Origin: Stutzerimonas stutzeri
GTDB lineage: Bacteria > Pseudomonadota > Gammaproteobacteria > Pseudomonadales > Pseudomonadaceae
Length of the DNA: 64,000 nt
Assembly: GCF_024448955.1 (NCBI RefSeq)
Contig: NZ_JAMOIH010000001.1
Location: forward strand, 1-64,000
Reading direction: 5' to 3'
The translations under genes were made by a program, and so were the position numbers. Numbering within the stretch: position 1 is the stretch's first letter; the number at the start of each line of letters is the position of its first letter. The notes beneath the pieces are model-generated. The model was given only the letters and a program-made list of their open reading frames with translations. It was not told the DNA's origin and made no database searches. This document shows, one piece after another, positions 1 through 64,000 of the stretch.

Positions 1-9
1 CGTCCCCAC

Positions 10-99
10 AAAAACAGGCGAGGAAGCGGACTGGGCTCGTACTCGAGTTTACGAGTTGTAATGAGCATTCCGACTGGGCTCGCATCCGAGCCTGTTTTT
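10..99. repeat. Inverted repeat with internal direct repeats at the left edge
   Basis: AAAAACAGGC at 10-19 is matched exactly by its reverse complement at 90-99, and GACTGGGCTCG occurs twice between them (29-39 and 72-82). The right arm ends in five T, so as RNA this could fold into a long stem ending in a U tract, like a terminator or a small structured RNA. There is no coding frame here. The gene to the left lies outside the window, so the role cannot be decided. Confidence 0.35.
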
Positions 100-182
100 A
101 ACGCGGCATAACCGAGCGCAGTAGTTTTCACACCATCTGACTGTGCGGCCCTTCGCATTCCTACGGCCAACACGAGACCACC

Positions 183-1979
183 ATGACCGTCACCGAGCAG
201 TTGAGCACGCTGGATAACATCCTCGCTCACGGCGACATCACCAGCCTTTTCCAGCCTATCGTTTCACTTTCCGAACGGCATATTCTGGGTTACGAAGCGC
301 TGACGCGCGGCCCGTCCAATACCGCTCTGCACTCCCCCATCAATCTGCTCGCGGCCGCACGCCATGCCGGTCGACTCAACGAGCTCGAAATGACATGCCG
401 GGAAAATGCTTGCCGCCGCTATAGCCAGCAGAATCTACGAGGCAAGCTGTTTCTCAACGTATCGCCGGAAACACTGCTGGAGACTGCCCACAAACCGGGC
501 CGAACCTTAGAGCTGCTGCAGAAATATCGCATCCCGGCGGACAGGGTCGTGATCGAGCTTACGGAACAGACCCCCACGGACGACTTCGAACTGCTCGATG
601 CCGCACTGCATCACTACCGTGACATGGGTTTCTCGATCGCGCTCGATGATCTCGGCGCCGGCTATTCCGGGCTGCGCATGTGGTCGGAACTGCGCCCCGA
701 TTACGTCAAGATCGACCGTTATTTCATTGATGGCATTCACCGGGACGCCATCAAACGCGAGTTTGTCGAATCCATCATGAAGATCGCCAGAGCCTCACGC
801 GCCCAGGTGATCGCCGAAGGCATCGAGCTAAGCGAGGAGCTCCGGATTCTTTCGGACATGGGGGTCGATCTGGTTCAGGGCTACTTGTTGGGCCGACCGG
901 AAGAGGTACCGGCCACCGATGCAGCGGTGCTGTTGCCAAATATGGGGAATCGTGACGATACGCTGGACGAGAACCAGCCGGACCTGTCTCCACTGGTACT
1001 GAAACAAGCCGCGGTTACCATCTCCTGCCCGATAGGGGACGTGCTGGAACTGTTCCGCCTGCAAGCGAATCTGAATTCGGTCGCCGTCCTCGACGCGATG
1101 GACACGCCAGCAGGTGTCGTACATCGAAGCCTGCTCTCTGACGCCTTGCTCAAGCCCTTTGCAACCGACCTGCTGGCGCGCAAACCCATCAGTAGATTGA
1201 TGAGCGATGACTTTCTCGCCGTAGAGCTTGGCCAGTCCCTGCAGCAGGTCAGCCGGCTGTTGACCTGCCGAGCGCGACAGCGCATCGACGAAGATTTCGT
1301 CATCACCCTCAACGGTCGCTATCACGGCCTTGGCAGGGTCATCGATGTGCTGAGGCTGATCACCGAGATGAAGGTTCAGCAAGCGCGCCATGCCAACCCG
1401 CTGACGCTGCTACCCGGTAATGTACCGATTCAGCAATGCCTGACGCGACTGCTGCGGCAAAATCGAGAGGCGGTGATCTGCTACGTCGATATCGACCATT
1501 TCAAACCCTTCAACGACCTGTACGGGTACGCCAAGGGTGACGAGGTCCTGCTATGTCTTGCTCACTGCCTGGATGAACAGATCGATTCGAGTCGTGACTT
1601 CGTCGGTCACATCGGTGGGGATGACTTCATGTTGGTGATGAAGTCTGAAGATTGGTCAGCGAGAATCAGCCGACTGTTCGACACATTCGAGCGACGCTGC
1701 CGGTCCTTCTACCGCGACGATCATCTGGCCGAGGGTTGCTTCATTGCCGAAGGGCGGCAAGGCGGCCAGCAACGCTACCCCCTACTCTCCCTTTCGATCG
1801 GCGCGGTCCTTCTCAAGTCCGGGCCAACCCCCGAAATCGACGCCGCATCTCTCGCCGTCCTGGCCTCCGAAGCCAAGCGTCAGGCCAAGCAGGTGGCGGG
1901 TTACAGCCTGTACACGATCGATACGGAACGGCGGTCACTAGGCGTTCAGAGGCCGTGTTTGGCGGCGCTGGCTCTGTAA
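183..1979 (+). CDS. EAL and GGDEF domain protein (c-di-GMP turnover)
   Basis: This 598-residue cytoplasmic protein has no membrane segment. An EAL phosphodiesterase domain occupies about residues 15-250, with EALTRG at 38-43 and the conserved ELTE, DDLGAGYS and VIAEGIE blocks. A middle region of about 270-395 looks like a CBS pair. A C-terminal GGDEF domain spans about 405-580, with the metal-binding segment YVDIDHFK. The active-site loop reads GGDDF instead of GGDEF or GGEEF, so cyclase activity is uncertain while the EAL side looks intact. EAL-CBS-GGDEF architectures are known in Pseudomonas. The gene stands alone and converges on the Sel1 gene with a 34-base overlap. Confidence 0.9.
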   Translation: MTVTEQLSTLDNILAHGDITSLFQPIVSLSERHILGYEALTRGPSNTALHSPINLLAAARHAGRLNELEMTCRENACRRYSQQNLRGKLFLNVSPETLLETAHKPGRTLELLQKYRIPADRVVIELTEQTPTDDFELLDAALHHYRDMGFSIALDDLGAGYSGLRMWSELRPDYVKIDRYFIDGIHRDAIKREFVESIMKIARASRAQVIAEGIELSEELRILSDMGVDLVQGYLLGRPEEVPATDAAVLLPNMGNRDDTLDENQPDLSPLVLKQAAVTISCPIGDVLELFRLQANLNSVAVLDAMDTPAGVVHRSLLSDALLKPFATDLLARKPISRLMSDDFLAVELGQSLQQVSRLLTCRARQRIDEDFVITLNGRYHGLGRVIDVLRLITEMKVQQARHANPLTLLPGNVPIQQCLTRLLRQNREAVICYVDIDHFKPFNDLYGYAKGDEVLLCLAHCLDEQIDSSRDFVGHIGGDDFMLVMKSEDWSARISRLFDTFERRCRSFYRDDHLAEGCFIAEGRQGGQQRYPLLSLSIGAVLLKSGPTPEIDAASLAVLASEAKRQAKQVAGYSLYTIDTERRSLGVQRPCLAALAL

Positions 1980-2413
1980 CGTTCAGCCTCTTGCCGATCA
2001 GGCGCCAACCCATGTCCGCCCGCCTTGTACAACTGAGCCAGACGGGCCGTGGCCAATGGATGTCCGGCCTCGACGGCGAGCTTCCACCAATGCGCCGCCT
2101 GGGCTCCGTCCGGGCCGTGTTCGGCATCCTCACTTAGGGCGATCACGCCCATCTGGTATGCAGCCTTGGCATCGCCTCCTTCGGCGGCCAGGCGCAACAA
2201 ACGAATGCCTTCCCGTCTTGCACCATAACCCTGCCCTCTGAAAAGCAGGATGTGCCCGTAAAAACTCTGCGCCTTCGGATCACCTATCGCGGCCATACGC
2301 GAAAACTGGCCCTCCATCCAGCGCCACAACTTAGGCTGCTCGACAGCCCAACGCATGCTCAACAGCTTGCGTGCGGTCAGATAACCGGCGCGCGCCCGAA
2401 CCTTGTGCAGCAT
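1946..2413 (-). CDS. Sel1-repeat protein
   Basis: The product has 155 residues and carries Sel1-like helical repeats, for example GDPKAQSFYGHILL, GDAKAAYQMGVIAL and GHPLATARLAQLYKAGG at about 45-140. Such TPR-like solenoids act as protein-protein scaffolds. I see no signal peptide. Its ATG directly abuts the stop codon of the upstream gene, so it is the third gene of a minus-strand operon with the 131-residue protein and the XRE regulator. The partner is unknown. Confidence 0.8.
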   Translation of the reverse strand: MLHKVRARAGYLTARKLLSMRWAVEQPKLWRWMEGQFSRMAAIGDPKAQSFYGHILLFRGQGYGARREGIRLLRLAAEGGDAKAAYQMGVIALSEDAEHGPDGAQAAHWWKLAVEAGHPLATARLAQLYKAGGHGLAPDRQEAERYRASAAKHGL

Positions 2414-2809
2414 TTATGGCGCCTCCGGATAATCGAATTCGAACACGCGCGCGACTTCGCCCGCATGCCAGGAAGCAGCAGCTGCGCCATCGGTAGGACC
2501 TGCAAACCGCCCAAGACGAGCGGCGCATTCGAAGAAACCCGTTCTGGGTAAACGGCTGGCACCTTGGCTGATCACCAGTGCGCTGCGCAACGGTCGGCCA
2601 GCGCGTGCGTCCAGCGTCGCCAAGTACTCCAGTGCAACCGTCAATGTCTGCATCGCCGGCGTGGGTAACTGGAGGCGTTCGACCAGCGCACGATAGGTCA
2701 CCAGATGACGCTGCCGTCGAGCGGCGGTCAACTCATCCAGCAACGCCTGCCAGTGCGGGCGGCTGATGCGAATCGACGGCGCGGCGTCTTTCAAGCTTCC
2801 GGCCCCCAT
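2414..2809 (-). CDS. Conserved hypothetical protein, 131 aa
   Basis: I do not recognise a named family. The stretch around residues 38-100 (LVTYRALVERL, then LPRTGFF) resembles a compact winged-helix-like module seen next to nuclease domains, but this is only an impression of pattern. There is no signal peptide or membrane segment. It overlaps the upstream XRE gene by 19 bases and abuts the downstream Sel1 gene, so translation of the three is probably coupled. Confidence 0.7.
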   Translation of the reverse strand: MGAGSLKDAAPSIRISRPHWQALLDELTAARRQRHLVTYRALVERLQLPTPAMQTLTVALEYLATLDARAGRPLRSALVISQGASRLPRTGFFECAARLGRFAGPTDGAAAASWHAGEVARVFEFDYPEAP

Positions 2810-3111
2810 CCTTCGATCTCCATCGCACGGGCCAGAGAGCGGCGTATGGGGTCACCGGGATCACGCTCGCCGCTTTCGATAAGGCCAAGGTAAACGGGGC
2901 TGATGCCTACGGAACGCGCCAGCGTCTCCTGACTCATGCCCTTGGCTTCGCGCATCGCCGACAATTCGCTGAATTTCGGTAAAGCAATCGGAGCCTCGGC
3001 GACCGCCTGGGCAGTGCGCCCATTACGTTCACTCAGCAGCGCCTGATATTCATCCCAAGGCAGCACGGCGTACTCTGGCACACCGTCACGCATGATGACC
3101 TGAACACTCAT
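2791..3111 (-). CDS. XRE-family helix-turn-helix regulator, antitoxin-like
   Basis: The 106-residue protein has two parts. Residues 1-25 (VIMRDGVPEYAVLPWDEYQ) resemble the N-terminal strand of Phd/YefM-type antitoxins. Residues about 46-101 form a Cro/CI helix-turn-helix with MSQETLARSVGISPVYLGLIESG. It is the first gene of the three-gene minus-strand operon and may autoregulate. No classical toxin is recognisable in the two following genes, so calling it a toxin-antitoxin module would be speculation. Confidence 0.85.
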   Translation of the reverse strand: MSVQVIMRDGVPEYAVLPWDEYQALLSERNGRTAQAVAEAPIALPKFSELSAMREAKGMSQETLARSVGISPVYLGLIESGERDPGDPIRRSLARAMEIEGWGPEA

Positions 3112-3232
3112 CCGCTACCCCGCTCGTTTGTCCATGAATGAAGGCGGATCTTAACAGCCTGAGGACGGATTTTTAGCCTACGGGCGCGCACTAAAGAGTG
3201 AAAGCGTGGCCGCCCATAGCAGCACGAAAGGA

Positions 3233-3721
3233 TTAATCCCTTGGTATATCGTCTCGGAATCGGGCACTACGCGCATGGCTAACGTCGTCCGCCATCGGCT
3301 CATCGACCGAAGGGAGACGATCAATGTCAGCTTGCACATCAACCGGCTGGCTGTCTCTCCAATCGCGGAATGCCTGCAGCTCGCCGGACCATTTGCGCAT
3401 GACCCATCCCAGCACCGCGAGATCGTCGATGAAGCCAAGCCCGGGGATCCAGTCCGGTATGGCATCCATAGGCGAGAGGAAGTACAACAGCCCAGCCACT
3501 GCAGCGATCAGCGCAGGTCTGCTGATAGCCCTGTACTCGCCCCGCCACCAAGCCACACATAACGCCTGCAGCAAACCCAGGTCTTCACGCAGACCTTTCA
3601 TAAGCCCGCCACGTGCCGAGCGCTTGCGAGCGACGGCAAGCAGCACCATGGGTAACCGTCCACGGGCGAGTACGCGTTGCGCTATGGGCAAATAGCGGAA
3701 GAATTTCCAAGGGAGCTTCAT
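3233..3721 (-). CDS. YkvA family (DUF1232) membrane protein
   Basis: The DUF1232 signature FLSPMDAIPDWIPGLGFIDDL lies in the centre of this 162-residue protein and forms a hydrophobic hairpin. I chose the ATG at 3721 because AGGAGGT stands just upstream; a longer frame reaches 3763 without such a site. The role of this family is unknown. The upstream region carries a pair of perfect DnaA boxes. Confidence 0.8.
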   Translation of the reverse strand: MKLPWKFFRYLPIAQRVLARGRLPMVLLAVARKRSARGGLMKGLREDLGLLQALCVAWWRGEYRAISRPALIAAVAGLLYFLSPMDAIPDWIPGLGFIDDLAVLGWVMRKWSGELQAFRDWRDSQPVDVQADIDRLPSVDEPMADDVSHARSARFRDDIPRD

Positions 3722-3763
3722 CGAATACCTCCTGCAAAACCGCGCCATAGAAGCATTCGGCAA

Positions 3764-3786
3764 TTATCCACAATTCCTGTGGATAA
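3764..3786. promoter_or_regulatory. Palindromic pair of perfect DnaA boxes
   Basis: TTATCCACA at 3764-3772 and its exact reverse complement TGTGGATAA at 3778-3786 are separated by five bases. Both match the strict 9-mer DnaA-box consensus. They lie 43 bases upstream of the YkvA-family start codon, where they could form a DnaA-ATP-controlled operator or a small titration site. No dnaA, dnaN or AT-rich unwinding element is nearby, so this is unlikely to be the replication origin. Confidence 0.7.
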
Positions 3787-4115
3787 CCTTGTGAACAGTT
3801 CCTGGATGACTTCCCCAAACGCCCGTCTGACGCGGCCTTCAAACAGATCGATGGGTTTTTGCTCAGCGAACATAAAGCCTTTAAAATCAGCAACTTAAGA
3901 ATGTCCAGAAATTTCTTGAGCGGTGACGGCGAAGCCGGTGGGTTACGTTTCCCAGAATGTGCATAACCGTAACATGTCAACGCTTTTTTAAGGCAATTTC
4001 GGCTTCTTAGGAGTAGACAAACTCGCCCGATCGTTCTAACAGAGACAGCCCAACGATCCTCTATGTTCAAGCCGAGCAGCTGTCTTTCCGGATTGAATCA
4101 CGCGCGCCACAAACG
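3787..4115. other. Intergenic stretch without a recognisable gene
   Basis: This lies between the DnaA-box pair and the small heat-shock gene terminator. It has lower G+C content than its surroundings. I see no convincing reading frame, RNA gene or repeat in it. Confidence 0.4.
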
Positions 4116-4142
4116 AAAACCCCGCCGAAGCGGCGGGGTTCT
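4116..4142 (-). terminator. Rho-independent terminator of the small heat-shock gene
   Basis: CCCCGCCG and CGGCGGGG form a GC-rich stem with a short loop, followed on the minus strand by a T-rich run. It sits 38 bases after the stop codon of the Hsp20 gene. Confidence 0.85.
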
Positions 4143-4179
4143 CCATCAGTCAACGAGCCGCAATGCGACCCTTTGCGGG

Positions 4180-4626
4180 TTACGCCTCGTTCAGAGCCAG
4201 GCGCTCACCGTTAATCGGTATGCGCTTGGGCTTGGCCTCTTCCGGAACCACGCGCTCGAGCTGGATGCTCAGCAGGCCGTTGTTGAGTGCTGCGCCTCTG
4301 ACCTCGATATGATCGGCGAGACGGAACGAGAGCTTGAAGGCACGCTGGGCAATTCCCTGGTGCAGATAGGTGACGTTCTCACCACTGCTCTCTCGTTTCC
4401 CGCCGCTAATGGTCAGCACGCCACGCTCGACCTGCAGATCCAGATCGGACTCCTGGAAACCGGCGGCTGCTACGATGATGCGGTACTGGTCATCGCCGTG
4501 CTTTTCAACGTTATACGGTGGGAACGAGCTGCCCGCGTCGTTACGCAGGGCCGACTCGAACAGATCATTGAAACGATCGAAGCCAATGGATTGGCGGAAC
4601 AGCGGAGCCATGGAAAAACTAGTCAT
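4180..4626 (-). CDS. ibpA: Small heat-shock protein, Hsp20/IbpA type
   Basis: This 148-residue protein has the alpha-crystallin domain at about 38-130 (PPYNVEKHGDDQYRIIVAAAGF through LNNGLLSIQLERVVPE). It matches the length and N-terminal style of bacterial IbpA (SMAPLFRQSIGFDRF). These ATP-independent holdases bind unfolding proteins for later refolding by DnaK and ClpB. I chose the ATG at 4626 because AGGAGA precedes it; a longer frame to 4725 runs through the promoter. Expression is probably doubly heat-controlled, by a sigma-32 promoter and by a leader resembling a ROSE thermometer. Confidence 0.93.
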   Translation of the reverse strand: MTSFSMAPLFRQSIGFDRFNDLFESALRNDAGSSFPPYNVEKHGDDQYRIIVAAAGFQESDLDLQVERGVLTISGGKRESSGENVTYLHQGIAQRAFKLSFRLADHIEVRGAALNNGLLSIQLERVVPEEAKPKRIPINGERLALNEA

Positions 4627-4690
4627 TTTGTATCTCCTGATATTCAGCGAGTGGTTACTACAGGACCCGAATTCGGCATCCTGTGTAGCC
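4627..4690 (-). promoter_or_regulatory. Probable ROSE-type RNA thermometer in the hsp20 leader
   Basis: On the minus strand the last leader hairpin places TCGCT (4646-4650) opposite the Shine-Dalgarno AGGAGA (4633-4638), separated by seven bases. The motif U(U/C)GCU facing the ribosome site is the signature of ROSE elements in Pseudomonas and enteric ibpA leaders. A second hairpin (ACAGGA with TCCTGT) lies just upstream. Family knowledge predicts melting at heat-shock temperature; I did not fold it computationally. Confidence 0.65.
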
Positions 4691-4691
4691 C

Positions 4692-4720
4692 TAAATAGGA
4701 ACTGCCCCGCCCATTTCAAG
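4692..4720 (-). promoter_or_regulatory. Sigma-32 heat-shock promoter
   Basis: Reading the minus strand, CTTGAAA (4714-4720) is followed after 14 bases by CCTATTTA (4692-4699). This fits the RpoH consensus CTTGAAA and CCCCATNT with correct spacing. Transcription would begin close to 4685, giving a leader of about 60 bases. Confidence 0.75.
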
Positions 4721-4739
4721 ACCATTCGTCGGAGTTTTC

Positions 4740-5486
4740 ATGTCCAGAGTCATGCTGATTACAGGCAGCAGCCGAGGCATCGGTGCGGCCACCGCCAGGC
4801 TCGCCGCAGCCGAAGGCTACGCGCTGTGCCTCAACTTTCATCAGCGTCAAGATATCGCGCAGCAGTTGCTCGAGGAGCTTCGAGGTGCCGGCGCTCACGC
4901 CATCGCGGTAAGAGCCGATATCGCAGACGAGGCACAGGTCGCCAGGCTGTTCGCCACGATCGACAAGGAATTCGGCAGGCTCGACGTGCTGGTCAATAAC
5001 GCCGGCATGCTGGAACGGCAAATGCGTCTGGACGAGATGGATGCGGCGCGGCTGGTGCGGGTTTTCGCGACCAATGTGACCGGCAGTTTCCTTTGCGCGC
5101 GCGAGGCGGTGAAACGCATGTCCACCCGCTATGGCGGCAGCGGCGGCGCCATCGTCAATGTCTCCTCGATTGCCGCAAAGCTCGGCGCACCTAACGAATA
5201 CATCGATTACGCGGCCGCCAAGGGCGCGATCGACAGCATGACGCTTGGCCTGGCGAAAGAAGTTGCCGCAGAAGGCATTCGGGTCAACGCGGTGCGGCCG
5301 GGCGTGATTCGTACAGAGATTCATGCCAGCGGTGGTGAGCCGGGCCGCGTTGAGCGCGTCAAGGCCAGCGTGCCCATGGGGCGCGGCGGTGACGCTGAGG
5401 AAGTGGCTGAGGCGATTCTATGGCTGGCCAGTGAAAAAGCCAGCTATACCAGTGGCGCCCTACTGGACGTCAGCGGCGGGCGCTAG
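4740..5486 (+). CDS. SDR-family NAD(P)-dependent oxidoreductase
   Basis: A classical short-chain dehydrogenase of 248 residues. The nucleotide-binding motif TGSSRGIG is at 8-15, NNAG at 86-89, the catalytic Ser at 142/143, and YAAAK with Tyr157 and Lys161. The GGAG ribosome site stands six bases before the ATG. The NFHQRQ segment after strand 2 suggests NADP preference, by inference only. The substrate cannot be told. It runs divergently from hsp20 and ends four bases inside dusC. Confidence 0.88.
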
Positions 5487-6457
5487 ATAACCGCCTCGAA
5501 CTCCGATGCCTTGTAGGTGATGCCCAACAAGGCATCGAGTCGCTCGCAATCGTCCATTCGCCGCAGCTGGGCAAACAGCGTAACGGCTTGCGGGTAAGTT
5601 CGAGTTAGCATGGAAAGCCATTGTTTGAGACGCCCGGGTGCGTAGCGCGGAGATATCTTGCGGCGCGCCTGCAACCAGAAGTCAGCGAGCAGCGGCTGCA
5701 GATCTTCCCAGCTCATCGGCTCAACCTCTGCGTCATGCTTTGCTGCATTGATCTGGCGCGCCAGGTCCGGCCGACAAACCAATCCACGCCCTAGCATGAT
5801 GTCTTCGACGCCGCTGATTTCGCGGCAACGACGCCAGTCGTCCAGCGACCAGATATCGCCATTAGCGAACACAGGGATATTCACTACATCCTGAACCTTG
5901 GCGACCCACTCCCAATGCGCAGGCGGCTTGTAACCCTGCAACTTGGTCCGGGCATGCACGACCAGTTGCTCCGCACCACCATCCACCAGGGCTCTGGCGC
6001 AATCTAGCGCCCCGTCCGGACTGTCGAAACCCAGCCGCATCTTGGCCGTGACCGGGACATGTGCAGGCACCGCCTTGCGTACCTCGCGCAGTATCGAATG
6101 AAGCAGTTCGGGCTCCTTGAGCAGAACAGCGCCGCCACGAGATTTGTTTACCGTTTTAGCCGGACAGCCGAAGTTAAGATCGATGGCAGGCGCACCGAGG
6201 GTGCAGGCAAAGGCCGCATTGTCGGCCAGGCAAGACGGATCCGAACCCAGCAATTGCACACGCAACTGGGTGCCGGCGCGAGTCCGGGCGCCGTTATCGA
6301 GCTCGGGTGCAAGCTTGCGGAAGCTGGACGGCGGCAACAGGCGATCCGACACTCGAATGAACTCGGTCACGCACCAATCGATACCGCCGACACCCGTCAG
6401 CACATCGCGAAGAATCTCATCGACCAGCCCTTCCATGGGGGCCAAGGCAATTTGCAT
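5483..6457 (-). CDS. dusC: tRNA-dihydrouridine(16) synthase DusC
   Basis: A flavin enzyme of 324 residues that reduces uridine 16 in the D loop of tRNAs. The FMN-binding start [10 protein letters not shown], the catalytic Cys98 in [10 protein letters not shown], the SRGGAVLLK loop and the HART motif are all visible. The [11 protein letters not shown] form and the length are typical of the DusC branch rather than DusA or DusB. It is monocistronic and convergent with the SDR gene. Confidence 0.93.
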
Positions 6458-6539
6458 CAGAAACAGCCCAATCGAAAAAGGAGCGCATTGTACGTAGGCC
6501 GACCGCGCTTAGAAACGCCCTGGGCGTGCCGCCTGGCGA

Positions 6540-6836
6540 CTACTGGTCTGTATCTTCGCGGTCTCCAATGGTATCGGTTCCGGTCGTTGCGCCCATGCCA
6601 CCCGTGGTGCCGGTGGCTCCCGTGCCCATGGTGCCTAACCCAGGCTCATCATCCACCCCTTCGCCATCATCCGTTGTAGCGTCCCGCTCATCCCGCGTTG
6701 CGCCCCCAATATCGGATGATGGCTGCTCTATCGCTTGGTTACCGGTAGTAGACGGATTGGACAGTTCAGTGTCAGCCAAAGCAGCGCCGGAGGCGAATAT
6801 CAGGCCAGCGATCATCAAGACAAGTGTGTTCGACAT
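6540..6836 (-). CDS. Small exported Thr/Gly-rich protein
   Basis: The product has 98 residues: an N-terminal signal peptide (hydrophobic core LVLMIAGLIFASGAALA) followed by a low-complexity acidic Ser/Thr/Gly tail. GGGAGAG precedes the ATG. No family is recognised. A second small exported protein lies 30 bases upstream on the same strand, so the two may be cotranscribed. Confidence 0.65.
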   Translation of the reverse strand: MSNTLVLMIAGLIFASGAALADTELSNPSTTGNQAIEQPSSDIGGATRDERDATTDDGEGVDDEPGLGTMGTGATGTTGGMGATTGTDTIGDREDTDQ

Positions 6837-6866
6837 CGTTGCTCTCCCGTTTCATCGATCAGCCAG

Positions 6867-7181
6867 TCAGTCGTCATCGCGGTCACGATCGCCCAGGGTT
6901 CGGCGCGGGCGATGTTCCATATCGGTGTCGTTATCACCGTGACCCGCTTCGTCGTAGATCTTTTTTCGCCGCTCCTCGCTCTCGACGCGATCCGCCCCGG
7001 GCTGCTCGGGTAGCCGCTGGATTCCTTCACCGACGCCCATCGAGCCGTTACCCAAAGAACGGTCGACCGCACCCGTGTTTTGTGCCAACTCGATATCAAC
7101 GGAATCGGCCGATGCGGCAGCGACGCCGGTCGCGGCAAGCCCAGCCACGAAGCCAAGCGTGATTACCAGACAGGTCTTCAT
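6867..7181 (-). CDS. Small exported charged protein
   Basis: This 104-residue protein has a clear signal peptide (residues 1-23, ending VAAASA) and a highly charged mature part ending in Arg/Asp repeats. A strong ribosome site GGAGGAG lies before the ATG. It is probably cotranscribed with the next small exported protein. The function is unknown. Confidence 0.7.
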   Translation of the reverse strand: MKTCLVITLGFVAGLAATGVAAASADSVDIELAQNTGAVDRSLGNGSMGVGEGIQRLPEQPGADRVESEERRKKIYDEAGHGDNDTDMEHRPRRTLGDRDRDDD

Positions 7182-7336
7182 ATCTCCTCCTTCAAGAGTC
7201 GTGGCAATCGTTAGGCAACCCTCAGTGCGAGCCGTGCGCCGCCGAGCAGCATCACTGACCAGCGGCAGCGGAACCGTCCATCCAAACCCAGGTCCCAGCT
7301 ACAGAGGCTGATGTCAGGTTAGAAAGGAATCCAACA

Positions 7337-7522
7337 ATGATCACTCCCGCACTGGTAATTCTTTTGATGATCTTCGGCTGGAGCGCTGCCGCACTGGCGA
7401 TGCTTTGGGGAATGCTGCGAATCACTCGTTACCATCAAAAGCCTAGCCCGAGCGCCACACCGGCCCGGCACTTCCCGGCCGCTACTGCGAAACCAGGTAT
7501 CAGCGTTTCGCTAAGCGCTTGA
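7337..7522 (+). CDS. Small single-span membrane protein
   Basis: The 61 residues start with one transmembrane helix (about 4-28), followed by a basic, Pro/Ala-rich tail. AAGGAA lies upstream of the ATG. It is short and unrecognised, and called on the ribosome site and the membrane segment only. Confidence 0.5.
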   Translation: MITPALVILLMIFGWSAAALAMLWGMLRITRYHQKPSPSATPARHFPAATAKPGISVSLSA

Positions 7523-7550
7523 AGAAATAGGCGCTCTCCTAAATTAGGCC

Positions 7551-7569
7551 GTGACATGGCGAGCCAAAG

Positions 7570-7578
<9 letters not shown>
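7551..7578 (+). promoter_or_regulatory. Promoter of the first tRNA-fMet gene
   Basis: GTGACA (7551-7556) and TAGAAT (7573-7578) are separated by 16 bases. The start point would fall a few bases before the mature tRNA end at 7592. Confidence 0.6.
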
Positions 7579-7688
<110 letters not shown>

Positions 7689-7795
7689 TGAGTGGCCTTT
7701 TCGTTTCTATGTCCTGTCACTTGCGCAAAGCAACGTCGCTTGCTGAGCGCGCCGCTAAATAACTGAATAGAAACGCTTTCTTTTCGGCTTTTAGG

Positions 7796-7814
7796 TTGAC
7801 AGCCTCATGTCAGC

Positions 7815-7823
<9 letters not shown>
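7796..7823 (+). promoter_or_regulatory. Promoter of the second tRNA-fMet gene
   Basis: A perfect -35 box TTGACA (7796-7801) is followed after 16 bases by TAGAAT (7818-7823). It looks stronger than the promoter of copy 1. Confidence 0.75.
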
Positions 7824-7919
<96 letters not shown>

Positions 7920-7933
<14 letters not shown>

Positions 7934-7948
7934 ATGAGTGGCCTTTTT
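7920..7948 (+). terminator. Terminator after tRNA-fMet copy 2
   Basis: GGCCACTC pairs with GAGTGGCC, followed by five T. The loop differs by one base from the first copy. Confidence 0.9.
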
Positions 7949-8213
7949 CGTTCCGCCTCGCAGAACCACCCTCCTCTCGCACGTTAAACCTCGCGGCCTT
8001 CGCTTGCTTAGGTTGATTTCAGCCTCACGCCCCTCCCTTTCCCTTTAAATCTCTTCACGCGAAAGTTTATAGGCCGTTCGGCTTAGTTCTGAAGATGGAT
8101 GACTTTAAAATAAAGTTATCGACTCGGTAACCCACAGCTCTTTTATCCTTTTGCCTATCAATGGATTACGACAGGCAGGCCGAAAATCCCAAAAAAAAAT
8201 TTAGTTTCCCATC

Positions 8214-8242
8214 TTGACTGCCGTCAGGTTCTGAATGATAAC
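8214..8242 (+). promoter_or_regulatory. Candidate promoter of the exopolysaccharide cluster
   Basis: TTGACT (8214-8219) and GATAAC (8237-8242) have a 17-base spacer. They lie behind an A-rich stretch around 8190-8200 that could serve as an UP element. This would produce a leader of almost 400 bases. The assignment rests on sequence pattern alone. Confidence 0.45.
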
Positions 8243-8405
8243 TAGGTCACACAAACGAGGCAGGATGTTTCCTCGAGTGGCAAGCCAGACAGAACCCGGT
8301 ATTGCTATTAAGTCCGCAGGGATAGCATCTCCGTAACAGCTAATTTTTGCTGTTCTGCGTTAACAGTACTCTCTCTTTATTGCTTCTCTCGAAACCCAGC
8401 CGAGT

Positions 8406-8415
8406 GCGGTAGCTT
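8406..8415 (+). promoter_or_regulatory. Upstream ops-like element
   Basis: GCGGTAGCTT fits the ops consensus GGCGGTAGYNT apart from the first G. It stands 96 bases ahead of the full ops site. Confidence 0.5.
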
Positions 8416-8500
8416 TGCCTGAAAGCCGCGCTATACGGGCCGCCCCAGGAGAAGAGGCCTACGAGAGATGGCAAGCCAAATGGCGGCAAAAGCCTGCAAT

Positions 8501-8512
8501 GGCGGTAGCGTG
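8501..8512 (+). promoter_or_regulatory. ops element (RfaH recruitment site)
   Basis: GGCGGTAGCGTG, followed by CCT, is identical to the ops core of enterobacterial JUMPStart sequences. In those systems the paused polymerase exposes this non-template sequence to RfaH. GGC and GCC at its ends can pair as the ops hairpin does. It is 126 bases before the first gene, and an RfaH homolog is encoded further down the same cluster. Confidence 0.85.
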
Positions 8513-8637
8513 CCTAATAAGAACAGGCAGCAAAAACCTCATATCTGGCGATTAATGGCGTAATTGAAGATTACGTGTACCGATCAATAATAACTTTAGT
8601 CGTCGTACTCATATGTTCATCCAAACCGGAGCTGATC

Positions 8638-9411
8638 GTGAATACCCTGTTCCGTAGCATCGATATCGAAGCGCATCAATTGATTGCCAAAGAAATGAGC
8701 GACAAGGGAAGCTCCTGCATTACCAACTTCCTTACTTCTGAACAATTAACCTCATTACAAGATCACATCCGTAATGATGCCGAAAGACATAAAGGCCAAT
8801 ACTTCGCGCACCATGGTGGCGTTGAAATAGAGAGTTCTCTATTGGGCGTTCTAGGCGCTGCGCCGGAGTTCCGGCAGATGCTTGGAAGCATTTATCAGGC
8901 GGGCATCGGGAAAACCGCGTACAGCGATGAGATTCTTAAGGTGTTGCGCTGCGTGCAGGGGAATTCAGGGCGCCGTGAGTCCAATTGCTTTCATTACGAT
9001 GCCAGCCTTGTAACCGTACTGTTGCCCATCGAAATCCCTCAAAACGGGAACGATCGGGGTGATTTGATCATGTTCCCCAATCTCCGCCGAGTACGCTCGA
9101 ATGTTCTGTTCAACGTGCTGGAAAAAATGCTGTTGCAGAACGCGCTGACCCGAAAGCTGATGACCGCAGCCATTCGCCGTCATCTTCTGAAGCCCGAAAA
9201 GCTGCAGCTGGTTCCGGGCAATCTGTATTTGTTCTGGGGCTACCGGACGCTGCATGCAAACGAGCCCTGCGACCCCGCCAGCCGCCGGGCAACCGCCATA
9301 TTCCATTATGGCGACCCGCACGCAGGCAGCTTTGCGACCCGGCTGATTCTCAAGCTCAACCAGCGTCGCGCACGACGCGCAACCGCACTCGGCACGCAGC
9401 CTACCGCGTGA
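8638..9411 (+). CDS. Putative Fe(II)/2-oxoglutarate oxygenase-like protein, first gene of the EPS cluster
   Basis: I use the GTG at 8638 (GGAG upstream); an upstream GTG at 8575 gives a longer frame with no clear ribosome site. The 257-residue product shows the spacing of a 2-oxoglutarate/iron oxygenase jelly roll: HYD at 119-121, a distal His206 in TLHANEPC, and Arg216/217 in SRRATAIFHYG. GDLIMFPN and PGNLYLFWG lie between, as in prolyl-hydroxylase-like proteins. The substrate is unknown; in this context a sugar, lipid carrier or nucleotide-sugar intermediate is conceivable. Family assignment comes from motif geometry only. Confidence 0.6.
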   Translation: MNTLFRSIDIEAHQLIAKEMSDKGSSCITNFLTSEQLTSLQDHIRNDAERHKGQYFAHHGGVEIESSLLGVLGAAPEFRQMLGSIYQAGIGKTAYSDEILKVLRCVQGNSGRRESNCFHYDASLVTVLLPIEIPQNGNDRGDLIMFPNLRRVRSNVLFNVLEKMLLQNALTRKLMTAAIRRHLLKPEKLQLVPGNLYLFWGYRTLHANEPCDPASRRATAIFHYGDPHAGSFATRLILKLNQRRARRATALGTQPTA

Positions 9412-9479
9412 CCGAACCCGGCCTCGGCCAGAGGTTTTCACCTATCGATCTCGACGTGACTACCGATAAGGACATCGCG

Positions 9480-10661
9480 ATGATCAATGTCACCAAATCC
9501 TATCTAGGCAACAAAGCCAAGTTTCTGGGCTACGTCGACAGCATCTATGCGTCCGGTTGGCTGACCAATCACGGGCCGCTGGTCACCGAACTGGAAGATC
9601 GCCTACGCGATTACCTGGGTGTCCGAAACATCATCCTCACCAATAACGGCACCTTGGCGTTGCAGATCGCCTATCGGGCATTGAACCTGTCCGGCAGCGC
9701 CATCACGACCCCGTTCAGTTTCGTTGCGACCACCAGCTCGCTGCAGTGGGAAGGTATCCGGCCGATCTTCGCCGACATCGACAAGGCCAGCTGGAACATG
9801 GACCCGCAGGCTATAGAGGCGCGGATCGACAGCGACACCCGCGCAATCGTCGCCACGCATGTCTTCGGTAATGCCTGCGATGTGGAAGGCATCGCGCGCG
9901 TCGCCGAGCGGCATCGGCTGAAGGTCGTCTACGACGGTGCCCATGCATTCAGCGTGCGCTACAAGGACCGCTCGGTTTTCCACTGGGGTGATGTCAGCAC
10001 GCTCAGCTTCCATGCAACCAAGCTGTTCCACACCATCGAAGGAGGGGCCATCGTCACCAATGACGATGCATTGGCGGCAAGGGTTCGTTTGCTGTGCAAC
10101 TTCGGCATCGTCGACACAGACACCATCGACGGTATCGGCATCAACGCCAAACTCAACGAGTTCGCTGCGGCCATGGGCCTGTGCATCCTGGATGACATGG
10201 CATTGATTCTGGAGCAACGGGAGGTGATCGCCAGGCGCTACGAAGACCAGCTGGGTGATTACTTCGACCTGCAGCACCAGCAGCCGTACTCCCAGCGCAA
10301 CCATAGTTATTTCCCGATTGCCCTGGCAAACGAAGACCAGTTGCTGCGCTGTCGAAGAGCGCTGAACGCCAAGGGCATCAACCCCAGACGCTACTTCTAC
10401 CCTTCGCTGGACACTCTCGGCTATCTGCAGCCGCAGCCGCCGCAAATACAGTCGAGAACCCTGAGCCGTCGGGTGCTGTGCCTGCCGATCTATCCAGGCC
10501 TGCCGCGGCATATCCAAGACACGGTTATTCAGACGCTGGTGCACGAATCTTCGCGACGCAGCCAGCGGCAAACCGAGCGCTTCTGGCCACAGACCAACGC
10601 TACCGATTTGATGGAACAGCGTTTCAGCCTGCCCGATTCTGGGTTCAAGAATATCTACTGA
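9480..10661 (+). CDS. DegT/DnrJ/EryC1/StrS aminotransferase
   Basis: A PLP-dependent sugar aminotransferase, 393 residues from the ATG at 9480, which has AAGGA upstream and gives the usual family N-terminus (INVTKSYLG then SGWLTNHGPLV). A GTG at 9408 overlapping the previous stop is an alternative. PLP-binding residues include Asp152 in YDGAHA and Lys181 in SFHATKLFHTIEGGA. Such enzymes convert NDP-4-keto or 3-keto-6-deoxyhexoses to amino sugars, so the polymer probably contains an amino-deoxy sugar. The matching synthesis enzymes are not in the window. Confidence 0.9.
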   Translation: MINVTKSYLGNKAKFLGYVDSIYASGWLTNHGPLVTELEDRLRDYLGVRNIILTNNGTLALQIAYRALNLSGSAITTPFSFVATTSSLQWEGIRPIFADIDKASWNMDPQAIEARIDSDTRAIVATHVFGNACDVEGIARVAERHRLKVVYDGAHAFSVRYKDRSVFHWGDVSTLSFHATKLFHTIEGGAIVTNDDALAARVRLLCNFGIVDTDTIDGIGINAKLNEFAAAMGLCILDDMALILEQREVIARRYEDQLGDYFDLQHQQPYSQRNHSYFPIALANEDQLLRCRRALNAKGINPRRYFYPSLDTLGYLQPQPPQIQSRTLSRRVLCLPIYPGLPRHIQDTVIQTLVHESSRRSQRQTERFWPQTNATDLMEQRFSLPDSGFKNIY

Positions 10662-10684
10662 TTCATTAGCGGCGGCCCGACTAC

Positions 10685-12211
10685 ATGTCTGATCGAAAGC
10701 TATCGATGTTTCGCAACACCGGCCTGAGTTACGCTGGTCAAGCGTACGCCCTGCTCATCGGCATCCTCGTTCTACCCTTCTATCTCGGGCATCTTGGTGC
10801 TGAAGCCTACGGCCTGATCGGTTTTTTCGCGGTGCTGCAGGCCTGGTTACAGCTGCTGGACGCCGGGCTGTCACCGTCGCTGGTCCATCGGATTGCGCAC
10901 TATCGCGGGCGGCTCGCCAGTGGCGCGCAGTGCTACGAGCCCGGACAGCTGCTGCGCTCGTTTGAAATCATCTTCTTGCCATTGGCATCGCTGACGGTTC
11001 TGAGCGTTTATTTCTCCAGTGGCTGGATCGCTCACCAATGGTTGCAAGCGCAGGAGCTGAGCACAGACACCATCATTCAGTGCATCAGCCTGATGGGTCT
11101 GATGGTCGGCCTGAAGCTGTACGCCACTCTTTATAAGAGCGGCCTGCAAGGCCTCGAACTGCACGCATGGCTGAACGGCGCCAACATTCTGATAGCGACG
11201 CTGCGCTATTTCGGCGGCCTGTTTCTAGTGGCCAATGTCAGTCAGAACCCTCTGGATTTCTTCCTGTTCCAGACGGCGGTCGCTCTGTTCGAGACGCTGG
11301 TGTTTGCCGTCAAGGCCTATGCGCTGATGCCTAACCCAACGATCCTGACCGGATTCGACTGGGCCGTGGTCAAGCCGGTATTGCCGTTCGCCGCCGGCAT
11401 GTCGCTCACCTCGGTGCTGTGGATCATCCTGACGCAGCTGGACAAGGTGTTGCTATCCAACGTGTTGATGCTCAAGGAGTACGGTTATTTCTCGCTGGTG
11501 GCGCTGATGTCGACCGGCATCATGACCCTCACCAATCCGCTGGTGCAGACGCTACTTCCACGCATGACCATGCTCGTGGCCGAGAACCGGATCGCCGACA
11601 TGCAGGCGCTCTACCTGAACGCCACACGATTCGTCTGCAGCCTTTTGTTCCCGCTCTCGGGGGTCATCGCCTTTCACTCCGCCGAGCTGGTCTTCGCCTG
11701 GACTGGCGATGCAGAAGCGGCGCAATGGAGCCGGCTAGTGTTGCCTTGGTATGTGGTCGGTAGCGCGATCATGGCCGTCACCGCCTTCCAGTTCTATCTG
11801 CAATACGCCTACGGGCAGCTGCGCCTGCACGTGTGGTTCAGCCTGGTCTCAGCAGCACTCAGCATTCCGCTGGTGGTTTATGCGGCACTCGAGCATGGCG
11901 TCTATGGCGCAGCGCTGGCCTGGTTCGGGCTGCGCATGCTGACGTTTCTGATCTGGCCGTCGATGGTGCACAAGCGCTTCGCCCCCGGCCTGCATCGGCA
12001 ATGGCTAGAGGATTTGTTGCGCATTACCGCCATGACAGGCCTGGGTCTGTTGATCGGAGAACCCGTGTTCGTGTCGATCGCGAGCGACAACCGCTTCGAC
12101 ATTCTTCTGGGACTGGCAGTCAGCGGTCTGATCTGCCTGGCACTGGTTACCTTCACATCCAAGCCCGTCGTAATGCGGCTTTACGTACTGATGACCAAAT
12201 CGAGCGTCTGA
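10685..12211 (+). CDS. Wzx-type oligosaccharide flippase
   Basis: A polytopic membrane protein of 508 residues with about 12-14 helices and the polysaccharide-transporter (MATE-like MOP superfamily) pattern, for example the N-terminal FRNTGLSYAGQAYALLIGILVLPFYLGHLGAEAYGL region. It should flip undecaprenyl-linked repeat units to the periplasmic face for Wzy. It begins 23 bases after the aminotransferase and ends one base before the next start codon. Confidence 0.88.
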   Translation: MSDRKLSMFRNTGLSYAGQAYALLIGILVLPFYLGHLGAEAYGLIGFFAVLQAWLQLLDAGLSPSLVHRIAHYRGRLASGAQCYEPGQLLRSFEIIFLPLASLTVLSVYFSSGWIAHQWLQAQELSTDTIIQCISLMGLMVGLKLYATLYKSGLQGLELHAWLNGANILIATLRYFGGLFLVANVSQNPLDFFLFQTAVALFETLVFAVKAYALMPNPTILTGFDWAVVKPVLPFAAGMSLTSVLWIILTQLDKVLLSNVLMLKEYGYFSLVALMSTGIMTLTNPLVQTLLPRMTMLVAENRIADMQALYLNATRFVCSLLFPLSGVIAFHSAELVFAWTGDAEAAQWSRLVLPWYVVGSAIMAVTAFQFYLQYAYGQLRLHVWFSLVSAALSIPLVVYAALEHGVYGAALAWFGLRMLTFLIWPSMVHKRFAPGLHRQWLEDLLRITAMTGLGLLIGEPVFVSIASDNRFDILLGLAVSGLICLALVTFTSKPVVMRLYVLMTKSSV

Positions 12212-13141
12212 ATGGACATGGAACTGAAAAACGAGCAGGACTTGATGGCGGCCTGGGGCGACAGCCGGGAACCGCTGTTGAGCATCGTCTGCCTGGCCTA
12301 CAACCACGCAGCTTTCATCAGGGAAACGCTGGAGGGGTTCCTCCGGCAGGAAACGGACTTCCCTTTCGAGGTGATCGTTCATGACGACGCCTCGACCGAC
12401 ACCACCGCGGCGATCATCCGTGAATACGCCGCGCGCTTCCCGAGCGTGATCAAGCCGATCTATCAGTGCGAAAACCAGTACCGCCAAGGTGTGCCGTTCA
12501 GCACGCGATTGTTCGCACAAGCGCGCGGCAAGTACATCGCCTATTGCGAAGGGGACGATTACTGGATCGACCCGCGCAAGCTGCAAATCCAGGTCGACTT
12601 TCTCGAACAACACCGCGACTACGTGATGACGTACCACGATGCGTTCATGTTCAACAGCCAAGGCGTGGTGCGCAGCCCGCACTTGCAGGGCAAATATCGA
12701 AGGGACGCAACCGCCCGCCAACTGATGCAGGCGCGCCCAGTCTCAACCTTGACGGTGTGCTTTCGTAATCTGGTACAGGAACTGCCGCCTGAGCTGCACG
12801 GCGTCGAAGTGTTGGATATCTGCTGGTGGTCGTTGCTCGGAGCCCACGGCAAGGGCAAGTTCATCGAAGAGATAAAACCCGCCGCCTACCGAGTGCATGA
12901 GGGCGGGATCTTCTCCATGCGCAGCAGCAAGCAACGCATCCAGATGTCCATGCACGCCTATTACAGCCTCGCCCGCTATTACCAGCGGATCGGCAACCAG
13001 TCGCTCTACGAGTACTTCATGATCCAGGTCTTCGCCCAGGCGCTGGCATCGATTTCGCCGCTCAGCAAGCTTCAGGCGCTGAGCCAGGTATTCCAGAACG
13101 CCAGCCTCAACCTATTACGCAGGCTGATTCCAGGCGCCTGA
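12212..13141 (+). CDS. Glycosyltransferase family 2
   Basis: A GT-A fold transferase of 309 residues. The nucleotide-sugar-binding start LLSIVCLAYNHAAFI is followed by VIVHDDASTD, and the metal-binding acidic motif appears as CEGDDYW. No membrane segments are obvious. The start codon directly follows the flippase stop (TGAATG), so translation is probably coupled. Donor and acceptor are unknown. Confidence 0.88.
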   Translation: MDMELKNEQDLMAAWGDSREPLLSIVCLAYNHAAFIRETLEGFLRQETDFPFEVIVHDDASTDTTAAIIREYAARFPSVIKPIYQCENQYRQGVPFSTRLFAQARGKYIAYCEGDDYWIDPRKLQIQVDFLEQHRDYVMTYHDAFMFNSQGVVRSPHLQGKYRRDATARQLMQARPVSTLTVCFRNLVQELPPELHGVEVLDICWWSLLGAHGKGKFIEEIKPAAYRVHEGGIFSMRSSKQRIQMSMHAYYSLARYYQRIGNQSLYEYFMIQVFAQALASISPLSKLQALSQVFQNASLNLLRRLIPGA

Positions 13142-13197
13142 CAGCGCATGACCGACACCTGCCGCACCGATGGCGAATACTCAAGGAAGGATCCGCA

Positions 13198-15408
13198 ATG
13201 ACTGCCATGGCCCGCTCTTCGCTGGAATACGACGGAGACAATCGCATCGACCTGGCGCGTATTCTGCGCGTGGCGTTCGATCATAAGGCGCTGATTTTCA
13301 CCATTACCGCCCTCTTCGCCCTGCTCGGCGTCGCCTATGCCGTCGTGGCTACGCCGGTCTACCGAGCGAGCGCGATGATCCAGATCGAGCCTAAGAAGGC
13401 CGGCATAACCGGCGTGCCAGAAGCCATACCTCGGCCGAACTCGGTTTCCCAGGCGGTGACCGAGATCGAACTGATCAAGTCGCGCTCGGTACTAGGGCGC
13501 ACGGTCGATGCGCTGAAGCTCTACATCACCACTCGCCCCAAATACCTCCCACTTCTCGGCAGCTATATGGCGCGTCAGCATGATCCAGAGACGGACGGCG
13601 AACTCGCCGCGCCTCTGCTGGGTATGAGCAGCTATGCCTGGGGCGGCGAAAAACTGGACATATTCCAGTTGGATGTGCCCGAAGCCTATCTGGGTGAAAA
13701 GCTGATCCTACGTGCCGGTAGTGCGGGTGCTTTCAGCCTGTATGACGCGGACGAGAAATTGCTACTGAGCGGCAAGACCAACGAAGCCGTGCAGCACGAG
13801 GGCTTTCGCGTACAGATCGCCGAACTCAAAGCCCGCCCGGGTACGGAATTCGCCGTCGTGCGCAGCCGTCCGCAAACCACAGCACTGGATTACCAGAAGC
13901 GCCTCAAGGTGGGTGAAGCCGGCAAGGACTCGGGAATCATCTACCTCACCCTCGAGGATCCGGACGCAGACAAGGCCAATCACGTGCTCGATCAGATCAG
14001 CCGTCTGTATGTGCGCCAGAACATCGAGCGAAGCTCCGCCGAAGCAGCACAGCGCCTGGAGTTTCTACGCTCGCAGGTACCGCTGGTACGCAAGGAGCTG
14101 GAGAAGGCAGAAGCGGCGCTCAACGACTACCAGACCAGCGCGCAATCGGTCGACATCAGCATCGAAACCAAAGGTGTGCTGGATCAGGTCGTCGCGCTGG
14201 AAGCACAGATTTCCGAGCACGAACTCAAGCGCACCGAATACAACCAGCTGTACACGCCGGAGCACCCTACCTACCAGACGCTGATGAAAAAGATCGGTCA
14301 GCTGCAGGCACAAAAAGCTGCGCTGATGGGCAAGATCGACACACTGCCGATGACTCAACAGGAATTGTTGCGCCTCAATCGAGACATGCAGGTCACGACC
14401 CGCACCTACACCCTGCTATTGGACAAGGCCCAGGAGCAGGACATCTTGCGCGCAGGCACCATCGGCAACGTGCGCATCATCGACAACGCCTACTCGGTGG
14501 TGGAGAAGCCGGCCAAACCGATCAAGCCCCTGGTCGTACTGGTCGCCATATTCGTCGGTCTGCTGGTGTCGGCGATGGTGATCCTGCTACGCCAGGTGTT
14601 CTATCGCGGCGTAGAGAGCCCCGAGACCATCGAACATCTGGGTATTCCGGTGTACGCCGCTCTGCCTTTTTCACCAAAACAGGAACACCTTTACCGGCTC
14701 AGGAAAATTCGCGACGGAAGAAGCAAGCTGCTGGGCACGGCCGATCCGGCCGATCTGGCCATCGAGTCACTGCGCAGCCTGCGTACCAGCCTCAAATTCG
14801 CCATGCTCGAGGCACGTAATCAAGTGCTGGTGGTCACCAGCCCGACCCCCTCGGTGGGCAAGTCCTTCGTTTCCAGCAATCTGGCATCGGTGATCGCCCA
14901 GGCGGGTCAGCGCGTGCTGCTCATCGATGCCGACATGCGTCGCGGTTATCTGGCTGGCGTGTTCGGCATGGCGCCGCGCAGCGGTCTGTCCGATGCACTG
15001 GTTAGCGGGCTGCGTCTCGCCGCGGTCATCAACAAGACCGACCAGGCCAACCTGCATTTCGTTGCCAGCGGTTGCAGCGCGCCAAATCCGTCCGAGCTGC
15101 TGATGCACGACAATTTCGCGAAGTTGCTCAAAGAGGCGGAGCGCGAATACGACTTCGTCATCATCGATACACCACCGGTATTGGCCGTGACGGATGCCGT
15201 GCTGGTCGCGCAACAGGCTGGCACCTGCCTACTGGTCGCGCGCTATGGGTTAAGCACCGCCAGCCAGATCGAAGCATCCAAGCGGCGGCTGGCGCAGAAC
15301 GGCGTATTGCTCAAGGGCGCCATTCTCAACGGCGTCAAGCGTAAGGCCTCGAGCACCGCCTATGAAACCGGCGCTTACGGCTATTACAGCTACTCTCAGA
15401 AAGCCTGA
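13198..15408 (+). CDS. Polysaccharide co-polymerase/tyrosine autokinase (GumC/Wzc type)
   Basis: A 736-residue inner-membrane protein. A Wzz domain with a first membrane helix at about 32-52 is followed by a periplasmic coiled region and a second helix near 440-465. The cytoplasmic bacterial tyrosine kinase domain has a Walker A variant TPSVGKSF near 547-554, LLIDADMRR (Walker A') and FVIIDTPP (Walker B). The C-terminus is a Tyr cluster (YETGAYGYYSYSQ) typical of autophosphorylation sites. It controls chain length and export in Wzy-dependent systems. No outer-membrane OPX partner is encoded in this cluster. Confidence 0.93.
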   Translation: MTAMARSSLEYDGDNRIDLARILRVAFDHKALIFTITALFALLGVAYAVVATPVYRASAMIQIEPKKAGITGVPEAIPRPNSVSQAVTEIELIKSRSVLGRTVDALKLYITTRPKYLPLLGSYMARQHDPETDGELAAPLLGMSSYAWGGEKLDIFQLDVPEAYLGEKLILRAGSAGAFSLYDADEKLLLSGKTNEAVQHEGFRVQIAELKARPGTEFAVVRSRPQTTALDYQKRLKVGEAGKDSGIIYLTLEDPDADKANHVLDQISRLYVRQNIERSSAEAAQRLEFLRSQVPLVRKELEKAEAALNDYQTSAQSVDISIETKGVLDQVVALEAQISEHELKRTEYNQLYTPEHPTYQTLMKKIGQLQAQKAALMGKIDTLPMTQQELLRLNRDMQVTTRTYTLLLDKAQEQDILRAGTIGNVRIIDNAYSVVEKPAKPIKPLVVLVAIFVGLLVSAMVILLRQVFYRGVESPETIEHLGIPVYAALPFSPKQEHLYRLRKIRDGRSKLLGTADPADLAIESLRSLRTSLKFAMLEARNQVLVVTSPTPSVGKSFVSSNLASVIAQAGQRVLLIDADMRRGYLAGVFGMAPRSGLSDALVSGLRLAAVINKTDQANLHFVASGCSAPNPSELLMHDNFAKLLKEAEREYDFVIIDTPPVLAVTDAVLVAQQAGTCLLVARYGLSTASQIEASKRRLAQNGVLLKGAILNGVKRKASSTAYETGAYGYYSYSQKA

Positions 15409-15427
15409 TACGTGCGAGGGACCTGCC

Positions 15428-16168
15428 GTGCTCAGAACCGCAGCGATGATGCAACCCTACCTGTTTCCTTACCTGGGCTACTTCCAGCTGATCGCTCACA
15501 GCGATGCCTTCGTGCTGGGTGACGACCTTCAGTACGTCAAGGCTTCGTGGATCAATCGCAACAGGGTACTGGTGAACGGGCAGCCTAAATTGATCACCTT
15601 TCCCCTGCGCAAGGGTGGCCAATTCGACCCGATCAACCAGCGCTGGCTATGCGAGGACTTCCCGCAGGAAGCCCAGAAGCTGCTGAGGACGCTGGAATTC
15701 GCCTACGCCCGCGCCCCTCATCACGATGAAGTGTTCGCGCTGATTCACCGGATCCTGACGCATCCGGAGCGCAATCTGGCCCGGTTCATCGAACATTCCA
15801 TCCGCTGCATCTGCGCGCACCTGCAGATCACAACACCTATCCATATCGGGTCGGAGATGGGATTGCCGACCCGCATGGACAAGCAGGAGCGCGTCATTGG
15901 CCTCACGAAAATGCTAGGTGCAGAGCGCTATATCAACCCCATCGGAGGCATGGCGCTGTACTGCCCCGCGCTTTTCCGAGCTTACGGCCTGTCACTGCGC
16001 TTTCTGCGCATGGACGACCTGAGTTACCCCCAGTTCAGCCAACCTTTCGTGCCTGCGCTATCGATCATCGACGTGCTGATGTTCAACAGCCAGAACGATG
16101 TGCAGGGCCTGCTCAAGCGTTTCTCTCTCGTTGAAGGGATCGAGCAGCAAGCCGCATTGCAGGCATGA
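15428..16168 (+). CDS. WbqC family protein
   Basis: 246 residues beginning at a GTG with GAGGG upstream; a longer frame overlapping the kinase gene lacks this. The WbqC family start MMQPYLFPYLGYFQLI, then DDLQYVKASWINRNRVL and the INPIGGMALY block are all present. The family is common in O-antigen and capsule loci and often sits with DegT aminotransferases. Its chemistry is not firmly established; a role in acylating an amino sugar is an inference from this repeated association. Confidence 0.85.
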   Translation: MLRTAAMMQPYLFPYLGYFQLIAHSDAFVLGDDLQYVKASWINRNRVLVNGQPKLITFPLRKGGQFDPINQRWLCEDFPQEAQKLLRTLEFAYARAPHHDEVFALIHRILTHPERNLARFIEHSIRCICAHLQITTPIHIGSEMGLPTRMDKQERVIGLTKMLGAERYINPIGGMALYCPALFRAYGLSLRFLRMDDLSYPQFSQPFVPALSIIDVLMFNSQNDVQGLLKRFSLVEGIEQQAALQA

Positions 16169-16223
16169 ACGACATCGACAAAACGGACTTCAGCAACCTC
16201 ATCTCTATGGAAGGCAGCTTCAC

Positions 16224-16727
16224 ATGTCAGCGCTCGGCAACAATCCACACTGGTACCTGATACAAACCAAACCCCGTCAGGAAATCCGCGCCGAAGAGAA
16301 TCTTCAACGCCAGCACTTCGAGTGTTACAGGCCACACAAGCCAAGCACTTCCGGTGATGGCAAAGCAGACGAAGCGTTGTTTCCCGGTTATTTGTTCATC
16401 CGCCTCGATCGGCACATGGACAACTGGTATCCCATCCGTTCGACCCGAGGCGTCGCCCGAGTGGTGTCTTTTGGCAGCGAACCCACACCGGTTCGGGACG
16501 AACTCATCGAGCAGCTGCGCCAGCGACTCGCGGCCCCGGCAAAGAAGCCGAAGTTCCAACCTGGCGAGCGTGTGCATCTGCAGGGTGGCGGCTTCAACGA
16601 ACTCGAGGCGATCTTCGTCAGCGACGACGGAGACGAACGTTCGGTGATCCTTCTGAAGCTGTTGCAGCGTGAACAAAAAGTCCGCGTGCCAACCCGCTAT
16701 CTCAGTGGTTGCGTCGCGCAGCCCTGA
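16224..16727 (+). CDS. rfaH: RfaH-like transcription antiterminator (NusG paralog)
   Basis: The 167-residue protein has a NusG N-terminal domain (WYLIQTKPRQEIRAEENLQRQ, LFPGYLFIRLD, IRSTRGVARVVSFG) and a KOW-containing C-terminal half (FQPGERVHLQGGGFNELEAIF). It aligns along its length with E. coli RfaH as I remember that sequence. RfaH binds polymerase paused at ops and carries it through long operons while recruiting ribosomes. Two ops-type sites lie in the leader of this same cluster about 7.7 kb upstream. I chose the ATG at 16224 over a longer frame starting inside wbqC. Confidence 0.9.
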   Translation: MSALGNNPHWYLIQTKPRQEIRAEENLQRQHFECYRPHKPSTSGDGKADEALFPGYLFIRLDRHMDNWYPIRSTRGVARVVSFGSEPTPVRDELIEQLRQRLAAPAKKPKFQPGERVHLQGGGFNELEAIFVSDDGDERSVILLKLLQREQKVRVPTRYLSGCVAQP

Positions 16728-16764
16728 CTCACGCTGTTGCACCGATGAATTCGGGGTTCCGATC

Positions 16765-18024
16765 ATGAAGATTCTGTTTCTGCACAGCCTGTACGCACCC
16801 CACGTCGGTGGTGGCGCGGAAATCGTCGTGCGCCAGTTGGCTGAAGGCCTTCAGGGCCGAGGCTGCGACGTAACGGTGCTGGCCACCGGCCCGGAGGCCG
16901 GGTTGCGTGAGGAAACGCTAGGAGGCGTGCGAATCTATCGCGCCGGCCTGTACAACCTTTACTGGCACTTCACCCAGAGCCGGCCCAACCTGCTGCTGCG
17001 CCTCGGCTGGCATTACCGCGATCGCTACAACCGCCGCATGCGCCTGTACGTTCGCGAGGTGATCGCACGCGAGCAGCCGGACGTGGTGATTTGCCACAAC
17101 CTGACCGGATGGTCGATCTCCGCGTGGGACGAGATCAGCGCGGCCGGCGTGCCGATCGTTCAGGTGCTGCATGATCTCTATTTGCTGTGCCCCAAGGACA
17201 CCATGTTCAGCAAAGGCCGCAGTTGCGAGCGCCAGTGCGGTATGTGTTCGGCTTTCCGTCAGCAACACGCGGGAGCCTCGGCACAGGTCGCCGCGGTAAT
17301 CGGTGTCAGTCGCTTCATTCTGGACCGGGTGTCCGGGCACGGGTATTTCAGCCGGGCCAGCCACCACGTGGTGCATAACAGCACCACGCCGAGCGAAAGC
17401 GCACCGCGCACGCCGCGTCATAACCACAGCGGCCTGTTGCGTTTCGGCTATATCGGCACGCTGTCGGAAAACAAGGGCGTGGGGTGGTTGATCGAACAGT
17501 TCCAAGAACTGTCAATCAACGCCACCCTGGAAATCGCCGGCCGCGGCAAGCTGGACGATGAAGCACAACTGAAGGCAAAGGCCGACCCGGCCAAAGTCCG
17601 CTTCGTCGGCTATCAGAAGGCCGCCTCCTTCATGAGCAACATCGACGTGCTGGTGATGCCTTCGATATGGGCCGAGCCCTTCGGGCTGGTAGCCGTCGAA
17701 GCCTGTGCCCAGCACCTGCCCGTCATCGCAACGAACATGGGTGGCCTGCCGGAAATCATCCAGAACAATCTCAACGGGCTGCTCTGCTCACCGGCCGATC
17801 CCGACTCGCTTGGCAGAGCGATGCTCAAGCTCTATCTGGACAGCGGCCTGCGCCAGCGGTTATCGCAGCAGGCGCATGGCAGCGTTGCGCCATTTCTAGA
17901 CATGGAACGCATGCTTGATCAGTACCAATCAATCCTGCATGCCGCGCTACACGGCCGGAGAGCCCACGATGACGCCGTTTTCACTGACTACACCGCATCC
18001 CAGATCGAGCCCGCTGGCGATTGA
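16765..18024 (+). CDS. Glycosyltransferase family 4
   Basis: A GT-B retaining transferase of 419 residues. The N-terminal glycine-rich acceptor loop is LYAPHVGGGAEIVV, and the C-terminal donor site is EPFGLVAVEA, the EX7E motif, followed by TNMGGLPEII. The start at 16765 with GGGG upstream is preferred to an in-frame start at 16669 inside rfaH. It overlaps the polymerase gene by 56 bases. Confidence 0.88.
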   Translation: MKILFLHSLYAPHVGGGAEIVVRQLAEGLQGRGCDVTVLATGPEAGLREETLGGVRIYRAGLYNLYWHFTQSRPNLLLRLGWHYRDRYNRRMRLYVREVIAREQPDVVICHNLTGWSISAWDEISAAGVPIVQVLHDLYLLCPKDTMFSKGRSCERQCGMCSAFRQQHAGASAQVAAVIGVSRFILDRVSGHGYFSRASHHVVHNSTTPSESAPRTPRHNHSGLLRFGYIGTLSENKGVGWLIEQFQELSINATLEIAGRGKLDDEAQLKAKADPAKVRFVGYQKAASFMSNIDVLVMPSIWAEPFGLVAVEACAQHLPVIATNMGGLPEIIQNNLNGLLCSPADPDSLGRAMLKLYLDSGLRQRLSQQAHGSVAPFLDMERMLDQYQSILHAALHGRRAHDDAVFTDYTASQIEPAGD

Positions 18025-19303
18025 CAAGCCGACCCTGCTGACCTTGATCGCGGCCTCACTGCTGATCAGCGAAACCTTTGCCGGGGCGCTGCGCTATTAC
18101 CTCGATATCGCCGGTATCTCCGCCCTGCTCTACCTACCAAAGCTGGCTTGTTTGGCAGCAGTGGCGCTCGAGTTGCCACGCGCGCGAAGCAGGCCCGGCG
18201 TATGGCTGGTGCTATTTGCATTGGTGGTTTCAAGCTCGTTCGCGCTGCTTCACGGGGCTTCGCTGAGAAACGTCGGCTTCAGCCTGTTCATCTATATTCC
18301 GCTGCTGTTCGGGCTGTTCTGCGGCACCTATCTGGAACGCAGAACCGTCCTGTTGGGCTGGGTGATCGGGCTATGTCTGATGGCCTCTCTGCTAGGCATT
18401 GCACTGGATATGTTCACCCAGGTGCCATGGAAGGGGTACAGCTACATGATGGGCGATGTCGAGGTGACCGCGAACAAATCCTGGGCCTTTGGCAGTACCG
18501 ACCGTCTCGCCGGCTTCGCCCGCATGTCGACCAATCTGGCGGTGATGATCGCGCTGTACAGCCTGTTTCTGGCAGCGTTCCTGCGCACCCGACTGCTGCG
18601 GATGATGCTCTACCCGCTGGCATTCGGCGCGATCTTTCTCACCACCAACAAGTCCACCGCCGCGGCTTATCTGCTGACGCTGATGATGCTGTTCCTCGCC
18701 GGATATCGCATGCCCAGCGCCACGGCGTTTTTCATTGCGGTGCTGACGGGAATGGCATTGCCGATCGCTAGCCTGCTGCTGAACATTCCGCAGGCCGAGG
18801 CCTACAGCGGCAGCATGCTTGCGTCCTTCAACGACCGTCTGATCCATAGCTGGCCGAATTTCATTGAGGTGATTACCAACGAAGGTTGGGGTTGGTGGGG
18901 TGCAGGTTTCGGTGCGGTAGGCAGTAGCGCAGCGGTCTTTCCACTGGCTTGGCTGGAACTGCTGAGCATCGCTGACAACACGGCGCTGTATCTCTGGGGA
19001 ATGCTCGGTGTGTTCGGCGTGCTGCTGTATCTGCTGTTGTTCCCCTTGCTGCTGCGCCTGCACGACCGTGGCCCGCGCATTCGTGACGCCCTGCTAGGCA
19101 TCGTCTTCTGCACCTGCCTGATCGGCTGGGCGACCGATGTATTGGAAGTCACCACCTCCACCCTGTTCCTCGGTATGGCCATCGCCCACGTCCTGACGCC
19201 TCGGGACGTGCTTCATCGAGGGACGTACAGCCAGATCACCACAGCACAACCGCATGGCGGCCTTGAACCGCATGCCTCTAGACACAGGGACGAGCGACCA
19301 TGA
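17969..19303 (+). CDS. Wzy/O-antigen ligase family membrane protein
   Basis: A very hydrophobic protein of 444 residues with roughly 11-12 helices and a larger periplasmic loop around residues 300-345, the pattern of Wzy polymerases and WaaL ligases. Given the flippase and chain-length kinase nearby, polymerase is the likelier role. The ATG at 17969 has GGAG upstream; the longer frame would overlap the previous gene by over 100 bases. It overlaps the glycosidase gene by four bases. Confidence 0.8.
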   Translation: MTPFSLTTPHPRSSPLAIDKPTLLTLIAASLLISETFAGALRYYLDIAGISALLYLPKLACLAAVALELPRARSRPGVWLVLFALVVSSSFALLHGASLRNVGFSLFIYIPLLFGLFCGTYLERRTVLLGWVIGLCLMASLLGIALDMFTQVPWKGYSYMMGDVEVTANKSWAFGSTDRLAGFARMSTNLAVMIALYSLFLAAFLRTRLLRMMLYPLAFGAIFLTTNKSTAAAYLLTLMMLFLAGYRMPSATAFFIAVLTGMALPIASLLLNIPQAEAYSGSMLASFNDRLIHSWPNFIEVITNEGWGWWGAGFGAVGSSAAVFPLAWLELLSIADNTALYLWGMLGVFGVLLYLLLFPLLLRLHDRGPRIRDALLGIVFCTCLIGWATDVLEVTTSTLFLGMAIAHVLTPRDVLHRGTYSQITTAQPHGGLEPHASRHRDERP

Positions 19304-20622
19304 GTACCCGCCTCAATTTTTGCCGTCTGGCACTTGTCGCGGCCATATCCGGCCTGGCGCTGCAGTCACCGGCGCAGCAGCCGGAAGACCCGTTCATCCT
19401 CGGCGTCTGCTCGCATGACCTGCATTTACGTGACAGCCGCAGCCAAGGCAATCAACTGTTGCGCGATGCCGGTATCGAGTCGGTACGAACCGACGCGCAC
19501 TGGGCGTTTCTCGAACGTAACCGCGATCGGCTCAAGGTGGAGCCGCACTGGTACCGCTATCTCGCCGGCACCGAAGCGCAGGGGCTCGATAGCCTGTTCA
19601 TTCTTGGTTACGGCAACATCTTTCATGGCGACGGGGAAAAGCCACGCAGCGAACCGGTACGCGCCGCATTCAATCGCTACGTCGCATTCGTCGCACAGCA
19701 GTTCCGCGGCCGCGTCAAACACTACGAAGTCTGGAACGAGTGGGACGTCGAGAACCCGACCGATCCGCAATTCACGCAGGACTACGCCCGGTTGATCGCC
19801 GACGCAGCGGGCGTCATTCGCCAGCATGATCCGGACGCCAAAGTGTTGGCCGGCGCGGTGACCACCAAAGGCATCGAATCCGGTTTCGCCCTGCGCCTGA
19901 TCGAAGCCGGCGTGATGCAATCGATCGACGGCCTCTCGCTGCACCCATACGTACATTGCCGTGGCCGGGGGAAGAACACCCCCGAGGCCTGGATCGAATG
20001 GCTTGCAGACGTTGACATGGAATTGTCAGCCGCCGCCGGCCAGCCGGTGCCGCTGTATCTGACGGAGATGAGCTGGCCGGCCTATCAGGGTTCCTGTGGC
20101 ATCGACGAAAGCCTGCAGGCCGCTTATCTGGCGCGCAGCTTTCTGCTCGTCAAGACGCTGCCCAACGTGCGGGGCTACTGGTGGTACGACTTGCGAAACG
20201 ACGGCACCGACAAGCGTGAGCGGGAGCACAACTTCGGCCTGCTTCGGCAGAACTACACCCTGAAGCCCGCGTATCGGGTGCTCAAGGTGGTCAGCCCGAT
20301 CATCCAGAACTACCAGTTTCTTGGACATGTCGACGGACCCAGAAAAGACACCGTTCTGATGCGCTTCGGTAACGCTGAAGAACAGCTTCTCGTCGCCTGG
20401 AGCACCGACCAGGCACGCTCGGTCAGCATTGAATCCGCGGGCAAGGCAACCGGCGCGCTGGAGCTGATCGATACCGAGCATCCTGAAAACGGCCGAACCC
20501 AAAGCGACGCGGCATGGAATTGCCCGGCCGACGCGAACAACTGCACCGCCAATATCGAACTCGATGGATTTCCGAAAATCATCAGCCTCGGCAAGTCCGC
20601 TGCGGCTCGCTCCGGCTCCTAG
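19300..20622 (+). CDS. PslG-like GH39 glycoside hydrolase
   Basis: A 440-residue exported clan GH-A hydrolase. After a signal peptide (1-25) comes a TIM barrel, with the acid/base Glu147 in VWNEWD and the nucleophile Glu256 in LTEMSWP, 109 residues apart, nearly as in PslG of P. aeruginosa. A C-terminal beta domain follows. PslG-type enzymes cut their own exopolysaccharide in the periplasm and are needed for normal polymer release. It is embedded in the biosynthesis operon, overlapping wzy by four bases. Confidence 0.8.
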   Translation: MSTRLNFCRLALVAAISGLALQSPAQQPEDPFILGVCSHDLHLRDSRSQGNQLLRDAGIESVRTDAHWAFLERNRDRLKVEPHWYRYLAGTEAQGLDSLFILGYGNIFHGDGEKPRSEPVRAAFNRYVAFVAQQFRGRVKHYEVWNEWDVENPTDPQFTQDYARLIADAAGVIRQHDPDAKVLAGAVTTKGIESGFALRLIEAGVMQSIDGLSLHPYVHCRGRGKNTPEAWIEWLADVDMELSAAAGQPVPLYLTEMSWPAYQGSCGIDESLQAAYLARSFLLVKTLPNVRGYWWYDLRNDGTDKREREHNFGLLRQNYTLKPAYRVLKVVSPIIQNYQFLGHVDGPRKDTVLMRFGNAEEQLLVAWSTDQARSVSIESAGKATGALELIDTEHPENGRTQSDAAWNCPADANNCTANIELDGFPKIISLGKSAAARSGS

Positions 20623-20669
20623 CAGAAGCTCTCGACTCGTGAACAGTTTTTTGAAAAGGGGAATTTCAG

Positions 20670-21785
20670 ATGATTGTGATCAATGCCCGCTTTCTGACCC
20701 AGGAAATGCGGGGTGTACAGCGCTTCGCGGAACAGATCAGCCTGCAGCTCGGATGCCTGCGCGATGACCTGGTCTTCGTTGCGCCAAACGACATACGCCT
20801 ACACGACAGTGCCGAACAGCTGCAGGTACGCCGCATCGGGCGCCACCGAGGCCATCTCTGGGAACAACTGGACCTCCCGCTGTGGCTCGCACGCAATGGC
20901 AGCCCACCGCTGGTCTCGCTCTGCAATACCGCCCCGCTCGCCTATGGCAACCAGATCGCGACCCATCATGACATTACCTATGTCAGGCATCCGGAAAGCT
21001 ATTCGAGAGCGTTCCGGGCCATCTATCGCAATCTGACACCGCTGTTACTCAAACGAATCAAGGCGCTGATTACCGTGAGCGAATTTTCCCGGGAAGAGAT
21101 AGCTCGCTTCTATGGCTATCCGGCACGCCACATTTGCGTGGTGCCCAACGCCGTGGACGCGCGCTTTCAACCCTTCTGCGCCGAGCAATGTCCGCGTGGC
21201 TCGGCGCCTTATCTGCTGGCGGTGTCATCGCCCAGCGCGCACAAGAATTTCGCCAGGATGGTCGCGGCATTTCTGAAACTAGAAGGGTTCGATGAAGTCG
21301 AGCTGCGCATCATTGGCGACTCGAACCGAATCTTCTCCGGCAGCGTCCATGACGTGGCCGGCAGCCGACGCATCCGCATGCTTGGCAGGCTCACCGATCA
21401 GGAGCTGGTGGAGGCCTACCAGGGCGCAACGGCCTTCGTGTTTCCGTCGATTTACGAAGGCTTTGGCATCCCCCCGCTCGAGGCGCAGGCCTGCGGCTGC
21501 CCCGTCATCGCGGCACGTGCCGCCTCCATTCCAGAAGTCCTGGGCGACAGCGCGCTGTACTTCGACCCGTTGAAGGTCCAGGACATCGCAGATTGCATGC
21601 AGCGGGTCCTGCGCGACGAGGCCTTACGCCAGGATCTGCGGCGGCGTGGCAAAGCGAACGTAGCGCGGTACTGCTGGAATGCGTCCGCCCGGCAGGTATC
21701 CCGGCTGATCGACCAGGCGTTCACCGGGGTGAGTGATGGTAGGAAAGCAGACCTACAGCTCCCGCTCAGCCAGCCCAAGCACTAA
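20670..21785 (+). CDS. Glycosyltransferase family 4 (mannosyltransferase-like)
   Basis: 371 residues with a GT-B fold. The start IVINARFLTQEMRGVQRFAE is typical of WbpY/WbpZ-like mannosyl- or rhamnosyltransferases. The donor site reads PSIYEGFGIPPLEAQACGCPV, which contains the EX7E pattern. AAAGGGG precedes the start at a somewhat long distance. Sugar specificity cannot be read from the sequence. Confidence 0.88.
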   Translation: MIVINARFLTQEMRGVQRFAEQISLQLGCLRDDLVFVAPNDIRLHDSAEQLQVRRIGRHRGHLWEQLDLPLWLARNGSPPLVSLCNTAPLAYGNQIATHHDITYVRHPESYSRAFRAIYRNLTPLLLKRIKALITVSEFSREEIARFYGYPARHICVVPNAVDARFQPFCAEQCPRGSAPYLLAVSSPSAHKNFARMVAAFLKLEGFDEVELRIIGDSNRIFSGSVHDVAGSRRIRMLGRLTDQELVEAYQGATAFVFPSIYEGFGIPPLEAQACGCPVIAARAASIPEVLGDSALYFDPLKVQDIADCMQRVLRDEALRQDLRRRGKANVARYCWNASARQVSRLIDQAFTGVSDGRKADLQLPLSQPKH

Positions 21786-21926
21786 CCGAGCGAACGCCGA
21801 CAGAAGCCCGGCCATGCCGAGTGCGTCCACAACCACCTGCCGCATCGCCGCGGCACTCCCAAACTTCAGTCGCCGACCGATCGCCGATTGATCCCGCTGC
21901 CACTCTTTATCCATGAAGGCTAACGT

Positions 21927-23144
21927 ATGAAAATCGCCATTGTTCATGACTGGCTGGTGACCTACGCAGGCGCCGAACGGGTGCTTGCCGGGCTGCTTGA
22001 GACCTGGCCGGAAGCAGACCTGTTTGCCGTCATCGACTTCCTCTCCGACGAAGATCGGGCCAGTCTCGGCGGCAAACGCGCCACAACCACTTTCATCCAA
22101 CAACTGCCCAAGGCGAAGACGCACTACCAGAAGTATCTGCCCCTGATGCCCCTGGCTATCGAGCAGCTCGACATGTCGCCCTATGACCTGGTGATATCCA
22201 GCAGCCATGCCGTGGCAAAGGGCGTACTCACCGGGCCGAACCAACTGCACATCAGCTACGTGCACTCGCCGATCCGCTACGCCTGGGACCTTCAGCACCA
22301 GTATCTCCACGAGGCCAGTCTGGACCACGGTCTCAAGGCCAAACTGGCGCGCATGCTGCTGCACTACATGCGCATGTGGGACCAGCGCACCGCGAGCGGC
22401 GTGGACGAGTTCATCGCCAACTCTCACTTCATCGGCCGGCGCATCAACAAGAGCTATCGCCGTGAGTCGACCGTGATATATCCGCCCGTCGACACCCGCC
22501 AGTTCACGTTACATGCCGATAAAGAGGATTTTTATCTCACGGCATCTCGGATGGTGCCCTACAAACGCATTCCGATGATCGTCGAAGCCTTTTCGCGCAT
22601 GCCAGACAAGAAGCTGATCGTGATTGGCGCCGGGCCCGAAATGGAAAAGGCAAAGGAGCTCGCAACACCGAACGTGACGCTGATGGGCTATCAGAATTTC
22701 GCCGTGCTGCTGCATCACATGCAACGCGCCCGCGCCTTCGTGTTCGCTGCGGAGGAAGATTTCGGCATCGCGCCCATCGAGGCTCAAGCCTGTGGCACAC
22801 CCGTCATCGCCTATGGGAAAGGTGGCGTGCTCGAAACCGTGCGGGGGATCGATCACCCCGAGCCGACAGGGATCTTCTACGCCGAGCAGACGCCTGAATC
22901 CCTGATTGCAGCGGTCGCGGAGTTCGAATCGGAAGCGCATCACATATTGCCCGACACTTGCCGTGCAAGCGCGGAGCGTTTTTCAACCGAACGATTCAGG
23001 CAAGAGATTAAGACCTTCGTCGATACTAGGGTTCGCGAGGTTTCCTTGCTTCAGGGACAGGATGCGCTATTGCCCCGACCGACCGTTGCACCGGTGAGCG
23101 TCGCACCGGTTTACCCAACGGCGGTTCCAATGAAGCCCGCCTGA
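21927..23144 (+). CDS. Glycosyltransferase family 4 (WbaZ-like)
   Basis: 405 residues. The start KIAIVHDWLVTYAGAERVL and the block YVHSPIRYAWDL match the WbaZ branch of GT4 enzymes. The donor motif EEDFGIAPIEAQACGTPV is intact. The last 25 residues are Pro/Val-rich and probably disordered. A 141-base gap without a gene separates it from the previous transferase. Confidence 0.88.
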   Translation: MKIAIVHDWLVTYAGAERVLAGLLETWPEADLFAVIDFLSDEDRASLGGKRATTTFIQQLPKAKTHYQKYLPLMPLAIEQLDMSPYDLVISSSHAVAKGVLTGPNQLHISYVHSPIRYAWDLQHQYLHEASLDHGLKAKLARMLLHYMRMWDQRTASGVDEFIANSHFIGRRINKSYRRESTVIYPPVDTRQFTLHADKEDFYLTASRMVPYKRIPMIVEAFSRMPDKKLIVIGAGPEMEKAKELATPNVTLMGYQNFAVLLHHMQRARAFVFAAEEDFGIAPIEAQACGTPVIAYGKGGVLETVRGIDHPEPTGIFYAEQTPESLIAAVAEFESEAHHILPDTCRASAERFSTERFRQEIKTFVDTRVREVSLLQGQDALLPRPTVAPVSVAPVYPTAVPMKPA

Positions 23145-23177
23145 TAAGGACCCCATTTCAATTGCGAGGTTTCAAGG

Positions 23178-23516
23178 ATGAACACAGCAACCGCAACTCA
23201 ACGAGTCCAGACCACCTGCGTATTAGGCCTCGCCCTGCTGATCAGCGGGACGACAGGCGCCGTCCATATCGCCCAGCACACCGACGGTGAACTGTATCGA
23301 CAAGGGCACGAAAGCTTCGCACGGGACGTGCCCAGCTGTGCCAACAACTCGGTGGGCCGGGCGATTATCTTCGATCATGGGGCTCGCCGGATCGCACCAT
23401 CGTGCGGTGCCACCAATGGGTCCGTGACGGTCACGCCCCCGCCAGTACGCCTGGCGAGACCGCTCTCCGATAGCCAGTACATCCGCTCTGGCGACAGCAT
23501 CCGCTACTCGTTTTAA
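23178..23516 (+). CDS. Small exported protein of unknown function
   Basis: 112 residues with a predicted signal peptide (hydrophobic stretch VLGLALLISGTTGAVHIA) and two Cys in the mature part. No family is recognised. GAGG lies upstream and the gene fits the polarity and spacing of the operon. Confidence 0.55.
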   Translation: MNTATATQRVQTTCVLGLALLISGTTGAVHIAQHTDGELYRQGHESFARDVPSCANNSVGRAIIFDHGARRIAPSCGATNGSVTVTPPPVRLARPLSDSQYIRSGDSIRYSF

Positions 23517-23539
23517 CCCTGCGACCTTTTGGAGGTGCC

Positions 23540-23764
23540 ATGGACAGTGCAGACCAAAATAGGCAATCGCTGGTTTACGCCGACGGTTATTCCTATACCG
23601 AAATATTCCAGGCGCCCGAGCTGCCAGGAATGCCCAGTGGAAGCCGATTGATCAGCGTCTTCCATGCATTCTTTATCGCAGACCGGGACACCGACATTAT
23701 CGGTGCCGATCTGGCCACAGTACCGCCCGATACCGAGATGACCGAAACCGCCAGCGACCTCTGA
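23540..23764 (+). CDS. Small acidic protein of unknown function
   Basis: 74 residues, acidic, with no signal peptide. It has a strong ribosome site GGAGGT nine bases before the ATG, and its start lies 24 bases after the previous gene. No family is recognised. Confidence 0.5.
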   Translation: MDSADQNRQSLVYADGYSYTEIFQAPELPGMPSGSRLISVFHAFFIADRDTDIIGADLATVPPDTEMTETASDL

Positions 23765-23866
23765 AACTCCGGTCCACAGACTTTCACTGCAGCGCTTCAA
23801 GCGCCTCACCGACGGCGTTGCGCCGTTGACGCGACAGTCGTTCCGCGATTCATGCCGAGACACCCC

Positions 23867-24865
23867 ATGACTCTCAAAACCACAGTGGTGACCGTGACCT
23901 ATGGCGATCGGCTGGCTTACCTGCAACAGCTGATCGAGCGCGCGCTGGCATTCGTCGAAATCAACGAAGTGATCGTCGTGAGCAATGCCGCGCTCGCACC
24001 GCTGGAACAACTGCCAGAGCGCTGGCCTGGAAAGGTCCGACTGATCCCGCTGCCGCACAATACGGGCTCGGCGAATGGCTATGCGGTAGCGCTCGAAGCT
24101 GCTCTGGCAGGCGGGGCTGATTACATCTGGATGATGGATGATGACAACGCTCCGACCACCGCAGCGGTGACGATCCTGCATCGCGAACTGGCGCGCCTGG
24201 GTGGCCTGCTAGGCCCGGAACGAGTCGCGGTGCTGGGCTATCGCGCAACGCAGCAGGCGGACGTTGCCCAAGGCGTACCGCCGCGCTACATCCTTCAGCC
24301 GCGCTCCAGCTATTTCGGTTTTCACATCGCGCAGCTTCCCTACAAGCTGTGGCGCCGCCTGCCATGGGCCAAGCGGCCCGGCAAACGGCCAGCGAGCATC
24401 AGCCTGCCATTCGCCCCCTACGGCGGTATGCTGGCGCATCGCAGCCTGTACCAACGCATCGGTTTGCCGCTGAAGGAACTGGTGCTTTATGTCGACGACA
24501 CCGAATACACGCGACGCATCACAGCTGGCGGCGGTCGTCTGTTCCTCTTTACCGATGCCGTGATCGACGAGCTCGAAGAGTCCTGGAACATCAAGGCGCG
24601 CACCCGCAACATCTACGAAACCTTCCTGCTCGGCGACTCGGATTTCCGCGCCTACTACGCCGCGCGCAATCAAGCCTGGTTCGACAAGAACGTCTGGGCC
24701 GCTTCTCCCCGGCTGCATCGCCTCAATCGTGCGATCTTTCTCACCCTGCTACGTTTGATCGCCCGGCTGCGTAATACCCGTAAGCGCCTGAAGCTTATCG
24801 AGCAAGCCATCCATGACGGCGAAAACGGTGCCCTGGGTATGAGCAAGATCTTTCCATTGCGTTGA
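23867..24865 (+). CDS. Glycosyltransferase family 2 (GlfT2/rhamnosyltransferase-like)
   Basis: 332 residues with a GT-A fold. TVVTVTYGDR opens the fold, HNTGSANGYAVALEAAL is the nucleotide-sugar segment and MMDDDNAPT carries the metal-binding Asp triad. This layout is seen in galactofuranosyl- and rhamnosyltransferases. The ATG at 23867 is slightly better placed than the one at 23852; both are weak. Its stop overlaps the region upstream of the acyltransferase. Confidence 0.82.
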   Translation: MTLKTTVVTVTYGDRLAYLQQLIERALAFVEINEVIVVSNAALAPLEQLPERWPGKVRLIPLPHNTGSANGYAVALEAALAGGADYIWMMDDDNAPTTAAVTILHRELARLGGLLGPERVAVLGYRATQQADVAQGVPPRYILQPRSSYFGFHIAQLPYKLWRRLPWAKRPGKRPASISLPFAPYGGMLAHRSLYQRIGLPLKELVLYVDDTEYTRRITAGGGRLFLFTDAVIDELEESWNIKARTRNIYETFLLGDSDFRAYYAARNQAWFDKNVWAASPRLHRLNRAIFLTLLRLIARLRNTRKRLKLIEQAIHDGENGALGMSKIFPLR

Positions 24866-24912
24866 CCAATCGCCGGCGGCTCCCCGCTGCCCAGCTCATC
24901 GAGGGATGGTTC

Positions 24913-25983
24913 ATGGACGTCACATCAGTACAACGTGACGCAAACAACTTCGACTTCCTGCGATTCTTCGCCGCTTCGGCAGTTGTCATCGGCCATTGCT
25001 ATTGGCTGTCGGGAGCCGGCGATATCGAACCGGTACGGCTGTTCACCGGATCGATGGATACCGCCGACATTGCCGTGAACCTGTTCTTCGTAATGAGCGG
25101 CTTTTTGATCGCCGCCTCATGGATGAACAGTCGCAGCGTTCTGGACTTCGCCGCCAAACGCACCCTGCGAATTTTTCCGGCGTTGTGCGTATCGGTCTTA
25201 CTCACTGCGTTCGTCGTCGGGCCACTAGCGACCGGGCTATCGCTGAAGGCATACCTTCTCAATAGCCAGACCCTGGGCTACCTCGGCAACATGGCCCTGA
25301 TCACGCAATTTCATCTGCCGGCCGTCTTCACCGACAACCCCTTTCCCGGCACCGTCAATGGATCGGTCTGGACGTTGCCCTACGAAGTGCTGATGTACGC
25401 CTCATTGCTGGCGATGGGGCTGCTCAAGTTATTCGGGCGAATCGCCGTGCTGACCGTGCCGGCGATGTTGATGTTGATCCATTTCCAGTTGGCACCTGGC
25501 CTGGGGCTGGACAGCGACATTCTGCGTAAGTCCACCCGGCTGGGGATGTTCTTCTTCCTCGGTTCGGCGCTGTACCTATATCGCAGAAATCTGCCCTGGA
25601 ACTGGAAGGTCGCCCTGAGCCTGCTCGCGCTTTCGCTGCTCAGTGCCAAAACTGAGCTATGGCTGTACATCCACGTTCTGACATTGCCTTACTTGACCAT
25701 CTATCTGGCACACCTGCGGATTCCACGATTGTCCGGATTCGGCAGGTATGGCGATTTCTCCTACGGCATCTACATTTTCAGCTTCCCGATCCAGCAGTTG
25801 CTGATGCACTGGTTCAGCCCGCAGTTGCCGCTGGGCGCATTCATGGTGATCAGCCTCTTTGCAAGCATTGCCATCGCAGCGTTGTCCTGGCATTGGATCG
25901 AGTCCCCGGCATTACGGCTGAAACGCTATCTGCCTGGGGCTCGCGAGCGTGCCGCCCGTATAGACCTCAGCCCTGCCCCCTGA
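24913..25983 (+). CDS. Membrane acyltransferase, family 3 (OafA/YrhL type)
   Basis: 356 residues and about ten membrane helices. The family motif NNFDFLRFFAASAVVIGH, with the catalytic-type His, lies near the N-terminus, and FFVMSGFLIAAS and KRTLRIFPAL follow. Such enzymes O-acetylate or O-acylate polysaccharide units. The ATG at 24913 with GAGGGA upstream is preferred to a TTG at 24862. It is the last structural gene of the cluster. Confidence 0.85.
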   Translation: MDVTSVQRDANNFDFLRFFAASAVVIGHCYWLSGAGDIEPVRLFTGSMDTADIAVNLFFVMSGFLIAASWMNSRSVLDFAAKRTLRIFPALCVSVLLTAFVVGPLATGLSLKAYLLNSQTLGYLGNMALITQFHLPAVFTDNPFPGTVNGSVWTLPYEVLMYASLLAMGLLKLFGRIAVLTVPAMLMLIHFQLAPGLGLDSDILRKSTRLGMFFFLGSALYLYRRNLPWNWKVALSLLALSLLSAKTELWLYIHVLTLPYLTIYLAHLRIPRLSGFGRYGDFSYGIYIFSFPIQQLLMHWFSPQLPLGAFMVISLFASIAIAALSWHWIESPALRLKRYLPGARERAARIDLSPAP

Positions 25984-26109
25984 TTTCTACCTACCCGATA
26001 GAACCGTCCGTTCGATTTGCCGCAGAAAATTGCGACGGGCCTGGAGGCCCATAGCTAAACCCCCTACCATGCATCGCGATTCCCTTCTGCTTATCGACAA
26101 TCAGATTTC

Positions 26110-27711
26110 ATGTCTTTTGCCCTACTGTTTCGCGTAGACCTGCGGCGGCTGATTGTGACGCTGGCGATTCTCAGCGGGCTGATTACGCTGAGCATCAGCT
26201 TCTATGCGAGTTATCAGGTGCAGCGCGAATCGCTCATCGACAGCACCCTCGAGGCCAATCGGGCCTACGCGGCCAAACTGGCCGTCGGCACCGAAACCTT
26301 CTTCGATTCGGTGCAGCAGCAGCTCCGATACAGCGCAGACATCCTGGCAGAGCAGTTCGATGATGAGACGCTGCGCAGGGAGGTCGAACGACTGCAGTTG
26401 CAGACGAACAGCTTCAACACCGTCGTCGTCACCGACGTCCGAAGTGTGGTGCGGGCGATTTCGCCCAACAGCGAGCCGCTGATCGGGTACCAACTGGGTT
26501 CACCCGGCGCGCAAGAAGCACTTCGAGAGCGACGACCGCTGATCAGCAGCCCCTACATTTCAGCGCTCGGGACGCTCGTGATCTCGATATCCCAACCGAT
26601 CCTCGATGACGACGGCACGTACCTTGGCTACATCGGCGGTGTCATCAGCCTCAAGGAGCCGAACATTCTCAACAGCATGCTCGGTGAGCATTTTTACCAG
26701 GACGGTTCCTACCTGTACGCGATAGACCAGAATCGGCGGTTGCTCTACCACCCGGACCCCAAACGCCTCGGCACTGTCGTCGGGGAAAATGCGGTCATCG
26801 ACCGGGTTGTCAGCGGCGAGTCGGGTAGCCAGCGGGTCATCAACAGCCAGGGACAAGACATGCTGGCCGGTTTTGCCGCGGTGCCGACCGCGCGCTGGGG
26901 CATCATCGCGCAACGCCCGACCGCGGTGACGCTACACCCGCTCGACGATTTGATGCTTGAAGTTTTGCGCCAAACGGCCCCCCTCGCACTGCTGACCTTC
27001 GTTGGCGTCTGGTGGTTATCCGGGCTGATTTCGCGTCCGCTCTGGCAACTGGCCAAGAGCGCAGGCGGGATGGATGCTCCCACCAGCGCGGAACGTATCC
27101 AGCGCATCCGTTCCTGGTATTTCGAGGCCGCACAACTCAAGCGGGCGATGCAGTTGGGCATCAGCCTAATGCATCAACGCATTGGCAAACTCAACCTCGA
27201 TGCCCAGACCGATCCCTTGACCGGTCTGCACAACCGCCGCGGACTGACCCTTGCCTTGGAGGCTCTAAGTTCGGAAGGCCATTCATTCGCGGTTGTAGCC
27301 CTGGACATCGACCACTTCAAACGCATCAACGACAGTTACGGTCATGACGCTGGCGATCAGGTCATTCGTCAGCTAGCGCAATTGATGACCGCGTGCTCGC
27401 GGGAAGCCGATACCCTTTGCCGAAGTGGTGGCGAAGAATTTCTGATGTTGTTGCCGAACACCAATGTCGAATCGGCGTTGCGGGTTGCCGAACGCTTGCG
27501 CCGTTGCGTCGAGCAAAAGCAGATCCCACCGCTGGGTCATATCAGCATTTCCCTCGGAATCGCCGTCTGGCCCATACACGCCGATAACATCGAGCGCGTC
27601 CTCAAGCTGGCCGACGGCGCGCTGTACCGGGCCAAGCAGCACGGCCGCAATCGCTCGGAAGTCGCCGAACTGGATCGGGATCAAGCTTTGGATTTCAACC
27701 GGGACGGTTGA
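26110..27711 (+). CDS. Membrane-bound Cache-domain diguanylate cyclase
   Basis: 533 residues. A membrane helix at about 13-35 is followed by a periplasmic double-Cache sensor at about 40-285, a second helix near 293-310, and a GGDEF domain at about 370-525 with DIDHFKRIND and the active loop GGEEF. It should make c-di-GMP in response to a small external ligand. It lies 126 bases after the acyltransferase in the same direction. A regulatory link to the polysaccharide is plausible but only inferred from position. Confidence 0.9.
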   Translation: MSFALLFRVDLRRLIVTLAILSGLITLSISFYASYQVQRESLIDSTLEANRAYAAKLAVGTETFFDSVQQQLRYSADILAEQFDDETLRREVERLQLQTNSFNTVVVTDVRSVVRAISPNSEPLIGYQLGSPGAQEALRERRPLISSPYISALGTLVISISQPILDDDGTYLGYIGGVISLKEPNILNSMLGEHFYQDGSYLYAIDQNRRLLYHPDPKRLGTVVGENAVIDRVVSGESGSQRVINSQGQDMLAGFAAVPTARWGIIAQRPTAVTLHPLDDLMLEVLRQTAPLALLTFVGVWWLSGLISRPLWQLAKSAGGMDAPTSAERIQRIRSWYFEAAQLKRAMQLGISLMHQRIGKLNLDAQTDPLTGLHNRRGLTLALEALSSEGHSFAVVALDIDHFKRINDSYGHDAGDQVIRQLAQLMTACSREADTLCRSGGEEFLMLLPNTNVESALRVAERLRRCVEQKQIPPLGHISISLGIAVWPIHADNIERVLKLADGALYRAKQHGRNRSEVAELDRDQALDFNRDG

Positions 27712-27834
27712 AACGATTCAGGCTCGATCATGCTAATGCCACCTGGCGCCTGAGCCTCAGATGAGCAACGAAAGCCGCAGAAATAGCTGTATACTCGCGC
27801 GCTTTTTTACGCTTGGTGTCCTGAGGGTTACTCG

Positions 27835-29157
27835 ATGAGCAAAGCGCCTACCGTTGGATTTGTTTCACTTGGCTGCCCTAAAGCCACTGTGGACTCCGAA
27901 CGCATCCTGACCCAGCTGCGTATGGAGGGGTACCAGATCGTACCCACCTATCAGGACGCCGACGTGGTGGTGGTCAACACCTGCGGCTTCATCGATAGCG
28001 CCAAGGCCGAATCGCTGGATGCAATCGGTGAAGCCATCGCCGAGAACGGCAAGGTGATCGTTACCGGCTGCATGGGCGTGGCTGAAGACAACATCCGCAA
28101 TGTGCACCCCAGCGTGCTGGCTGTCACCGGTCCGCAGCAATACGAGCAAGTCGTCAATGCCGTGCACGAAGTGGTGCCGCCCAACATTGATCATGACCCC
28201 TTCGTCGATCTGGTTCCGCCGCAGGGCATCAAGCTGACGCCGCGTCACTACGCCTATCTGAAGATATCCGAAGGCTGCAACCACACCTGCAGCTTCTGCA
28301 TCATCCCCTCCATGCGAGGCAAGCTGGTCAGCCGTCAGGTGGGCGATGTGCTCAGCGAAGCCGAGCGCCTGGTCAAGGCTGGCGTCAAGGAGATCCTAGT
28401 GATCTCTCAGGACACCAGCGCTTATGGCGTCGACGTAAAGTATAAAACCGATTTCTGGAACGGCCAGCCGGTCAAGACGCGCATGCTGGAGCTCTGCCAG
28501 GCGCTGTCGAGCATGGGGGTGTGGGTACGTCTGCATTACGTCTACCCCTACCCGAATGTCGATGACGTGATTCCCCTGATGGCCGAAGGCAAGCTGCTTC
28601 CCTACCTGGATATCCCGTTCCAGCACGCCAGCCCAAAGGTGCTCAAGGCCATGAAACGCCCGGCCTTCGAGGACAAGACCCTGGCGCGCATCAAGAAGTG
28701 GCGCGAGATCTGCCCGCAACTGACCATTCGCTCGACCTTCATTGTTGGCTTCCCAGGCGAGACCGAGGAGGACTTCCAGTACCTGCTCGACTGGCTGACC
28801 GAAGCGCAGCTGGACCGCGTCGGTTGCTTCCAGTATTCCCCGGTCGAGGGCGCACCGGCCGAGGAACTGGACCTCGAGCGGGTACCGGATGAGGTCAAGC
28901 AGGATCGCTGGGACCGCTTCATGGCCCATCAGCAAGCCATCAGCGCCGCTCGTCTGGAGCGCAAGATCGGCCAGGAAATCGAAGTACTGATCGACGAGGT
29001 CGATGAAGACGGCGCTATCGGTCGCTCCTACGCCGATGCTCCGGAAATCGATGGCATGGTTTACGTCGACAGCGAGCATCCACTGCAGCCTGGCGACAAG
29101 GTCTGGGTCCGCGTGACCAATGCCGACGAGTACGATCTATGGGCTGAGACGATCTAA
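27835..29157 (+). CDS. rimO: Ribosomal protein S12 methylthiotransferase RimO
   Basis: A radical-SAM enzyme of 440 residues that adds a methylthio group to an Asp of ribosomal protein S12. N-terminal cluster cysteines are C14, C50 and C79. The radical-SAM CX3CX2C is at 148, 152 and 155 ([13 protein letters not shown]), and a C-terminal TRAM domain is at about 373-440. A TATACT box at about 27791-27796 may be its -10. Confidence 0.96.
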
Positions 29158-29245
29158 GCGAGTAAACGGCGCCTTAGCAGGCATCTGCCAGAGGTGCCCG
29201 CCAACCAGAGCGAACTGCCACGATTGAGCCGAGCCGGCTAAAGGA

Positions 29246-29286
29246 AAACGCCCCGACTGCTTAACTGCATCGGGGCGTTTGTTTTT
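29246..29286 (+). terminator. Terminator of rimO
   Basis: AAACGCCCCGA and TCGGGGCGTTT form the stem, with a 12-base loop followed by T residues. Confidence 0.88.
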
Positions 29287-29334
29287 ATGTCTTGGGAGCT
29301 ACGTGTAGGCTCCCTCGCCAGATGTACCCATAAA

Positions 29335-29362
29335 CGAAAAGCCCGTATCGAGTGATACGGGC
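29335..29362 (-). terminator. Terminator of the FKBP gene
   Basis: GCCCGTATC and GATACGGGC pair around a short loop. On the minus strand the stem is followed by TTTTCG. Confidence 0.75.
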
Positions 29363-29431
29363 ATCGTTCTGCTTGCCTCTAGTCCGCCAGGATTACAACC
29401 TGACGGACAGGGCTTCGATACAGCGAAAGCC

Positions 29432-30187
29432 TTACTGTGCAGCGGCCTCTTCGGCAGCCTCGGGCTCGACTTCGGCGGCAGGGGCCTCTTCAGTTTCGTC
29501 GCCTTTGATGCCTAGCAGCTCAAGATCGAAGACCAGCACCGAGTTGGCCGGGATCAGCGGGCTCGGGCTTTGCTCGCCGTACGCCAGCTCGCTCGGGATG
29601 TACAGCTTGTACTTCTCGCCTACATGCATCAGTTGCAGCCCTTCGACCCAACCCGGAATCACACCACCAACGGGCAGGTCGATCGGAGAACCACGCTTGA
29701 TCGAGCTATCGAAAACGGTGCCGTCGGTCAGGCTGCCTTCGTAATGAACGGTGACGACGTCATTCGGACCAGGCTGAGGGCCATCGGCTTCCTTGATCAC
29801 CTCATATTGCAGGCCGGATTCGGTGGTCTTCACGCCTTCACGCTTGGCGTTCTCTTCAAGGAATTTTTTCCCGGCTGCAACCGCCTCTTCGTTCATTTTG
29901 ACCATGCGCTCTTCGGCACGTGTCTGCAGATAGGCAAAGGCCTCCATCAGCTCCTCGTCGGTCAGCTTCTGCTCCTGCTTGGTCAGGGCATCGTCGATGC
30001 CCTGCGCAACAGCGACCGAGTCGAGATCATCCATCCCTTCCTGCGCCAGGCTCTTGCCCATGTTCAGGCCAATGCCGTAGGACGCCTTCTGCGCCGGAGT
30101 TTCCAGCTTGGCGCTGGTTTCCGAATCACAGCCCGTCAGGACCAGGCCAACCAGGGCTATCGCAGACGCCAAACGATGATGTCTCAT
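29432..30187 (-). CDS. FKBP-type peptidyl-prolyl isomerase, lipoprotein
   Basis: 251 residues. The lipobox LTGC has its lipidated Cys at 20. An N-terminal helical dimerisation domain (about 30-115, FkpA/Mip type) precedes an FKBP domain (about 125-225: DVVTVHYEGSLTDGTVFDSS, IPGWVEGLQLM, IPANSVLVFDLELLGI). The tail is Glu/Ala-rich. It acts as a periplasmic folding chaperone, probably anchored in the outer membrane. Confidence 0.92.
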   Translation of the reverse strand: MRHHRLASAIALVGLVLTGCDSETSAKLETPAQKASYGIGLNMGKSLAQEGMDDLDSVAVAQGIDDALTKQEQKLTDEELMEAFAYLQTRAEERMVKMNEEAVAAGKKFLEENAKREGVKTTESGLQYEVIKEADGPQPGPNDVVTVHYEGSLTDGTVFDSSIKRGSPIDLPVGGVIPGWVEGLQLMHVGEKYKLYIPSELAYGEQSPSPLIPANSVLVFDLELLGIKGDETEEAPAAEVEPEAAEEAAAQ

Positions 30188-30365
30188 TCTGTTTCCTTAA
30201 ATGCGCTTGAAAGGGTGAGGCGAAATCAATTGCCGGAGCTTAACAGTCGCCCCCGACAGTGGCTACCGAGCGTACCGATGTAAAGAGTAAAGACAGCGCA
30301 AAGAAAGGAAGTGCCGCACGAAACGCGCGAACAGAGCGTGGAGCTCTCTTTTTACCGCGCTCCGC

Positions 30366-30402
30366 TGGTGGGCTGAAGCGGAACGCCGCCGGCCCACCCT
30401 AC
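30366..30402. repeat. Dispersed GGTGGGCTGAAGCGG repeat
   Basis: The sequence recurs with few changes at 51285-51323. It is a copy of a common intergenic repeat seen in this window. Confidence 0.6.
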
Positions 30403-30455
30403 AAACGCCTGGGCTTGGCGAATGTCGGTCGACAGGTGGTTTCGCGAATCGAAGG

Positions 30456-30487
30456 CAAAAAAAAAGCGACCCTAAGGTCGCTTTTTC
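30456..30487 (-). terminator. Terminator of the tRNA-Val/tRNA-Asp transcript
   Basis: AAAGCGACC and GGTCGCTTT flank a four-base loop, with long A and T runs on either side. It follows tRNA-Asp on the minus strand and could also work in the other direction. Confidence 0.85.
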
Positions 30488-30527
30488 TCGTGCTATCAAG
30501 GCGTTCAGTGGTCCCTGATAACGAATA

Positions 30528-30604
30528 TGGCGCAGCGGACGGGACTCGAACCCGCGACCCCCGGCGTGACAGGCCGGTATTCTAACCGACTGAACTACCG
30601 CTGC
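30528..30604 (-). tRNA. tRNA-Asp (GTC)
   Basis: 77 bases with encoded CCA. The acceptor stem GCAGCGG pairs with CCGCTGC, the anticodon is GTC and the discriminator is G. It is the second tRNA of a two-tRNA transcript. Confidence 0.95.
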
Positions 30605-30617
30605 GCTAAACCTCGAG

Positions 30618-30693
30618 TGGTGGGTGATGACGGGATCGAACCGCCGACCCTCTGCTTGTAAGGCAGATGCTCTCCCAGCTGAGCTAATCACCC
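30618..30693 (-). tRNA. tRNA-Val (TAC)
   Basis: 76 bases with encoded CCA. The acceptor GGGTGAT pairs with ATCACCC, and the anticodon loop CTTACAA gives anticodon TAC. It lies 13 bases upstream of tRNA-Asp. Confidence 0.95.
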
Positions 30694-30738
30694 TTTCAGT
30701 GCACTCGCTTGTTTGCGTTTGCTCTCGAAGTGGGGCGC

Positions 30739-30767
30739 ATTCTAGAGAGGGTTCCGAACCTTGGCAA
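30739..30767 (-). promoter_or_regulatory. Promoter of the tRNA-Val/tRNA-Asp operon
   Basis: On the minus strand TTGCCA (30762-30767) and TAGAAT (30739-30744) are separated by 17 bases. Confidence 0.75.
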
Positions 30768-30931
30768 GCCCCTTTTGCAAAAAAAATTGATGAACTTACA
30801 AAGACTTAGCAAAGCCTCTGTTTATTGCCACTTTTTGTGGTTTCCATCGGCAATGCCGTGCGGCAGGGTTGGCCTGCGTTCCCGGGAGGGGAATAATGCG
30901 CGCTTTGCTTTTACCGGAGTTCCAAATCGCC

Positions 30932-31852
30932 ATGTGGTTTCGCAACCTACTCGTCTACCGTCTCACCCAAAACGTCCCTTTCGATGTCGAGACACTTGAA
31001 GCTGCATTGGCCGCCAAGCCCGCCCGCCCCTGTGCCAGCCAGGAGCTGAGCACCTATGGTTTCGTCGCGCCCCTCGGTAAGGGCGAAGATGCGCCTCTGG
31101 TGCACGCCAGCCAGGGCTTTTTGCTGATCTCCACACGCAAGGAAGAGCGCATCCTGCCTGGCAGCGTGGTCAAGGACGCACTGAAGGAAAAGGTCGACGA
31201 GATCGAAAACGAGCAGATGCGCAAGGTCTACAAGAAAGAACGCGATCAGCTCAAAGACGACATCATCCAGTCCTTTCTGCCGCGCGCCTTCATCCGCAAG
31301 TCCGGTACCTTCGCCGCCATCGCCCCGCAGCAGGGCCTGATTCTGGTCGATTCATCCAGTCCCAAGCGCGCCGAGGACTTGCTCTCTACCCTACGCGAAG
31401 CCATCGGCTCGCTGCCGGTGCGTCCGTTGACCGTCAAGATCGCTCCTTCGGCGACCATGACCGAATGGGTGAAAACCCAGAAAGCTGCCGATGACTTTTT
31501 CGTGCTCGACGAATGCGAGCTGCGCGATACGCACGAGGATGGTGGCGTGGTGCGCTGCAAACGCCAGGATCTGACCAGCGACGAAATCCAGCAGCATCTG
31601 GAAGTCGGCAAGCAGGTCACTCAGCTTTCGCTGGGCTGGCAGGACAAGCTGTCCTTCGTGCTCGACGACAAGCTGGTGATCAAGCGTCTACGCTTCGAAG
31701 AGCTGCTGCAGGATCAGGCCGAACAGGACGGCGGTGACGACGATCTCGGCCAACAGGACGCCAGCTTCCTGCTGATGATGCTGACCTTCGGCGAATTCCT
31801 ACCCGCGCTGTTCGAGGCCCTGGGTGGTGAGGAGATCCCGCAGGGCATCTAA
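30932..31852 (+). CDS. rdgC: Recombination-associated protein RdgC
   Basis: 306 residues, the usual length. The start [18 protein letters not shown] and the tail [20 protein letters not shown] are typical. RdgC forms a ring dimer around DNA and restrains RecA. I use the ATG at 30932; an in-frame start 21 codons earlier gives an N-terminus unlike the family. GGAG is 14 bases upstream, a rather long spacing. Confidence 0.94.
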
Positions 31853-31861
31853 ACTGCCCTA

Positions 31862-32125
31862 GGGTCTGTTGCCATTTCGCCGCGGCCGCGACGGATCCGG
31901 TTTTAGCGCGAGACAAGGCACGAGTCGCGCAGTTTGGTCATTCCAAATAAGCGACGAGAAACGCCGTATCGCGCTAAAACCGGCCCGTCCCTCCGGGTTG
32001 CGCGGCAAATGATGCCATGCGGCGTTGCGGGACTTGGCAAGGGAACGACCATTACCTGCGTCCCGCGTCTTGCCTGGCGTCATTTGGCGCAGCAACGCGG
32101 CTTGCAGCGAAACGGCAACAGACCC
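31862..32125. mobile_element. MITE-like element with 19-of-20 terminal inverted repeats
   Basis: GGGTCTGTTGCC at the left end is matched by its reverse complement at the right end; over 20 bases (31861-31880 against 32107-32126) there is one mismatch. The element is flanked by TA on both sides, as after IS630/Tc1-mariner insertion. Inside, CCGGTTTTAGCGCGA (31897-31911) and its exact complement (31969-31983) enclose a small hairpin TTTGG-TCATT-CCAAA. There is no coding capacity for a transposase in 264 bases. Confidence 0.75.
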
Positions 32126-32179
32126 TAGCGCCGTCGGCCTGACTGACGGCGTACTCTCAATAATTACAAGATAAGCCCA

Positions 32180-33133
32180 ATGCGTGCCCTCGCCGCCCTC
32201 GCCGCCCTCAGCCGCTTTGTCGGCAATACCTTCGCCCTCTGGGTCCTGCTGTTCGCCGTTCTCGCCTTCTTCCTGCCCAGCTGGTTTCTACCCGCCACCG
32301 CTTGGATCGTCCCGTTGCTGGGACTGGTCATGTTCGGCATGGGCCTTACGTTGAAAGCGACCGATTTCGCGGAAGTCGCGCGCCGCCCGCTTTGGGTGGC
32401 GTTGGGTGTCGGGGCGCAGTTTCTGATCATGCCGGCCTTGGCCTGGCTGCTCTGCAAGTTGCTGGGGTTGCCGGCCGAGATCGCCGTCGGGGTGATTCTG
32501 GTGGGCTGCTGCCCGGGCGGTACCGCGTCCAACGTGATCGCCTGGTTCTCTCGCGGTGATGTGGCGCTATCGGTGGCGATCACCGCTGTCACCACGCTGC
32601 TCGCCCCGCTGGTAACGCCCGCGTTGATCTGGCTGCTCGCCTCAGCTTGGCTGCCGGTCAACTTCGGCGCTCTGTTCATGTCCATCGTCCAGATCGTGCT
32701 GCTACCAATCGCTCTTGGCCTGATCGCACGCCGCCTGCTGGGTAACCGTGTACACCATGTGATCGAAGTACTGCCGCTGGTTTCGGTGGTCAGCATCGTG
32801 ATCATCGTCGCCGCCGTGGTTGCGGCGAGCCAGGCCAAGATTGCGGAGTCGGGCTTGCTGATCATGGCGGTGGTGATGCTGCACAACGGTCTGGGGCTTA
32901 GCCTCGGCTACTTTGTCGGACGCCTCTTCGGCCTGCCGCTGGCGCAGCGCAAAACACTTTCGATCGAAGTCGGCATGCAGAACTCTGGCCTCGGTGCGGC
33001 CTTGGCCAGCGCGCACTTTTCGCCCCTGGCGGCGGTACCCAGCGCGCTGTTCAGCGTCTGGCATAACCTCTCCGGCGCGCTGCTCGCAACTGTCTACCGC
33101 CGGATGAAGGATCAGGAGCAGCAAGCCAGCTAA
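32180..33133 (+). CDS. Bile acid:sodium symporter (BASS) family transporter
   Basis: 317 residues with about ten helices. The conserved [24 protein letters not shown] and [13 protein letters not shown] crossover motifs, which form the sodium sites, are present. In bacteria members carry organic anions such as pantoate or bile acids, so the substrate is open. It begins about 50 bases after the MITE-like element, which probably separates it from its original promoter. Confidence 0.9.
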
Positions 33134-33149
33134 TCGCACGCCCCATTGG

Positions 33150-33171
33150 TCCGGGCCGCTTGCCCGGGCCA
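33150..33171 (+). terminator. Possible terminator hairpin after the BASS gene
   Basis: CCGGGC and GCCCGG form a stem with a five-base loop. The downstream stretch is only moderately T-rich, so this is a weak call. Confidence 0.4.
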
Positions 33172-33189
33172 TTTCCTTGTGCACAATAG

Positions 33190-33245
33190 CGCCTGCTGAG
33201 GACGACCTCAGGCTGCACAGACGCATCGGGGACGGCCCCACCCAC
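33190..33245 (+). promoter_or_regulatory. Guanidine-II riboswitch (mini-ykkC)
   Basis: Two tandem hairpins carry the diagnostic ACGR loops. CTGAGG-ACGA-CCTCAG lies at 33196-33211 and GGGG-ACGG-CCCC at 33228-33239. The second ends 29 bases before the ATG of a guanidinium exporter, the classic target. In this class guanidine bridges the two loops and frees the ribosome site. Confidence 0.92.
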
Positions 33246-33268
33246 ATCACCGTCCCGTAGAGGTGCAC

Positions 33269-33583
33269 ATGTCCTGGATCATTCTGTTTCTCGCCGGTCT
33301 GTTCGAGATTGGCTGGGCCGTTGGCCTGAAGTACACCGATGGGTTTACCCGTCCGCTTCCCACCGTGCTTACGGTCGCCGCGATGCTGATCAGCCTTGGA
33401 TTGCTGGGTCTGGCGATGAAGGAATTGCCGCTTGGTACGGCCTACGCCATCTGGACCGGCGTAGGCGCGGTTGGCACCGTAATTGCCGGCATCATCCTGT
33501 TCGGCGAGTCGATGAGTTTGGTTCGCCTGGGCAGCGTACTGCTGATCTGTACCGGCTTGCTGGGCTTGAAACTCAGCCATTAA
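33269..33583 (+). CDS. gdx: Guanidinium exporter Gdx (SugE, SMR family)
   Basis: 104 residues and four helices. The start [22 protein letters not shown] contains the essential Glu13, and the second-half motif [15 protein letters not shown] is typical of the SugE/Gdx branch. It exports guanidinium in exchange for protons. The ATG at 33269 has GAGG upstream; an overlapping GTG lies six bases earlier. The riboswitch directly upstream confirms the substrate. Confidence 0.94.
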
Positions 33584-33646
33584 CAGACCTTTTTTCACGC
33601 CCGTTAGACACCGAGGCAGCCGGCCGAACGCCTGCTGCCTCGCTCG

Positions 33647-34762
<1,116 letters not shown>

Positions 34763-34786
34763 TCTTGTTGTTCTCCTTCAAACAGC

Positions 34787-34806
34787 CGCCGCGACGAATC
34801 GCGGCG
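34787..34806 (-). other. Hairpin between the alpha-glucosidase gene and malK
   Basis: CGCCGCGA and TCGCGGCG form an eight-pair stem with a four-base loop. There is no U tract, so it is more likely an mRNA stability or processing element than a terminator. Confidence 0.5.
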
Positions 34807-34856
34807 AGCGGCAGGCCGGTCGAAACGAAGCAAGCGCCTCGTCCCTACCGGTCGAC

Positions 34857-36476
34857 TCATCCGAGCCGGCGCGCGAATCCGAATCCATGCGCTGGCAAGT
34901 GTACGCAGTGGCTTTCGAAAACGGCCGTCGCCGAGGGCACATCCAGCCCTTCGACCGGTGCCGACAGATCGAAGTGCCGCGCACTGTCGCCCATGTTGAA
35001 CAGGCAGACCCAGACTTCTTCATCCAGACGGCGCTCGTAGACCAGCAGCGCATCGTCGTGGTGGATGGTGCGCATACTGCCTTCGATCAGCAAGCGCTGA
35101 TCCTGGCGCCAGGCGAGGAAGCGACGGTAGATGTTGAGCATGGAGTTCGAGTCAGGTTCCTGGGCGGCCACCGACAGCGGCAGGTGTTTGTCGGCCAGCG
35201 GCAACCAGGGCTGCTCGCGGCTGAAGCCACCGTGCTGGTCCTGATCGTGCCAGGGCATCGGCGTGCGGCAACCGTCGCGTCCCTTGAATTCGGGCCAGAA
35301 GCGGATGCCATAAGGATCGACCAACTGCTCGAATTGCAGCTCGGCTTCGTCCAGGCCCAGCTCCTCGCCCTGATACAGGCACACGCTGCCACGCATCGAC
35401 AGCAGCATCGCCATGAACATCCGCCCGCGCGCATGATCCGGCTGGCTCGCCAGTGCCCAGCGGCTCATCACCCGCACCACATCGTGGTTGCCGATCGACC
35501 AGCACGGCCAGCCGTCGACCAGCTCGCGCTCGACACAATCGATGGTGTGCCGCAGAAAACCCGGACTGCACTGTTCGGTGAGCAGATCGAAAGAATAAGC
35601 CATGTGCAGGGCGTCGCCTCCGCCGGTATAGGCCGCCATGGTGCTCAGGGAATGATCGCAACCGATTTCGGCCACGGTGGCGCTGCCTGGATAACGATCG
35701 AGCAATTGCCGAATGCGGCGCAGGAAGCCCAGGTTTTCCGGCTGAGTCTTGTCGTACACATGCTTTTGGAACGCGTAGGGATTATCGAGCCGCACGCCGA
35801 TGCTGCCCTCGCGAATGTCATGGTTCGGCGGGTTGTCGCGCAACTCGCGGTCATGGAAATAGAAATTCGCCGCGTCCAGACGGAAGCCGTCGACGCCTAG
35901 CTTCAGCCAGAACTCCATATCATCGAGCAGCTGCTGCTGGACTTCTTCGCAGTGGAAGTTGAGATCCGGCTGGCTGGAGAGGAAGTTGTGCAAGTAGTAC
36001 TGCTTGCGCCGGCTGTCCCAGGTCCAAGCCGGACCGCCGAACACCGACAGCCAGTTGTTGGGCACCGTGCCGTCGTCCTTCGCGTCGGCCCAGACGTACC
36101 AGTCGGCCTTGGGATTGTCGCGGCTGGAGCGGCTTTCCTTGAACCAGGCGTGCTGGTCCGAGGAATGATTGAGCACCTGATCGATCAGGATACGAATGCC
36201 GCGCGAATGGGCGACGTCAATGACCTGCTTGAAGTCTTCCAACGTACCGAACAGCGGATCCACGCCGCGGTAGTCGGACACGTCATAGCCAAAATCCTTC
36301 ATGGGCGAAGTGAAGAATGGAGAGAGCCAGATAGCATCGACGTTGAGGCTGGCGATGTAGTCGATCTTCTCGACCACACCCAGCAGATCGCCGACCCCAT
36401 CGCCATTGCTGTCGAAAAAGCTGCGCGGGTAAACCTGATAAATGACGCCGCCGCGCCACCAGTCATTGCGATTCAT
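34857..36476 (-). CDS. Cytoplasmic alpha-glucosidase, GH13
   Basis: 539 residues with no signal peptide. The GH13 barrel shows the nucleophile Asp201 in DGFRLDA, acid/base Glu270 in VAEIG and the third Asp332 in IGNHD. The beginning WWRGGVIYQVYPRSFFDSNGDGVGDL is typical of the oligo-1,6-glucosidase/alpha-glucosidase subfamilies. It would release glucose from imported maltodextrins. The ATG at 36476 is used; the frame extends to 36527 but there enters the operator region. It is probably cotranscribed with malK. Confidence 0.9.
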   Translation of the reverse strand: MNRNDWWRGGVIYQVYPRSFFDSNGDGVGDLLGVVEKIDYIASLNVDAIWLSPFFTSPMKDFGYDVSDYRGVDPLFGTLEDFKQVIDVAHSRGIRILIDQVLNHSSDQHAWFKESRSSRDNPKADWYVWADAKDDGTVPNNWLSVFGGPAWTWDSRRKQYYLHNFLSSQPDLNFHCEEVQQQLLDDMEFWLKLGVDGFRLDAANFYFHDRELRDNPPNHDIREGSIGVRLDNPYAFQKHVYDKTQPENLGFLRRIRQLLDRYPGSATVAEIGCDHSLSTMAAYTGGGDALHMAYSFDLLTEQCSPGFLRHTIDCVERELVDGWPCWSIGNHDVVRVMSRWALASQPDHARGRMFMAMLLSMRGSVCLYQGEELGLDEAELQFEQLVDPYGIRFWPEFKGRDGCRTPMPWHDQDQHGGFSREQPWLPLADKHLPLSVAAQEPDSNSMLNIYRRFLAWRQDQRLLIEGSMRTIHHDDALLVYERRLDEEVWVCLFNMGDSARHFDLSAPVEGLDVPSATAVFESHCVHLPAHGFGFARRLG

Positions 36477-36536
36477 ACAACCAACCTTGGATGCTTGGGG
36501 AACACGCCGCCACTCTAGGTGCGTCAAACCACCGCA

Positions 36537-36606
36537 ACATCCTCCCGCGCGTCGATTGTCGAGGCGTATGAACCCGGCGTAGAGAGGCTCCGTAAAGGGG
36601 GCGTAG
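36537..36606 (-). promoter_or_regulatory. Putative MalT operator upstream of the alpha-glucosidase/malK genes
   Basis: On the minus strand GGGAGGATGT occupies 36537-36546. GGCGTAT (36564-36570), CGGCGTAG (36576-36583) and GGGGCGTAG (36598-36606) follow upstream. The same two motifs occur in the three other mal intergenic regions. The first resembles the enteric MalT box GGGGAKGAGG. Confidence 0.6.
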
Positions 36607-36815
36607 TGCCGGTCACGACCATCGAATCAGCGACCCGAATATTTCGTCATAAAACCGTCGACAAACAAGCGAATCGACACTTATCTGTCACGAGCGGCTT
36701 ATAGGATCAGTGCAGTTCCAGGACTGACCCCGTAGTAGCTGCCGCGCCCAGCACTCCCCTGCGCCGCCGCACCAGCCAGGAGCGACACGCATCCCCAACC
36801 CCATGGAGAGACGAA
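36607..36815. other. Gene-free stretch before the curlin-repeat gene
   Basis: This holds the presumed promoter of the curlin-repeat gene. TATAGG at 36700-36705 is the only -10-like sequence I see, and no good -35 accompanies it. No RNA gene or repeat was recognised. Confidence 0.35.
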
Positions 36816-38096
36816 ATGTTCAAGTGCAAGCCCCTCGCAGCCGCCATCATCGCAATCCTCGCCACCCAGGCTTATGCCGACGAAAACAGCGCAGAGCAAA
36901 ACCAGTCGGGTGCCGACAACATCGCGGAAGTGGCCCAGACTGGCGGCCAGGACAACCTGTCCTATCAATCGCAGATCGGCGCGAACAATGACGGAACGGT
37001 CACCCAGGACCAGGCGATGATGTCGGATGCCGTCCAGACCCAGACGGGCGATCTGAACTCCGCCGACATCGTGCAGAACTCGACGGAGCAGAGCGAAGCG
37101 GTTCAGTTGCAGAACGGCGACAACCACGACGCGAGCATCGTCCAGACCGACACCTTTGGTGCCAGCGCGCGTCAGTACCAGGAAGGCAGCTTTAACACCG
37201 CAATCACTGAGCAGACCTCCGCCAACCTGAGCACTGCCGTGACCGAGCAGGACGGTAACGACAACTTCGCCGAAACCATCCAGAGCAACACCGAATCGAG
37301 CCTGTCCGAGCAGCTGCAGATCGGTAACGACAACGTTTCGCTGGTATGGCAGGAAGGCGGCGCACGCAACGACGGCTTCGTCGAGCAGCAAGGCGACGGC
37401 AACGACGCGACCGTCTATCAGGTGAATGCCTTCGACTCCAGCGCTGAGGTCGTCCAACAAGGCGATCTGCAGACCGCATCGGTGATGCAGGAAGGCTCGG
37501 AACATAGCGCCAGCGTTCAATCGCAAGGGCTGATGAACGAGGCTTACATCGACCAGAGCGGCTCGCTGCAAACTGCCTCGATCTACCAGGACGGTACATC
37601 GAACAGCGCCGACATTTTCCAGGCAGGCGAAAGCAACAACGCCAGCACCGAGCAGACCGGCGAAAACAACTACGTCACCATCGACCAGCTCGACGGCAAC
37701 TTCCAGACCGCTTCGCTGCAGCAAACCGGCCAGTACAACGAGGCCTACCTCACTCAGCAAGGCTCGGATCACCTGATCGACTTCGCTCAGGACGGTTCAG
37801 ACAACCTGCTCACCGCTGAGCAACGCGGCAATGGCAACGAGCTGACCGGTTCGAGCTATGGCGATAACAACCGCGTGGACGTGCTGCAGGACGGCGATCT
37901 CAATGTGGCCGATATCCAGCAGATCTACGGCTCCGACAACGAGGTCAGCCTGATGCAGACCGGCGAAGGTCATCTGGCTCAGGTGTTGCAAGGCGGCACC
38001 GCCAACCAGGCGATTCTCGATCAGAGCGGCATGGGTAACAGCGCAATGGTGTCGCAAATGGGCTCGGGCAACATGGCCATCGTGACCCAGCAGTAA
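36816..38096 (+). CDS. Curlin-repeat (CsgA/CsgB-like) secreted protein, orphan
   Basis: 426 residues. A signal peptide (1-21, ending AYA) is followed by about 18 tandem repeats of roughly 22 residues with the curlin pattern Q-x-G-x-x-N-x-A/S-x-x-x-Q, rich in Gln, Asn and Asp and lacking Cys after residue 4. This is predicted to fold as a beta-solenoid amyloid subunit. E. coli CsgA has only five repeats. None of csgC, D, E, F or G is in the window, although secretion of such proteins normally needs CsgG. It lies between mal genes in the opposite orientation. Confidence 0.85.
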   Translation: MFKCKPLAAAIIAILATQAYADENSAEQNQSGADNIAEVAQTGGQDNLSYQSQIGANNDGTVTQDQAMMSDAVQTQTGDLNSADIVQNSTEQSEAVQLQNGDNHDASIVQTDTFGASARQYQEGSFNTAITEQTSANLSTAVTEQDGNDNFAETIQSNTESSLSEQLQIGNDNVSLVWQEGGARNDGFVEQQGDGNDATVYQVNAFDSSAEVVQQGDLQTASVMQEGSEHSASVQSQGLMNEAYIDQSGSLQTASIYQDGTSNSADIFQAGESNNASTEQTGENNYVTIDQLDGNFQTASLQQTGQYNEAYLTQQGSDHLIDFAQDGSDNLLTAEQRGNGNELTGSSYGDNNRVDVLQDGDLNVADIQQIYGSDNEVSLMQTGEGHLAQVLQGGTANQAILDQSGMGNSAMVSQMGSGNMAIVTQQ

Positions 38097-38105
38097 GCGA
38101 TATCG

Positions 38106-38131
38106 GCAGCCGGCCCATGTGGCCGGTTGCC
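38106..38131 (+). terminator. Possible terminator after the curlin-repeat gene
   Basis: GCAGCCGGCC and GGCCGGTTGC form a strong hairpin. It lacks a clear T tract and could serve both convergent genes. Confidence 0.45.
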
Positions 38132-38137
38132 CTCCCC

Positions 38138-38686
38138 TTAGCGACTGCGTGCTGGGTTACCGACCACCGTCGCTCCTACCGCTACATCTCGAGTCACCAC
38201 ACTTCCTGCGCCGATCAAGGCACCATCGCCGATGGTCACGCCCGGCAGGATGATCGCGCCGCCGCCGATCCACACGTTTTCACCGATGATCACCGGACGC
38301 CCATATTCCAAGCCGCTTCGGCGCTCCTCGGCACCGCGCGGATGGTCCGCAGCGTAGATTTGTACGGCCGGCCCGATCTGCGTGCCGGCACCGACTCGCA
38401 CCTCGACCACATCGAGAATCACGCAGTTGAAATTCAGGAATACGCCTTCGCCCAGGCGGATGTTGTAGCCGTAATCGCAGTGAAACGGCGGCCGTATCAC
38501 CGTGCCTTCGCCGACGCTGCCAAACAACTCGCCCAGCATGGCCCGACGCACTGCGGCGGTTTCGCCGAGCGCGGCGTTGTAACGCACCATCCAAGCCTTG
38601 GCCGCGGCCTGGTCGGCCTGCAGCTCGGCGTCGCCCGGCTGATACAGCTCGCCGGCCAGCATCTTCTGTTTTTCGCTCATGGACAT
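38138..38686 (-). CDS. maa: Maltose O-acetyltransferase
   Basis: 182 residues with the left-handed beta-helix hexapeptide repeat fold. The Maa/LacA/NodL N-terminus SEKQKMLAGELYQPGDAEL, the catalytic His in AADHPR and the GENVWIGGGAIILPGVTIG block are all present. It acetylates maltose or glucose, probably to rid the cell of excess sugar. The ATG at 38686 has GGAG upstream; a second ATG lies six bases later. It is located just after malT on the same strand. Confidence 0.88.
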   Translation of the reverse strand: MSMSEKQKMLAGELYQPGDAELQADQAAAKAWMVRYNAALGETAAVRRAMLGELFGSVGEGTVIRPPFHCDYGYNIRLGEGVFLNFNCVILDVVEVRVGAGTQIGPAVQIYAADHPRGAEERRSGLEYGRPVIIGENVWIGGGAIILPGVTIGDGALIGAGSVVTRDVAVGATVVGNPARSR

Positions 38687-38764
38687 GGTCTGGCTCCAGG
38701 GATGGGAAAACCGCACCCGCCCTTGGACCGGACGGATGCGTGATCGCTCGCAACGATGCCGGCG

Positions 38765-41509
38765 CTACTCGCCCTGGATCTTGCTCAACAGGCTGCGCGC
38801 CAGCTGCACGGCCTCGTTGCGATGGTTGATGTTGAGCTTCTGGTAAAGGCTGCGGATATGCGTCTTGATGGTGGTCGGCGCCACGTTGAGATGTTCGGCG
38901 ATCTGCTCGTTGGACTGGCCGGCGTGGATCAGGCTGAGCACTTGCCATTCGCGGCGGGTCAGCGGCGAATGGCGGATCAGCTCGGGCACGTCCGGGCGGT
39001 TGATGATGTCCTGAATCACCGCCTCGTCGAGGGTGATGCGGATCGCCCGGCTGAAATCACGCTGCTGTTGCGCCAGCTGGATCAGCCGGTCGGCGCGCTG
39101 GGCTTCCAGTTCGTCCAGCGCGCGCTCATGTTGCAACGCCTTGAGCATGGCGATGATCAGCTTGCCGATGCGCAGGAAGCTACCAATAGCGCCGGTGCTG
39201 CTGGCCAGCGTCAACGCCTGCTGCAGATGATCCAGCGCCTGCTGGCGTTCCTCGCGCAGCCAGTGCAGCTGGGCCAGCAGGATGTGATTACGGTTCAGAT
39301 CCATGATCAGGCCGTGCTGTTCGGCATCGATCTGCAACTGGCGCAGGATCGGCAGCGCCTTGTCCGGCTGTTTCAGCGACAGATGGGCGCGCGCATGGTT
39401 ACGGCCGTTGTACTGGGCGAAGTGATTGAGCCCACGCTGCAACGCCGGCGCGGTGAGCAGCCATTGCTGGATGGCGGTCTTGTCCTGGGTCGAATCCCAG
39501 TAGCTGAGCATCACCGCGTGCGCGTTGGCCAGCCAGTCGACGTGGTAGTTGTCGTTGGCGAGCATGCTCTGGATCTTGCTGATGTAATCGGCGCACGCGC
39601 TCTGCTGGCCGCGTGCATGAGCGACGCCGGCCAGCAGCGCATAACACTGCATGAGCCAACGATCGCCGACGTCCTCAAGAATCTGAATACCCTGCAGCGC
39701 ACACTGCTCCGCCGCGTCCAGGTGATGCCATTCGAGCAGCACCTGACCGCGCACGCGGTAGATGAATTCCATAATCGGCGTGGCTTGCAGCTCGGCCTGC
39801 TCGACGTACTGGATCGCCCGCTCCTGCAGCGAATAGGCCTTCTGCAGATAGCCTTGGGCGATGGCGATTTCCGAGAGCTGACCGAGATTCCACACCACCA
39901 GATGCGAGGCACGAATCTCCCGCGCGCGGCGCTCGGCCTCTTCGTACTGCTTCTGCGCCTGGGGCAGCAGGCCCTGGACGAAATGTGCCTCGGCCAGGCC
40001 CGACAGCGCCGCCACCTTGGACGTGCGCATGATCAACGGCTCGCACGCCAGCGCTTCGCGGGCCAGGGCGATGGCCTGTTGTTCGTCGCCACGGTTCATC
40101 GCCACCTGCGCGCGCACGGCATTGAACTCACCAACGATGCGCGCCCAGTCCTCGTCCGAGCAGCTGTGTTGCAACGCCTGCTCGCTGGCCTTGAACCAGC
40201 GCTCGACCTGATCGAACTGATAGGAATTCTGCGACACCCAGGCTTGCAGCAACGTGAACAGCGGCGAGCCGGCGATGACCTGCTCCGGCAGGGTTTCCAG
40301 GCACTGCTGAAGCAGCTCCAAGCGTCCCAGGCGATAGAACTGTCGGCCATGGCGCTCCAGCACCTCGCCGACCCGCACGGGGCAACCGGCCTGCACCGCA
40401 TGGCGCGCCGCCTCTTCCGGCAAGCTTTCGGCCATCAAGGCTTCGGCGGCACGCAAATGCAGCTCCGACAGGCGCTGCGGCTGATGGGTGCGCAGCTCGC
40501 CCTGGAGGAAGGTCGCGAACAGCGGATGGTAGGCATACCACTGGCGCAGGCCGTCCTGCGGCAACAGGAACAGGCCACCGCGATCCAGCTGTTCGAGCAT
40601 GTCGCGGGCGTTGCTGTTCTGGGTCAGGTGATTGGCCAGGGAGGCGTTGAAGCGGTCTAGCAGGCAGGTGGCCTGGAGAAAATCCAGCGTCGATGCGCTC
40701 AGCCGGTCCATTACCTGCTCGCGCATGTAGTCACGAATGTAGGGATGCCCGAGCTGCAGGTTCTCCAGAAACAGGTCCATGCCGCGCCCGGTCTGCACTT
40801 CCTGCAAGGCCAGCTGCAGCGCACAAGGCCAGCCGCCGATACGCCGATTGAGGCGCTCGACCTGCTCGCGATTGACCGTCACCGGCAAGCCCAACCCGAG
40901 GAGCGCTTGCACCTCGTCGGTCTCGAACGCGAGATGCTGGGTATCCACCGTGAGCAGCTGATGCTTGACGCGCAAGTCCGCCACCCCCAGTTCGGGCAGG
41001 CCGCGACTGCACACCAGCAGCGTTATCCACGCCGGCATGTTGCGTAGGAAAAATCGCAGGGCCGCGATGACTTCAGCGTTGTGCAGCACCTCAAAGTCAT
41101 CCAGTACCAGCAGCAGCGGTTCATGCTCGCCAGGGAGTTCCGCCAGTAGGTGCGTGAGCAGGGTGTCGAAGACTTCCCTGCCCTGCTCGGCCAACAGCAG
41201 GCTGCGCGGGCAGCCGTGTTCCAGCTGCGCATCGAACACGTGCAGCAGATAACGGCCGAGCTGCAGCGGATCGTTGTCGCCGGGGTGCAGCTGCAGCCAG
41301 GCGACGCGTCCATCGAAGCTGCCCGCCCACTGACAGGCCAGGGTGGTTTTGCCGAACCCGCTGGGCGCCTGCAACACCGCCAGACGCACCTCGCCCAGGC
41401 GCTGCAACCATTCGTCCAATCTTGGCCGCGCCAGCAGCCCGCGCGGCATCGGCGGCATCTTCATTTTCGCAGGTATCAGCGGCAGCGGTGCAGGCGTTGC
41501 GGCATTCAT
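38765..41509 (-). CDS. malT: MalT maltotriose-responsive activator
   Basis: 914 residues, STAND-class LuxR-type regulator. The P-loop APSGFGKT is at 48-55 and LLLVLDDFEVL is the Walker B region. A long TPR-like sensor domain spans about 430-830, and the C-terminal LuxR helix-turn-helix (LTRREWQVLSLIHAGQSNEQIAEHL) is at about 845-905. In enteric bacteria it binds maltotriose and ATP and activates mal promoters. The ATG at 41509 has GAGGGAGA upstream; an in-frame extension to 41674 overlaps malG and is not used. Confidence 0.93.
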   Translation of the reverse strand: MNAATPAPLPLIPAKMKMPPMPRGLLARPRLDEWLQRLGEVRLAVLQAPSGFGKTTLACQWAGSFDGRVAWLQLHPGDNDPLQLGRYLLHVFDAQLEHGCPRSLLLAEQGREVFDTLLTHLLAELPGEHEPLLLVLDDFEVLHNAEVIAALRFFLRNMPAWITLLVCSRGLPELGVADLRVKHQLLTVDTQHLAFETDEVQALLGLGLPVTVNREQVERLNRRIGGWPCALQLALQEVQTGRGMDLFLENLQLGHPYIRDYMREQVMDRLSASTLDFLQATCLLDRFNASLANHLTQNSNARDMLEQLDRGGLFLLPQDGLRQWYAYHPLFATFLQGELRTHQPQRLSELHLRAAEALMAESLPEEAARHAVQAGCPVRVGEVLERHGRQFYRLGRLELLQQCLETLPEQVIAGSPLFTLLQAWVSQNSYQFDQVERWFKASEQALQHSCSDEDWARIVGEFNAVRAQVAMNRGDEQQAIALAREALACEPLIMRTSKVAALSGLAEAHFVQGLLPQAQKQYEEAERRAREIRASHLVVWNLGQLSEIAIAQGYLQKAYSLQERAIQYVEQAELQATPIMEFIYRVRGQVLLEWHHLDAAEQCALQGIQILEDVGDRWLMQCYALLAGVAHARGQQSACADYISKIQSMLANDNYHVDWLANAHAVMLSYWDSTQDKTAIQQWLLTAPALQRGLNHFAQYNGRNHARAHLSLKQPDKALPILRQLQIDAEQHGLIMDLNRNHILLAQLHWLREERQQALDHLQQALTLASSTGAIGSFLRIGKLIIAMLKALQHERALDELEAQRADRLIQLAQQQRDFSRAIRITLDEAVIQDIINRPDVPELIRHSPLTRREWQVLSLIHAGQSNEQIAEHLNVAPTTIKTHIRSLYQKLNINHRNEAVQLARSLLSKIQGE

Positions 41510-41559
41510 ATCGTCTCCCTCGATTCCGTTCACTGTTGCGCGCTTAAACGGAACGGATC

Positions 41560-42450
41560 CTAACCCTTCACTCCGCCTGCCGTCAGCCCACCAACGATCC
41601 ACTTCTGGCAATAAAGGAATACTGCAGTGATCGGCAGCCCGGACAGCACGGCCGCTGCGGCGAAGTCGCCCCATAGGTAGTTCTGCGGATACAGATACTG
41701 CTGCGCACCAACGGCCAGGGTCAGCTTGTCCACATCCATCAGCAGCACCGAGGCGATCGGGTATTCGGTCACGCTGGTGATGAACGAGAGGATGAACACC
41801 ACCGCGAGAATCGGCACGCTCATAGGCAGAAGGATATGGAAGAACGCCTGCCAGGTCGTCGCGCCATCCACGATGGCCGCCTCTTCCAGCGAGCCATCGA
41901 TGCTTTCGAAGTAACCCTTGATGGTCCAGATGTGCAGCGCCATGCCGCCCAGCGAAGCGACGATCACCGCGCCGTGGCTATTCACCCCGAGCCAGCTGAC
42001 GTGCTGGCCGAGCTGATCGAACAACGCATAAATGGCCACCAGCGACAGCACCGGCGGGAACATCTGGAAAATCAGCATACCCTTGAGGATCGGCGCCTTG
42101 CCGCCGAAGCGCATGCGCGCAAAGGCGTAGGCGCTGGTGGTCGAGAGCATGAGGATCAGCACCGAGCTGATCAGCGCGATCTTCACCGAATTCCACAGCC
42201 ACAACAGCACCGGGAACGGCGGGTTGGTCACCGAGCCGTCCGCGTGGGTATAAGGGATGCCGAGAGCCAGCGACCAATGTTCGAGCGTCGGATTGTCCGG
42301 GAACAGGCTGCCGGTGGCGAAGTTACCTTCACGGAAGGAGATCGACACCACCATCAGCAGCGGGAACACGATCAGCGCGATGAAGCCGAGCAGCGCGGCG
42401 TGCGTCAGCCAGAGGCGGTACTTGACGGATTTCGGTTGAACCATGGCCAT
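41560..42450 (-). CDS. malG: Maltodextrin ABC permease MalG
   Basis: 296 residues and six helices. The EAA loop reads [21 protein letters not shown], which docks on MalK. AAGGAG stands before the ATG at 42450. It is third in the malEFG order on the minus strand. A 193-base gap with a palindromic repeat separates it from malF, where enteric malF and malG nearly touch. Confidence 0.93.
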
Positions 42451-42528
42451 GTCCGGTCTCCTTAAAGTTTGCGAAAACTGCGAGCGCCGTCGCGAGGTTG
42501 TCTCAACGAGTTCGCGGCAAGGCGCGTT

Positions 42529-42579
42529 ACGCAAAAAACGGGGGAGTTTGGCGATTCCAAATGACGCCGTTTTTTGCGT
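42529..42579. repeat. Nested palindrome in the malF-malG gap
   Basis: ACGCAAAAAACG (42529-42540) and its exact complement (42568-42579) enclose a second hairpin TTTGG-CGATT-CCAAA. The same core hairpin forms the middle of the MITE-like element at 31862-32125, so the two are probably members of one repeat family. Confidence 0.7.
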
Positions 42580-42643
42580 GGCGCAACGTCAGCAGCGGAC
42601 ACATGGAGGCAGCCGCAGTAGGCGAGAGTGTTTTTACGAACGT

Positions 42644-44206
42644 TCATACTTTCACTTTCGAGAGTTTCAGGTTCAGCCAGGCCATGGCGCCGACCACGAT
42701 GAAGATCAGCGTGGCGATGGCGGCGGCCAGGGCGAAGTTCTGTCCGGAATCCTGGAAGGCGATGCGGTAGGTGTAGCTGACCAGCAGATCGGTGGTCCCG
42801 GCCGGCGTGGTCGCGCCGAGGATGTCCGGCCCGCCGCGGGTGAGCAGCGTGATCAGCACGAAGTTGTTGAAGTTGAAGGCGAAGCTGGCGATCAGCAGCG
42901 GTGCCAGCGGCTTGATCAACAGCGGCAGCGTAATCTTCAGCAAGTTGTCCAGCGGCGTCGCGCCGTCCATCGCCGAGGCTTCGTAAAGGTCGCGCGGGAT
43001 CGCCTGCAACAGGCCCATGCACAGCAGCAGCATGTAGGGATAACCGAGCCAGGTGTTGACGATCAGAATCATGCTGCGCGCCAGGGTCGGGTCGCTGAAC
43101 CAGTCCGGACGCATGCCGAACAGGCTGTCGAGCAGCAGGTTGATCTCACCGAAGTTCTGATTGAACAGCCCGCGGAACACCAGGATCGAGATGAATGCCG
43201 GCACCGCGTACGGCAGGATCAGCATGACCCGGTAGAACGGCTTGCCACGCACCAGATCCCACTGCAGCAGGTTCGCCAGCACCAGCCCGACAGCCAGCGT
43301 GAAGACCACCGTCAGCGCGGCGAAGCACACCGTCCAGACGAAGATCTGCAGGAACGGCTGGCGGATGCTCGGGTCGGTCAGCACTTTGGCGAAGTTGTCG
43401 AAGCCGGCAAACACGGTGAAGCCCGGCGCCAGCGCCTTGCCGGCGCTGTCGACGTAAAAGCCGATGTCCAGGTCCGGCGTCAGGCGCTCGCCGCTCTTGT
43501 TGTTGATCAGCACGCCGTCTTCGCCCTCGCGGTAGAGCGGCTCCACCGCCGCCACTTCACGTAGGCCATAAAGGCGCAGCAGATGGCCGTCCGGGCCGCG
43601 CATCACCCACTGCTGCAACTCGTCACGGCGCTGGATGACGTCACGCAGGGGTAGTGCCTGACCAAGGTCGGCGACATCCTCGGCCCGCCGCATGGCCAGC
43701 GGTTCTTCGGCGTTCGGCTCGCCCGTCAGCGGCTCGCTGACGAACACACCCTGCTCACCCTTGTCGACGCGCAGACGCTCACCGTCCGGGCTCGCGTGCA
43801 GGCTGAACCGGTAGCGCTCGCCAGCGAGGTAGGTCTGGCTCAGATGGTACTGCTGCACCTGTTTCTGGCTCAGCAGGTTGCTGCCGCTGTAGTTGGTGAA
43901 GCCGATGCCCACCGTGTACAGCAACGGAAAGATGACAAACACCAGCATGCCCGCCACCGCCGGGTAGATGTAGCGGTGGGCGTAGGCACGCCGATTGATG
44001 AACACATAGCTGGCCAGCCCGGTAACAACCAGGCCGAGCATCGCGAATGCCAATTGCTGCTGGGCATAGAGCGCCACGACCAGATACAGCGCGAAGGCAT
44101 TGAAGGTGAGCCAGACCAGCCAGCGCACCCCGGCCCGCAGCGTGGGATGAAGCGTCTTGGAACGGATATTCATGGCAGGGCCAGGCAACTCAGCGAGGGC
44201 ATTCAC
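42644..44206 (-). CDS. malF: Maltodextrin ABC permease MalF
   Basis: 520 residues with about eight helices and the large periplasmic loop between helices 3 and 4 (about 105-280) that is specific for MalF and contacts MalE. The EAA loop reads YEASAMDGATPLDNLLKITLP. I keep the first ATG; an internal ATG 11 codons later has no better ribosome site. It lies 63 bases after malE. Confidence 0.93.
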   Translation of the reverse strand: MNALAELPGPAMNIRSKTLHPTLRAGVRWLVWLTFNAFALYLVVALYAQQQLAFAMLGLVVTGLASYVFINRRAYAHRYIYPAVAGMLVFVIFPLLYTVGIGFTNYSGSNLLSQKQVQQYHLSQTYLAGERYRFSLHASPDGERLRVDKGEQGVFVSEPLTGEPNAEEPLAMRRAEDVADLGQALPLRDVIQRRDELQQWVMRGPDGHLLRLYGLREVAAVEPLYREGEDGVLINNKSGERLTPDLDIGFYVDSAGKALAPGFTVFAGFDNFAKVLTDPSIRQPFLQIFVWTVCFAALTVVFTLAVGLVLANLLQWDLVRGKPFYRVMLILPYAVPAFISILVFRGLFNQNFGEINLLLDSLFGMRPDWFSDPTLARSMILIVNTWLGYPYMLLLCMGLLQAIPRDLYEASAMDGATPLDNLLKITLPLLIKPLAPLLIASFAFNFNNFVLITLLTRGGPDILGATTPAGTTDLLVSYTYRIAFQDSGQNFALAAAIATLIFIVVGAMAWLNLKLSKVKV

Positions 44207-44269
44207 AGCGGGGAACCTTTCTAACCTGAGAATAGATCACCGGCCGCGACAGGGCGGCCGGTGACGGTT

Positions 44270-45457
<1,188 letters not shown>

Positions 45458-45550
45458 ACTTTGTTCCTCGTGGCTTCTTATTGTTGATCCCACATCTGCA
45501 GCCCTTGGGCATTTGCAGTCCCTGAATACTCGACCAGCCTCCTCGGCCGC

Positions 45551-45596
45551 ACATCCTCCCCAGCGTAGTCAGCGAGGGCGTAGAGACGGGGCGTAG
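45551..45596. promoter_or_regulatory. Putative MalT operator between malE and the periplasmic amylase gene
   Basis: GGGAGGATGT lies on the minus strand at 45551-45560. GGGCGTAG repeats stand on the plus strand at 45576-45583 and 45589-45596, the second preceded by another G. The site is placed to serve both the divergent malE operon and the plus-strand amylase gene. Confidence 0.6.
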
Positions 45597-45707
45597 ATGA
45601 GTGGGTGATATGGCAAAAAAATCCGCCTGCAAAAGCTCGCGTTACGCCTGCACTTTGCTGACAGCAGGGTGTTAAATGCTTCGAAAACAACAAAACGGAT
45701 CGATACC

Positions 45708-47789
45708 ATGCACCGCCGGACGTCTGTTTGTCATCTAGCCTTTGGCCTCGCCCTACCCGTTCAGCTTGTGCTGGCCGAGCCGACCCTCACCGCCCGCATC
45801 GACGACGAACCGCTTCACCTGCGTTGGAGCGAAATGCAGCCGGAACGCTACAGCGCCGAGCTGGCATTACCCGCCGGCGAGCTTGAGCTGGGCACACCCG
45901 GCGCCGGCAAGACACTGCCATTGGCGCTCTTCCGCAAACAGGCGCTGGGCAAAGACAGCGCGTTTCGCTTCAACGTTCCAGCAGCCGGCCGTTATCGCCT
46001 GATCGCCGAGCTTGGCGAAGATGCCAGCCTGCGCCTGCTGCCAATCAAAGAGGCCGAACCGTCGGAGCCTGCCATTACCTGTCCGGTCTGGAGCGGCGGG
46101 CCGATAACGGTCAGCGTCGGTGAAGTCTTTGCAGAAGGCGAGCACGTGCGCGACGCCTACAGCGGTCAGACGGCCCAGGTTCGAGACGGGCGCGTTACGC
46201 TGACGCCCGCAGCCGGCAGCGACGGCCTGCTCTTGTTGGAAGCCGTCAACGCCCCGGCAAACGCCGCCCATGACTGGCGCAACGCGACCGTCTATTTCGT
46301 CGTCACCGACCGCTTCGCCAATGGTGACCCGTCCAACGACAACAGCTACGGGCGCCAGCCCGACGGCAAAGAAGAGATCGGCACCTTCCATGGTGGCGAC
46401 CTGAAAGGCTTGACCGGCAAGCTGGACTATCTCGCGGAGCTGGGCGTCAGTGCCGTCTGGATCACCGCGCCCTACGAACAGATCCACGGCTGGGTCGGCG
46501 GCGGCGACAAGGGCGACTTCCGCCACTACGGCTACCACGGTTACTACGCGCTCGATTTCACCGAACTGGACGCCAACATGGGCAGCGAGGCCGACCTGCG
46601 CGAGCTGATGGCCGAGGCCCACGCGCGCGGCATCCGCATCCTGTTCGACGTGGTGATGAACCACCCCGGCTATTCGACTTTGGCGGACATGCAAACCTTC
46701 GGCTTCGGCGGGCTGCGTGACGGCATGGCGCAGTACCTGCCCGAACGCTGGACTGACTGGCAGCCCGAGCCTTACGAGAACCTGCACGCCTACCACAACC
46801 TGGTCGACTACCAGCACCCGGACTGGGTCCGTTGGTGGGGAAAGGATTGGGTGCGTGCAGGCCTTAGCGATTACGACCAGCCGCCGAGCGCCGTGGTCGA
46901 TGCGGTCAAGGGCTCGCTGAGCTTTTTGCCCGACTTCAAGACCGAGAGCGATCAGCCCGTCGACTTGCCAGTCTTCATGCAGCACAAGCAGCCGACCGGC
47001 GCAGTGGCCCGCGAAGACTACCGAGTGCGCGACTACCTGATCGAATGGCTCACGGACTGGGTGCGTGAATATGGTATCGACGGCTTTCGTGCCGACACGG
47101 TGAAGCATGTCGAGCCCGGCGCTTGGGCCGAGCTGCGCAAAGCCGCCGATCGTGCCCGCGCCGACTGGTCAGTCGCGAACCCGGACGACCCCTTCGCCGG
47201 CACGCCGTTCTGGATGGTCGGCGAGGTGTTCGGCCACGGGCCGCAGACCAGCCTGTACCGCGACAACGGCTTCGATGCGCTGATCAACTTCGCCTTCCAA
47301 ACCGAAGCGGCACCGGCGGCCAGCGAATGCCTGGCCAAGGCCGAGCCGACCTACGCCGATTACGCCCGGCTGTTGGCCGAGCATCCCGAGCACAACTTCA
47401 TGAGCTACGCCTCGTCGCACGACACGGCCCTATTTTTCCAGCAAACCGGTGAGAGCCTGGGCAAGCAGCGCGGTTTGGCCAACGCCTTGTTGCTGGCACC
47501 CGGCGCGGTGCAGATCTTCTATGGCGACGAGACGGCCAGGCCGTTTGGCCCGACTGGCTCCGACCCCTTCCAGGGTACGCGCTCGTCGATGAACTGGGTG
47601 CAGCAATCGCAGCCGGAGATCAACGAACTGCTTAGCCATTGGCGCGTGCTCGGCCAGTTCCGCGCACGGCATCCGGCTATCGGCGCCGGGCGGCACGAGC
47701 GGCTGTCCACCGAGCCTTATGCGTTTTCGCGGACGCTGGGTGAAGACCGCGTAGTCGTGGTGCAGGCCGGGGCCTCGGTCGGCCGCTGA
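45708..47789 (+). CDS. Periplasmic alpha-amylase, GH13 (MalS-like)
   Basis: 693 residues. A signal peptide (about 1-23) precedes an N-terminal beta domain up to about residue 200, followed by the GH13 barrel. Catalytic blocks are FDVVMNH, DGFRADTVKH (nucleophile), MVGEVFGH (acid/base) and SSHDTA. Length and layout resemble E. coli MalS, which trims maltodextrins in the periplasm. The ATG at 45708 is chosen over a GTG 13 codons upstream because it gives a compact signal peptide. Confidence 0.88.
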   Translation: MHRRTSVCHLAFGLALPVQLVLAEPTLTARIDDEPLHLRWSEMQPERYSAELALPAGELELGTPGAGKTLPLALFRKQALGKDSAFRFNVPAAGRYRLIAELGEDASLRLLPIKEAEPSEPAITCPVWSGGPITVSVGEVFAEGEHVRDAYSGQTAQVRDGRVTLTPAAGSDGLLLLEAVNAPANAAHDWRNATVYFVVTDRFANGDPSNDNSYGRQPDGKEEIGTFHGGDLKGLTGKLDYLAELGVSAVWITAPYEQIHGWVGGGDKGDFRHYGYHGYYALDFTELDANMGSEADLRELMAEAHARGIRILFDVVMNHPGYSTLADMQTFGFGGLRDGMAQYLPERWTDWQPEPYENLHAYHNLVDYQHPDWVRWWGKDWVRAGLSDYDQPPSAVVDAVKGSLSFLPDFKTESDQPVDLPVFMQHKQPTGAVAREDYRVRDYLIEWLTDWVREYGIDGFRADTVKHVEPGAWAELRKAADRARADWSVANPDDPFAGTPFWMVGEVFGHGPQTSLYRDNGFDALINFAFQTEAAPAASECLAKAEPTYADYARLLAEHPEHNFMSYASSHDTALFFQQTGESLGKQRGLANALLLAPGAVQIFYGDETARPFGPTGSDPFQGTRSSMNWVQQSQPEINELLSHWRVLGQFRARHPAIGAGRHERLSTEPYAFSRTLGEDRVVVVQAGASVGR

Positions 47790-47844
47790 CCTGGTTCGCC
47801 GTCTCCCTATATCGATACGACGCGTCACACCCGGAAGCGCTCAA

Positions 47845-48936
47845 ATGAATGCAACCTTGAACACCCGGCAGCAGGCGCAGCTGGCCTTCGTCGCGAGCGG
47901 TGCCGAGCTGGAAATCGGGAGGCCCGAAGATTGCCCGCTGCCACCGTCGATTCTGGCGGTTACCGACGGCAGAGAAGCCTATGTCAGCCGCGAACTGTCT
48001 GGCGGCCTCACCGCGCATGTCTACCGGATCGAGGCGCAGGGCCAGAGCTGGACGCTCAAACGCGCCCGCGAGCGTTGCCTGGTACAGAACGCCGACGGCC
48101 AGACCTCCTTTCTCAACGAGGTGCAGCGACGGGCCGACCTTCAGGCGCTGAAGGCACGTCCCGAGCTGGCCGAACGCCTGGGCGGAATCGTCGACACCTG
48201 TTATGCGAGCTTCCGCCGTGGCGTGCTGTTATCTCCCTGGATCGAGGGCGAGCAGGTCGCCGAGTGGGACGAAACGCGTCTGGGCGACCTGTTCGATACC
48301 GTCATCACCCTCGCCTCGCACGGCCTGTTCGAATGGGATTTGTGTCCAGGCAATGTGCTGGACGATGGCCGGATCCGCCTGTTCGACTTCGGCTATATGT
48401 ACCGCTTCGATCCGCTGCGCGAATTCAACAGCGACGGCCTCGCCGCGCCGGGGTTCCACCCGGTCGAACGGTTCGAAACACGCCAGTTCTTCGCCTGGCT
48501 TCTGGAACAGGAACAGGCCGGCGGCAACCGCGCACTGGCTGCCTTCCGCCTGGAGAAATCGATCGCGCTCGACCGCTATCTACGCTGGCACGCCGAATTG
48601 AAGAGGCAAGGCGCGGATACCGTCGTGCTGGATCGGATCGGCGAAATCATCCGCACCTGGCAGACGGCACTCGTCGGCTCGGCCGAGGCGCTTTATCTGC
48701 GTGAAGCCTGGCGCTCGCACCGTCTCGATCTCGCCGATGACCTCGACGGCCAGACCTGCACACCGCTCACGCTGCAGCGGCTCGCCTGGCTCAGGGATAC
48801 CGCCGCCGCCCGTTACTTCGATCTTGTCGCCTGTGGAGCGTTGGCGATCGAGCGGGCCGAAGGACGCAACGAACTGCTGGATCAGCTTGACCGCGCCGAA
48901 GCGCAAGCCATCGGCTGGCAGGTACCACGCGCTTAG
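47845..48936 (+). CDS. Protein-kinase-fold phosphotransferase of unknown substrate
   Basis: 363 residues showing a kinase-like core. Lys72 in WTLKRAR and Glu92 in FLNEV fit the ion pair. FEWDLCPGNVL supplies the catalytic-loop Asp165 and Asn170, with Glu163 in the usual His position. LFDFG (Asp181) is the metal-binding DFG. I do not recognise a named family; aminoglycoside/choline-kinase-like and WaaP-like enzymes share these elements. It lies 55 bases after the amylase on the same strand, so a sugar-kinase role in maltodextrin use is possible but unproven. Confidence 0.7.
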   Translation: MNATLNTRQQAQLAFVASGAELEIGRPEDCPLPPSILAVTDGREAYVSRELSGGLTAHVYRIEAQGQSWTLKRARERCLVQNADGQTSFLNEVQRRADLQALKARPELAERLGGIVDTCYASFRRGVLLSPWIEGEQVAEWDETRLGDLFDTVITLASHGLFEWDLCPGNVLDDGRIRLFDFGYMYRFDPLREFNSDGLAAPGFHPVERFETRQFFAWLLEQEQAGGNRALAAFRLEKSIALDRYLRWHAELKRQGADTVVLDRIGEIIRTWQTALVGSAEALYLREAWRSHRLDLADDLDGQTCTPLTLQRLAWLRDTAAARYFDLVACGALAIERAEGRNELLDQLDRAEAQAIGWQVPRA

Positions 48937-48980
48937 AGGACGCAGACATCGAAAGCGCGCACGGGCGGGATCAATTCCCG

Positions 48981-49107
48981 TAAGGGTAAATATATTCGCC
49001 CGATGGCGTGGCTGATGGCCGAATAAATTCGGCCCTACGATGTGTTGCATCGCTTGGCAGCCCTTACGCAGCGCTGACCCTGTAGGGGCGAACTTGTTCG
49101 CCCGATG
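48981..49107. repeat. Cluster of three REP-like repeats
   Basis: Copies of a GTAGGGGCGAATTNATTCGCCC-like palindrome lie at 48981-49005, 49018-49038 (inverted) and 49082-49107. They fill the space between two convergent genes, where they can also act as bidirectional terminators. Confidence 0.7.
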
Positions 49108-49127
49108 GATCGACGTTCGGATGACCC

Positions 49128-51158
49128 TCACGTGTAATAACGCGCGCAAAGCGCCTGCTGTTCGGCGGACATGCGTGCCTGGCGGTCGCTGCTTTCACTA
49201 ATCGCTACGACGCTTCCCATATTCTGCTCAGCCGCCGAGTCGATCGCATGCATGCCGCGCGAAACCTCCTCAGCCGCAAGGCGCTGCTGGCCGGTGGCTG
49301 AATCGATCTCACGCGACATTACTGCGATGCGCTCGACCTGCCGGCGGATGTCCTGCATCAAATGATCGGCCTCGCCGACCTGGTCAAGATTGCCCTGCAT
49401 CTGCGCGCGGCTCTTCTCCACCGACTGCACCGCCGATGCGATGCCTTGCGTCAGGCTCTCGATGCGCTGCTGGATTTCACCAGTGGATTGCGCCGTGCGT
49501 TGGGCCAGGCCACGCACCTCATCGGCGACCACGGCGAAACCACGCCCCTGCTCACCGGCACGCGCCGCCTCGATGGCCGCGTTGAGCGCCAGCAGATTGG
49601 TCTGGTCGGCGATCCCGCGGATGACATCAAGGATTTGCCCGATCTGCTCGCTCAGGGCCTCGACATTGGAGATCTCGGCGACGCTCGCCTCGAGTTGCTG
49701 CGCTAATGCCCCGGTGTTCTCGCGGGTTTCGGCCATCAGCTGGCTGCCCTGTCGGGTCAGTCCCTCGACGCTGCCGACCCGTGCCGCCGTCTCACCGGCG
49801 TGCTGGGCAACCTCGCCGAAGCTGGTTTCCAGTTCGGTCAGGCTGGCGACCAGCGTTCCGATACTGCTGCGCTGTTGCTCCAGCCCGGCGCGTGCCTGGC
49901 CGCACGCTGTGGCATTACGCCGGGCAATCTCGTCCTGCTCGTCGGCGTTGCGCCCGAGCTGCGCCAGCGCGTCGCGCATGTTGCCGGCGACCCGGTTGAC
50001 GTGTTCGCTGACACGCCCGAATTCATCAGGTCGACGGTAGTCGCACTGGCCGCGCAGGTCTCCGGCAGCCAGATGCTGCAGGGTGCCAGTGACGGCACCG
50101 AGCGCAGCGCGCATGGTACGGCTCAGCCACAGTCCCATGAACAGTGCGAGCCCGATTGACAGCCCCGCCATCAGTAACAGGCGGGTGACGCCATGCTGGT
50201 AGGTCTCGGCGGCCAGAGCTAACTGCTCGTTGCTGGCCTCTTGAGCACTGGCGATAAGCGTCCCGATGTCGTCCCGCGCCTGGCGCTGCAAGGCGTTGAG
50301 CTGGGCCTTCTGCTGCCGGTTGGCCTGCTTGTCGCGGAGCCAGGCGTAATACTGACCTACCGCGCCCGAACCAGCGGTATCCACCTGTCGCTGAATATCC
50401 TCGAATGGCGGGCGGAAGCTGTGCGCGTAGTCGGTTCGGCTGTCCTGATGCGGGGCGAGGTCCATCAGCACGTTGTCGAGCTTCTTCTGCAGGTCGGGCA
50501 GGCGTTCGGCGATCTTCGCTCGGGCTTCGTCGAGCTTTTGTGTAGAGGCCGCGCCGATCGCGTCGAATAACAGGGCCTCGATCTGCTCAAACGGGATGAT
50601 GAACTGCTTGATCGAATAGGCCGCCAGGTCGTCGCCAGTGACGAACTGAGCCTGCAACAGATCCTGCTTGAGTCGCGAGAACTGCAATTGCAGATCACGC
50701 AGCGCCACGGCATTGCGGTCGACACGCTCGAGCAGGCCGCGATGCGCGTCGATCAGTGCCAGGCTACGGCGATTGAGCTCCGGCAGCATGTCGCTCAATC
50801 GCTGTTTGGCGTCGGTATGCCCCGGCGTCAGGCCGTCGAGCTGCTCCAACAGCTCCACTGTCCTTTCGTGTAGCTTCTGGTGCCGCGTGACGAAGGCGTC
50901 CAGCTGCTCCGGCCGGTCTTCGGCGAGAGCATCGGAGAGGTTCTGGGTCAGGCTCTGCAGCGTACTGAAGAAGCTCTCACTGACCAGCAAGCGAGAAGCG
51001 GTGGTCGAGATCTGTTCGGCATTGCCCTGCAGGCGGGTGACGGCGACCAGACTGGTCCCGGCCACGAGCATCAGCAACGCCACGAGCGCAGCGATCAGCA
51101 AATACAGCCGTGGCAGAAAACCGAGCCGAAGGACGGAAAAGCGGGGATGGGCGGACAT
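49128..51158 (-). CDS. Methyl-accepting chemotaxis protein
   Basis: 676 residues. Helix 1 is at about 16-38, followed by a large all-helical periplasmic domain (about 40-325, resembling the bimodular HBM type), helix 2 at about 328-346, HAMP, and a cytoplasmic signalling domain with the hairpin tip [21 protein letters not shown]. It lies inside the maltose locus with MalT-like boxes upstream. Maltodextrins, or a binding protein carrying them, are therefore candidate ligands by inference. Confidence 0.92.
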
Positions 51159-51233
51159 GTGAGCTCCTGACGCGACAGCGAAACGCGATGGCTTTTTGTT
51201 GTCGCGTCAGGATTATCCGGGCTGCCTGTTCGA

Positions 51234-51278
51234 ACATCCTCCCCGAGCGTTATCGACGGGGAGGAGTGGGTGGGCGTA
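51234..51278 (-). promoter_or_regulatory. Putative MalT operator upstream of the chemoreceptor
   Basis: GGGAGGATGT is on the minus strand at 51234-51243. GGGGAGGAG (51258-51266) and GGGCGTA (51272-51278) are on the plus strand. The arrangement mirrors the other mal operators. Confidence 0.55.
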
Positions 51279-51284
51279 ATTACC

Positions 51285-51404
51285 TCGGTGGGCTGAAGCG
51301 GAGCGCCGCCCGGCCCAGCCTACCCGTGCGGTCGAGCCTGAATCGGTGGGCTAAAGCCCACCCTACAGTGCGATCCCATCCCGTAGGGTGGGCTTCAGCC
51401 CACC
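51285..51404. repeat. Dispersed GTAGGGTGGGCTTCAGCCCACC repeats
   Basis: Three related units occur here. One at 51285-51323 is like 30366-30402. The other two face each other, at 51345-51366 and 51383-51404. The last can fold as a stable hairpin and may end amyP transcription, whose stop codon is at 51417. Confidence 0.65.
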
Positions 51405-51416
51405 ATGATGTCCGAC

Positions 51417-53096
51417 TCAGAACGAGCCGCTAGTGCTCGCCCCGGCGGCAACCTGGACGCTGTTGTTGCCGCCCGATTCCCACTGACGTACCACGGTGCC
51501 GTCAGCCTCGTTGCGTACGATGCATTTCCATTCCACCGTCTGCCCGGCCGGCAAGGCGATGGTGCCTTTCCAGGTAGGGTAGGCGCTGGTATCGGTCAGG
51601 CGCACCGCGTTGGCCGGGCTCCAGTTGCCGAGCTGGCTGACATTACCCACGGCATAAACGCTGTCGCCCATCTGGGTCACGCCGTTATCGCAGCGGAAGT
51701 TAACGCTGACCACGCTGCCATCGTCGCCACCGCCGTTGTCGTCATCCCCGCCCGTACTGCCAGTCGTCCAGATGCGCAGCTGACCGTTGTCCTGATTCAG
51801 CGCCTGGTTGAAGCTGCCACTGCTGACCTGAGCGGGATTGTCCAGATTCGATCCGAGGGCGATCACCAACGTCTGAGCGGTACCACTGACGGTCGCCACC
51901 AGGCCGGAATAACTACTGTGGAACTGAATCGCGGAATCGGCGCGCACACCCGCAGCGCGGCGAGTCTGGATCAGCTGGCGGATCAAATCGCCGTGGCCCC
52001 AATCGTACATATGCGACCAGTACACCACCGGTGTGCCGGGGCTGGAGAGGATATAGGCGTAGGCCTGGCGGACCAGATCGTCACGCAGCGCCCAATGGTG
52101 CTGACCGCCGTTCTGCCCCGGCGAGTAACCGGTGTCATGGTTGTCGACGAAGGTCACCGCCACCTCGCGCCAGCGCGCGTCCGGGTTGCCGTTGAGCCCG
52201 TTCTTCCAGTCGGCGATCGAGCCGTTCTGCATGCGTTCTTTCAGGGCGAAATCGAACACCGGGCACTTGGCGCGATCGGACCAGTCCTTGATCACCTGCT
52301 GCCAGCTGGCGGTATTGCGCCAATCCCAGCTCGGGTATTCGGCCGGCGCCTTCCAGAGTTCACCGACGCAGAAAGCGTTGTCATGCGCCGCGCTCATCCA
52401 GCTGTCGACCCGCTCGCCGGCGTAGCCACGGACGAAGTCGAAGCGGAAGCCGCCGGCGCCGTAGTTATTGCGCAGGTTGGCGAACTCGTCGCGGAACATG
52501 CCGTAGACCTGCGGGTGCGCCGTACTGAGGTCCGAGTCGCCGGCCATGAAGCGGTCGCCGTCGTCGCAATCGTTGGCGTAGTTGCCCGGATCGCTACAGT
52601 CGTGGCGCCAGAAGCCCTGGCCGGCCGGTAAGTTGATTTCCTTGTTCGGGTAGCCGCGATTCATGTGGTTGGGCACCGCGTCGTAAAGCACCTTCACCTG
52701 GGCATTGTTCAGCGCGGCGGCGGCCTGCTTGAGCTGGGCGTCGGTGCCGTAACGGCCGTTCTTGTTGAAATCGTGCCAGAAATAGCCTTCGCCGCCGCCG
52801 GACTTGGCGCCATCGCTCCAGCTGGAGAAGTCGCGCCAGGGCACCGGCATCCAGATCGCGCTGAATCCGTCAGCGGCAATCGTCGGTGCCATGCTGCGCA
52901 GGGTGTTGTACCAGTCATTGGGCGACTCGCGGACGACGTTCCAGTGAAAGCCCTGAAGGATGATTTCGTCGCCGCCATGATAACGGACCCCAGCAGGGCT
53001 CTTGCCGGCCAGATCGGCTGCCTGAGCGGTGCCCAGGGTCAGCAGCAGAGAAGAAACCGCCAGGGCCAGGCGGGCAGGATATAAAGAATGTTTCAT
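51417..53096 (-). CDS. amyP: Maltotetraose-forming amylase (glucan 1,4-alpha-maltotetraohydrolase)
   Basis: 559 residues. The signal peptide is followed by DLAGKSPAGVRYHGGDEIIL, nearly the mature start of the P. stutzeri G4-amylase. Asp220, Glu246 and Asp321 (GGFRFDF, CVGELW, VDNHD) correspond to Asp193, Glu219 and Asp294 of that enzyme with a constant offset of 27. A Gly/Asp linker near 455-470 leads to a C-terminal CBM20 starch-binding domain. It is secreted and cuts maltotetraose from starch chain ends. The ATG at 53096 has GGAG upstream. Confidence 0.96.
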   Translation of the reverse strand: MKHSLYPARLALAVSSLLLTLGTAQAADLAGKSPAGVRYHGGDEIILQGFHWNVVRESPNDWYNTLRSMAPTIAADGFSAIWMPVPWRDFSSWSDGAKSGGGEGYFWHDFNKNGRYGTDAQLKQAAAALNNAQVKVLYDAVPNHMNRGYPNKEINLPAGQGFWRHDCSDPGNYANDCDDGDRFMAGDSDLSTAHPQVYGMFRDEFANLRNNYGAGGFRFDFVRGYAGERVDSWMSAAHDNAFCVGELWKAPAEYPSWDWRNTASWQQVIKDWSDRAKCPVFDFALKERMQNGSIADWKNGLNGNPDARWREVAVTFVDNHDTGYSPGQNGGQHHWALRDDLVRQAYAYILSSPGTPVVYWSHMYDWGHGDLIRQLIQTRRAAGVRADSAIQFHSSYSGLVATVSGTAQTLVIALGSNLDNPAQVSSGSFNQALNQDNGQLRIWTTGSTGGDDDNGGGDDGSVVSVNFRCDNGVTQMGDSVYAVGNVSQLGNWSPANAVRLTDTSAYPTWKGTIALPAGQTVEWKCIVRNEADGTVVRQWESGGNNSVQVAAGASTSGSF

Positions 53097-53229
53097 CGAA
53101 GTAGCTCCACTTTTTGTAATTGTCGTGAGCACCCGACTACGGGAACCAGCTCCCCGGATGACAGGGCGCAGACGGCGTTGCCAACACCACCTGCCAGGCC
53201 AGACTGCCGCGCCAGACGGCATCGCCATA

Positions 53230-54777
<1,548 letters not shown>

Positions 54778-54900
54778 TTGGTCTGGTGGTAATCGCCTAA
54801 GTGTCGGCGGCGTGCGGCGGTCTCTCTCCTCCCGCTGCGCTCGCCGGCTCTGGGCAACGCTTCTCACTTTCCGCTCCCACCGTTTTTCGACGGTGTGTTT

Positions 54901-54931
54901 ACCCCGACCATGGCTGGTCGGGGTCTTTTTT
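54901..54931 (+). terminator. Terminator between lamB and malM
   Basis: ACCCCGACCA and TGGTCGGGGT form the stem, followed by six T. It lies 124 bases after lamB and only 22 before malM, so some read-through is likely if malM has no promoter of its own. Confidence 0.88.
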
Positions 54932-54953
54932 GATTGGCGACTGGAGTATCACC

Positions 54954-55877
54954 ATGAGCAATCTGCGATTTCCCCTGCTTGGCCTTGCCGTCGTTCTGGT
55001 CACTGGTTGCGGCAGCGATCCCATGCGCCGCGTGGATGCCCTGGCGCACACGCCCGCCCCGCTGGAGCTATCCATGACCGACGCCCGCCAGGCGCTGGCG
55101 AGCGCGCCGATCTGCTGCGACGCGATCGAAGACCTGCCCTTTCAACCGATCCCCGTGAATTTTTCCGGTGACGTGACGCTGGACGCCACGGCCCCGGCCT
55201 ACCGCTTCGACAGCGGCAAGAGCTTCTTCCGTGCCTTCGCCCTGCCCAAGGACAGCAAGTCCTTCGAGATTCGCCTCTACAGTCAGGCCGGCAAAACCGT
55301 ACTGGCCCCCAGCGTCATGCTGCTCGATAGCCGCTTGCGCCCCACGCGCCTGCTCGACGCCGACGACTTCACCTACGCTCCCGCATCCGGCCTGAAAGGC
55401 GACAGCCTGGATGCCCGCCTGCGCATCGACCGCACGTACCTGAACAACCCCGGCAACGAGTACTACCTGGTGCTCTTCACCGGCGAGCAGCAGACACAAG
55501 GCCAAACCACTCTTGAACACCCGGCCAAGGCCTACGCCAAGGCGCTGGGCAACGAGCCGCCCAGCCTTCCCGATCCAGTGGCGCAGCATGCGCCCACCGG
55601 GGTGATCAAGATGGTGCTGATCGAAGACAAGGTCGCTGGCCAACAGGCCAACACCTATGTGCCGGCTTACAGCATCGGTCGCGAGATGGGCAACGATTTG
55701 CCATCAGTACCCGCGCCCGCGGTACTGCCCGAAACCCAGGCCTATTACCGCCAGGGCATCGATGCGGCATTGGCGGCGAAGGACCTGGAACGCGCGCTGC
55801 GCCTGGCCGACGAGGCCGCACGAATCGGCGATCCAGAGGCCAAGGCTTATCTGCTCGAGCGCATCGAGATCAAGTGA
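54954..55877 (+). CDS. malM: MalM-like periplasmic lipoprotein
   Basis: 307 residues. The lipobox VTGC has its Cys at 19. The MalM family core (FSGDVTLDATAPAYRFDSGKSFFRAFALP, then VMLLDSRLRPTR) and a C-terminal Ala-rich helical stretch (about 265-305) are visible. Its function is unknown even in enteric bacteria; it follows lamB there too. GGAG precedes the ATG at 54954. Confidence 0.85.
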   Translation: MSNLRFPLLGLAVVLVTGCGSDPMRRVDALAHTPAPLELSMTDARQALASAPICCDAIEDLPFQPIPVNFSGDVTLDATAPAYRFDSGKSFFRAFALPKDSKSFEIRLYSQAGKTVLAPSVMLLDSRLRPTRLLDADDFTYAPASGLKGDSLDARLRIDRTYLNNPGNEYYLVLFTGEQQTQGQTTLEHPAKAYAKALGNEPPSLPDPVAQHAPTGVIKMVLIEDKVAGQQANTYVPAYSIGREMGNDLPSVPAPAVLPETQAYYRQGIDAALAAKDLERALRLADEAARIGDPEAKAYLLERIEIK

Positions 55878-56054
55878 ATCGGTCGCCAGGCTGTCGCCGG
55901 TATCGCGCCGCGTCTGCCTGGGCCTATCCCTCGTCACCCTTTTCGTCGCAACAAGGACGTCGCGGACCGGCCTGCCGTCCGGCATGGACCGGTGCGGATT
56001 GGCGATGCGCAACTGCGCACGGCCCGCCGCGTGCCGTCATGCAAGGAGGCATCC

Positions 56055-57302
56055 ATGATCGCTTTGTTCAATGCCACGACGCTTTCGCTTCTTCTGCTCT
56101 GCCTGTCTGGGAACGCGCTTGCGTTCGAACGCAACAAGCTGCTGGTCTGGGTAAATCAGGACAAGGGCTTCAACGGCGTCGCCGAGGTCGGCGAGCGTTT
56201 CCAGGCCGACACCGGCATCAGGGTCGAAGTCGCCACGCCGGACGACCTGGCCGCTCGCTTCGACCGTCAGGCCAATACGGCTAAAGGACCGGACATCGTC
56301 ATCTTCGCTCATGACCGCTTCGGCTCCTGGCTCGATGCCGGGCATCTGGCCGCGTTGTCCCCGAGCCCCGCCGCACTGCAGCGCACACCGGCCTTCGCCT
56401 GGGAAGCCGTCAGCGTCGCCAAGCGCATCTACGCTTACCCGCTGTCCACCGAGGTGGTCAGCCTGATCTACAACCGTGACCTGGTGCCAACGCCGCCGCG
56501 CACCTGGGGCGAGGTGATCGAACTGGACCGACAGTTGCGCGCCCAGGGCAAGCGCGCAATCGAATGGGACTACGCCAACCTCTACTTTTCCTGGCCGATC
56601 ATCGCCGGCAGCGGCGGCTACAGTTTGCGCAAGCGCAACGGTCTGTATGACTTCGACGATCCGGGCATCGCCACGGCCGGGGCGATTGCGGGCTTCAGGC
56701 AGATTCAGCAATTGCTCGAACTCGGCGTGCTGTCACCGGAAGCCAGTTATGGCCGGATGATGGATGCGTTCAAGGCAGGCGAACTGGGGATGATGATCAA
56801 TGGCCCTTGGGTGTGGAATGAGTTGCGCGCCGCGGGGCTCCGCTTCGGTGCCGCCGACGTGCCGGGCATCGATGCCAACCATCCCGGCAAACCCTTCGTG
56901 GGTGTCATCGCCGCCGCGGTCAATGCGCACAGCCCGAACCAGAAGCAGGCACAGCGATTTCTCGACGATTACCTGACCACCGCAGATGGGCTTCGTAGCA
57001 TCGATGCCGACAAGCCGCTGGGCGCGGTAGCCAATCTGGAGCTGCTGGAAACGCTGCAGCATGATCCCTTGATCGCGCACACCTACCGTTCGGCCGCGGC
57101 CGGAGAAATCATGCCCGACGTACCGGAAATGAAGCGCTTCTGGGCATTGTTCGAAAGCCGCCTGAAGCCAATGCTGCTCGGCGAGCGGCCAATCCCGGCA
57201 ACGCTCGAAGAAATCAGCGGACGCCTGAGCCAACACGCGCAGATGCAGAGCGTGCGCCGTCGCTTCTACCCCATCGCCGAAACGAGCGACTCAGCGCCCT
57301 GA
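56055..57302 (+). CDS. Second MalE-like substrate-binding protein
   Basis: 415 residues. A signal peptide (1-23) is followed by FERNKLLVWVNQDKGFNGVAEVGERF, parallel to MalE at 44270-45457. The lobes are conserved (FAHDRFGSWLDAGHL, GPWVWNEL, GKPFVGVIAAAVNAHSPN), but sequence has diverged widely. AAGGAGG precedes the ATG. No permease genes accompany it; it could feed the same MalFGK, widen substrate range or present sugar to the chemoreceptor. A gene-free 177-base gap separates it from malM. Confidence 0.88.
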   Translation: MIALFNATTLSLLLLCLSGNALAFERNKLLVWVNQDKGFNGVAEVGERFQADTGIRVEVATPDDLAARFDRQANTAKGPDIVIFAHDRFGSWLDAGHLAALSPSPAALQRTPAFAWEAVSVAKRIYAYPLSTEVVSLIYNRDLVPTPPRTWGEVIELDRQLRAQGKRAIEWDYANLYFSWPIIAGSGGYSLRKRNGLYDFDDPGIATAGAIAGFRQIQQLLELGVLSPEASYGRMMDAFKAGELGMMINGPWVWNELRAAGLRFGAADVPGIDANHPGKPFVGVIAAAVNAHSPNQKQAQRFLDDYLTTADGLRSIDADKPLGAVANLELLETLQHDPLIAHTYRSAAAGEIMPDVPEMKRFWALFESRLKPMLLGERPIPATLEEISGRLSQHAQMQSVRRRFYPIAETSDSAP

Positions 57303-57304
57303 GT

Positions 57305-58636
57305 TCAGGGCGCTGGATTGCGCTCACCCAGCAGCCAGAGCCGAAAGCGCACGGCAAATTCCGGTACCGAGCTGAAGATCCACCCGGCGACCAGCACGTT
57401 GAGCAGCGCCACGGCAAGAAACAGCTGCGGTATCGACAGCCCGGCCACGGTCAGAATCAGGATCGAGAAGATCGCTGAAATCACCATGAACAGCGCATTG
57501 AGGATGTTGTTTGCCGCCACCACGCGTGAGCGCTCCTCCAGCGCGGTGCGCGACTGGATCAAGGCATACAGCGGCACGATATAGAACCCGCCGAAAGTGC
57601 CGAGGCCGAGGATATCGATCAACACCCACCAGGCCCGCGGCTCGGCCAGAAGCGTCGCCCAATCCCTGATTTCACTGGCTGCCGGCACGCCCGTCGCGTG
57701 CCACCAGAGCAGCACGCCGAACAGCGTCAGGCCGATCGAACCCAGCGGCACCAGCCCCAGCTCCACTCGATGCCGGGACAGCCGTTCACAGAGCATCGAG
57801 CCCAGCGCGATGCCAATTGAGAACACCGCCAGGATCAACGTCACCACGCCCTCGTCGCCCTGCAACAGGTCGCGGGAGAACGCAGGAATCTGCGTCAGGT
57901 AGACCGCACCGAGGAACCAGAACCAGGAATTTCCCACCATCGCGCGCGACACCGAACGCTGCTGACCCAGCCCCAGGCGCATGATCCGCAGCGACTGGCG
58001 CAAGAGGTTCCAGTCCAGGCGCAGGCTTGGCAGCGCCGCCAGCGAAAACGGAATCTTCCGACTGGCCAGATAACCGATCACGGCAAGCACCACCACGGCA
58101 ACCGACACCCGCATGGCGTAATCGCCACCGGACATCAGCACGCCAGCGGTGATGGTGCCGCCGAGAATCGCCAGAAAGGTGCCCATTTCAACCAGGGCAT
58201 TGCCACCGACCAACTCATCGCTATGCAGTTGTTGCGGCAGGATCGAATACTTAACCGGCCCGAACAGCGCCGACTGCGTGCCCATGCAGAACAGCACTAC
58301 GAGCAATAACGGCAGATTGCCCAGCAACATCCCCACGGCGCCGACCAGCATGATCAGAATTTCGGCGAACTTGATTCGGCGTATCAGCCAGGCCTTCTCA
58401 TACTTCTCACCGAACTGGCCGCCGAGCGCGGAGAACAGGAAGAACGGCAGGATGAACAGCAGCGCACAAAGATTCACCAACAAGCTGACGTCGGCCGTGG
58501 TGCCGAGCTTGTAGAGAATGGCGAGCACCAGCGCCTGCTTGAACAGATTGTCGTTGAACGCGCCAAGCAGCTGCGTCACGAAGAACGGCAGGAAGCGCCG
58601 TGTGCCGAGCAGGCGGAACTGGGAATGCTGGCTCAT
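57305..58636 (-). CDS. MFS transporter (LplT-like)
   Basis: 443 residues with 12 helices. The start FLPFFVTQLLGAFNDNLFKQALV and the GPVKYSILPQ block resemble LplT-type lysophospholipid carriers and the N-terminal half of Aas fusions. That specificity is an inference. It converges with the malE-like gene, with only two bases between the stop codons. Confidence 0.8.
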   Translation of the reverse strand: MSQHSQFRLLGTRRFLPFFVTQLLGAFNDNLFKQALVLAILYKLGTTADVSLLVNLCALLFILPFFLFSALGGQFGEKYEKAWLIRRIKFAEILIMLVGAVGMLLGNLPLLLVVLFCMGTQSALFGPVKYSILPQQLHSDELVGGNALVEMGTFLAILGGTITAGVLMSGGDYAMRVSVAVVVLAVIGYLASRKIPFSLAALPSLRLDWNLLRQSLRIMRLGLGQQRSVSRAMVGNSWFWFLGAVYLTQIPAFSRDLLQGDEGVVTLILAVFSIGIALGSMLCERLSRHRVELGLVPLGSIGLTLFGVLLWWHATGVPAASEIRDWATLLAEPRAWWVLIDILGLGTFGGFYIVPLYALIQSRTALEERSRVVAANNILNALFMVISAIFSILILTVAGLSIPQLFLAVALLNVLVAGWIFSSVPEFAVRFRLWLLGERNPAP

Positions 58637-58685
58637 CGGAAACCTCCGCGGTTACGCTCGCCCGGCACGAGATCCACCCCAACGC

Positions 58686-59012
58686 TCACAGCGGCAGCTG
58701 CCCGAACGCCCAACGCAGAAGGAAGAAACTCAACAGCCCGCCGCCGATGGTGGCCAGCAGGTTGCGGCTGATCGCGGCGATGAGAATCGCCAGCAAGCCG
58801 GCCAGCAGATAGGCGTTGTCCCACTCCAGCGCCCATTCGCCCTCCGGCATCAGCATCGCCGGCACCACGATGGCGGTCAGCACGGCCACCGGCACGTAAT
58901 GCAAGCCCTGCTCTACCAGGCGCGGGAAGCGCAGGTCGGGCCAAGCGAAGAAGCTGTATCGAATCACGAAGGTGATCGCCAGCATGCCCAGAATCAGCAA
59001 CCAGATTTGCAT
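58686..59012 (-). CDS. azlD: AzlD family branched-chain amino acid export subunit
   Basis: 108 residues with four helices. The start LLILGMLAITFVIRYSFF and the segment VPVAVLTAIVVPAM are typical of AzlD. It pairs with AzlC as the small subunit of an amino acid exporter. The ATG at 59012 has AAAGGAGG upstream; the frame continues far upstream but only as antisense-free overlap with azlC. It overlaps azlC by 19 bases. Confidence 0.88.
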   Translation of the reverse strand: MQIWLLILGMLAITFVIRYSFFAWPDLRFPRLVEQGLHYVPVAVLTAIVVPAMLMPEGEWALEWDNAYLLAGLLAILIAAISRNLLATIGGGLLSFFLLRWAFGQLPL

Positions 59013-59737
59013 GGGTTCGCCTCCTTTCGTGCATGACGTTCGGCTCGCCGTTCGGCTCGCTGCTCCAGCCAGACGCCAACGACGATGCCGGCCAGCGCCG
59101 CGGCGATCAGGCCCAGCTTGTAGGGCAGCTCCCAGGTCAGCAGTGCCACGGCGGCGGCCACCAGCGCCGACGCCACCTGCGGGCGGGTGCGCATCATCGG
59201 TACAGCGATGCCGACGAAGGTCGCGATCATGGCGAAATCCAGCCCCCAGCTGGCCACGTTCGGCACTGCCTGGCCAAAGGCGATGCCCGCCAGCGTCGCC
59301 AGTTGCCAGCTCAGGTACATGGTCAAGGCCGCGCCGAGGAAGAACCAGTGCTTGTGCGGCGACGCGTCGTCGCTGGCATAGCGGTGCTGAATGACCGCAA
59401 AAGCTTCGTCCGTCAGCCAGAAGGCCAGCGGCACTCGCCAGCGGCTCGACAGGTGTCGCACGAACGGCTGCAGTGCCGCGCTGTAAAGGGCATGGCGCAG
59501 GTTGACCACGAATGTCGTCAGCAACACCACGGCCGCACCGACGCCGCCAGTGATCAAGGTGATCGCAATGAACTGCGCGGAGCCGGCGAACACCAGCGCT
59601 GACATGCCGATGGTCTGCCAGGTCGAAAGTCCGGCACCGATGGAGAGCGTGCCGAAGATGATGCCAAACGGGATCGCACCGACGATCAACGGAAGAATAT
59701 CGCGGCAACCGTGCCAGAACTCTTGCGAGCGGGACAT
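58994..59737 (-). CDS. azlC: AzlC family branched-chain amino acid exporter
   Basis: 247 residues. The family start GCRDILPLIVGAIPFGIIFG, the LVFAGSAQFIAI helix and NLRHALYSAAL are conserved. About seven helices are followed by a basic C-terminal tail. It is translationally coupled to azlD. Confidence 0.9.
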   Translation of the reverse strand: MSRSQEFWHGCRDILPLIVGAIPFGIIFGTLSIGAGLSTWQTIGMSALVFAGSAQFIAITLITGGVGAAVVLLTTFVVNLRHALYSAALQPFVRHLSSRWRVPLAFWLTDEAFAVIQHRYASDDASPHKHWFFLGAALTMYLSWQLATLAGIAFGQAVPNVASWGLDFAMIATFVGIAVPMMRTRPQVASALVAAAVALLTWELPYKLGLIAAALAGIVVGVWLEQRAERRAERHARKEANPCKSGC

Positions 59738-60129
59738 CGAGGCTCCTTAGGTGTGCACCGCAAACGATAACGAGCTACGCGCCGCCATCGCGGTCGCAGC
59801 GTAGTGGATTTTGAAGACGGGCTGATGACCGCGAGACGAACCGCCTGCGGAAACGGCAGACATTACCTTATGTCGGCGCCTGACGGCGACGCGCGTGCTT
59901 CTCGCGAGGCTAATGAGCTGGCCGGAGCCGCTTTCCCTCACCCCAGCCCTCTCCCCGGAGGGGAGAGGGAGCTAAAAGCGGGTCCAGGAGTTGCCCTGAG
60001 CTACTGGGTTGATCCGTGGCACCGACCTCTTCACGCACCAGCAGAATAAGTTGTGATCTATGGCCCAACCAGCAAACAACGCTTATAGAGCACTGTGGAG
60101 CGCATCAGCCGAAGCATGTTTTCGGCTGA
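59738..60129. other. Gene-free stretch with one dispersed repeat
   Basis: No reading frame here is convincing. It holds the presumed azlCD promoter and, at 59935-59971, a common CCCTCACCCCAGCCCTCTCC-type palindrome found between genes in many bacteria. Confidence 0.4.
59935..59971. repeat. Palindromic intergenic repeat (CTCTCCCC/GGGGAGAG)
   Basis: CCCTCTCCCC pairs with GGGGAGAGGG, with the usual CCCTCACCCCAG lead. It is a widespread intergenic repeat. Confidence 0.65.
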
Positions 60130-60699
60130 TCAGCCAGTCGCCCGCGCTTCCAGGGCACTTCTGACTGCCGGCCATTCTCGATCAGTGATGCTGTAGAGCA
60201 CCGTGTCGTCCAGGCGGCCATCGGCGAGGCGGCGATGGTTGCGCAGCACGCCTTCACGCTGGGCGCCGAGCTTCTCGATGGCGCGTTGGGAGCGCAGGTT
60301 GCTGGCGGCGGTCTTCAGCTGCAGACGTACCAGTTGCCACTCTTCGAAGGCGTGCTTGAGCAGCAGGTATTTGATCGAGGTGTTCAGGCCGGTGTCGTGC
60401 TCGGCCTTGTCCAGCCAGGTCCAGCCGAGTTCGCCAGCCGGCAGCGACGGATTGAAATCGGCAAAGCGAGTCGTCCCAATGATGCGCTCAGCCATGCGCA
60501 GGGTGAACGCCACCGCGCGACCGTCACGCTGTTCGTTGAGCGCGAAGCGATACCAGTCCGGGCGTAGCGGCCCGTTGAGGTAGATCAGCTCGTCGCGGTT
60601 ACGCTCGGCGAGCTCCACCAGGGCCGGGATGTCGGCCTCTGCGAGCGGGTCCAGGCGCAAGGCGCCTCGCTGCAAAGTGACCGGACGCGGCGTGAACAT
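60130..60699 (-). CDS. GNAT family N-acetyltransferase (RimJ/RimL-like)
   Basis: 189 residues. The RimL-like order is present: LRLDPLAEADIPALVEL at the start, LGWTWLDKAEHDTGLNTSIKYLLLKHAFE for acetyl-CoA binding, and RLQLKTAASNLRSQRAIEKLGAQREGVLR near the end. It probably acetylates an amino group of a protein or small molecule. The gene is monocistronic. Confidence 0.88.
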   Translation of the reverse strand: MFTPRPVTLQRGALRLDPLAEADIPALVELAERNRDELIYLNGPLRPDWYRFALNEQRDGRAVAFTLRMAERIIGTTRFADFNPSLPAGELGWTWLDKAEHDTGLNTSIKYLLLKHAFEEWQLVRLQLKTAASNLRSQRAIEKLGAQREGVLRNHRRLADGRLDDTVLYSITDREWPAVRSALEARATG

Positions 60700-61062
60700 C
60701 GAGATTCTCCTATATGGGCGACGCTTGTTGTGATCACGGCGCAGGCGGTAAGTGCCCAGCGGCCATCCACGTCAGCTGACAACGGGGACAAGCCAGCCCG
60801 GACGCGCGTGCCGACACACCGAATCAGCCACCACAGCAGTAAGCCGCAGTCAAGCCAGCATTTGTCTAGTCCGGTACTTTCGCCCGTTGCGCCCGCGACG
60901 ACCAGCCTCATGCGACGATGGTCGCAGCCGCCACACGCCGATCGCTTTTACTGCGAAACTTTACACATTCATCTATCACCAAGCGGCAGCCTTCGGTTAT
61001 CCAAGACTTGCCGAGCATGAGCTGTCACCCGAGCGGTAATTCCGGTCCTGAAACAGTCACAT
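60700..61062. other. Gene-free stretch upstream of the sensor kinase
   Basis: It contains the divergent promoters of the GNAT gene and the kinase. The short open frames here have no ribosome sites or recognisable products. I see no repeat or RNA gene. Confidence 0.35.
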
Positions 61063-61092
61063 CGCACCGGCTGACCTTGGTCAGCCGGTGCG
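61063..61092 (+). other. Strong hairpin in the sensor-kinase leader
   Basis: CGCACCGGCTGAC and GTCAGCCGGTGCG form a 13-pair stem with a four-base loop, without a T tract. It ends 98 bases before the ATG. It may be an operator, an RNA-stability element or an attenuator. Confidence 0.5.
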
Positions 61093-61190
61093 AATGTACT
61101 GCTATACCGGCTATCGTCTAAGCGCAGCCCGGCTCGGCATGACGACCGGCCGGGCTGGAGCCTGCTACTTATTTGCTGTCTGGAGTTTGC

Positions 61191-64000
61191 ATGTCATTGT
61201 CCGGTGGGTTGATCGCGCTGGTCGCCTTTACCTATATGGCCGTGCTGTTTGCTATCGCGTTCTATGGCGATCGAAACCGCGCGCATATGTCACCGCGTGT
61301 ACGCGCCTGGGTCTATAGCCTGTCGCTGGCCGTCTACTGCACCAGTTGGACCTTCTTCGGCGCCGTTGGCCAGGCAGCCGAGCAGCTCTGGTCATTCCTG
61401 CCGATCTACCTCGGACCCATCTTGCTGATGCTGCTGGCGCCCCAGGTGATCCAGAAGATGATCATGATCAGCAAGCAGGAGAACATCACCTCCATCGCCG
61501 ACTTCATCGCCGCGCGTTACGGCAAATCGCAGACATTGGCGGTGGTGGTGACGCTGATTTGCCTGGTGGGAGTGCTGCCCTACATCGCCCTGCAGCTCAA
61601 AGGCATCGTGCTCGGTGTGAACCTGCTGATCGGCAAGCACAGCGAGGCCGTCGCTGGCTCCGGCACGCAGGACACGGCATTGATCGTATCCGTGGTGCTG
61701 GCGCTGTTCACGGTGCTGTTCGGCACGCGCAACCTGGATGTCACCGAGCACCATCGCGGCATGGTACTGGCGATCGCTTTCGAGTCCCTGGTCAAGCTGC
61801 TCGCGTTCATGGCCGTAGGCGCCTTCGTCACCTTCGGTCTGTATGACGGTTTCGGCGACCTATTCAATCAGGCTTACGCTTCCAAAGAACTGACCGGCTT
61901 CTGGGAAGAAACTGTCAACTGGCCGGCCATGCTGGTACAGACCACCGTGGCGCTGATGGCCATCGTCTGCCTGCCGCGACAATTCCACGTGACGGTGGTG
62001 GAGAACATCGAGCCGCGCGACTTCCGCCTGGCGCGCTGGGTCTTTCCGCTGTATCTGGTGCTGGCCGCCCTGTTCGTCATTCCAATCGCACTGGCCGGAC
62101 AACTTCTTCTGCCGAGCGGAATCAGCCCCGACTCCTTCGTGATCAGCCTGCCGTTGGCCGAAGCTCACCCAGCGCTGGCGATGCTGGCCTTTATCGGTGG
62201 CGCCTCGGCCGCGACCGGCATGGTCATCGTCGCCAGCGTGGCGTTGTCGACCATGGTGTCCAACGACATGCTGCTGCCGTGGCTGTTGCGCCGTAAGGAA
62301 GCCGAGCAGCCCTTCGAGGTGTTCCGGCACTGGATGCTGTCGGTGCGCCGCATCAGCATCGTTGCCATCCTGCTGCTGGCCTATGTCAGCTACCGCCTGC
62401 TCGGCTCCAGCGCCAGTCTGGCGACCATCGGCCAGATCGCCTTTGCCGCGCTGACCCAATTGGCGCCGGCGATGGTCGGTGCGCTGTACTGGAAGCAGGC
62501 CAACCGGCGCGGCGTGTTTGCCGGCCTCACTGCAGGCGCGGTGATCTGGGTCTACACGCTGATTCTGCCGCTGCTCGGCTGGCCGCTGGAGATGTTTCCC
62601 GGCCTGCAATGGATGTACACCGCCGAGCTGCCGTTCGGCGCCAGCGCGCTGACGCTCGGCGTGACGCTGTCTTTGGTGGGCAATGCGACGCTGTTTTTCT
62701 GGGTCTCGATCCTGTCACAAACCCGTGTGGCCGAGCACTGGCAGGCCAGCCGCTTCATCGGCCAGGAGATCCACCCGACCGCCAGCACGCGCCGACTGCT
62801 GGCCGTGCAGGTTGAAGACCTGCTCTCGCTGGCTTCGCGCTTCGTCGGTGCCGAACGCGCGGAGCTCAGCTTCCAGCGCTTCGCCCGCCGTCATGGCCAT
62901 GATTTTTCACCCAGGCAACAGGCCGACGGCCAGTGGATCGCCCACACCGAGCGGCTGCTCGCCGGTGTCCTCGGTGCGTCCTCGACCCGCGCGGTGGTCA
63001 AGGCCGCGCTGGAGGGCCGTGACATGCAGGTCGATGACGTGGTGCGCATCGTCGGCGAGGCCTCGGAGGTGCTGCAGTTCAACCGCGCGCTGCTGCAGGG
63101 CGCGATCGAAAACATCACCCAAGGGATCAGCGTGGTCGACCAGTCGCTGCGACTGGTGGCCTGGAATCATCGCTACCTGGAGATTTTCGAATACCCGGAC
63201 GGGCTGGTTTACATTGGCCGACCGATCGCTGACATCATCCGCTACAACGCCGAGCGCGGCCTCTGCGGCCCTGGCGACGCGGACACCCACGTGGCCAAGC
63301 GGCTGTACTGGATGCGCCAGGGTCGCGCGCACACCTCCGAACGGATGTTCCCCAACGGCCGAGTGGTCGAGCTGATCGGCAACCCGATGCCCGGCGGCGG
63401 CTTCGTCATGAGCTTCAGTGACATCACCGCCTTCCGCGAAGCCGAACGCGGCTTGAAGGACGCCAACGAAGGCCTGGAGCAACGGGTCATCGAGCGAACC
63501 CAGGAACTGTCGAAGCTGAACAAGGCGCTGACCGCAGCCAAGAGCACGGCCGAAGCGGCCAATCAGTCGAAGACACGCTTTCTCGCCGCGGTCAGCCATG
63601 ACCTGATGCAACCGCTGAATGCCGCGCGGCTGTTCTCCGCCGCCTTGTCACACCAGCACGACGCCCTGCCCCGCGAAGCGCAGGATCTGGTGCGCCATCT
63701 GGACAGCTCGCTGCGCTCGGCTGAAGACCTGATCTCGGATCTACTGGATATTTCGCGCCTGGAAAACGGACGCATCACGCCCGATCGCCACCCATTCCCG
63801 CTGGCCACGCTGTTCGACACGCTGGGTACCGAGTTCACCATGCTGGCCGCCGAACAGGCGGTCGATTTCAAGGTGTATGGCAGCCGGCTACGGGTCGACA
63901 GCGACATACGCCTGTTGCGCCGTGTGCTGCAGAACTTCCTAACCAATGCCTTCCGCTACGCCAAGGGTCGCGTAGTGCTGGGCGTGCGGCGGCAGGGCGA
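61191..64000 (+). CDS. SSS-domain sensor histidine kinase (partial, runs off the window)
   Basis: 936 codons are present and no stop is reached. A sodium:solute-symporter-like domain with about 12-13 helices fills residues 1-500 (TSWTFFGAVGQAAEQLW, FIAARYGKS). A PAS domain at about 635-760 (ITQGISVVDQSLRLVAWN) and a coiled coil (ERGLKDANEGLEQRVIERTQEL) follow. The phosphoacceptor His803 lies in AAVSHDLMQPLNAARLF, and an N-box begins at the edge (NFLTNAFRYAKG). It is related to CbrA-type kinases; many relatives end in a receiver domain. GGAG precedes the ATG. Confidence 0.92.
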   Translation, partial: MSLSGGLIALVAFTYMAVLFAIAFYGDRNRAHMSPRVRAWVYSLSLAVYCTSWTFFGAVGQAAEQLWSFLPIYLGPILLMLLAPQVIQKMIMISKQENITSIADFIAARYGKSQTLAVVVTLICLVGVLPYIALQLKGIVLGVNLLIGKHSEAVAGSGTQDTALIVSVVLALFTVLFGTRNLDVTEHHRGMVLAIAFESLVKLLAFMAVGAFVTFGLYDGFGDLFNQAYASKELTGFWEETVNWPAMLVQTTVALMAIVCLPRQFHVTVVENIEPRDFRLARWVFPLYLVLAALFVIPIALAGQLLLPSGISPDSFVISLPLAEAHPALAMLAFIGGASAATGMVIVASVALSTMVSNDMLLPWLLRRKEAEQPFEVFRHWMLSVRRISIVAILLLAYVSYRLLGSSASLATIGQIAFAALTQLAPAMVGALYWKQANRRGVFAGLTAGAVIWVYTLILPLLGWPLEMFPGLQWMYTAELPFGASALTLGVTLSLVGNATLFFWVSILSQTRVAEHWQASRFIGQEIHPTASTRRLLAVQVEDLLSLASRFVGAERAELSFQRFARRHGHDFSPRQQADGQWIAHTERLLAGVLGASSTRAVVKAALEGRDMQVDDVVRIVGEASEVLQFNRALLQGAIENITQGISVVDQSLRLVAWNHRYLEIFEYPDGLVYIGRPIADIIRYNAERGLCGPGDADTHVAKRLYWMRQGRAHTSERMFPNGRVVELIGNPMPGGGFVMSFSDITAFREAERGLKDANEGLEQRVIERTQELSKLNKALTAAKSTAEAANQSKTRFLAAVSHDLMQPLNAARLFSAALSHQHDALPREAQDLVRHLDSSLRSAEDLISDLLDISRLENGRITPDRHPFPLATLFDTLGTEFTMLAAEQAVDFKVYGSRLRVDSDIRLLRRVLQNFLTNAFRYAKGRVVLGVRRQG

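What the first reader, a model, noticed from the sequence alone, without database searches (positions are those of the whole stretch)
8406..16727. RfaH paralog encoded inside the operon that carries its own ops signals
A full ops core (GGCGGTAGCGTG, 8501-8512) and a second ops-like sequence (8406-8415) lie in the leader of a cluster of about 17 kb, and an RfaH homolog is its seventh gene. Known operon-specific NusG paralogs (LoaP, UpxY, TaA, ActX) are usually first or unlinked. If this protein acts only on this leader, full-length transcription needs a product made only by read-through, a layout that can create on/off switching. Two tandem ops sites could give a two-step loading signal.
Basis: partly seen in the sequence, partly recalled or inferred. 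Interest (0 to 1): 0.78.

Follow-up and report, generated by a model that had tools for sequence, protein, structure and literature searches.

The report
Sugar-coat operon carrying its own antiterminator
A long exopolysaccharide operon carries, as its seventh gene, the elongation factor RfaH, which is probably recruited at two start-region signals of that same operon, so its full expression may depend on its own product; self-encoded factors of this kind are known, but the conserved double signal looks like a new variant.

Summary
The window comes from a Stutzerimonas-like genome. A full ops (8501-8512) and a second ops core (8405-8416) lie in the leader of an exopolysaccharide operon that matches the published EPS273 locus of P. 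stutzeri 273; rfaH (16224-16727) is gene 7. It is the only RfaH found in this genome, and the leader holds the only match to the ops pattern outside a long reading frame. The layout is conserved: two exact GCGGTAGC cores in 42 of 46 leaders from Stutzerimonas and Pseudomonas, with rfaH 6-9 kb downstream. Motif counts alone are not above chance; conservation is the evidence. Second RfaHs in the genus use another layout: rfaH first, one ops after it. Best reading: RfaH made by basal read-through loads at the tandem ops and amplifies its own operon. RfaHs inside EPS operons are already described, and the RfaH of EPS273 was proposed as that locus's activator in 2017, so this is a new variant of a known kind. 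On/off switching does not follow from the layout: in a toy model one site, or two either/or sites, gave no bistability. There are no expression data, and AlphaFold leaves the fold state open.

The parts
8214..8242 (+). Probable promoter, TTGACT - 17 nt - GATAAC; start of transcription near 8250 (inferred)
   Evidence: CTTGAC, TTCTGAA and TAA.TA invariant in the 9 leaders aligned, of 38; not flagged by the consensus scan
8405..8416 (+). Upstream (distal) ops-like site TGCGGTAGCTTT
   Evidence: Sequence; core GCGGTAGC conserved in related leaders
8501..8512 (+). Downstream (proximal) ops site GGCGGTAGCGTG
   Evidence: Exact match; core conserved; weak JUMPstart RNA match 8484-8512, 17 bits against gathering score 35
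8638..9411 (+). Gene 1, GTG start chosen by eye, oxygenase-like (label by eye)
   Evidence: ORF; no Pfam or NCBIfam hit
9408..10661 (+). Gene 2, DegT/DnrJ/EryC1 aminotransferase
   Evidence: PF01041, 285 bits
10685..12211 (+). Gene 3, Wzx-like flippase
   Evidence: Weak NF041503 and MurJ matches below cut-off; 508 aa like EPS273-Q
12212..13141 (+). Gene 4, GT2 glycosyltransferase
   Evidence: PF00535
13198..15408 (+). Gene 5, Wzc-type tyrosine kinase
   Evidence: PF23607, PF02706, PF13807
15386..16168 (+). Gene 6, WbqC-like protein (start as used)
   Evidence: PF08889, 222 bits
16224..16727 (+). Gene 7, rfaH (167 aa), ribosome site GGAAGG at 16209-16214
   Evidence: TIGR01955 173.7 bits; sequence
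16765..25983 (+). Genes 8-15: GT4, polymerase/ligase-like, glycosyl hydrolase-like, GT4, GT4, small ORF, GT2, acyltransferase (polymerase and hydrolase labels by analogy with EPS273; no family hit)
   Evidence: ORFs, Pfam, EPS273 gene list

Best explanation
The operon is self-amplifying at the level of elongation. RNA polymerase starts near 8250 and meets two ops sites about 157 and 253 nt into the leader. RfaH from rare full-length transcripts is recruited at one or both, keeps NusG and so Rho off the polymerase, and carries it through genes 1-15, including its own gene. Two sites give each polymerase two chances to load when RfaH is scarce. Shown here: the parts, their conservation, and that RfaH and an ops outside long reading frames occur once in this genome. 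Inferred: recruitment, Rho sensitivity, the feedback, the role of two sites.
For: One RfaH and one NusG in the genome; the 7 other exact GGCGGTAGNNTG matches lie in or at the edge of long open reading frames. Two exact GCGGTAGC cores in 38 of 42 leaders (36 of 38, window included; 2 of 4) and in 4 of 4 further genomes. In an alignment of 19 leaders that I chose from the 38, mean identity 33%, the invariant columns are the distal GCGGTAGC plus two bases after it, and seven of the eight bases of the proximal core. The operon's wbqC and an rfaH occur together: of 37 genus genomes 32 have both, adjacent; 4 have no RfaH and no close wbqC; 1 has another RfaH only. RfaHs of this operon form one clade, support 99/98. 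Residues for DNA contact and autoinhibition (E. coli numbering; roles from PMC7593976 passages) are kept: R73, E48, I93, F130 in 45 of 45, K10 in 42 of 45.
Against: No expression data. Most Stutzerimonas leaders have neither site as a perfect E. coli ops: position 12 is T. Two leaders have one exact copy and no second (L069, L071), and two have a second copy with one mismatch (L044, L048). E. coli H20 and N70 are N and R in the window protein. The best AlphaFold model has a beta, not alpha, KOW domain, which would favour ops-independent action. Motif counts are not above controls.
Confidence: 0.72

Rival explanations
1. RfaH acts in cis without ops: it is constitutively open (monomorphic beta) and binds the polymerase that is transcribing its gene, helping only genes 8-15.
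For: Best AlphaFold model shows a five-strand KOW domain and its top Foldseek match is fully recruited RfaH, 8phk (TM 0.49). A 2026 preprint (PMC13015549, passages seen) reports that monomorphic RfaHs sit in or next to operons and lack a few ops-binding residues; the window protein lacks H20 and N70 (their role recalled).
Against: Tandem ops conserved over two genera; E48, I93, F130 kept in 45 of 45, though the preprint says E48 and R138 are widely kept in predicted beta forms too. Only the best of five models is shown, pLDDT 75.9, pTM 0.57; the model of a Pseudomonas ortholog was poor (pLDDT 55.7).
Confidence: 0.13
2. RfaH acts at its leader, but a promoter inside wbqC or upstream supplies RfaH independently, so there is no closed loop.
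For: Consensus scans miss promoters; the scan missed the conserved leader promoter itself.
Against: wbqC-rfaH gap -4 to 55 nt in 35 of 43 loci; no sigma70-like + strand site between 8592 and rfaH in the scan.
Confidence: 0.25
3. The upstream copy is not a loading site but a pause or RNA element with another role, such as timing of a second factor.
For: It differs consistently: T11-G12 in 3 of 36 against 19 of 36 at the downstream site; G13 and C15 in 36 of 36.
Against: The ops core is the conserved part (positions 2-9 are invariant by selection).
Confidence: 0.25
4. A separate RfaH acting in trans serves this leader.
For: 11 of 37 genus genomes carry at least one more RfaH match; it may be true there.
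Against: None found in the window's genome; in 21 of 37 the operon copy is the only RfaH found.
Confidence: 0.03

Closest known systems
E. coli RfaH with ops/JUMPstart leaders (rfb, wca, waa)
   Same: RfaH family over cut-off; ops core in a polysaccharide leader; recruitment presumed the same
   Different: E. [quoted passage not shown] The rfbB, wza and waaQ leaders of K-12 have one GCGGTAGC and a bare GGTAGC 21 nt upstream, not two full cores 75-147 nt apart
EPS273 locus of P. stutzeri 273 (PMC5532660, abstract, passages and Table 1)
   Same: Same gene types, order by letter and near-equal lengths; EPS273-M is an RfaH-domain protein proposed as direct activator of the locus
   Different: Sequences were not compared. 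Its list has a sensor kinase and a response regulator and no counterpart of gene 1. The text has no ops element, JUMPstart, leader, promoter, operon or polarity; the deletions in the passages seen were eps273-HI and -O, not M
UpxY of Bacteroides fragilis
   Same: NusG paralog inside its capsule operon that prevents termination in the leader upstream of its own gene (PMC7819879, passage)
   Different: upxY is an early gene (recalled) and no ops is known to me; window RfaH scores 58.2 bits against the UpxY cut-off of 100
Shewanella CL7 RfaHs in putative EPS operons (PMC7593976, section 11)
   Same: RfaH inside an EPS operon
   Different: No ops mapping for them in the section read
Second RfaHs of Stutzerimonas (L084-L092, L095)
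   Same: RfaH, ops and a polysaccharide cluster linked
   Different: rfaH first, one ops about 90-125 nt after its stop (L091: about 345), so its own gene lies before the ops; Q in place of E48 in 10 of 13 of the group taken with L093, L094 and L102

Membership tests
RfaH (TIGR01955) | Score over curated cut-off | tested here: met
   173.7 bits against 144.5; the second RfaH model, PRK09014, is just missed, 120.8 against 124
RfaH (TIGR01955) | ops-contact residues | tested here: inconclusive
   K10 and R73 kept (roles from PMC7593976 passage); H20 is N and N70 is R (role of these two recalled)
RfaH (TIGR01955) | Autoinhibition residues E48, I93, F130 | tested here: met
   Window and 45 of 45 relatives (L054 not put in, L059 dropped for a stop near its end)
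RfaH (TIGR01955) | Alpha-helical KOW in the free state | tested here: inconclusive
   Best model beta; second model too poor
RfaH (TIGR01955) | ops in target leader | tested here: met
   that this leader is the target is inferred
RfaH (TIGR01955) | Recruitment at ops and Rho antagonism | not testable with these tools
   Needs transcription assays
JUMPstart RNA (RF01707) | Score over gathering cut-off | tested here: not met
   17 against 35 bits
UpxY (NF033644) | Score over curated cut-off | tested here: not met
   58.2 against 100 bits
LoaP (NF033641) | Score over curated cut-off | tested here: not met
   31.4 against 125 bits

The most novel reading that the evidence does not exclude
The tandem ops are a two-step gate: both must be used in order (an upstream site of weaker pause that preloads or primes, a downstream full site that commits), which makes loading cooperative in RfaH and, with rfaH locked inside the operon, a heritable on/off EPS switch that works purely at transcript elongation.
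Probability: 0.1. Interest if true: 0.8.

Novelty: new variant of a known kind. Interest (0 to 1): 0.5.

Why it matters
Wang et al. 2020 write that the modes of recruitment of operon-encoded NusG paralogs are unknown (PMC7593976, passage seen). This family gives a natural pair of layouts in one genus (rfaH before its single ops, or far behind tandem ops), so whether a self-encoded antiterminator works in cis or in trans, and whether it makes a feedback loop, can be tested directly. If the loop is real, EPS output has a delay or memory set by elongation, not by initiation.

Tried and rejected
Motif counting as evidence was rejected: ops hits are not in excess in window or genome, nor is the loose tandem pattern in the genome (2 against 4 for the control; the other hit, on C18, lies in an open reading frame). 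A general tandem-ops habit found no support: a strict tandem pattern occurs in 2 of 390 genomes of the order, the window's among them, control 0 (that pattern misses the TTT forms, and the sample is drawn thinly). JUMPstart RNA membership failed. Bistability from layout alone was not borne out by a toy model (its 'max 2' for one site is a grid artefact). Structure prediction did not settle the fold state.

Rows dropped or not reached: L042 and L054 end before the leader; L062, L069, L071, L081 lacked gene 1 and were counted apart. In one search the gap could be computed for 35 of 43 loci; L069 and L071 have no wbqC match. The extra RfaHs of genome G004 were not fetched. The whole-genome and genome contigs sets overlap in strains, and all these sequences are related, so counts are not independent. 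Positions 2-9 are invariant by selection. The groups in the tree were set by me, and the tree tool warned of long branches among the other RfaHs.

Literature: 8 searches of open PMC papers, seen as listings with the start of abstracts, and passages or sections of seven papers (PMC7593976, PMC13015549, PMC2864571, PMC5532660, PMC4465626, PMC2871177, PMC7819879). In these I saw no description of tandem ops or of this operon's leader. 'Not in print' means no more than that.

Full report
What is there. The window is contig 1, bases 1-64000, of a 4.35 Mb genome, 99.99% complete. The nearest named locus by RfaH is Stutzerimonas stutzeri SD25545 (99%; records of the window's own genome may be left out there). 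Behind two tRNA-Met genes starts a one-direction cluster of about 17.3 kb: oxygenase-like protein, DegT aminotransferase, flippase-like protein, GT2, Wzc kinase, WbqC, RfaH, then glycosyltransferases, a polymerase/ligase-like protein, a glycosyl hydrolase-like protein and an acyltransferase. Gene types, order and lengths match the published EPS273 locus of P. stutzeri 273 (abstract, passages, Table 1), except that EPS273 also lists a sensor kinase and a response regulator and no counterpart of gene 1; sequences were not compared. There the RfaH-domain protein EPS273-M was proposed as direct activator of the locus, and deletion of the kinase gene left the polysaccharide hardly detectable.

The leader. 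A promoter-like sequence, TTGACT-17-GATAAC at 8214-8242, is conserved in the nine leaders aligned out of 38. The ops sites follow at 8405-8416 and 8501-8512. Neither is statistically notable as a bare motif. Conservation decides. In 38 leaders (37 loci in which gene 1 was found, plus the window) GCGGTAGC occurs at least once in 38 and at least twice in 36, the top 8-mer in an enumeration that was not told what to look for; in 200 Markov shuffle sets no 8-mer was doubled in more than 3 leaders (relatedness is not corrected for). The two exceptions have a second copy with one mismatch (L044, L048). Of the six loci without gene 1, two contigs end before the leader, two have both sites, and two (L069 P. 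graminis, L071 P. tremae) have one site only. Four more genomes have both (L096, L097, L098, L103). That makes 42 of 46 leaders with two exact cores. Core spacing is 75-147 nt, median 103, over 36 pairs, so it is not strict. The two sites differ: the downstream one has the T11-G12 of E. coli ops in 19 of 36, the upstream one in 3 of 36, and the upstream one is followed by G13 and C15 in 36 of 36. E. coli rfbB, wza and waaQ leaders have one full core and a bare GGTAGC 21 nt upstream, a different design.

The protein. RfaH scores over the RfaH cut-off (TIGR01955) and under those of NusG, UpxY and LoaP; a second RfaH model is just missed, 120.8 against 124 bits. The genome has this RfaH and one NusG. 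The seven other exact genome matches to GGCGGTAGNNTG lie in or at the edge of open reading frames of 152 to 537 aa (whether each frame is a gene was not tested), so RfaH and a leader ops form a closed set here, within that pattern. E48, I93, F130 and R73 are kept in 45 of 45 relatives. AlphaFold gave a beta KOW domain at moderate confidence for the window protein and a poor model for a Pseudomonas ortholog. Only the best of five models is shown, so the fold state is open. This matters: a 2026 preprint (PMC13015549, passages) links beta-only RfaHs to action in cis, though its Table 1 also counts 17 of 212 fold-switching RfaHs next to an operon.

Position of the gene. In the 37 genus genomes, an rfaH lies right after the operon's wbqC in 32: 72-97 nt between the two matches in 31, about 1.4 kb in one (G007). 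Four genomes lack RfaH and a close wbqC (G008 has a weak wbqC match of 83 bits with a stop inside); one (G020) has another RfaH only. In 21 of 37 the operon copy is the only RfaH found, in 11 there is at least one more. Among the 43 genome-contig loci, 41 have wbqC before rfaH and two (L069, L071) do not; the gap is -4 to 55 nt, median 6, in the 35 where it could be computed, and 55 nt in the window. So any separate promoter would have to lie inside wbqC. RfaHs of this operon form one clade, 46 rows. Twelve of the extra RfaHs of the genus were fetched (L084-L095). Ten have an ops, and it lies after rfaH: about 90-125 nt after its stop in nine, about 345 nt in L091; two (L093, L094) show no exact ops. 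A Wzc-like gene was matched at 28-31% identity behind rfaH in eight of those ten; in the one checked by family (L087) a polysaccharide export protein and a Wzc-like kinase follow. In that layout rfaH lies before the ops. In the window layout it lies behind both.

Mechanism. For E. coli (PMC7593976 passages): RfaH loads at ops-paused polymerase, excludes NusG and so Rho, and recruits ribosomes. Applied here: basal read-through gives a little RfaH, which loads at the tandem ops and raises transcription of the whole operon and of itself. This is inferred, not shown. A toy model says the loop amplifies, but with one site, or two sites of which either suffices, there was no bistable case in 3888 parameter pairs each; if both sites are needed, 543 of 3888 are bistable.

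Known or new. NusG paralogs encoded in the operon they control are known (TaA, UpxY; Shewanella RfaHs in putative EPS operons; PMC7593976 section 11, PMC7819879 passages), and UpxY already acts on the leader before its own gene. What I did not see in the eight paper searches and seven opened papers is a conserved tandem ops leader, or the two mirror layouts of rfaH and ops within one genus. I file it as a new variant of a known kind.

Noticed in passing
26110-27711: A dCache-GGDEF diguanylate cyclase gene follows the operon on the same strand (gap 126 nt); the EPS273 list also has one, so EPS output may be tied to c-di-GMP.
   Followed up: partly
7592-7947: Two tRNA-Met genes (7592-7668, 7837-7913) with like sequence behind each and a terminator-like hairpin at 7920-7947 (listed on the - strand) precede the EPS leader.
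   Followed up: partly
L084-L092, L095: Second RfaHs have rfaH first and one ops after its stop; Q replaces E48 in 10 of 13 of the group taken with L093, L094, L102, hinting at weaker autoinhibition.
   Followed up: partly
L097 10815-12203: In genome G007 about 1.4 kb with an opposite-strand ORF lies between wbqC and rfaH; nature not tested.
   Followed up: no
L101 12096: In G055 an ops lies on the opposite strand upstream of a divergently read rfaH, on the strand of a cluster with a Wzc-like gene (45%): a third linked layout.
   Followed up: no
8229-8244: TTCTGAA inside the promoter spacer is invariant in 9 of 9 leaders aligned; it may be a regulator or alternative sigma site.
   Followed up: no
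L109: Genome G301 of the order has a strict tandem ops pair, cores 110 nt apart; context not looked at.
   Followed up: no
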